Below, one piece after another: positions 1 through 25,827 of a stretch of DNA of 25,827 nucleotides. A model generated the notes under the pieces. The model did no database searches and had not been told where the DNA came from. It saw nothing but the letters and a program-made list of their open reading frames with translations. The position numbers and the translations under genes were made by a program. The stretch's first letter is position 1; every line of letters begins with the position of its first letter. The stretch is from a virus, in IMG/VR virus record IMGVR_UViG_3300043803_000919, positions 1-25,827 of that record; one strand, 5' to 3'.

Positions 1-499
1 TGTCGGCATCGATCCAGGCTATGTGCGTGAAGTCCTTTGGGAGGGCCTCCACCAGCAGGTTGATCAGCCGCTCCTTTTGCCAGATGGCCTGGCCATCCCG
101 TGCGTGGATCTGGAGGAAGGCGTCGGTCGTTGGGAACTGTTGCCCAGGAAACGCTACCTCTGCATTGAAAACAGGCACACCGTGCCACTCCATGGAGTGC
201 AGGAACCGCAGGTAGTTGTCCCTTGGCCTGGACCAGTTGGCTGGATTAAAGTGGCAGCACACAACCGCCAGCCTGCCGGGCCGTTTGGTCCTGGCGGCTC
301 GCTTGGCCATGGCGAGGATGCGTGACACGGACCTCCGGGGCAGGCTGACGCCACGCTTCTCCGCCTCCTCGGCTATCCATGACTCCAGGACGGCGTCTTC
401 GACGCGGTCTGCCTGGGCCGCGCGGGCCATCGCCACGCCGCTGCGCAATGGCGCACGCAACAGCAGGCTGCCGATGCGGAGTAGCCGCTGGCCGATCAC
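1..499 (-). CDS. Glycosyltransferase-like protein (partial, cut by left edge)
   Basis: The gene begins at a GTG (497-499) that overlaps the TGA of the upstream tail gene (GTGA) and runs off the window after 166 codons. Residues 1-75 are basic and helical. From about residue 76 a beta-strand-like start (AVVCCHFNPANW) is followed by a stretch ending in HIAWIDAD (159-166). That Asp-x-Asp at the end of a hydrophobic strand is what the nucleotide-sugar/metal site of GT-A fold glycosyltransferases looks like. The rest of the domain is outside the window, so donor and acceptor are unknown. It follows a tail-fibre-like gene, which would fit modification of virion or host surface glycans, but that is inference. 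An internal ATG at 428-430 is an alternative start; neither start has a strong Shine-Dalgarno. Confidence 0.6.
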   Translation of the reverse strand, partial: MIGQRLLRIGSLLLRAPLRSGVAMARAAQADRVEDAVLESWIAEEAEKRGVSLPRRSVSRILAMAKRAARTKRPGRLAVVCCHFNPANWSRPRDNYLRFLHSMEWHGVPVFNAEVAFPGQQFPTTDAFLQIHARDGQAIWQKERLINLLVEALPKDFTHIAWIDAD

Positions 500-1314
500 G
501 TTCCGCCGCAGCAGTTGGGCACCACTCGCCAGCGTTGGCTGGTTGGATCGTAGCGCCCGTGAGCCCACTGGTTCTCGCCCAGTGAGAAGTTCACCCCACC
601 CGGGCACAGGAACGCCGCAGAGTCGGTGCTGTGATTGTGGACGAACGTGACGTTGTTGACTCCCACATTGACGAACGTGGCCCTGGTGGACCCGTCACGC
701 ACGGCGTTGGTGATGCCACGCAATTCGGTGTTGGTTGACGAGGTGAGGCGGTACACGTCGGCTACCGTGGAGATCACGGAGTTGCTGATCGTCACCGTGG
801 CCCATCGCTCTCCTGTAGCCACGGCAGTGACGAAGTCTGTCACCGCGGTTGAGTTGTGACTGTGCGACGATGGGGCGGCACCAATCGTTGTCGCGTTCAG
901 ACTGACCGCCCCCGTAAAGCCGTTGACCGACGTGACCGGGGCAGCCGTTCCGGCGACGATAGCCACGGCGCTGTTGAAGCCGGTGATGTCTGCGGTCGAA
1001 TGACTGTGAGACGCCAGGGCCGCGCCGATTGATGTGGCGTTGAGGCTCACAGCCCCAGTGACTCCGTTGACCGACGCCACGGGCGATGCCGTACCGGCAA
1101 CCACCGCCACTGCCGTGTTGAAGTTGCTGATGTCACCTGAAGTGATGGCTACAGCCCCCGTCCTCCCAGCGACCGAATGGACCGGACCAGACAGTGCCGC
1201 AATCGCCCCAGCCGTCACACGCTGGGTCTGCGTGTTGCCGGCGTTGTTGATGATCAGTATGGCGTTTGGGTCTGCGGCACCGACCGGAAGCGAGGAGATT
1301 TTGATCGACGGCAT
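496..1314 (-). CDS. Tail-fibre-like structural protein with internal repeats
   Basis: A 272-residue protein that is Ala/Val/Ser/Thr/Gly-rich in its first 165 residues. The unit V-S-V-N-G-x-T-G-A-V-S-L-N-A-T recurs: a degenerate copy at 47-55 (SVAGRTGAV), then good copies at 81-95 and 129-143, the last two 48 residues apart and each followed by a SHSH segment. The VNGxTGAV and SHSH signatures are typical of shafts in phage tail fibres and receptor-binding proteins. The C-terminal part (about 200-267; NVTFVHNHS, then RYDPTSQRWRVV) resembles the capping domains of such fibres. It starts one base after the stop of the 175-residue gene and overlaps the glycosyltransferase start. Function in host recognition is inferred from composition and repeats. 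Confidence 0.7.
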   Translation of the reverse strand: MPSIKISSLPVGAADPNAILIINNAGNTQTQRVTAGAIAALSGPVHSVAGRTGAVAITSGDISNFNTAVAVVAGTASPVASVNGVTGAVSLNATSIGAALASHSHSTADITGFNSAVAIVAGTAAPVTSVNGFTGAVSLNATTIGAAPSSHSHNSTAVTDFVTAVATGERWATVTISNSVISTVADVYRLTSSTNTELRGITNAVRDGSTRATFVNVGVNNVTFVHNHSTDSAAFLCPGGVNFSLGENQWAHGRYDPTSQRWRVVPNCCGGT

Positions 1315-1315
1315 G

Positions 1316-1843
1316 TCACTTACCCTTCGGTCGATAGGAGTGCTTGGCGATGATCATCTCCCGTAGCTCTCCCGCCTTCTTGTTGGGATGGAGCTTGCGG
1401 TAGTGCCGCATGTCCTCGGCAATGATCTTCTCGGACAGCGGCGCCCGCTTGGGAGGAACAGGAATGCCCTTGTGGCTGACGATCCCCTCCACGGTCAGGT
1501 TGCGTTTCCGGGCCACGCGGACGATGTCGGCCGTTGAATCCACCCACGCCTCCGGGTCCTTGTGAGCCCGCTTGTCTGCAAGACCGCCCACGTACTGCTT
1601 GCCGGCCGTGCTGATCCCTGCCTCGCGGGCCTCGCGGAGCATGTGTTCCGCCATCAGCTTGGGCATGTCATCGAACTGCTGCTGGTTGTACCGGCCCTGG
1701 TTGAACGCCCGGTCCGTGCCCTTGGTGCCGGGAGGGCACTGGAGCGCACACATAGACGCCCACTTCTCGCCGTAGGGCAGGGCGGCCTTGTAGGTCCGCA
1801 CCGCCTCCGGACCGGCATCAAGCACCTGCTGGGGGATTGGCAT
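1316..1843 (-). CDS. Conserved hypothetical phage protein next to portal
   Basis: A 175-residue basic, mostly helical protein. Its start lies 26 nt inside the 3' end of the portal gene, and its stop is one base before the tail-fibre start, so the three are translationally linked. Visible features are an N-terminal Cys pair (CALQC, about 32-36), a central segment (YVGGLADKRAHKDPEAWVD) and a C-terminal half with LTVEGIVSHKGI and a Lys-rich tail. I recall similar short proteins in planctomycete-type phages but cannot name a domain. Position after the portal would suit a head-completion or adaptor role; that is inference only. Confidence 0.75.
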   Translation of the reverse strand: MPIPQQVLDAGPEAVRTYKAALPYGEKWASMCALQCPPGTKGTDRAFNQGRYNQQQFDDMPKLMAEHMLREAREAGISTAGKQYVGGLADKRAHKDPEAWVDSTADIVRVARKRNLTVEGIVSHKGIPVPPKRAPLSEKIIAEDMRHYRKLHPNKKAGELREMIIAKHSYRPKGK

Positions 1844-3800
1844 TCTGTTGCTCCTGCGGTGGAGGTGGAGGCGGAGGCGGCGGGACCATGTACCGTGCCA
1901 CGTCGATGTCCATGGATCGTCCCCAGTCTTCCAGGAGTGCGTTGAACAGCTGCGGCTGCCCAGCCTGGAGCATGCCCTGCGCCACGGGCATCATGACCTG
2001 GAGGGCCTGGTTCATTTGTTCGACCTTGGTCCCCTTGTTGGGCTTCCTGGCGCTTCCAGCCTCAACGCGGTAGTCGAACTCACGGACGATCTCGTCCGGG
2101 CTTGCCGCCAGGACGTGCATCTGCCACGCACCCGCAGCCATGGGACCAAGCAGCGGGGCGATGTCCTGCGGCTGCACCAGCCACCTGGCACAGAACGCCT
2201 CCTTGCGGGCCAGGAGGGACATGGCGTCTTCCAGCTGGTTCGCCATGTCGTCTGGCCGGACTGATATCTGCTCACTCTTCACGGCGGCTTCTGCGGCTGA
2301 CCTGAACTGATTTCTGGACATGCCGTAAATCAGCTCTGTCAGACCGACACGCCGGTCGAACAGGTTGGTGACCTCGGCCACAATTTGGAACAGCTCATTC
2401 GGCACACCGGGAAGATTGAAGACGCTGATCACGTCATTCACCGAACGGCCGATCGCTTCACTGATCTCTACGATCTTGAAGCCGGAATCATCGGAATCCA
2501 GGATCTTGGCTTTCAGGTCGTTGTCCGCGGCCTTGGCAACGCCGATGAGCGTCTGACTGGAGGTGGCGATCTTGGTGGCGATGAAGCTCATCGCATAATT
2601 GATGAAACGCAGCTCACCGATGCCTGGCTTAATGAGCGAGATGGGGTATGAATACCCCGGCTTGCCGTGCCACTGGAGGATGGTGCAGGGCCACCCGTCC
2701 GGCTCCACCCAGAACGGGATGGGCCACTGAGCCGCCTGGAACAGTCGCTGCGGCAGACCGCTCTCGTCCACCTCGTCCTGGATGATGTCCGGCGGCAGGT
2801 TCAGCGGATACGGCACGCCCTCGCAGACGACGATGTAGCAGAAGTCCCCCAGGGCGTCGAACTTGCCACGGAGCTTCTGGTCCGCATCCTTCAGGCGATC
2901 TCCGAACCCCGTCTTACTGTAGATTTCCCAGTACGTGACGAGGTCGTTGGTCTTGCCGTTCTTCTTCTTGTTTTCGTAGCCCACCTCACGGCGGCGGCTA
3001 CGTGAGTCATAGGACTCACTGTGGCCCTTCAGGTCTTCTTCCGGGACGCCGAACTTCTGGGCGACAAAGTCCCGTGAGTGCGTGCGTCGGCGGGCGATCC
3101 AGCGGATGTCCTGCTGGTCGTCTGCGTCCGGATCCCAGAGGACGGCGTCGAACGTCTCATAGAACGAACCGGCGACACGGGTTTCCGTTCCTGGGAACTG
3201 GAACAACTCCGTGAACCAACACCCGGCCCCCTTGATCAGCGCCTCATCCACCACCTTGCGGCTGTGGTCCTTGAGGTGGAGTTCGTTGGGCGTGTAGTTC
3301 AGGTACTCCTCCAGGAGCTTGGCGATGACGCCACGCTTCTCAGAGAGGAACTGGGTCTGCTGGACCAGCTGCTGGTACATCTGCATGCCCGGATCAGGCA
3401 TCATCACCGGCTGGCCGTCCGGGCCGATGACGGGCTGGCCGTCAGGCCCCATCTGCGGCACGGGAGGTTGGGGAAAGATCCCCAGCATCTGCGGACTCAC
3501 CATGGGGTACTGGCGAGCCGTGACGTTCCGCACCGGGTTGCGGTGATGGATGACCGCGCCGAAGAGGCGAACGGCCTCCCAGACCCGGTTGATGGTCATG
3601 CGGAAGGCCGGCGGTGCCAGGCCCTTCACAAACCCCTTGACGCCCCGCGTGTAGTCATTGCGGAACATCCAGGCGTTCTCGCCGTCATAGAACTGCATGG
3701 CCTCATCAGCGTCCTCCTGAAAAGGCCGTTTGTGTTCCTTGGCGAGTTCGATCTTTTCCAGCCAACCTTGGACGATTGGCCGGAGCGGGTGTTCTTGCAT
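1818..3800 (-). CDS. Portal protein
   Basis: A 660-residue protein downstream of the terminase, of a length usual for large portal proteins. Portals form the dodecameric ring at the head vertex through which DNA is packaged and ejected. The N-terminus (WLEKIELAKEHKRPF, then NRVWEAVRLFGAVIHHRNP), the acidic and aromatic central part with DPDADDQQDIRWIARR, and the RSAAEAAVKSEQISVR helix before a helical C-terminal region fit the portal/head-tail connector class. The last 20 residues contain nine consecutive prolines and a Gln/Asn-rich tail, likely disordered. The ATG at 3798-3800 has only a poor AGGG-type Shine-Dalgarno inside the palindrome CAGGGCCCTG. It lies 14 nt after the preceding stop. 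No catalytic motif is expected, so the call rests on size, composition and synteny. Confidence 0.75.
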   Translation of the reverse strand: MQEHPLRPIVQGWLEKIELAKEHKRPFQEDADEAMQFYDGENAWMFRNDYTRGVKGFVKGLAPPAFRMTINRVWEAVRLFGAVIHHRNPVRNVTARQYPMVSPQMLGIFPQPPVPQMGPDGQPVIGPDGQPVMMPDPGMQMYQQLVQQTQFLSEKRGVIAKLLEEYLNYTPNELHLKDHSRKVVDEALIKGAGCWFTELFQFPGTETRVAGSFYETFDAVLWDPDADDQQDIRWIARRRTHSRDFVAQKFGVPEEDLKGHSESYDSRSRRREVGYENKKKNGKTNDLVTYWEIYSKTGFGDRLKDADQKLRGKFDALGDFCYIVVCEGVPYPLNLPPDIIQDEVDESGLPQRLFQAAQWPIPFWVEPDGWPCTILQWHGKPGYSYPISLIKPGIGELRFINYAMSFIATKIATSSQTLIGVAKAADNDLKAKILDSDDSGFKIVEISEAIGRSVNDVISVFNLPGVPNELFQIVAEVTNLFDRRVGLTELIYGMSRNQFRSAAEAAVKSEQISVRPDDMANQLEDAMSLLARKEAFCARWLVQPQDIAPLLGPMAAGAWQMHVLAASPDEIVREFDYRVEAGSARKPNKGTKVEQMNQALQVMMPVAQGMLQAGQPQLFNALLEDWGRSMDIDVARYMVPPPPPPPPPQEQQNANPPAGA

Positions 3801-3814
3801 GGCAGGGCCCTGGG

Positions 3815-4144
3815 CTACTGCTTATTGCCCCGCAGCTTCTGCTCCAGCATCGCAACCCGCTCAGAAAGCTGGGCGACACGCGGATCCCGCGGGGCGTAGG
3901 TCCAAGTGCCAAACCGCCGCCACTCCGTGCTGTCGTCCAGGCGAGGGTCATCCCGGTGGCGGACGCTGGGCTTCTCCACCCCGCCGTACCCTGGAGACAG
4001 GGCCCAGAGGGTGAGCGTGTCCTGGCCCACCTTGATGACGAACGCCATCACCTGATCAGACCCCTCATGGGCCTGATACAGCACCGTGTCGCCCACGGAG
4101 GCGGCCGGCATCTTCCAGTTCACTTTTTCGTCGGTCCCAGGCAT
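3815..4144 (-). CDS. Small protein between large terminase and portal
   Basis: A 109-residue protein whose start overlaps the end of the terminase gene by 25 nt and whose stop is 14 nt before the portal start. The N-terminal two thirds (VNWKMPAASVGDTVLYQ, then VIKVGQDTLTLWALSPGYG) reads like a small beta-barrel. The last 20 residues (RVAQLSERVAMLEQKLRG) form a clear heptad coiled coil. A small beta domain with an oligomerising helix may act in head assembly or packaging, but no family is recognised. Reading frame, overlap and codon use comparable to neighbours support it as a real gene. Confidence 0.7.
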   Translation of the reverse strand: MPGTDEKVNWKMPAASVGDTVLYQAHEGSDQVMAFVIKVGQDTLTLWALSPGYGGVEKPSVRHRDDPRLDDSTEWRRFGTWTYAPRDPRVAQLSERVAMLEQKLRGNKQ

Positions 4145-5799
4145 ACGTATCCCTTTCCGTCATCGCCCTGACGTTTCAGACGCTCGGCTCGCCATTTGAC
4201 ATACCACGGCTCAGGGCCTGGCCGGGCTGGCGGTTGGTGGTACTGCGGCTCATAGGCACAGAGGTATTCCAGGCATTGGCAGCTGTGGACCTCGCCGCGT
4301 GTGTTGGGCATGTCCGTGACGAACGGACCGTTGTTGGACTGCACCACCTTCTTCTTGTACCGACGCAGCTCGCGGTACAGCTCTGGCACAGCGTTCTCCA
4401 GGAACTTCAGCTGAGTGCTGCCGTCACCGCGGATGTGCAGCATTTGCCGCACTAGGGCGGTTCTCGCCTGGATGTCGTCGGACCCGGGGACGAACTGGAA
4501 CCCAGACATTTGTGCCCGGATGTTTCGTTCCCGGAGTTGCTCCGAATACAGGTCGCATGGCAGCCTGCCTGAACCAAGGTCCCTCAGTGTACCTCCGTGC
4601 ATGTCCATGATGAAAGCGTAAAAGTGCTGCCCTTCGCACTTGGCTGCGAACGCCTCGCCCCAGATCAGGGCGTTGGCGTTCCGCAGGTACAGCTCGTCAT
4701 AGACCAGGATGAACCGCTCGTCCGGAGGCACTGCTGCGAACACGCAGGCCATGACGGTGTGTCCTGGGTCGATCGATACGTAGCGCGTCCAGTCAGGCGG
4801 AACGATGCCGTCAGGCAGCTCCGATCTGGGGAGGGTATGGACCATGGTGTTGAACGACGGGTACATGAGGATGGAGTCCTGGGTGAACTCGCCCTCTGCA
4901 CGCATCCGCAGCTCATCGACGCCCAGGGCTGACCACCGGGCGATGTTCTTTTCCTTTTCTTCTTTATCGATATGGTCGTTGTCCAAAAATCTCAGGACGA
5001 ACTTCTTGATCTGCGGGTTTTCCTTACCCTCCTCGGCCTCCTTGTCTGCCCGCTCGCACAGTCCCAGCAGGGCGTCGTTCTTGGAGTGCGGCATGGCACT
5101 CCACACCAGCCGGCCCTTACGGTCAGCCAAACGGGCCTGCATCTCACCCACCCAAGAGGGATTAGAAATATCCTCGTCCAGATGCACCAAATCGGCCTGA
5201 AAACCCTGGGGTGGCTCACCCTCAGAGGAAAAGAAGTTGACCGTCCATCCATTGGTCAGGACGACACGCTGGCAGTACCCGGCGTTCTTCAGCACCCATG
5301 ACACGTCTTCGACCAGTCTGGGTGGCACCAATGGTGGCGCTGGCTTCGTCTCGGCTCGGCGGGCGGCGTCCTGGCCAGGGCGGTACGCACGCCACTCGCC
5401 CGTCTCCAGGTCCTTGATGATCCGGAACGCACCGGCCTTGAAGAGCATGGGGTAGGCCACCAGGCCGATGTGCGGCCAGTTCCGGCCCACCACCACTAGG
5501 TTGCCGCCCTCCTTGGGGTACTTGTCGAACGGATCAGTACCCGTCAATGCACGGGCGTCCTCTACGAACGTGGAGAGCGATTTGCCGGATCTGTTCCCGC
5601 CAAGCACTATCCGCTCAGACGCCATGCTGGCGTGCATCTGCTGCTGAAGCGGCATGGGCTCATACAGCCTGAGCGCTTCGATCTTCCGACTCTTCAGCTC
5701 CGCCTGGACCTCTTTGAGGTGGCCAAGCGTGTGCTGGGTCACGCCGGGGACGACCGGCGGCTTAGGATGGTCCGGGACCTTCCGCGGGTGCGGCTTCAC
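4120..5799 (-). CDS. terL: Terminase large subunit (packaging ATPase/nuclease)
   Basis: A 559-residue DNA-packaging motor protein. The ATPase domain has Walker A GGNRSGKS (about 67-74) and Walker B LVHLDED (about 204-210, with the catalytic Glu after the Asp). The C-terminal nuclease domain starts at YVSIDPG (Asp about 344), with a second acidic strand FIMDMHG (Asp about 399), as expected for the RNase-H-like fold. I chose the GTG at 5797-5799 because a GGAGG (5806-5810) sits 6 nt upstream. A GTG six codons earlier is also open but lacks such a site. The start lies 38 nt inside the putative small terminase gene. The 3' end overlaps the 109-residue gene. The N-terminal LYEPMPLQQQMHAS resembles the adenine-binding region of large terminases. 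Confidence 0.9.
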   Translation of the reverse strand: MKPHPRKVPDHPKPPVVPGVTQHTLGHLKEVQAELKSRKIEALRLYEPMPLQQQMHASMASERIVLGGNRSGKSLSTFVEDARALTGTDPFDKYPKEGGNLVVVGRNWPHIGLVAYPMLFKAGAFRIIKDLETGEWRAYRPGQDAARRAETKPAPPLVPPRLVEDVSWVLKNAGYCQRVVLTNGWTVNFFSSEGEPPQGFQADLVHLDEDISNPSWVGEMQARLADRKGRLVWSAMPHSKNDALLGLCERADKEAEEGKENPQIKKFVLRFLDNDHIDKEEKEKNIARWSALGVDELRMRAEGEFTQDSILMYPSFNTMVHTLPRSELPDGIVPPDWTRYVSIDPGHTVMACVFAAVPPDERFILVYDELYLRNANALIWGEAFAAKCEGQHFYAFIMDMHGGTLRDLGSGRLPCDLYSEQLRERNIRAQMSGFQFVPGSDDIQARTALVRQMLHIRGDGSTQLKFLENAVPELYRELRRYKKKVVQSNNGPFVTDMPNTRGEVHSCQCLEYLCAYEPQYHQPPARPGPEPWYVKWRAERLKRQGDDGKGYVCLGPTKK

Positions 5800-6304
5800 T
5801 GAGGACCTCCACTGCACGGCTGACAGGCAGGGCCTTGAGCGTGATGGCCGTCTCCATCAGGCGCTGCCGCAGTTCCTCCTCCAGCTCGTCTTCGGTCCAC
5901 ACCGACAGAGGCTTCTTGGCACCGCCCATGGCTGTGTTGGCGTTCACCAGCCGCACCAGCGTCTCCAGCATCTTCGTCCGATGAGCCCCCCCAGGAGGCG
6001 AATCGTAGTACTGTTTCATGAACACATTGCCGAAACCACGCACGCCGCCGAAGTACTCCAGAAGGACTTCGATCAGCTCGGCACTGTGGGGGATCGTTGA
6101 CCCGCCCAGCCTGGCCGCCTTGCAGAACACGTCCACCGCGTCCTGCTCTATGGCGTCCAGCCGCGAGTCCTTCTTCTTCTTGCGGCGTTTTCGTTCGTAG
6201 GACGACCGGCACGTCTTGCATTTGGGGTGCATCCTGCCATCGGCTGACCGATGGAAACTGGTCTCTGGCAGCTCCTGCTTACATTCGATGCAGGTCTTCT
6301 TCAT
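5762..6304 (-). CDS. Zinc-ribbon protein, candidate terminase small subunit
   Basis: A 180-residue protein directly upstream of, and overlapping, the large terminase; that is the usual place for the DNA-recognising small terminase subunit. The N-terminus has two CxxC pairs (C5/C8 and C29/C32), a treble-clef or zinc-ribbon arrangement. It is followed by a very basic run (ERKRRKKKKD, about 37-46) suited to nucleic-acid binding, then a helical middle and an acidic, Ala/Pro-rich C-terminus. The start ATG overlaps the preceding stop as ATGA (6301-6304). The phage small-terminase role is inferred from position and DNA-binding character. It could instead be a zinc-finger HNH-less endonuclease-type accessory or a regulator. 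Confidence 0.6.
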   Translation of the reverse strand: MKKTCIECKQELPETSFHRSADGRMHPKCKTCRSSYERKRRKKKKDSRLDAIEQDAVDVFCKAARLGGSTIPHSAELIEVLLEYFGGVRGFGNVFMKQYYDSPPGGAHRTKMLETLVRLVNANTAMGGAKKPLSVWTEDELEEELRQRLMETAITLKALPVSRAVEVLSEAAPAEGPGPS

Positions 6305-7683
6305 AGCTTGCAGTGCCAGACGTTCCCGTTAACCACTGGCACCAAGCCGCAATCAGCCACCGCCCGCTTCACGCCATCGAATGCGTGGTAGTCATGGCCC
6401 GCCAGGATGTGCTTGGCCTTGGGCTTCCAGGCCAGGATGTCCTGCTTCACCGATTCGTAGTCATGCTCGGCATCGATGTAGACGATGTCGAACTGGCCGT
6501 CCCGGAACTTGGCTGCGGCGTCAGGCGACTTGGCCTTGACGGCGGAGATGTTCATACCGGCGGTGTTGCGCTGGAACACCTCAAACGGCGCCCCGGCCTG
6601 GCCGTCATACTGCTTGCAACCATCGTCGTTGGAGTTGCCGCCCCACGTATCCACGCAGGTCACATGTGCCGCCCCGGACTGGGCCATGATGATCGCACTG
6701 CGGCCAGCCCATGAGCCGACTTCCAGCACCACCGGCTTGCGGCGATGCTCGTCGCGGAACTTCTGCACCAGTGCAGCCAGGGCCTCGGCATCCGACTGCG
6801 GCAGGTCCATGCCCATGTCGTTGAAGCTCTTGGGCAGCCAGGTTGGTTCCGGGAGATCCACCAGCTTGGTGACGCAGCCGGCCTCCACCGCACCGCGGAG
6901 TTTCTCCGACACATGGGCGGCGGTTATGATTACAGGCTTGCCAACGCACTTGGGCTTCCAGTGACCAGCCCAGGCGTCCCAGTTGCAGAACACCGGGTTG
7001 TAGCCCAGCTTCTGGACGCCGACGAGCGACAGGTCCCGCGTCATCGTCACGTCTTCGGTGCTGGCCTTCTCTGCGGCGTAGCGGTCCTTCCACTCGTAGT
7101 AGAACCACGGCTTGTCCGCCTCGGACCGCGGCTCGGTCACGTCAAAGGCCCGCATGTCGTACATGATCAGGCCGGTGGGTAGTGCAGCGCACTCCTGGAT
7201 GCCGGTCATGTTGTGGCCGGTGTTCCGGTCATACATCTCCAGCTGGTAGTCCGGATTGGCGTGTTCCGACTGCATGTTCTGCCAGCGGAACACGTACACG
7301 CACTCCGCCGGAGGAGGGCCGCAGTAGGGGGCCCCAATCACACACGGCCCCTTGAAGTAGTGATTCACCAGGAAGTCGAAGCTGCTGTGGAAGAACGGCT
7401 TCGCCCCTGGCTGGCCGGCGTTGATGTCCGGCTTCATGTCGGAGTCCACCATCACCAGCACATCCAGCCCGTAGTCCCTGGCCATGAGGACGGCCCGGTT
7501 GCGGGTCATGGTGATGGGCGTGTCAGACAGGTTCCAGATGCGGACCTGTTCGATCCTGTCGGACTTGGACAGGTCTGCGACCAGCGGCACCATCCACTCT
7601 CGGATGTCAGGCACCTCAGAAGAGATGCCGCCGTTGCCGCCGTAGGAGAACGTACAGAATCCGACGCTGAACTTCTGGTGCAT
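6301..7683 (-). CDS. Glycosyltransferase - SAM methyltransferase fusion protein
   Basis: A 460-residue two-domain enzyme. Residues 1 to about 250 look like a GT-A glycosyltransferase: a hydrophobic strand leads to D80-S-D82 (VMVDSDMKPD), followed by ALPTGLIMYDMRAFD (168-182), an acidic STED (208-211) and a His in AGHWKP (239-244), the order expected for metal-, acceptor- and catalytic-site elements. Residues about 300-460 are a class I SAM-dependent methyltransferase: motif I VLEVGSWAG (319-327), then VTCVDTWGG, VYIDAEHDYESVKQDI (401-416) and LAGHDY (427-432), matching the Methyltransf_24 type. It could glycosylate and methylate a sugar or protein; substrate unknown. The ATG has GGAG 7 nt upstream, inside a hairpin. 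It overlaps the zinc-ribbon gene by 4 nt. Confidence 0.8.
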   Translation of the reverse strand: MHQKFSVGFCTFSYGGNGGISSEVPDIREWMVPLVADLSKSDRIEQVRIWNLSDTPITMTRNRAVLMARDYGLDVLVMVDSDMKPDINAGQPGAKPFFHSSFDFLVNHYFKGPCVIGAPYCGPPPAECVYVFRWQNMQSEHANPDYQLEMYDRNTGHNMTGIQECAALPTGLIMYDMRAFDVTEPRSEADKPWFYYEWKDRYAAEKASTEDVTMTRDLSLVGVQKLGYNPVFCNWDAWAGHWKPKCVGKPVIITAAHVSEKLRGAVEAGCVTKLVDLPEPTWLPKSFNDMGMDLPQSDAEALAALVQKFRDEHRRKPVVLEVGSWAGRSAIIMAQSGAAHVTCVDTWGGNSNDDGCKQYDGQAGAPFEVFQRNTAGMNISAVKAKSPDAAAKFRDGQFDIVYIDAEHDYESVKQDILAWKPKAKHILAGHDYHAFDGVKRAVADCGLVPVVNGNVWHCKL

Positions 7684-7688
7684 GCCTG

Positions 7689-7705
7689 GGCTCCAAGGGG
7701 GAGCC
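7689..7705 (-). promoter_or_regulatory. Hairpin holding the ribosome-binding site of the fusion-enzyme gene
   Basis: On the minus strand GGCTCC, a 5-nt loop CCCTT and GGAGCC form a perfect 6-bp hairpin. Its 3' arm contains the GGAG that lies 7 nt before the ATG of the glycosyltransferase-methyltransferase gene. Folding would hide the Shine-Dalgarno and lower translation. The pairing is seen directly; regulation is inferred. Confidence 0.45.
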
Positions 7706-7740
7706 GTCAGTGTACGGGCGGCCAGTATGTCGGTGCAAAC

Positions 7741-10017
7741 CTACCGCTTGCGGCGAGTGGGCGGACCCCAGGTGTTGTTGTTGGACGGCGACCTATATGC
7801 CCCGCCTATCCTCGCCCCACCTGTTGCCACTGGGTCGGTGTACGGATCGTACAGACGCTGCCCCGTCACCGGATCTCGTCGCTCTCCTGGCCGTGTAGTG
7901 TCGCTGCCGATTACTCCTGTTCCCCGCGGATCGGTGTACCCATCGTAGATGCGGAACCCGCCAGACTCTCGCCAGCCTGGGCCGCTGGAGCCTGGAGAAG
8001 CCCGGAGCGGCTTGGGCGTGTCATCGTCTTCAGTTTTTGACGTGCCACGCTTCGTCCCAGAAGTGCGTGTCGGAATTGGCGATGCCCGGCCAGGTGCAAA
8101 CGTCTCCCGGACGGCGCCCTCCTCGTCTAGTTCGATAAGCCCCTGGCTGCGCAGGAACTCTATTGTGGAGGGCTGGTCTGTTGGGGCCGCACGCTCGGCC
8201 AGCTTCTTCTGGTCGAACAGTGACCGCAGCTCGGCATCTGAGTACGCACGCGGACCGCGGGGGCCGACGGTGTCATAGCTAGGAATCTTTCTCATCGGCT
8301 CTGGTCCTAGCCGCTCTATGGCCCTGTTGAAGGCATCCACGTAGCCGGCGCCTCCACGCATGTCCTGGGCCATCATCTGCATAAGCGATTGTTCTCTTGC
8401 GGCTTTGGCTGCGTCACTGGCATTGCCTTCTGTTAGGTGCCGCCAGGAATTGGCGAAGTTAGCCCGGTCCTCCGGACTAGCGTTCGCGATGTACTGCCGG
8501 AACTCCTGGTCATCCTGCGCAGTCATTTGCTGGCCCGGAGGGATCGGTTGCGCTGCACCGGGACGTGGCAGGCCGGGGCCGCCGGAGCCCGGAACAGGCA
8601 GCCACCCCTCGGACCTGCTACCCTCGTTCACCTTTTGCCACTTCATCCCCTCCGGCAGCGGCTGAGTCGGGTTGTTTTGCCACGGCAGGCTGTAGTTGAC
8701 TCCAGGGATCGGCTGGGCAGCCCCTGGAGTTTGCATTCCAGCACCGCCTAGCCCACGCTCATTTAGGTACTGCCGCTGTAGTGCTTGCTCCCGGAGACGC
8801 TCGCCTTCCGGACCACGGTAGTCGGCGGTGATCCTTATTGTTTGCCGCCACTGCTGATATCCGGGGTCTTGCGATAGATCGACTTGGGAGAGTTGCTGGC
8901 TTGGAGGGATAGGCTGTGCTGCGCCTGGAGGTGGTAGGCCGGGTCCTGGCTGGTCCCTGTCGTCAATCATGTCGCCGTCTCGGTCACGGAAATCCTGTGT
9001 TCGCATCGAACCAGGAGGTGCGTTAATTGACCCGCCGTAGCCTGGGGCAAATGAGCTGGGCTGACCTCTTTCGGCCAGTTTGCCACCAAGCTGGTAAACT
9101 CCGTTTGGCCCGCCCTGGCCCGGCTGTTGGGCCGCCAATCTTGCTAGGTTTTCTTGCTCGGCGGCGCCCTCCGGAGTATTGCGCAGCCACCACTCGTAAT
9201 GTAGCTGTTCGTCTCTTCGGAGTTCGTCGGCTTTTACAGTTAGTTGCTGTTTATCTTGCGGTGTAACGTAAACTGTTCGCTGTGACAGCGAGCCCTCATT
9301 CAATACATGCGGAACGAGCCCCCGGGCGGGTTTGTCTGACATGGCGGGCGTCCCGGCAGGGCGATAGCCTTCTGGCATTACAGGAGAGAAGGCCGTTGGC
9401 GGGTGCATCGGCGGAGACGCAGGCTGCTGCGGGCTTCGGAAAGCGGGCCAGTACTCCCCGTTTGGGCCAATTGGGAGGTCGGTCAACGGCTGACCGTATG
9501 GCAGGCCAGTGCCGGGGTTGATTGGACGCTGCACAGAAAACGCCGGCTGTGTCGCGTACATCGGCGGCGCCGACTGCTGCCCTAGTTGGGAGAGAAGCTG
9601 GTCCTGGAACCCTTGTGGCGGAGTGAATCCGTACTGGCCGAACATGCCCATCAGAGCATCCACGTTGCCAGTGGCAAACGGATTGCCTTGATAGCGACCT
9701 TCCTTGATGTTGTCGGCGGCCTGGCCCCATGTCGCCCCAAGTTCAACTGGCTCCGGACGCCGGCCACCCATGACGCCCTGGTTGTACTGGGCCTGGTTCT
9801 GGAGGAACTGCTGGACGAATGCGTCCTGCTGGTTCTGGTACGCCTGAAGGCTTGGCATGGAGCCGAACGGCGTCTGTACGCCCTGCTGCCTCTGAAACGC
9901 GCTCATGTTCAGCGGCGCGGATTGCGGTTGCGCGTCATAGCCGGGCGTGTTTGGACGCTCGCCCTTGCGGGACGTGAAACCCATGAATGGGTTGGACTGA
10001 TTGCTACGTGTATCCAT
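7741..10017 (-). CDS. Large Pro/Gln/Gly-rich repeat protein, putative virion protein
   Basis: A 758-residue protein with long disordered, Pro/Gln/Gly-rich stretches separated by short helical segments. The octamer PGAAQPIP occurs three times (about 364-371, 431-438, 486-493). A calcium-site-like DRDGDMIDDRD lies just before the first copy. Two YDxYTDP units lie in the last 80 residues, and the tail is basic (PTRRKR). No enzyme motif is seen. I start at ATG 10015-10017 because AGGAG lies 5 nt upstream; the frame is open further but only over the neighbour's end. It sits between the capsid module and packaging genes, so a minor head, internal or ejection protein is likely. Related in style to the next gene upstream. 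Confidence 0.7.
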   Translation of the reverse strand: MDTRSNQSNPFMGFTSRKGERPNTPGYDAQPQSAPLNMSAFQRQQGVQTPFGSMPSLQAYQNQQDAFVQQFLQNQAQYNQGVMGGRRPEPVELGATWGQAADNIKEGRYQGNPFATGNVDALMGMFGQYGFTPPQGFQDQLLSQLGQQSAPPMYATQPAFSVQRPINPGTGLPYGQPLTDLPIGPNGEYWPAFRSPQQPASPPMHPPTAFSPVMPEGYRPAGTPAMSDKPARGLVPHVLNEGSLSQRTVYVTPQDKQQLTVKADELRRDEQLHYEWWLRNTPEGAAEQENLARLAAQQPGQGGPNGVYQLGGKLAERGQPSSFAPGYGGSINAPPGSMRTQDFRDRDGDMIDDRDQPGPGLPPPGAAQPIPPSQQLSQVDLSQDPGYQQWRQTIRITADYRGPEGERLREQALQRQYLNERGLGGAGMQTPGAAQPIPGVNYSLPWQNNPTQPLPEGMKWQKVNEGSRSEGWLPVPGSGGPGLPRPGAAQPIPPGQQMTAQDDQEFRQYIANASPEDRANFANSWRHLTEGNASDAAKAAREQSLMQMMAQDMRGGAGYVDAFNRAIERLGPEPMRKIPSYDTVGPRGPRAYSDAELRSLFDQKKLAERAAPTDQPSTIEFLRSQGLIELDEEGAVRETFAPGRASPIPTRTSGTKRGTSKTEDDDTPKPLRASPGSSGPGWRESGGFRIYDGYTDPRGTGVIGSDTTRPGERRDPVTGQRLYDPYTDPVATGGARIGGAYRSPSNNNTWGPPTRRKR

Positions 10018-10025
10018 GACCACTC

Positions 10026-11132
10026 CTACCGTGCGTAGATCGGCTGCGGTGCGACGCCAATACCACCGCCGCCCCAACCGATAATGCGTTTTGATCCGTC
10101 AGGGTTGTAGTTGCGATGCCAACTTTGGGCCTGCATCGCATTGGGCCCCCAGAAGTCTGCAAACGTCACGCCGCCTGGGAACGGGTTGTATCCCGGTTGG
10201 TTTTGCGGAAGGCTGGCCAATCGCTGACGCTCTGCTTCGGCCGACGAATCGATTTGCTGCATGCGTTGGCTGAATTGTGACCGCATATTATCTGGTAGTG
10301 CAGAAGACACTGACTGCCTAGCAGATGCCGCATCTGATGCGTAGCCGTTCATAACCAACCGATCAGCTGCTGATTGGGCCACGTCCATCAGGTTCTCGCC
10401 AGGCCCGGCTCGTCGCAGCATGTTCCTGGCTGTATTCCCAGCCCAGTCACGCTGCTGAGATCCGGCTGGCGTACTTGCCCACTGCTGGGCTGCGGCATCT
10501 ACGCGCTGCTGGTAGCCACTGTCGCCCGTCGATGACTGATACGGAGTCCCCGCGCTGGCGGGAGGAATTAGCTGGGCCCGTCCCATGGTCGGCATCGGAC
10601 CGCCGGTCTGCGGCCCCATGACGCTGTCATATGTGGGGAACGGGCCGCCCGTCGGAGGGTTGACATAGTTGCTGGAACCCTGGCCGCTCATCCAGTCGTC
10701 ATAGGTTGGGAATGGACCGCCGGTCTGAGGCTGGGATGGTGGAGTAGATGGCTGCGTCACGCCAGGAGAAGTTGGCGTCGGTCCGCCGGTTTGTGGCTGG
10801 CCTCGCATCCAATCGTCATAGGTTGGTATTTGGCCGCCCTGCTGCGATGACGTACCGCCACCGGAAGACTGAATTGGCTGGGCCTGACCCATGGTCGGCA
10901 TTGGTCCGCCGGTCTGAGGCTGGCCACCGTAGGCAGGCATGCTCGCCGGCTGCGGGCGTGGAGTGGCTGGCCGGCTGCTGGGGGCCGGCTGCGACTGCTG
11001 GTTGTAGATGTTGAACGTCGGTGCCTGCTTGGCCTGGCGCACCTGATTGCCGTAGGGGTCCATCTGCCCCTGGGCCCGCAGTTGATTCTGGCGACCACGT
11101 GATCCAAAACCGGCATGCCCAAACGCGCTCAT
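10026..11132 (-). CDS. Low-complexity TGGP-repeat protein, putative virion protein
   Basis: A 368-residue protein. Residues 1-190 are Pro/Gln/Gly/Ser-rich and disordered, with recurring TGGPxPT units (about 74, 115, 137, 161, 176). Several are extended as PTYDDWM (103-109, 142-148) or PTYDSVM. From about 195 to 310 the protein is helical (YQQRVDAAAQQWAS, then DNMRSQFSQRMQQIDSS). The C-terminus is Gly-rich (IIGWGGGGIGV). The start ATG overlaps the stop of the 50-residue gene as ATGA, and it ends 8 nt before the 758-residue gene. Two AQPI/AQLI elements echo the PGAAQPIP repeats of that neighbour, so the two products may act together in the particle. No catalytic motif and no named family. Confidence 0.7.
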   Translation of the reverse strand: MSAFGHAGFGSRGRQNQLRAQGQMDPYGNQVRQAKQAPTFNIYNQQSQPAPSSRPATPRPQPASMPAYGGQPQTGGPMPTMGQAQPIQSSGGGTSSQQGGQIPTYDDWMRGQPQTGGPTPTSPGVTQPSTPPSQPQTGGPFPTYDDWMSGQGSSNYVNPPTGGPFPTYDSVMGPQTGGPMPTMGRAQLIPPASAGTPYQSSTGDSGYQQRVDAAAQQWASTPAGSQQRDWAGNTARNMLRRAGPGENLMDVAQSAADRLVMNGYASDAASARQSVSSALPDNMRSQFSQRMQQIDSSAEAERQRLASLPQNQPGYNPFPGGVTFADFWGPNAMQAQSWHRNYNPDGSKRIIGWGGGGIGVAPQPIYAR

Positions 11133-11281
11133 CGCTCGCCCTGCTTGTTGGTCATGGAATCAGTGCCCACGCCATACCCATGGAGCATCCTGAGCCGCTC
11201 GGCATCCATCTGGGGCTCCGCCTGTCGCACCTCATTGATGAGCTGCCGGAGGTAGTCCAGGTTGGGTATGGCTGCGTCCAT
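11129..11281 (-). CDS. 50-residue protein immediately after the capsid terminator
   Basis: A short frame reading MDAAIPNLDYLRQLINEVR and ending GVGTDSMTNKQGER. It is overlapped by the next gene's start (ATGA at 11129-11132). The first 35 residues form a likely amphipathic helix. The start follows the U-tract side of the intrinsic terminator at once, and there is no clear Shine-Dalgarno, so translation may be low or depend on readthrough. The 4-nt overlap with the 368-residue gene is the best support. No function can be given. Confidence 0.5.
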   Translation of the reverse strand: MDAAIPNLDYLRQLINEVRQAEPQMDAERLRMLHGYGVGTDSMTNKQGER

Positions 11282-11285
11282 CTAC

Positions 11286-11324
11286 AGAAAAAGCCTCTGA
11301 CCCAGTCGCCCAGGTCAGAGGCTT
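11286..11324 (-). terminator. Intrinsic terminator downstream of the decoration-like gene
   Basis: AAGCCTCTGACC (11291-11302) and GGTCAGAGGCTT (11313-11324) form a perfect 12-bp stem with a 10-nt loop. On the minus strand the stem runs straight into a U-rich tract (CTTTTTCTG). It lies about 30 nt after the stop of the decoration-like gene, so it would cap the highly expressed capsid transcript while allowing partial readthrough into the rest of the late operon. Confidence 0.85.
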
Positions 11325-11353
11325 CCCCCTAGCCCCAGAAGGGCGTGAACGGT

Positions 11354-11944
11354 TCAGACCCCGCAGTTGACGATCGCCAGCACCGCGGAGCCGGTCGTTG
11401 CACCGGCAGAGCAGGCGATACCGATCACACCCAGGCCGTTGTTTCCAGCAGCCGTGGTCGCCGCACCAACGCCGCTCGGCGTCACGCGGCCAGCCGTGGT
11501 CGCACCGGCCGTCGCAGCGGTGATCGCCGCGAGCCGGTCGCCCACCGCCACCTCAGTACCGGAGAGAGCGTGAGCCACCTCGGTCGGACCGGAGACGGTC
11601 ACCCAGAACACGTCGTTGGACGCCACCCCGGAAGCCGGGAGGAACTCGTCAACGACGCCGACACGCTCCTCATTGGTGACGGCCGAATAGCCGTCCACCT
11701 CGGAGAACACCGCCGTGCCGGCCGTGCCCACCCGGAACCGCACCACCCGCTTCGGCAGCAGGGCGCCACCGGAGCTGTTGCGGACGGCGATGCAGGTCTT
11801 CAGCCGGTTGCTGCGGATCGCACCCGTCGAAGGGTTCACGTCGGGAAACTGCTTCACGCAGCCCACCCAACCCGTACCATCGGCAGTGGACGACACGCCC
11901 AGGGTCTGGCCAAGAGCGAACGGCGGATCGATCGTCAGAGACAT
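11354..11944 (-). CDS. Putative head decoration/stabilisation protein
   Basis: A 196-residue Ala/Val/Gly/Thr-rich, beta-dominated protein directly downstream of the major capsid gene and before a strong terminator, the classic place of a capsid decoration or cement protein. The C-terminal part (EVAVGDRLAAITAA, then GRVTPSG and GVIGIACSAGATTGSAVLAIV) resembles DUF2190-like and other phage head-decoration proteins: small beta proteins that bind the outside of the head. I place the start at ATG 11942-11944 because AGGAG lies 8 nt upstream; a GTG three codons earlier would touch that site. Family assignment is by pattern only. It could also be a head fibre base. Confidence 0.6.
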   Translation of the reverse strand: MSLTIDPPFALGQTLGVSSTADGTGWVGCVKQFPDVNPSTGAIRSNRLKTCIAVRNSSGGALLPKRVVRFRVGTAGTAVFSEVDGYSAVTNEERVGVVDEFLPASGVASNDVFWVTVSGPTEVAHALSGTEVAVGDRLAAITAATAGATTAGRVTPSGVGAATTAAGNNGLGVIGIACSAGATTGSAVLAIVNCGV

Positions 11945-11963
11945 GCGACTCACTCCTAACGGG

Positions 11964-13076
11964 TCAGGCGTAGTTCTTGAACTTGATGAACGACCTGGGC
12001 GACTTGAACTTCATGTTGCCCAGCGTGGAGACACAGTAGCGATACGATTGGGTGACCTCGTCGTAGAACGGCCCCTCGCTGTTATACATCTGCGACTCCA
12101 TGTTCAGGAGTTCGATGTTGCCGATGGCGAGGCCGTATCCGGTGTCCGCCGGGACCGCGTACTCCGTGCCCACTTCCACGCCGTCGATTTCGACGGTGTT
12201 GAAGCCGAACGACCGCAGGCCGTTCTCGCGGGAGACGATGACGCGCTCCTTGGAGTCCTGCTTGTTGAGGAAGTCGATGTAGAGCTTCCGGTCCAGGACC
12301 ACCAGATCGATGGCGTCTTCCTTGGTGTCGTTCCGCTTGGCGTAATGCAAGCCGGCCCGGATCGCCTTCACACAGTTCTCCGCCCAGGTGGCAGAGCTGC
12401 CGCCCCAGAACGTGGACGTGTAGTTCACCAGGATGGGCGAGTAGAAATCGTACTCGCTGTCCGCCTTGCCGCCCGGCCACGTGCCGGTCAGCTGCGAGCC
12501 GCCGTAGTAACCCAGCTGGGTGTTGAGCCCGGCGTAGGTATCCGACGGGTAGGCAAACGGGTCCGCAGCATTGGCCGAACGCTGGGTGCCATCGGTCACG
12601 TGGAGCGTGCCGTTGTTGCCGAAGAACGACTCCAGGCCGTGATACCGAAGCTCGTTGCCGCTGGCATTGCCGTCATTCCAGACCTCCTGCGAGAGGTACT
12701 GTTCGATGGAGGTGAGGAGACGGCTGGCCATCTTGCCGGCCACGTTGACCAGGGCGCTGGTGCCTCGGTTCTCCAGAAGCTCCTTGCGGTAGATCATGTC
12801 CGTGGCCTGATAGCCCCGGTACTCAAGCTCCGCTTTCTTCCACAAATTCTGGCGGCTGAAGGAGCGAGGAGTCTCGCCGTTGTTGCCCTGCGGCTGATGC
12901 AGCCTATAGGACACCTCCCAGTCGAAACCCCTTCCGGCCATGTTCATCCGGATGTTGCCGCGACTTTCGATGGCAGCGAACACCATGTACTTGCGGAGGG
13001 AGGCAATCTCCTCCTCACGCAGGTGGTTGACGATCGTCGTTGCAATCGACCGGGCGAAATCAGTGGACGAAGGCAT
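11964..13076 (-). CDS. Major capsid protein
   Basis: A 370-residue protein between the scaffold and the decoration-like gene. It has a helical N-terminal arm (MPSSTDFARSIATTIVNHLR), a central region rich in aromatic and Gly residues, and a C-terminal segment (DLVVLDRKLYIDFLNKQDSK, RSFGFNTVEIDGVEV, RYCVSTLGNMKFKSPRSF) in the order seen in phage HK97-fold capsid proteins: adjacent-subunit contact helix, then P-domain strands ending near the C-terminus. No protease cleavage or crosslinking residues can be assigned. GGGAG lies 10 nt before the ATG. The strong downstream terminator and position after the scaffold support this as the abundant head subunit. Confidence 0.78.
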   Translation of the reverse strand: MPSSTDFARSIATTIVNHLREEEIASLRKYMVFAAIESRGNIRMNMAGRGFDWEVSYRLHQPQGNNGETPRSFSRQNLWKKAELEYRGYQATDMIYRKELLENRGTSALVNVAGKMASRLLTSIEQYLSQEVWNDGNASGNELRYHGLESFFGNNGTLHVTDGTQRSANAADPFAYPSDTYAGLNTQLGYYGGSQLTGTWPGGKADSEYDFYSPILVNYTSTFWGGSSATWAENCVKAIRAGLHYAKRNDTKEDAIDLVVLDRKLYIDFLNKQDSKERVIVSRENGLRSFGFNTVEIDGVEVGTEYAVPADTGYGLAIGNIELLNMESQMYNSEGPFYDEVTQSYRYCVSTLGNMKFKSPRSFIKFKNYA

Positions 13077-13090
13077 CGCTTAGTAACTCC

Positions 13091-14113
13091 CTAGATGGAC
13101 CCGTCTTTGACCAGCTGCGCCCGTAGACGCTCCTCAAAGCTCATCTTCGACTGCGGAACCCGCGGCTCCGTAGCCCCGCCGCTCCTGCTCGGCGCGCGTG
13201 TCGCACGCTGTCGCAGGAACTGCATGTTCGATTGGGCCTGCGGCTCCACCGGAGGCGGCTCCGGCTGGGGCGGAGGCGCCTGCGGCGTGGCGAACATCTG
13301 CTGCACCTGCTGATAGCGGAGATTCAGCAGATCACGCTCCAGCATGCTGGTTGCGTACTGCCATCTCCCTTCAGCCGTGGCGATGCCCGCCTGCGCGGCC
13401 TGTGCGATGTAGCCCCGGATGGCCTGACCCTCTGGGGTCACCTGTCCGTTGCCGTCGTACAGCCAGTCGGAGTTCTGCTGCTCCAACGACTGCACGTAGT
13501 TTTGTGCGGTGTATTGACCCAGCTGCTGCTGAACCAGCTCCTGGGCCTTCTGCTGGGCGATCGATTCGATGAAGGGCTTCAGGGTCCCTTCAGGATCGGT
13601 GACGAACTTCTTGGCGAAGTTGGCCGTGTACGCCTGGTACGCCCTGATCTGAGCCTGGGCGTCGATCGGTGCATCCTGGGCGATGACCTCGCGGCCGGTC
13701 TCAGGATCCCGGACGATGTACTGACGCCATTCGTCCTTCACCTGCGGAGGGTCCCACCACTTGGGCTGGGCGGGAGCCTGCTGCTGGGTGGCCTTCTGCT
13801 GGGCCTGCCACTGCCGGTACTGCTCGGCGTTCTGCATGTACTCCAGGGTCGCCGGCATCATGGACTGATACTGGCGGAGCTGGCCCTGGGCGTCGCGGTA
13901 GCCCTGCATCGACTGATACAGGGTGCGAGCGATCGTTACGTCATCGGCTCCGTTGAACTCCGGCAGCTGCTTGAAAGCGTCATAGACGCTCCCGGCCGGC
14001 TGGGCCGATGCTTGCGTGGGCTGCGAGTTGTCAAAGGACTGCTGCGGTGCCGCACTCTGCGGCGCCGACTCCGGAGCTTGCGACTCCGGCGACGGCATTG
14101 CGTCGTCGCTCAT
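13091..14113 (-). CDS. Capsid scaffolding protein
   Basis: A 340-residue hydrophilic protein directly upstream of the major capsid gene. The first 40 residues are Pro/Ser/Gln-rich. The middle is strongly helical and Gln-rich (QYRQWQAQQKATQQQ, QQKAQELVQQQLGQYT). A Pro-rich linker (PPPQPEPPPVEPQ) follows, then a short basic C-terminal helix (MSFEERLRAQLVKDG). A disordered Gln-rich body with a basic C-terminal helix is how scaffold proteins look; that helix docks onto the coat subunit and the scaffold leaves before packaging. The start ATG is preceded by GGAAAGAG, which can pair with a sequence 25 nt upstream (see hairpin). No protease domain is fused to it. Confidence 0.72.
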   Translation of the reverse strand: MSDDAMPSPESQAPESAPQSAAPQQSFDNSQPTQASAQPAGSVYDAFKQLPEFNGADDVTIARTLYQSMQGYRDAQGQLRQYQSMMPATLEYMQNAEQYRQWQAQQKATQQQAPAQPKWWDPPQVKDEWRQYIVRDPETGREVIAQDAPIDAQAQIRAYQAYTANFAKKFVTDPEGTLKPFIESIAQQKAQELVQQQLGQYTAQNYVQSLEQQNSDWLYDGNGQVTPEGQAIRGYIAQAAQAGIATAEGRWQYATSMLERDLLNLRYQQVQQMFATPQAPPPQPEPPPVEPQAQSNMQFLRQRATRAPSRSGGATEPRVPQSKMSFEERLRAQLVKDGSI

Positions 14114-14154
14114 CTCTTTCCTTTCAGGTGGCCAGGGGGTGCCTGTGGAAAGAG
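14114..14154 (-). promoter_or_regulatory. Inverted repeat covering the scaffold ribosome-binding site
   Basis: On the minus strand CTCTTTCC and GGAAAGAG (plus 14147-14154 and 14114-14121) form a perfect 8-bp stem, stacked on a 4-bp CAGG/CCTG stem inside. The 3' arm is the purine-rich Shine-Dalgarno and ends against the ATG at 14113. It could throttle scaffold translation relative to coat. The pairing is direct observation; the role is inferred. The rest of the 14155-14188 spacer shows nothing else clear. Confidence 0.5.
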
Positions 14155-14188
14155 TGCCCGTGGTCTGCGGATCGCAAACCGATTTTGC

Positions 14189-15127
14189 CTATGGCGACGT
14201 GTACTGCCGCAGCAGCTCGGAGGTGATCGCCTGTTTTTGCCGCTGTTGAGCGCCGTCCGGGGCGAGCATGCTGCCCGCTGCGAACGGGGCTACAAACGCT
14301 GCGCCACCGCCAACGTCTTCGGCAAAAGCCCGTGGCAACTGCCGGATTGCCTTGCCGGCGTAAGGCACAAACGGATCCGTGGCCGTACCCAGGACGAGCC
14401 CGCCAAGGACGTGCGTCCATGGTGAGGCATCAGGGAACGCCCGTTGCAGCAAGTCCGTTTCGTCTACGGTCGTCAGCTCTGGTGGAGGCCGATAGTCTTC
14501 GCGGCTCACGTCGTAGAGGGGCCGTGCACGCTCCGCGGCAAGGTAGTCGTCGTAAGCCCGCAAATGCGCTGGCCGGCGGCCGACATAAGCCGTGAGTGGG
14601 TAAGTCAGGCCATCCACTGCGTTGGAGAATTGCGCAGCCGCTTCTGGGCTTTGGGCAGGCTCGCCCATGGCGGTAAGGACCTGATCGGTTGCCATCTGGC
14701 CAGCGCTCATCAGTGCCTGGAAAGGAGCCATGACAGCACCCGTGCGTGACGCACCGGACCATGGCGGAGCCATGCCTGCGGAAAATGTGTCGGACCGGAG
14801 CTGGGACGTGTCCATCCCAGACCACCCCAGGCGGCCCTTCACGTCCTGCCTGAGATCGGTTGGAACTCCCCGGAGGGCCTCTTCAACTCCGTCGATGATG
14901 TTGGCACGCCGCTGGTCACGCTGCCACATCCCTTGTGGCTTGACGTACTGGGGCGACCAAGAGTTCAGGAAGTCGGTGCGGTACGGATACTGCTCGGCTA
15001 TCGCAGCCGCCGTTGGGCGAGGATGCTCCGGCAATGAGGCATTGGCGGCCTCGTCCCGCAGCTCGCGGATGCGGGCTGCAATCCGCATCGCCTCTTGCAG
15101 GACCATTCCATCACGGCCCGGCTCCAT
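14189..15127 (-). CDS. Hypothetical, possible internal virion protein
   Basis: A 312-residue protein upstream of the scaffold. The N-terminus is helical and charged (MRIAARIRELRDEAANAS). The middle holds YRTDFLNSWSPQYVKPQGM and a DQRRANIIDGVEEALRG helix. The C-terminal third has two hydrophobic, Gly/Ala-rich segments (HVLGGLVLGTATDPFVPYAG and GGGAAFVAPFAAGSMLAP), which could insert in a membrane or form glycine-rich helices. Its start overlaps the stop of the 154-residue gene by one base (TGATG). Membrane-active segments in a structural operon would fit an ejection protein, but no family is recognised and this is only a suggestion. Confidence 0.6.
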   Translation of the reverse strand: MEPGRDGMVLQEAMRIAARIRELRDEAANASLPEHPRPTAAAIAEQYPYRTDFLNSWSPQYVKPQGMWQRDQRRANIIDGVEEALRGVPTDLRQDVKGRLGWSGMDTSQLRSDTFSAGMAPPWSGASRTGAVMAPFQALMSAGQMATDQVLTAMGEPAQSPEAAAQFSNAVDGLTYPLTAYVGRRPAHLRAYDDYLAAERARPLYDVSREDYRPPPELTTVDETDLLQRAFPDASPWTHVLGGLVLGTATDPFVPYAGKAIRQLPRAFAEDVGGGAAFVAPFAAGSMLAPDGAQQRQKQAITSELLRQYTSP

Positions 15128-15591
15128 CAGCCCACCTGCCTGGCAGTGCCAGTGAGATCAATCAGCAACGGACTCATGGGAGAGGAGAGTTCCTGAGCCT
15201 GGCGGGCCATGCGGACTCGCTCCAGCATGGACTGAGCCCGGATCTGTTCGATGTCCTTCTCATGCTCCATGCGACGAATCTCCCGGAGCTGGGAGACGCG
15301 GGACTTCATCTCGTCACCGATGGCGTCGTTTACGTCGTCCGCGGCCTTGGCCAGGACGCCTGCCTGAACGTCAGGTGTAATGACAGGGACAGGAAGACCG
15401 ACCTGCGGAATGTTGAACGCGGCGCGGGGTCTCGCCTGCTGGTTGGCCTGGTTGTTGGCTGGGCGACGTTGCTGACCCACGGGAGCCAAGGGATTGGCCG
15501 GGATCTCGTCCCGCTTTTCCTTGGGCTGATCGCCAAACTGCTCGGCAAAGCCTCTGCGGATCGACTCCTCCAGAATCGCATTCAGGTCCAT
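15127..15591 (-). CDS. Hypothetical protein with C-terminal helical region
   Basis: A 154-residue protein. Residues 1-25 form an acidic amphipathic helix (LNAILEESIRRGFAEQFG). Residues 30-75 are Pro/Gln/Asn-rich and probably disordered. Residues 78-140 form a long helix or coiled coil (VLAKAADDVNDAIGDEMKSR, REIRRMEHEKDIEQIRAQSM). It overlaps the 135-residue gene by one base (TAATG) and the 312-residue gene by one base. The architecture would suit a minor structural or scaffold-accessory protein. No named family. Confidence 0.65.
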   Translation of the reverse strand: MDLNAILEESIRRGFAEQFGDQPKEKRDEIPANPLAPVGQQRRPANNQANQQARPRAAFNIPQVGLPVPVITPDVQAGVLAKAADDVNDAIGDEMKSRVSQLREIRRMEHEKDIEQIRAQSMLERVRMARQAQELSSPMSPLLIDLTGTARQVG

Positions 15592-15998
15592 TAGGTCTTC
15601 CTCTTGGCCTTCCAGCAGGCCATGCGTACCAGGGCACGTCCGGCAGTGCGGATGAACGGCAGGCCACGCTTCTTGGCCGTCTCCTCCATCACGTCCACTA
15701 TCTCTTCAATGTGCTTCACGGCCTCGTCTGGACCCCATTCGTCCATCTGGCGGGCCATCTTGTTGCACTTGCAGGTAGGGGAGGCGTGGATCCCCATGGT
15801 GGACAACATGGCCTTCAGCTCTGTGCCTGGCCCGGGGTGGGGTGCGTACTTGGCCCGTATCCTCTGGAAGTGATGCTCCGGCATCTCCAAGTGGGTGTCG
15901 GAGACCTTGGTGGCAAAACGCAAGACCTCTTCCGTGTACCCGGGCTTACGGGAGGTGGCGGCCTGTTCCAGCTTGGCTATGGATATGAGGTGCTTCAT
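15591..15998 (-). CDS. Small conserved protein with CKCN motif
   Basis: A 135-residue protein. The start at 15996-15998 overlaps the stop of the Cys-rich gene (ATGA); the open frame extends 13 codons further upstream but only over that gene. Core features are GPGTELKAMLSTMGI (about 57-71), PTCKCNKMARQMDEWG (about 74-89) and a C-terminal RGLPFIRTAGRALVRMACWK. The closely spaced Cys pair suggests a metal site or disulfide. I remember this arrangement in small proteins of planctomycete genomes, sometimes near glycosyltransferases, but I cannot name a domain or function. The window also encodes two glycosyltransferases, so a link is possible but unproven. Confidence 0.65.
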   Translation of the reverse strand: MKHLISIAKLEQAATSRKPGYTEEVLRFATKVSDTHLEMPEHHFQRIRAKYAPHPGPGTELKAMLSTMGIHASPTCKCNKMARQMDEWGPDEAVKHIEEIVDVMEETAKKRGLPFIRTAGRALVRMACWKAKRKT

Positions 15999-16669
15999 GG
16001 CGGATCGTCTGCTGATTCGCAACAGGCACCAGGGCACAGGAACGGATTCAAAGCTCTACCGCTGCCAACGCAACAGTAGTAATCCGAAGTGCCTTCCGGA
16101 GAGCCAGCGTAGGCTCGCCCAGGGGGGCATACGTTTGCGCCGCCTGGCTCAAAAGGGAACAGTTCGACACCACCGGGGTCCTGGCACAGGTCATTTACGC
16201 AACAGCGACAGGGTCCGCAGTCTGCGTCTGTCGCGCATGACTCTGGACACTCGCCGCACACGCCATCGTTACAGCACTGACCCTCTGGGCAGTCCTCGTC
16301 GGACTCGCACTCGCACGGCACGCACTCCTCGTCTACGCAGCATTCGCCCTCTGGGCAGCACACACCGGCACAGCAGGTCTCGCCAGGGTCGCAGCAGACT
16401 GCCCCAACATCACCTGGACAACAGGTCTGATCGTTGTTGCAGCACACGCCCTGGCCGTCGTTGCAGCAGTACTGGGCCTCGGTGCAGCAGACCTCTGACT
16501 CACCAACCCCTATTTCATAGACAGTGCAGCACTCCCTGGGATTCTCACAGCAGACCTGGGACTCTCCTGTGCCGCAGCACACGTCCGGGTCCTTGCAGCA
16601 CACCTTGTTGCCGTCAGGGCCGCAGCACTCGCCATCCAGCTTGACGCAGCAGCAGGTGCAGCAGGGCAT
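15995..16669 (-). CDS. Extremely cysteine-rich (CC-repeat) protein
   Basis: A 224-residue protein with 51 cysteines (about 23%), most as Cys-Cys doublets. From residue 15 to about 113 the doublets come at short, regular intervals, most often 5 or 7 residues apart with D, G, P, E and N between them, recalling granulin-type disulfide ladders. Residues about 115-160 change to single-Cys spacing (CESDEDCPEGQCCNDGVC) like small EB or antistasin-like modules. The last 60 residues are Gly/Pro-rich with fewer Cys. It is acidic, with no signal peptide. GGAG lies 6 nt before the ATG; start and stop both overlap neighbours. Lying in the structural operon, it may be a disulfide- or metal-rich particle protein; no function is established. 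Confidence 0.8.
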   Translation of the reverse strand: MPCCTCCCVKLDGECCGPDGNKVCCKDPDVCCGTGESQVCCENPRECCTVYEIGVGESEVCCTEAQYCCNDGQGVCCNNDQTCCPGDVGAVCCDPGETCCAGVCCPEGECCVDEECVPCECESDEDCPEGQCCNDGVCGECPESCATDADCGPCRCCVNDLCQDPGGVELFPFEPGGANVCPPGRAYAGSPEGTSDYYCCVGSGRALNPFLCPGACCESADDPP

Positions 16670-16938
16670 TACCAGCTCCAGTTGCAGGACCAGTAGCCGG
16701 CCGTGAGCTTGTCGGTCTTCTCGTCACAGTTGTGACGGGCTTTGAAGTTGGCCCTGCGGCCTTCATCTCCATGACCGCCACCGGAGCCGTCCCGGTAATG
16801 GCCCATGGAGGCATCGCCAAACCGGACGATCCGCTCCTCGTCGCCCACCTTGGCGCGGACGACGAACTTCTTGCCACCCTGCGTGTCACGCACGGGACGG
16901 TTGGGGATCAGCCGGCGGATGTTGTCTTCACTTGCCAC
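16669..16938 (-). CDS. Conserved small phage protein with RARHNCD...YWSC-type motif
   Basis: An 89-residue protein. Core KKFVVRAKVGDEERIVRFGD (about 24-43) reads as a beta hairpin, and FKARHNCDEKTDKLTAGYWS with a final Trp-rich end (about 67-89) carries the ARHNCD and YWSC pair I recall from a small family in large phages, often near capsid genes. The two Cys and His residues could bind a metal. The start is a GTG at 16936-16938 inside the end of the 50-residue gene (11-nt overlap); the frame continues upstream but only as a shadow of that gene. Function unknown. Confidence 0.72.
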   Translation of the reverse strand: MASEDNIRRLIPNRPVRDTQGGKKFVVRAKVGDEERIVRFGDASMGHYRDGSGGGHGDEGRRANFKARHNCDEKTDKLTAGYWSCNWSW

Positions 16939-17080
16939 TGAGCTTGTTCCACTGCTTCTGGTCCGGATAGCCCTTGTCACCCGGCTTGGCCGGAGCTTCA
17001 CCACGCTCACGCTTGGCGTGGATGTTGGCCCACAGACCAGGCCGCAGCTTGCGGATCTTGTCTCCGTTTGGGTCACTCAT
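16928..17080 (-). CDS. Small basic phage protein with LWANIHAKR motif
   Basis: A 50-residue protein reading KLRPGLWANIHAKRERGE (about 11-28), then a Gly/Pro/Lys-rich tail (PAKPGDKGYPDQKQWNK). The LWANIHAKR element followed by KPGxKGxP is widespread in phage genomes and also appears in DUF5872-type proteins; role unknown, possibly nucleic-acid or capsid associated because it is so basic. The ATG at 17078-17080 lies 8 nt inside the 333-residue gene, with AGGTG upstream. It overlaps the ARHNCD gene by 11 nt, so the pair is translationally linked. Confidence 0.72.
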   Translation of the reverse strand: MSDPNGDKIRKLRPGLWANIHAKRERGEAPAKPGDKGYPDQKQWNKLSGK

Positions 17081-18074
17081 CGTTCACCTGCGGAGCCAGT
17101 AAAAACGGCAGAGACATAAACATGTTCCGCCTGTATCGGTACTCTGGGTCCAAGGCAGACAAACCGCTGTGCCGGACCGACGGCAGCGGACTGTCAGCGC
17201 TGCTTCCAAAATACGCAACACTACGCGGCGACTCGTCACCAACCAGGATCCCCTGGTATCCCATCTGTTTCATTTCTGGAATCAAGCTGGCCGCCTCGTT
17301 CCACTGACCGTACATGGGATGCGATTCTTCTAATCTGTCGTAAGGATACGCCGATCCTCCGCGTTCTATCGCCCTGTAACGGACGGCCGGCAGCCGATAC
17401 CACGCTTCGTCGCTGGCATCCTTACCAGGCAGCTCAACACCCGTCCTTTGAGATGATGCTAACCCATTGTCTCTGTCGGCTATGAAAGCGTGCCATTGAT
17501 ATTTATTGTCCGATCCGCCCAGGCGGTGCAGTCTTCCCAGGAGTTCGTCCACGTCCATAGGACGCGGAGCCCGGTCCAGGCCGGCGACATGGCGTGCGCC
17601 CCATAGCGGGTAAACGGCGTATGGGTTTTGCGCCGCGTTTTGAGCCATGTCCGGCGTGAACGACGTGTACACAAGTCCGTTGCGCGATCTCCCTAGAACA
17701 GAAGCCTTCCCAGGGTCGTCCCAGCGGTACATCGTCTGGCCAGGCATAAACCCCAAGGCGTAGGCTCGCTGTTCACGCCCGGACGGTGACATGTCCAGCT
17801 GTCCAGAACGGACGCGGTCAATCACGTCCGCTGTCACGTCATGGGCAGCAAGAAAATCTAGATACTCCTGCGTTACCCCTTCTTCTGCCACGGATCTGGC
17901 AAGCTCATCCATGCCAGTCTGATAACTGCTGCTGTTGACTCGCCTTGCCTCCGGATTCATGCCGGTGACCGAAAGTGCGTCTAGGACTTTGTGCCTGGTC
18001 ACAGGCGGCAATGACCTGGCGCGCGCCCCTGCAACTGGCAGTAGCCGTCTGATGGAAGCGGCGAAGTCAGCCAT
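17073..18074 (-). CDS. Hypothetical protein, ADP-ribosyltransferase-like segment
   Basis: A 333-residue protein. Residues 1-100 are helical and basic. From about 105 the order of elements (YALGFMPGQTMYRWDDPG, GLVYTSFTPDMAQNAAQ, YPLWGARHVAGLD, and near the end MGYQGILVGDESPRSVAYFG) matches the layout I know from ADP-ribosyltransferase-like domains at the ends of large phage polyproteins: a first strand ending YRx, a TSF serine strand, then a GYxGI...SVAxF C-terminal part. Catalytic residues cannot be confirmed and the fold call is tentative. It lies second in the late operon and overlaps the next gene by 8 nt, so it may be carried in the virion. Confidence 0.6.
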   Translation of the reverse strand: MADFAASIRRLLPVAGARARSLPPVTRHKVLDALSVTGMNPEARRVNSSSYQTGMDELARSVAEEGVTQEYLDFLAAHDVTADVIDRVRSGQLDMSPSGREQRAYALGFMPGQTMYRWDDPGKASVLGRSRNGLVYTSFTPDMAQNAAQNPYAVYPLWGARHVAGLDRAPRPMDVDELLGRLHRLGGSDNKYQWHAFIADRDNGLASSQRTGVELPGKDASDEAWYRLPAVRYRAIERGGSAYPYDRLEESHPMYGQWNEAASLIPEMKQMGYQGILVGDESPRSVAYFGSSADSPLPSVRHSGLSALDPEYRYRRNMFMSLPFLLAPQVNDE

Positions 18075-18099
18075 TGCACCCTACGCCATCTGAGGCCGG

Positions 18100-18153
18100 T
18101 CACTCATCGTCTTCATCCGGCCAGAAAAGGAACCAGTAGATGTCTTCGCCCAT
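18100..18153 (-). CDS. Possible 17-residue micro-ORF
   Basis: A tiny frame, MGEDIYWFLFWPDEDDE, whose ATG follows the TAA of the metalloprotease-like gene with no gap (TAAATG). It is a short aromatic hydrophobic core flanked by acidic residues. Tight coupling is the only support; it could be chance. The 25 bases after it lead to the start of the 333-residue gene and hold no other feature. Confidence 0.2.
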   Translation of the reverse strand: MGEDIYWFLFWPDEDDE

Positions 18154-18783
18154 TTACTCAGTGTCCTGAGACAGGGCATCCAACCACCAAGGCGACGTTG
18201 CCAATCCGGTAGCGAGCCCAACACGCATGGGCGTGCGTGGGTCGTCGGCAACTCGCTGGACACCATGCAGCAAGCCGGCTATCCGCGCCGCAGCGTCCTT
18301 GCCCTGGTCTGCGTAGGACCTCTGGTAGGCGTCCCACGGCACATCAGCAAACGGCCTGCTACCGCCGGCCATGCGGGCGACCATCTCATCCGCCACCAAG
18401 CCAAGGCCAGGAACGCGGTCCAGAGCCGCCACCGCACGTGACTGCCAGGGCATGCCGTCAACGCCCAACATGGCGGCGCGGTTGTAGCCATGCATCACCT
18501 CATGGCGACGCACATTCCTGTCACCAACCGGATACACCACCGCACCGATGGTTCCTTTGTCCTGATAGATTTCAGGACTGTGAACGAAGAGCCCTTCCCA
18601 GCCGTCCGCCTTCAGAGCATCCTCGGCGTACTGGACCAGAGGGTCTGCGCCGCTCTGCACGGGATGGGCCATCGGCTCTAGGGCCCGGTACTTGAGTTCG
18701 CCAGCGTCCAGGGACCTGTACGGCAGGTCCACCATCGCACGGCGGGCGGCCAAGAGCTTCCGGATGCGGGAGGCTGGGTCCAT
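18154..18783 (-). CDS. Putative HExxH zinc metalloprotease-like protein
   Basis: A 209-residue protein with H94-E-V-M-H98 after the strand TIGAVVYPVGDRNVRR and a downstream acidic helix DEMVAR (E133) 35 residues later. An HExxH helix followed by a Glu about 25-40 residues on is the zinc site of gluzincin-like peptidases, and HExxH...E/DExxAR is common in peptidase domains of phage polyproteins. The first 60 residues are a basic helix region; the last 60 are Ala/Gly-rich and helical. The start at 18781-18783 has no strong Shine-Dalgarno. It would be the first gene of the leftward late operon. Substrate unknown; head maturation or host-wall targets are both possible. Confidence 0.6.
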   Translation of the reverse strand: MDPASRIRKLLAARRAMVDLPYRSLDAGELKYRALEPMAHPVQSGADPLVQYAEDALKADGWEGLFVHSPEIYQDKGTIGAVVYPVGDRNVRRHEVMHGYNRAAMLGVDGMPWQSRAVAALDRVPGLGLVADEMVARMAGGSRPFADVPWDAYQRSYADQGKDAAARIAGLLHGVQRVADDPRTPMRVGLATGLATSPWWLDALSQDTE

Positions 18784-18797
18784 GCGGACTAATGCCC

Positions 18798-18969
18798 AAC
18801 CACGCCGAACCGGGGGCCGAAAACCTGCTGGGAGCGAGGACGGGGGCAATAGGCACCCCCACCTATACAAGCAAGAAGTTGAAAATCGATTTAGGGGCAT
18901 CCCCACCCCTACAAGCTTCCAATTTAAATTCGGCTAGGGGCCGGCAAACGGGAACCACGCCGAACCGGG
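18798..18969. repeat. 17-nt exact direct repeat AACCACGCCGAACCGGG
   Basis: The 17-mer AACCACGCCGAACCGGG occurs at 18798-18814, 15 bases before the metalloprotease-like start on the minus strand, and again at 18953-18969, 155 bases apart. The two copies flank the hairpin pair. They may be protein-binding sites, or edges of a duplicated leader. Confidence 0.7.
18849..18911 (-). repeat. Two homologous hairpins with compensatory base changes
   Basis: On the minus strand AGGGG-TGGGGATG-CCCCT (18893-18910) and ATAGG-TGGGGGTG-CCTAT (18849-18866) align with each other and with the preceding CTTGT. Two stem pairs change G-C to T-A and G-C to A-T on both sides, keeping a 5-bp stem and an 8-nt G-rich loop. 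This suggests a structured leader RNA or paired protein sites upstream of the late operon. Confidence 0.6.
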
Positions 18970-19334
18970 ATGTGGGAAAAAATCCAGGAGGGGATATGAC
19001 AAATGACTGATTCGACGATTGGGGGGGGGCCGGGGGGCGTCTTGGCCACCCTCCGATCCACCACCCCCTCGCCGCCCCGGTCCGGCGGCGTCCGGGCTGC
19101 TCATCGCCCCGGGCCGCAAGCCTCGGCGGTGCAAGGGGTTGCGCGTCTGCCGACGTTCGTACGGCGATTCCCCCCTTTTGGGCCGCGTGGATGCGGCGGT
19201 GGCGGGCGGGATCGGCCGCGTGGCGTGGCGTTGTGCCGTGCATCTGCAACCTTCGACCCGGTGCCGATGGTCGCGGGGCGGTGCCGCGCTTCCCCGTTGG
19301 GGCATGCTGCGGCGTGTTCGGTGGGGCGGGTCAT

Positions 19335-19367
19335 CCCCCGGGGCGGCGACAGTGCGCGCCCCGGGGG
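19335..19367. other. Perfect GC-rich hairpin after the sigma-like gene
   Basis: CCCCCGGGGCG (19335-19345) and CGCCCCGGGGG (19357-19367) make an 11-bp perfect stem with an 11-nt loop, 13 bases after the sigma-like gene's stop. There is no U-tract on the minus-strand side, so it is not a canonical intrinsic terminator; it may pause polymerase or protect the mRNA end. Confidence 0.55.
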
Positions 19368-19380
19368 CGTTTCCCTTTGG

Positions 19381-20028
19381 TCAGGCCTGCCACCACGGGC
19401 GTGGCTCGGCTGCGGGCCGGGCCGGGCGGTCTGCGGCCCGGGCGTACTCTGCTTCAAGGTCAAACGGAAGCCCGCGGTGTTCCGTTCCGTCCCCGGGCTG
19501 CGCTGGCGTGCCGCGTGTCGGCGGTGCCGTTCCCGGGCCGGTGCCGATGATGCTCGGCGTGGTGCCGGGTTCATGGACGGCGGCGGTTGGTCCGATCCCC
19601 TGCGACGCCAGAACGGCATCTAGGGCGCTTTCCGCTCCGGCGGCACGGGTTGCTGCGGCGCGTTGGAGACTGCCCCAGCCATCGGCGGTCGCGGCCAGTT
19701 GCAACGGCGTGAGGTTGGCGGACCGCTCACGGTAGACGGCCATCGTCGCCATTTCCACGGCGCGTGTCTGCTCATCGCCCCGGGTGCGCTGGGCGCGTGG
19801 CATGAGGCGAGCCCACCCGTAGCGTCGGCATGCTCTTACCTCCCATGCGGCGGCGATGCGGGCCGATGCGGGGCAGCGTTTGGCGTGGTTCCGGAAGAGA
19901 ATCCGATCCAGCGCTGTTTGGGCTAGATCGTCTGCGGTGCTGGGATCGTATCCGGCTCGGATCGCAGCCCCGTAGATGATCCTGCGGGCTGCGTTCCATT
20001 CTTCGGCGGTGGTGTTGGGGTGGTTCAT
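19381..20028 (-). CDS. Sigma-region-2-like putative transcription regulator
   Basis: A 215-residue protein. Residues 8-48 (EEWNAARRIIYGAAIRAGYD, then DDLAQTALDRILFRN) resemble region 2 of ECF-type sigma factors, where the A-x-D-L-A-Q-x-x-L helix binds core polymerase. A basic stretch (ACRRYGWARLMPRAQRT) follows. The second half is Ala/Pro/Gly-rich and no region-4 helix-turn-helix is evident, so it may be a truncated or divergent sigma, or another helical regulator. The ATG 20026-20028 has CCCGGAGAAT upstream, matching its two neighbours. A good promoter and a palindrome lie just upstream. It may switch on late genes to its left; that is inference. Confidence 0.55.
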   Translation of the reverse strand: MNHPNTTAEEWNAARRIIYGAAIRAGYDPSTADDLAQTALDRILFRNHAKRCPASARIAAAWEVRACRRYGWARLMPRAQRTRGDEQTRAVEMATMAVYRERSANLTPLQLAATADGWGSLQRAAATRAAGAESALDAVLASQGIGPTAAVHEPGTTPSIIGTGPGTAPPTRGTPAQPGDGTEHRGLPFDLEAEYARAADRPARPAAEPRPWWQA

Positions 20029-20049
20029 GGTTTCAATTCTCCGGGGTGT

Positions 20050-20072
20050 TACATGCCTAGCGTTGGCATGTA
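20050..20072. promoter_or_regulatory. Palindromic operator/hairpin at the sigma-like gene promoter
   Basis: TACATGCC (20050-20057) and GGCATGTA (20065-20072) are a perfect 8-bp inverted repeat with a 7-nt centre. It covers about +1 to +22 of the transcript expected from the promoter at 20078-20105, so it could be an operator for a repressor or a leader hairpin. Confidence 0.5.
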
Positions 20073-20077
20073 CTGGG

Positions 20078-20105
20078 ATTGTAGCAGGGTGTGAAACAAA
20101 GTCAA
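20078..20105 (-). promoter_or_regulatory. Sigma70-type promoter for the sigma-like gene
   Basis: On the minus strand TTGACT (20100-20105), a 16-nt spacer and TACAAT (20078-20083) match the -35 and -10 consensus at five of six bases each. The expected start is near 20071, leaving a leader of about 45 nt before the ATG at 20028. The -35 lies in the end of the upstream 84-residue gene. Confidence 0.55.
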
Positions 20106-20356
20106 CGTCTGCGTCTCTTGGCCGGTGTATACGGTCTGCGGTTGGCGGGACACTCCCAGCGGTAGCGCTGGACGACCTGTAAAGTGTCATTGTCGGTAAC
20201 GGTGACATAGGCCACGGTGGCCTTTGTATAGGCTCGCGTGACGTTCGCCACCCAAGCGACGACTGCCGGTAGGCTTTCGTTCTGAGCGTGACGATAGAGC
20301 GACGATATCGGTATGCCGTGAGTGCGGGTTTCTGCGATGATCTCGGCGGTGAACAC
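20102..20356 (-). CDS. Small hypothetical protein of the leftward control cassette
   Basis: An 84-residue protein starting at a GTG (20354-20356) preceded by CCCCGGAGAAT, the same leader as its neighbours; the frame is open further upstream but without such a site. It begins FTAEIIAETRTHGIPISSLY, which reads like an alpha-helix plus turn and might be a helix-turn-helix start. It continues with beta-strands (TVAYVTVTDNDTLQVVQRYR) and ends in a very basic tail (PYTPAKRRRR). The basic tail and position between two regulators suggest nucleic-acid binding. No family recognised. Confidence 0.55.
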   Translation of the reverse strand: MFTAEIIAETRTHGIPISSLYRHAQNESLPAVVAWVANVTRAYTKATVAYVTVTDNDTLQVVQRYRWECPANRRPYTPAKRRRR

Positions 20357-20379
20357 TGTGCGATTCTCCGGGGCGGTTG

Positions 20380-20407
20380 CCCCTCCCGGGCCAATTCCCG
20401 GGAGGGG
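20380..20407. other. Strong GC hairpin between two cassette genes
   Basis: CCCCTCCCGGG (20380-20390) and CCCGGGAGGGG (20397-20407) form a perfect 11-bp stem with a 6-nt CCAATT loop. It lies between the stop of the 87-residue gene and the GTG of the 84-residue gene. No U-tract follows on either strand. It may be a pause, processing or mRNA-stability element. Confidence 0.55.
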
Positions 20408-20420
20408 TGGGGCGTGACGC

Positions 20421-20684
20421 TCATTCCTTCGATGCGAGCCGGCCGGCGTTCTCACTAAGAAAGGACCGCAGCGCCGGGGTGGCTTCGATGAGCGCTTCCC
20501 ATTGGCTGCGGTAGAGCGTCGTAGGCCAACGGCCGAGACCGTAGACGCTCACGGCTCCCTTCTCTGACACCTTGAAGGTGATGCGCTTCACACTGGCAAC
20601 GGCGGCGGCTGCCTTGGCTGCCTCCAGTTCGGCTCGGAGGGCGGCAAGTTCAACGTCGCGTGGGTCGGGAATCTGCTTCGGCAT
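20421..20684 (-). CDS. Conserved small protein (VSVYGLGRWPTTLY type)
   Basis: An 87-residue protein. A short coiled coil (VELAALRAELEAAKAAAAVA, about 11-30) precedes a conserved core KVSEKGAVSVYGLGRWPTTL and QWEALIEATPALRSFL (about 38-76). I recognise this core from a small family in phages and bacteria (typically VSVYGLxRFPVTLYxxQW...IRxFI), function unknown. The ATG 20682-20684 has CCCCGGAG upstream. It is the first minus-strand gene left of the divergent control region, so it is probably made early. Confidence 0.72.
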   Translation of the reverse strand: MPKQIPDPRDVELAALRAELEAAKAAAAVASVKRITFKVSEKGAVSVYGLGRWPTTLYRSQWEALIEATPALRSFLSENAGRLASKE

Positions 20685-20710
20685 GGTATCGGCTCCGGGG
20701 TGGTAACTGC

Positions 20711-20729
20711 GGGGCCGTCGATCGGCCCC
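20711..20729. other. 7-bp GC hairpin in the leader of the 87-residue gene
   Basis: GGGGCCG (20711-20717) and CGGCCCC (20723-20729) pair perfectly around TCGAT, about 27 bases before the start of the leftward 87-residue gene. It continues the pattern of hairpins preceding each gene in this cassette. Confidence 0.45.
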
Positions 20730-20734
20730 CCGTG

Positions 20735-20785
20735 AATAGTTCACCGCGGCACCCCAAAAATTTTTCCGGGTCGCGGTGAACTATT
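20735..20785. promoter_or_regulatory. Perfect 14-bp inverted repeat around A5T5: divergent control site
   Basis: AATAGTTCACCGCG (20735-20748) is repeated exactly in reverse complement (20772-20785). The 23-nt spacer has AAAAATTTTT at its exact centre. It lies between the divergent 87-residue and GP88-like genes. Reading outward each arm gives GGTGAACTATTYA, which could be a pair of divergent -10-like elements or a dimer operator. The pairing is certain; the function is inferred. Confidence 0.6.
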
Positions 20786-20856
20786 TAGGGGCGACGAAAA
20801 TCGGCCGGTTCGGTCGGTCGCCCCCCAGTGCCATGCCCTCCGGGGCTGGTATTTGG

Positions 20857-20940
20857 GTGCGGGCAGCGCAGGGGCTTTTGCCCCGTGCGGACAGCGCATG
20901 GGCTCTCTTTCCGTGCGGACAGCAATGGAGGTTTTCCATG
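20857..20940 (+). repeat. Three tandem 28-nt repeats ending at the GP88-like start
   Basis: The core GTGCGG(A/G)CAGC begins at 20857, 20885 and 20913, exactly 28 nt apart. Each unit continues into a small potential hairpin: GGGGC-TTTT-GCCCC in the first, CATGG pairing with CCGTG in the second, ATGGA pairing with TCCAT in the third. The third hairpin covers the GGAGG site and the ATG at 20938. Likely repeated protein or RNA control sites. Confidence 0.6.
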
Positions 20941-21819
20941 TACAAGGTTGCGCAGATTCTCCAGCCCGGTGAGGGTAATGCCAAGATTTCCCACCATGGC
21001 ACTGACTACAAGGTCTTCACCATCTCACTGGCATCGTCTGACAGCTCTGGACATAACACCTGTCCACGGGCTTTGAAACGCTCTGTCATGGAGTGGATGC
21101 TGGATCAGGGTAAGGACATTCATGACATTGCCGCCTATGCCAATGCCCGTGGGTTGTCTACCTGTTCTGGCCCCTGTGTCACCTGGGAGGCAGGCCATGG
21201 CAGGACTGACCATGTGCGTCAGGCCAGGGTCAACCTGACCAACTGGTTGTTTGAGAATCCCCGGTCGTTCAAGGCGTACCTGCTGCGCCAGATGACCAGC
21301 CTGACCAAGTACCACTCTGACGCTGAGATCGCCTGTCGGCCCAATGTCGATAGCGATGTCAACTGGCTGGCACTGGTGCGGGAGATGTTCGACTTCCTGT
21401 GGCGGTTCTGGGACTACACCAAATGCTCTGAGCGGCTGGGCAATGTCCCCTCCAACTACCACCTGACCTACTCCGTCAACGACGGTACGCAGGCCAGGGA
21501 CTGGGACAGGGTCTACCGCACCAACTCCAACATCGCCGTGGTGTTTGACTCCCTGTGGAACCCATGGGGGTCCAAGTTCGGCTACCTGCCTGCCACCTGG
21601 ACTGACCCGTTTGGCAGGGTCTGGCCTGTGGTGGACGGCGACCGGCAGGAACTGCGGTTTCTGGACCCTGTCGGCGTCTGCGTTGGCCTGCGTCTCAAGG
21701 GTGACGAGGACAAGCGGGACGATGCCTGCGAGACCGACTTCGTTGCGCCAGTGGGCATCACTGGCTTTGACACCATCCATCCGGCCGATGCCCCGGTCGG
21801 CCATTACCTGGGAGTGTGA
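20938..21819 (+). CDS. GP88-like family protein
   Basis: A 293-residue protein, first of the rightward genes. It shows the pattern of the phage 'Gene product 88' family: GNAK near the N-terminus (13-16), a FTISLASSDSSGHNTCP segment with C42, CSGPC (C76, C80), GHGRTDHVRQARVNLTNWLF (87-106), a WDYTKC element (158-163), a TYSVNDG strand (177-183) and C-terminal C248/C264. The spread of conserved Cys suggests metal or iron-sulfur binding; the biochemical role of the family is not known to me. GGAGG lies 6 nt before the ATG, within the third 28-nt repeat. The frame is open upstream to 20776 but without a good site. Confidence 0.68.
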   Translation: MYKVAQILQPGEGNAKISHHGTDYKVFTISLASSDSSGHNTCPRALKRSVMEWMLDQGKDIHDIAAYANARGLSTCSGPCVTWEAGHGRTDHVRQARVNLTNWLFENPRSFKAYLLRQMTSLTKYHSDAEIACRPNVDSDVNWLALVREMFDFLWRFWDYTKCSERLGNVPSNYHLTYSVNDGTQARDWDRVYRTNSNIAVVFDSLWNPWGSKFGYLPATWTDPFGRVWPVVDGDRQELRFLDPVGVCVGLRLKGDEDKRDDACETDFVAPVGITGFDTIHPADAPVGHYLGV

Positions 21820-21821
21820 GC

Positions 21822-21995
21822 ATGAACTACGACTGGCTGGGTTATGGACTGCTACTGAAGTTTGACAACGGCACCGTCTTCCTTCAGGGGGACGAGGCAT
21901 CTGAGTTGTACGACCAACTAGAGGAATGCAGCAGCGTAGAGGAGTTTGGGTTGCTGATTGGTGACTACGCGGAACTGGCCGAAAAGGAGGACTGA
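21822..21995 (+). CDS. 57-residue acidic small protein
   Basis: A short acidic protein (MNYDWLGYGLLLKFDNGTVF, then DEASELYDQLEECSSVEEFG and LLIGDYAELAEKED). The ATG lies two bases after the GP88-like stop, with GGGAG upstream. It looks like a small beta-beta-alpha fold. Its final codons carry AAGGAGG, the ribosome-binding site of the next gene. Function unknown; compact spacing supports it as real. Confidence 0.65.
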   Translation: MNYDWLGYGLLLKFDNGTVFLQGDEASELYDQLEECSSVEEFGLLIGDYAELAEKED

Positions 21996-21996
21996 C

Positions 21997-22215
21997 ATGT
22001 ACGACGTGCTATCCCCTGACGGTTTTTCTATAACGCCTGACGAGGTCTACCCGGATCTGGAATCGGCCCATGCTGCGGCGGTGGCATTTGCCGAGCGGTT
22101 TCAGTTTCAGGGCTTCTACAGCACTGCTAGGCGGGAGCGTATCCCGCTGACTGACATTGCGGGCAGGTGCCGCATTGTTGAGGTACCGGACGACTACTTG
22201 GAGGAGGATGAGTGA
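21997..22215 (+). CDS. Conserved small phage protein (RFQFQGFYS type)
   Basis: A 72-residue protein. Start ATG 21997-21999 is preceded by AAGGAGG at 7 nt; the frame opens 13 codons earlier inside the previous gene but without need. The core SAHAAAVAFAERFQFQGFYS followed by RIPLTDIAGRCRIVEVPDDY resembles a small family common in phage accessory regions: a helix, then a RxxxQGYYS strand and an R-I-P-L segment. Function unknown. The EEDE codons at its end double as the ribosome-binding site of the next gene (TGATG overlap at 22213-22217). Confidence 0.68.
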   Translation: MYDVLSPDGFSITPDEVYPDLESAHAAAVAFAERFQFQGFYSTARRERIPLTDIAGRCRIVEVPDDYLEEDE

Positions 22216-22547
22216 TGAGTCACACACCAGGACCGTGGCACTACCACTACGCCACTGCGGTTGGCGAGGAAAGCGAGGACGGCGACTACAACGCAGCATT
22301 CGGAATCACCAGCCGCAGCAAGGAAGAGTTCCAGGCAGACGGCAACCGCGGTGATCTGGTGGCCTATGTGCCATGGGACTGTGATCACATTGCCAATGCC
22401 CGCCTCATCGCCGCTGCGCCGGAGATGCTGGCTGCCCTACGGGAACTTGTCCACTATGACGAAGGCAGTAGTGAGCAGGGGTCTTACGGATACGAAGTTC
22501 TGAGTCGATGCAAGTCAGTCATTGCCAAAGCAGAAGGGAGGGAGTGA
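22215..22547 (+). CDS. TPGPW-family small phage protein, copy 1
   Basis: A 110-residue protein beginning HTPGPWHYH and containing ANARLIAAAPEMLAALREL (about 61-79). The start HTPGPW plus xARLIAAAPxxLxAL is a very common small phage signature seen in Ea22-like and other accessory proteins; role unknown. A middle region is acidic (EESEDGDYN). It overlaps the previous stop by one base. The C-terminus AEGRE is encoded by the purine-rich ribosome-binding site for the next gene. It is a diverged paralogue of the gene at 22774-23085. Confidence 0.75.
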   Translation: MSHTPGPWHYHYATAVGEESEDGDYNAAFGITSRSKEEFQADGNRGDLVAYVPWDCDHIANARLIAAAPEMLAALRELVHYDEGSSEQGSYGYEVLSRCKSVIAKAEGRE

Positions 22548-22774
22548 TGGGCATTACCAATCCGTCTGCCGCGTGCGAATTGCACAGTGCGTTGGCTGAC
22601 ATGCTGGAGGAGTATGAATACGACACCGAATGGCATGAGCGGTCCGGGATGAACGCCCGGTCACAACGCGACATCATTCTGCGGGCGAAGCAGGCTATCG
22701 CTCACTTCACTGGAGAGCCAGTGGCGCCGTGCTACTGGGAGGCCGGGGACTACGAAGAACCGGAGGATGCGTGA
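22547..22774 (+). CDS. 75-residue hypothetical protein
   Basis: A short acidic protein with a helix ACELHSALADMLEEYEYDTE and a second ARSQRDIILRAKQAIAHFTG, then an acidic end YWEAGDYEEPEDA. The ATG overlaps the previous stop (TGATG) and has GGGAGGGAG directly upstream. The two helices around a turn could be a small helical bundle. It sits between the two TPGPW paralogues. No family recognised. Confidence 0.65.
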   Translation: MGITNPSAACELHSALADMLEEYEYDTEWHERSGMNARSQRDIILRAKQAIAHFTGEPVAPCYWEAGDYEEPEDA

Positions 22775-23085
22775 TGGCACATACACCTGGACCGTGGGAG
22801 GTCCACCATTGGGGTGACAACGAGGGCGACATTCACGGCAGCGACGGCAAGGTGGTGTGCGTGATGCGTGACGGTGCCACGCCACAAGAGGAGGACTGGG
22901 AGGGCGATGCCCGCCTCATTGCAGCGGCACCGGACCTGCTGCACTGCGTTCTGCTGCTTGACTACGCCTGCCATCACGGTGATCGCAAGTGCCTGGAGGC
23001 TGCGGTGGCGAAGGCTAAGACACTCATAGCCGAGGCCGGGCAGAAGACTGCCGAAGAGGAAGAGGACGAAGAGGAGGACGAGTGA
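22774..23085 (+). CDS. TPGPW-family small phage protein, copy 2
   Basis: A 103-residue protein starting HTPGPWEVHHWG with DARLIAAAPDLLHCVLLLDY (about 45-64), so it is a paralogue of copy 1 with a more hydrophobic helix. It ends in a run of acidic residues (EEEEDEEEDE), encoded by the GAGGAGGAC ribosome-binding sequence of the next gene. It overlaps neighbours by one base on both sides (TGATG). Function unknown; two copies 230 nt apart point to a local duplication followed by divergence. Confidence 0.75.
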   Translation: MAHTPGPWEVHHWGDNEGDIHGSDGKVVCVMRDGATPQEEDWEGDARLIAAAPDLLHCVLLLDYACHHGDRKCLEAAVAKAKTLIAEAGQKTAEEEEDEEEDE

Positions 23086-23333
23086 TGCCGAACGCAATGC
23101 CCTACCACTACATCCAACTGTCGATCGTCATGCGTGACTGCGTTGACCCGGTCGATGCCGTGCGTCAACTGGGTCGCCTGATGCCCCACAACCCGGACGA
23201 AACGACCAAACACATGGAGTCATGGACTGTGGAGCGGATCAGCGGCACGGACTGCGTGGAATATGACCGCACCACCCACTCACGGGAACTGGAACTGGAA
23301 CAGGTAGTGCAACATGCAGAAGGGAGGGAGTGA
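23085..23333 (+). CDS. 82-residue hypothetical protein
   Basis: A short protein (YHYIQLSIVMRDCVDPVDAV, then WTVERISGTDCVEYDRTTHS) with a strand, a helix and two strands ahead of an acidic helical end QVVQHAEGRE. The ATG overlaps the previous stop. Its last 20 bases including the next start are identical to those of copy 1 of the TPGPW family. Function unknown. Confidence 0.65.
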   Translation: MPNAMPYHYIQLSIVMRDCVDPVDAVRQLGRLMPHNPDETTKHMESWTVERISGTDCVEYDRTTHSRELELEQVVQHAEGRE

Positions 23334-23686
23334 TGAGCCTTGACTGGACTACAAACCGCTGCGATCCGCCTCTGCCCAAGGACGATGAGGACAGGCATGC
23401 CAGGGACATGCTGGTGTGGTCGGCCCTCGCCGTAGACCTGGGGGAGATCACCAAGAAGAACGTGGACGAGTGGGTATGGCGGATGTTCTACCAGCGGAAG
23501 ACAACCGAGGCGATCTACATCCCGGACAAGACGACGCCGGCCGAGGTGCGGCGGATGGTGGAGCGGTGGGTGGGGCTGGGCACAAACGTCCTGACCCTGA
23601 GCCGCAAGCAGTGGCTGAAGAAGGTGACCGAGATCATGGCGAATCGCAACACAAGGGAGGTGGCAGATGCGGTACATCATGCATGA
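23333..23686 (+). CDS. 117-residue hypothetical protein
   Basis: A mainly helical protein: DRHARDMLVWSALAVDLGEI, NVDEWVWRMFYQRKTTEAIY, then PAEVRRMVERWVGLGTNVLT and a Lys-rich SRKQWLKKVTEIMANR. Conserved-looking Trp residues and basic helices might bind a protein or nucleic acid. It overlaps the previous stop (TGATG) and the next gene by 20 nt. No family recognised. Confidence 0.65.
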   Translation: MSLDWTTNRCDPPLPKDDEDRHARDMLVWSALAVDLGEITKKNVDEWVWRMFYQRKTTEAIYIPDKTTPAEVRRMVERWVGLGTNVLTLSRKQWLKKVTEIMANRNTREVADAVHHA

Positions 23687-23936
23687 TGAGGGCTATGACC
23701 TGCGGGCAATGCTGCCGGACTGCCGGGGCAAGACCAAGCTGGAAGTGCGGCTGCTCTCCGGTGAGTTGTCCGCCCTGTTCAGCCTGCCAGAGTCGGTTGC
23801 GGTGCGGGCGTTGGTGCGGGCGTGCGATGTCCAGTTCACCGACTTCGGTGCGGTCATCGATGACGATGCCGTGGCACTGCGGCCTGCCGTGAGATTCCGG
23901 AAGGAGATTGTCAGACGCACTACCTCCAACGTATGA
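23667..23936 (+). CDS. 89-residue hypothetical protein, last gene before terminator
   Basis: A protein with alternating strands (KTKLEVRLLSGELSALFSLP, ALVRACDVQFTDFGAVIDDD) and a basic end (RFRKEIVRRTTSNV). The ATG 23667-23669 has GGGAGG 6 nt upstream and overlaps the previous gene by 20 nt. The stop lies 35 bases before a strong terminator, so it closes the first rightward transcription unit. Function unknown. Confidence 0.65.
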   Translation: MRYIMHDEGYDLRAMLPDCRGKTKLEVRLLSGELSALFSLPESVAVRALVRACDVQFTDFGAVIDDDAVALRPAVRFRKEIVRRTTSNV

Positions 23937-23971
23937 TTCCGATACGTGGGAGGTTCGCCTCTCCGTGGTGG

Positions 23972-24016
23972 CCCCTGCCGGGGAAAAATAGCGTAAGTAC
24001 CCGGCAGGGGTTTTTT
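23972..24016 (+). terminator. Strong intrinsic terminator closing the first rightward unit
   Basis: CCCCTGCCGGG (23972-23982) and CCCGGCAGGGG (24000-24010) form a perfect 11-bp stem with a 17-nt loop, followed by TTTTTTC. It follows the 89-residue gene and separates it from the next rightward block. Confidence 0.9.
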
Positions 24017-24018
24017 CT

Positions 24019-24052
24019 TGTACACTCCCGCACCTGTACGGAGGTACACATG
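24019..24052 (+). promoter_or_regulatory. Leader with two mutually exclusive hairpins at a ribosome-binding site
   Basis: TGTACACTCC (24019-24028) can pair with GGAGGTACA (24040-24048) with one bulge, hiding the GGAGG of the gene at 24050. Alternatively TGTAC (24035-24039) pairs with GTACA (24044-24048), leaving GGAG in a 4-nt loop. The pairings are seen directly; a translational switch is inferred. Confidence 0.4.
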
Positions 24053-24415
24053 CCCTGTGAATGGGGGCATCACGTGTGGATTGACCGGCCGTCATCCATG
24101 CGCCCCGGTTGGATTGCCACCTACTGCCGTGAGTGCAGGAAGTTTTTGGGACGACGGCCGGAGGACATGGGCTGGGCCATGCCGAAGCAACGCGGACCCG
24201 GAGGGACTTGGGCAGATGAAGACCATAGTTCACGTCAACCAGCACAAGATCAGAAGCAACCAGAAGACAGGCGAAAGGCTGCCCGTTCTCACGGTGAAGA
24301 CCTACTGCTCCAACCAGTACGCACACCGGGTGAAGATCGACGGCCCTTGCGTGGTGGTGTACAGCCCGGACAGGCCTTTGTCCTGCGGGGCCAGGGTGTG
24401 GATCGAAACCGATAG
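24050..24415 (+). CDS. Small zinc-knuckle-like protein with overprinted C-terminus
   Basis: Starts at ATG 24050-24052 with a perfect GGAGG 5 nt upstream. Residues 1-45 (CEWGHHVWIDRPSSM, then YCRECRKFLGRRPEDMGW) hold C3, H7, H8 and CRECRKF, a likely zinc knuckle of a type common in phage and planctomycete small proteins. The frame then continues to 121 residues, but the last 200 nt lie out of frame inside the well-conserved 72-residue gene. The tail is rich in Gln, Arg and Pro, as expected of an overprinted or spurious extension. Either the protein truly carries this tail, or a base error hides an earlier stop. Confidence 0.5.
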   Translation: MPCEWGHHVWIDRPSSMRPGWIATYCRECRKFLGRRPEDMGWAMPKQRGPGGTWADEDHSSRQPAQDQKQPEDRRKAARSHGEDLLLQPVRTPGEDRRPLRGGVQPGQAFVLRGQGVDRNR

Positions 24416-24434
24416 CACTGTGGAGGTGGAGTGA
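24216..24434 (+). CDS. Conserved small phage protein (VNQHKIRSN type)
   Basis: A 72-residue beta-rich protein: MKTIVHVNQHKIRSNQKTG, LTVKTYCSNQYAHRVKIDGP, then VVVYSPDRPLSCGARVWIET. I recognise this as a widespread small family in phages (NQHxIRxNxKxG...VVYxPDxPLSCGARVWIET), function unknown. Two Cys (in YCSN and SCGA) are noted. The ATG has GGAGGG about 10 nt upstream. It overlaps the zinc-knuckle gene by 200 nt in another frame and the next gene by one base. Confidence 0.78.
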   Translation: MKTIVHVNQHKIRSNQKTGERLPVLTVKTYCSNQYAHRVKIDGPCVVVYSPDRPLSCGARVWIETDSTVEVE

Positions 24435-24646
24435 TGCCACTCTCGGATGATCTTTTAGAAGTGTTTGACGCCTATGAAACGGCCCGGCAACGGCTGACCG
24501 AAATTGCACCATGCCCCAAGTGCTGCCCTCCACGCCCGCCCGCTGTCCCTGGGGAGTACATCGTCGGTGGTGACATCCGGCTTTGCAGCAAGTGCGGTGG
24601 TGAAGGTTTCTTCATCGACTGGTCAGCCGAGGAGGAGGACGAGTGA
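24434..24646 (+). CDS. Small CxxC zinc-binding protein
   Basis: A 70-residue protein with helix EVFDAYETARQRLTEI, then CPKCC (about 28-32), a Pro-rich loop and CSKCGGEGFF (about 52-61). Two CxxC knuckles, the second CxxCxGxG-like, are what DnaJ-type zinc domains look like, so it probably folds around one zinc ion. It ends EEEDE, which encodes the ribosome-binding site of the next gene. One-base overlap with both neighbours. Function unknown. Confidence 0.72.
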   Translation: MPLSDDLLEVFDAYETARQRLTEIAPCPKCCPPRPPAVPGEYIVGGDIRLCSKCGGEGFFIDWSAEEEDE

Positions 24647-24885
24647 TGCGAGCGTTCCCAACTGACGAGTACATGGACGAGCAACGGGTAGGCCAGAACC
24701 CGGGCATGGACCTGCGTGATTGGTTTGCCGGGCAGATTGCGGCGTCCATTGCTCTGTCCCAATGGCAGACAACTGAATCCAGTTACTACACCAACGACAT
24801 GATCGCTCAGGAAGCGTATCTCCTGGCCGATGCGATGGTCCGATGGCGGCGCAAGTCAAGGAGCAAGGCCAATGCCAACGATTGA
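24646..24885 (+). CDS. Conserved small phage protein (MDLRDWFAGQ type)
   Basis: A 79-residue protein with GMDLRDWFAGQIAASIALSQ (about 19-38) and a helix MIAQEAYLLADAMVRWRRKS. The LRDWFAGQ plus AYxLADAMLxxR pair is widespread in phage accessory regions; function unknown. The start ATG overlaps the previous stop (TGATG), with GAGGAGGAC upstream. It overlaps the next gene by 14 nt. Confidence 0.75.
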   Translation: MRAFPTDEYMDEQRVGQNPGMDLRDWFAGQIAASIALSQWQTTESSYYTNDMIAQEAYLLADAMVRWRRKSRSKANAND

Positions 24886-25063
24886 ACTGACCGACGAGCA
24901 GGCCGAGGAGTTGCGGGCTGTGATTGGCTATGAGTGCGACCGGCTGGATGAAGACATCAAGTTCGCTGAGAGGCTGGGCGGTGCCGACGATCCCAGCGCC
25001 ATTCAGTATCGCCATGAGAAGTCTGTCATGTCCGACATCCTTAACCTACTGGAGATTGCGTGA
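24872..25063 (+). CDS. Small helical phage protein
   Basis: A 63-residue protein, PTIELTDEQAEELRAVIGYE, then LDEDIKFAERLGGADDPSAI and a final helix KSVMSDILNLLEIA. ELTxEQAxxL helices followed by an acidic loop and a terminal helix are seen in many unnamed small phage proteins. AAGGAG lies 9 nt before the ATG. It overlaps the next gene by one base. Function unknown. Confidence 0.68.
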   Translation: MPTIELTDEQAEELRAVIGYECDRLDEDIKFAERLGGADDPSAIQYRHEKSVMSDILNLLEIA

Positions 25064-25293
25064 TGCCTAAGAAACTAGCAGAGGCTGAGTGCTACATGGG
25101 ACCGGGCGAGTACACCTACCGCATCGAAGAGGTGTACGACAAGCGCATCGGTCAGATGATCTACGAACTCTACAGCACACTGCGGGCATCCGGGGTGTCG
25201 TCGCTGCTGGGTGAGTACAACACCAGGGAAGACGCACGGAATGGCATGCTGCGTTACCGTGAAAGGGACGTTGCCAAAGGGAGGGACCAGTGA
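25063..25293 (+). CDS. 76-residue hypothetical protein
   Basis: A small protein with GPGEYTYRIEEVYDKRIGQM (about 14-33), a strand-rich YELYSTLRASGVSSLLGEYN and a helix REDARNGMLRYRERDVAKGR. The start overlaps the previous stop (TGATG). The sequence after it, GGGAGGGACCA, is the ribosome-binding site of the next gene. Function unknown; no family recognised. Confidence 0.62.
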   Translation: MPKKLAEAECYMGPGEYTYRIEEVYDKRIGQMIYELYSTLRASGVSSLLGEYNTREDARNGMLRYRERDVAKGRDQ

Positions 25294-25607
25294 ACCGCAC
25301 ATTCATAGTCAACACCAATCCCATTGCTCCCATTGCATGCTGGGAGATCAGTCCGTGTGCCAAAACGCCGGACACGGAAGGAGGGTACGCGGTCGAAGCG
25401 TTTGAGACCATGGCCGAAGCCCGGTCTGCCGTGGACAGGCTGGGTGGCACCACTTTCTGGGGCGTGTACGCACGGCTAAGTGATGACGCTATCGCGGCTG
25501 CATTGGGCCCACCCGTGATACAGGTGTATCACCTGAAGGACTTCGATAGTTACGATGAGGCTGTTCGGCTTGTCCAGTTATTCAACGGAGTGAACGATGA
25601 CGACTGA
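25290..25607 (+). CDS. 105-residue hypothetical protein, GTG start
   Basis: Begins at GTG 25290-25292, overlapping the previous stop (GTGA), with GGGAGGGACCA upstream. Strands and helices alternate: TFIVNTNPIAPIACWEISPC, then GGYAVEAFETMAEARSAVDR, WGVYARLSDDAIAAALG and VIQVYHLKDFDSYDEAVRLV. It could be a small alpha/beta fold. No catalytic motif is seen. It overlaps the next gene by 11 nt. Confidence 0.65.
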   Translation: MNRTFIVNTNPIAPIACWEISPCAKTPDTEGGYAVEAFETMAEARSAVDRLGGTTFWGVYARLSDDAIAAALGPPVIQVYHLKDFDSYDEAVRLVQLFNGVNDDD

Positions 25608-25827
25608 AACCAAGGTGATGGGGTTTGGCCTGTGCGATTCGTCTGCGGTGCAGGCCGTGAGTAAGAGGCGTATCGGATCGCTGCCCTACGGCGTAGCCAC
25701 GGGGTGCTGCGATATCGGTGAGGCCAAACTGAAGGATGGCAGGCGTGTGCTGATCACGTGGGGCCGGAACATCACACCGGATGAGCAGTTCTGGTTTGCC
25801 CATAACAGCATCCACTCCTGCGTCTGG
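25597..25827 (+). CDS. Hypothetical protein (partial, cut by right edge)
   Basis: Starts at ATG 25597-25599 with GGAG 7 nt upstream, and runs off the window after 77 codons. It begins TTETKVMGFGLCDSSAVQAV and goes on to SLPYGVATGCCDIGEAKLKD, then VLITWGRNITPDEQFWFAHN and SCVW. A Cys pair and several Trp residues are visible. Too little is present to name a family. Confidence 0.55.
   Translation, partial: MTTETKVMGFGLCDSSAVQAVSKRRIGSLPYGVATGCCDIGEAKLKDGRRVLITWGRNITPDEQFWFAHNSIHSCVW

Follow-up and report, generated by a model that had tools for sequence, protein, structure and literature searches.

Results

Genome and gene neighbourhood

The window, by which we mean the whole stretch of 25,827 nucleotides analysed here (IMG/VR record IMGVR_UViG_3300043803_000919), matches the 59,605-bp contig G001 at 36,941–59,605 over its positions 1–22665 and picks up again at the first position of G001, so that window 22312–25827 is 100% identical to G001 1–3516. 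The ends of G001 carry a 354-bp repeat (98%). The genome is about 59.25 kb long and either circularly permuted or terminally redundant. The features of the window used below are the following.

1818–3800, minus strand: portal protein (phrog_156, 2.3e-11)
4120–5817, minus strand: terminase large subunit (phrog_2, 1.1e-8)
11964–13076, minus strand: major head protein (phrog_9953, 1.1e-9)
15591–15998, minus strand: downstream partner gene, 135 aa, with a GTELK...CxCN domain; its start overlaps the stop of the Cys-rich gene
15995–16669, minus strand: ATG-started Cys-rich gene (protein P0001), 224 aa, 51 Cys
15998–16246, minus strand: exchangeable C-terminal Cys-rich tip of P0001 (aa 142–224, tip family T1), supported by tip identities
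16019–16291, minus strand: 273-bp stretch with 86% DNA identity to a 32%-GC phage (L006/L007)
16247–16339, minus strand: Cys-rich hinge (aa 111–141, CxxDxDC..CCxDGxCGEC), the left limit of tip exchange
16340–16669, minus strand: N-terminal CC ladder, the conserved shaft (aa 1–110), supported by identity to relatives and by the hairpins of the AF2 model
16669–17076, minus strand: upstream ORF whose C-terminal part matches phrog_7595 (DUF5754-like; 3.6e-15, the DUF5754 match itself lying below the cut-off)

The head, terminase and portal genes lie downstream of the Cys-rich gene on the same strand, in agreement with the preliminary description, which had placed the gene inside a structural operon. 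The translational coupling to both neighbours proposed there is also borne out: the start junction reads TAATG, where the upstream stop overlaps the Cys-rich gene start, and the end junction reads ATGA, where the stop of the gene overlaps the next start. The gene sits upstream of the head genes and away from the S74 tail fibre of the phage (G001 33593–35422). Neither the major head protein nor the portal has a relative in INPHARED, and we therefore assign the phage to an uncultured lineage. Between the structural genes and the terminase there is a methyltransferase-like gene (window 6301–7683, minus strand; 460 aa, 12 Cys) whose C-terminal third gives the DNA-methyltransferase match (phrog_2675, 1.4e-20) and which is well conserved in the relatives L003–L005.

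In L003 the place of the phrog_7595 ORF, directly before the Cys-rich gene, is taken by an ADP-ribosyltransferase-like gene, whose ART-PolyVal match (L003 3561–4475, 1.2e-5) is below the cut-off. Genes of this type near the Cys-rich gene (L003 3561–4475, G007 49111–49941 and 106576–107403) all start with 'YHGSP.DFDRFD'.

The downstream partner has no family match and no relative in INPHARED. It accompanies the Cys-rich gene in L031 and L042 despite a different shaft and gene order. In G007 (52307–53299, minus strand) a single uninterrupted ORF (225 aa from MTCCKCC) covers the ladder, the tip and the GTELK/CxCN partner domain, a natural fusion of what are two genes in the window. Since the partner is co-retained, and fused in G007, a physical or functional link between it and the Cys-rich protein is likely. 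The G007 contig itself (117.8 kb) consists of two related phage genomes of about 58 kb in tandem, with two sets of head, portal and terminase genes and a Cys-rich gene at the same place in each half; a 3.35-kb repeat (99.3% identity) marks the join of the halves, and the contig is either a chimeric assembly or a real concatemer.

The Cys-rich gene and its relatives

The count of 51 Cys in 224 residues (22.8%) and the coordinates given in the preliminary description are correct, the gene being on the minus strand. The mean Cys content of the 21 minus-strand ORFs of at least 300 aa in the complete relative contig G001 is 0.8%, most of the long ORFs having few Cys or none, so that 23% is exceptional in this genome. 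P0001 (23.0 kDa, pI about 4.05) contains no His and no Trp. Its N-terminus (MPCCTCCCVKLDG...) is not signal-peptide-like, as had been stated before, and no stretch of 18 residues exceeds a Kyte-Doolittle mean of 1.15. The protein has 20 CC doublets, whereas shuffled sequences with its composition have 11.4 ± 2.6. Within the ladder the gaps between successive doublets are 7, 5, 7, 5, 12, 5, 6, 5, 7, 5, 3 and 4 residues; the regular spacing of 5 or 7 noticed in the preliminary description thus accounts for 8 of the 12 gaps (P about 1e-5 under random placement).

A search for CC-ladder homologues, which had been suggested as a check, found L002–L005 and L030/L031 in IMG/VR, and it is these relatives that reveal the two-part architecture of the protein. 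L002 (100%) and L003 (87%) are related over the full length, L004 and L005 carry the same ladder with another tip, and L030/L031 have a distant ladder (about 43%); L006/L007 share the tip only. The ladder of the window is 98% identical to that of L005, 82–85% to those of L004 and L003 and about 43% to that of L031. L003 and L004 each retain all 38 Cys of aa 1–138, the non-Cys positions being 76–78% identical. Relative to L003, the NG86 values of dN/dS are 0.10/0.47 for the ladder (about 0.21) and 0.07/0.72 for the tip (about 0.09). P0001 is thus a real gene under purifying selection (dN/dS about 0.1–0.2). The antisense ORF at 15895–16644 (plus strand) was discarded, since the low dN/dS and the Cys conservation favour the minus frame.

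Ladder length is variable: 13 CC doublets in the window (from aa 15 on), 10 in L031 and 6 in the first Cys-rich gene of G007, the latter two being counted over the corresponding N-terminal part. The structure prediction that had also been suggested yielded a row of hairpins with CC on each strand at aa 58–118; the overall confidence was low. The AF2 model was built from 7 sequences only and has a mean pLDDT of 57.6, with a block of about 70–82 over aa 71–140 and values below 50 at the N-terminus and in the distal tip. The ladder is accordingly predicted, with moderate confidence, to consist of stacked beta-hairpins, most confidently from about aa 61 on. Foldseek searches of the ladder model against PDB and BFVD gave no significant fold match; short local matches of the Cys-rich tip to squash trypsin inhibitors were not significant.

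Family searches

P0001 has no match in Pfam (E<=1), NCBIfam (E<=0.1), PHROGs, the INPHARED phages or the PDB sequences (E<=10), which upholds, within these libraries, the earlier remark that no characterised phage protein of this type was known. The granulin model PF00396 (Pfam, E<=1) and the metallothionein family models (Pfam, E<=1; NCBIfam, E<=0.1) are among those that did not match. One scan of genome contigs for a cellular origin of the ladder returned only CxxDxDC-repeat proteins of Myxococcota/Deltaproteobacteria and no CC ladder, and this origin was discarded. Several IMG/VR matches to the hinge pattern lay in different frames or in other proteins and were due to chance. One open frame of a viral contig with 31% GC (L046, at 10427, minus strand) has 317 residues and 40 Cys and includes a CDPPCDPxxCxxC hinge motif in a different setting. 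The contigs of the ladder phages yielded no thioredoxin; the search for a sulfhydryl oxidase (Evr1_Alr) carries no weight, since none of its controls gave a match.

Exchange of the tip

Among the ladder phages the tip is replaced as a unit. The window and L005 have ladders that are 98% identical and tips only 31% alike over 62 aa, and in L003 and L004 the ladders are 94% identical and the tips unrelated; the T1 tip is missing from L004. The T1 tip of the window is 93% identical to that of L003, 86% to that of L006b and about 39% to that of L034c. At the DNA level, sharing between the window and L004 ends at 16248 (aa 141) and restarts just beyond the stop codon, while sharing with L005 ends at 16277 (aa 131) and restarts at aa 221. 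Because DNA sharing stops and restarts at these points, the exchanged unit is the tip, bounded by the hinge and by the start of the next gene. P0001 thus combines a conserved proximal part with a replaced distal domain, as expected of a modular receptor-binding protein or fibre tip.

We considered whether a diversity-generating retroelement might have P0001 as its variable protein. The search for a reverse transcriptase (PF00078) gave nothing in 15 contigs, which include the complete G001 of about 59 kb and others that are possibly incomplete, while the control genomes were positive, and this explanation was discarded. With no reverse transcriptase in these contigs, the simplest mechanism for the swaps would be homologous recombination at the hinge.

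Tips shared between unrelated phages

The tips also cross between unrelated phages. Those of the window and L006b are 86% identical on unrelated shafts, and in L006b GC3 is 0.54 in the tip and 0.14 in the shaft, which marks the tip as a recent arrival from a high-GC donor. A chimeric assembly as the origin of the L006 tip is unlikely, as the locus is present in two assemblies (possibly from related samples) with 4 differences in 20.3 kb; the existence of divergent low-GC members of the T1 family (L034c) is a further point against it. A second tip family leads to a different carrier: the tip of L004 (T2) is 88% identical to the C-terminal end of a 767-aa protein with 109 Cys encoded by L042 (4117–6420), a phage with 64% GC that belongs to the same broad group. 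The N-terminal part of this protein has only weak, Cys-driven similarity. In L042 the tip-bearing gene comes after the portal and tail-type genes, in another gene order.

Within the low-GC phages the same independence of tip and shaft is seen. Shafts 94–97% identical (96–97% in L006c/L034c/L036c, L006a/L034a and L037a/L038a) bear tips without detectable similarity, one tip family is found on shafts merely 33% alike, and family T3 sits on paralogue a in one phage and on paralogue b in others.

Tail-fibre setting in the low-GC phages

The low-GC phages encode three Cys-tipped proteins in tandem, immediately after large tail-fibre genes (phrog_2631, 1.6e-28; phrog_4492, 4e-32, with fn3 and F5/8C domains). 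The tip-sharing proteins of these phages thus lie in tail-fibre clusters, whereas the window gene lies in the structural operon upstream of the head genes. The shaft that the low-GC proteins have in common (alignment A4, 14 sequences) gave no credible match in Pfam, and the low-GC protein has no match in INPHARED; the predicted fold of the shaft matches DUF4376 (23 viral-library matches at E<=1e-3). Tail-fibre-assembly proteins have DUF4376 as their conserved domain and are encoded beside receptor-binding fibres (PMC7882524, PMC10579305, PMC10877375), and the tail-fibre-assembly protein of phage Mu remains attached to the fibre (PMC7882524). In L092 (5995–7038), a relative of this DUF4376-type shaft (30% identity), also in a tail-fibre cluster, has an fn3 domain where the others have the Cys tip, so that swapping of small binding domains at this position is a general habit of these proteins.

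The low-GC shaft has no sequence relation to the CC ladder, and P0001 itself has no DUF4376 match in Pfam or PHROGs, the fold being confined to the low-GC shaft. The fibre context is therefore evidence via the shared tip and not via a shared shaft. A counterpart of the CCxxGxC anchor of the hinge is present in the low-GC phage proteins.

Two function-unknown families occur in the low-GC phages, DUF1501 (8.5e-111; G010 165514–166788) and DUF1552 (3.4e-93; L092 863–2143). These genes may be a host hint or auxiliary genes. A Planctomycetes/Verrucomicrobia host, which the two families had suggested, was dropped because DUF1501 is also present in the Caulobacter and Deinobacterium controls and was not found in the ladder phages.

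Discussion

The data are best explained, in our opinion, if P0001 is a virion-associated adhesin of two modules, a disulfide-stabilised rod that presents an exchangeable host-binding tip; we put the probability of this reading at roughly 0.55. The disulfide-bonded ladder of short beta-hairpins (aa 1–110) would form a stiff rod, and the Cys-rich hinge (aa 111–141) would couple it to a small disulfide-stabilised tip (aa 142–224), which would touch the host surface and bind the receptor. Host contacts would be altered by recombination that replaces the entire tip, from the conserved hinge up to the equally conserved beginning of the following gene, and this recombination would reach unrelated phages of very different GC content. 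The host-gripping role is suggested by the fact that viruses usually treat the parts with which they grip the host as exchangeable. The reading draws on the discordance of shaft and tip, the breakpoints at the hinge and at the next gene, the imported tip of L006b, the tail-fibre setting and shaft fold of the low-GC proteins, the fn3 substitution in L092, the retained Cys, the predicted hairpins and the place of the gene among structural genes. Disulfides, a location on the virion and receptor binding are inferred from these observations. Counted against the adhesin are the position of the window gene apart from the S74 tail fibre, the low overall confidence of the AF2 model with its lack of a significant fold match, the unrelated sequences of ladder and low-GC shaft, and the need to explain about 25 disulfides in a cytoplasmic protein; they presumably form after lysis or on the particle. 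The preliminary description had offered three roles, and the hardened virion component is the one that we favour, with the ladder as the scaffold for a swappable tip.

In both the window and G007 only a few genes separate the Cys-rich gene from the scaffold-like and major head genes downstream of it, and it does not adjoin the recognised tail fibre of the phage. This position would also suit a capsid decoration, i.e. a disulfide rod on the head through whose swappable, surface-binding tip the virion adheres to mucus, polysaccharide or particles, with no role in receptor binding by the tail. We regard this as unlikely, because the tip-bearing gene of L042 follows the portal and tail-type genes and the low-GC sharers of the tip belong to tail-fibre clusters and have a fibre-assembly-type fold.

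It is still less probable that the protein is an effector freed at lysis that acts on neighbouring cells, by adhesion block or in a protease-inhibitor-like or toxin-like manner, with the swapping of tips providing target specificity. Release by lysis needs no signal peptide, the tips diversify through exchange, and the small Cys-rich tips are knottin-like (the non-significant squash trypsin inhibitor matches). Nevertheless, the gene is translationally coupled within the structural operon, the long conserved ladder and hinge suggest a particle-borne spacer, and relatives bear the tip at the C-terminus of fibre-cluster proteins, where fn3 can substitute for it. A metal-binding or redox protein (metallothionein-like) inside the infected cell, another of the roles proposed earlier, is very improbable in spite of the 23% Cys with CC and CxC motifs and the lack of a signal peptide, as there is no family match and no His, the regular 5/7 spacing fits hairpins, and the C-terminal half is exchanged with tail-fibre-cluster proteins of unrelated phages.

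The modular adhesin that we prefer may be compared with several known systems. Adhesins of the T2/S16 gp38 type, like P0001, combine a constant part with a hypervariable receptor-contacting part, the distal part setting specificity, and their gene adjoins the fibre gene, as in the low-GC relatives described here (PMC12892980). In contrast, gp38 is a beta-helix with a polyglycine sandwich bearing loops (PMC12892980), while in P0001 a whole Cys-rich module is carried on a CC ladder, and no sequence or fold relation between the two was found in PHROGs, PDB and BFVD. The likeness to Tfa (DUF4376) proteins consists in the low-GC shaft fold and in the position directly after the tail-fibre gene (PMC7882524, PMC10579305, PMC10877375). 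Unlike Tfa, the low-GC proteins add a C-terminal Cys-rich domain (fn3 in L092), and P0001 has the CC ladder where they have the DUF4376 shaft. The Alteromonas phages A5 and V22 are likewise unrelated phages with common host-recognition genes (PMC10579305), but here the genomes, of 62% and 32% GC, exchange a single C-terminal domain of about 80–125 aa in frame.

Outside the phages, granulins are stacks of four beta-hairpins (PMC7463432), and the model predicted for P0001, in which successive hairpins carry CC doublets, resembles this arrangement. The ladder is longer (13 CC pairs, aa 15–111) than the 12-Cys granulin module, it belongs to a bacteriophage and it lacks a signal peptide; without a Pfam or PDB match, P0001 does not qualify as a granulin. 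In the CxxDxDCxxGxxCxxGxC repeat proteins of Myxococcota one repeat resembles the hinge motif of P0001 (CESDEDCPEGQCCNDGVC), but these proteins are long and secreted and have single-Cys repeats, with no CC ladder and no swappable tip. No gripping part of such a build is described in the libraries and papers searched, which covered few subscription journals. P0001 would be a variant of the modular phage adhesin whose building principle is absent from these sources.

A broader proposal, to which we would give slightly less than even chances, is that small disulfide-rich binding cassettes form a pool open to unrelated phages, which join them in frame by recombination, as interchangeable host-binding tips, to very different carriers (the CC ladder, the DUF4376 fibre-tip proteins and the 109-Cys giant), and that in the CC ladder phages have a rod of a new kind.

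If the adhesin reading is true, phages make host-binding parts from disulfide-rich modules that are otherwise typical of secreted proteins, and the tips pass between genomes of 62% and 32% GC. Such tips would provide a sequence handle linking uncultured phages with common hosts, as well as a source from which small, stable binding domains could be mined, and they would raise the question of how about 25 disulfides arise in a protein that has no signal peptide.
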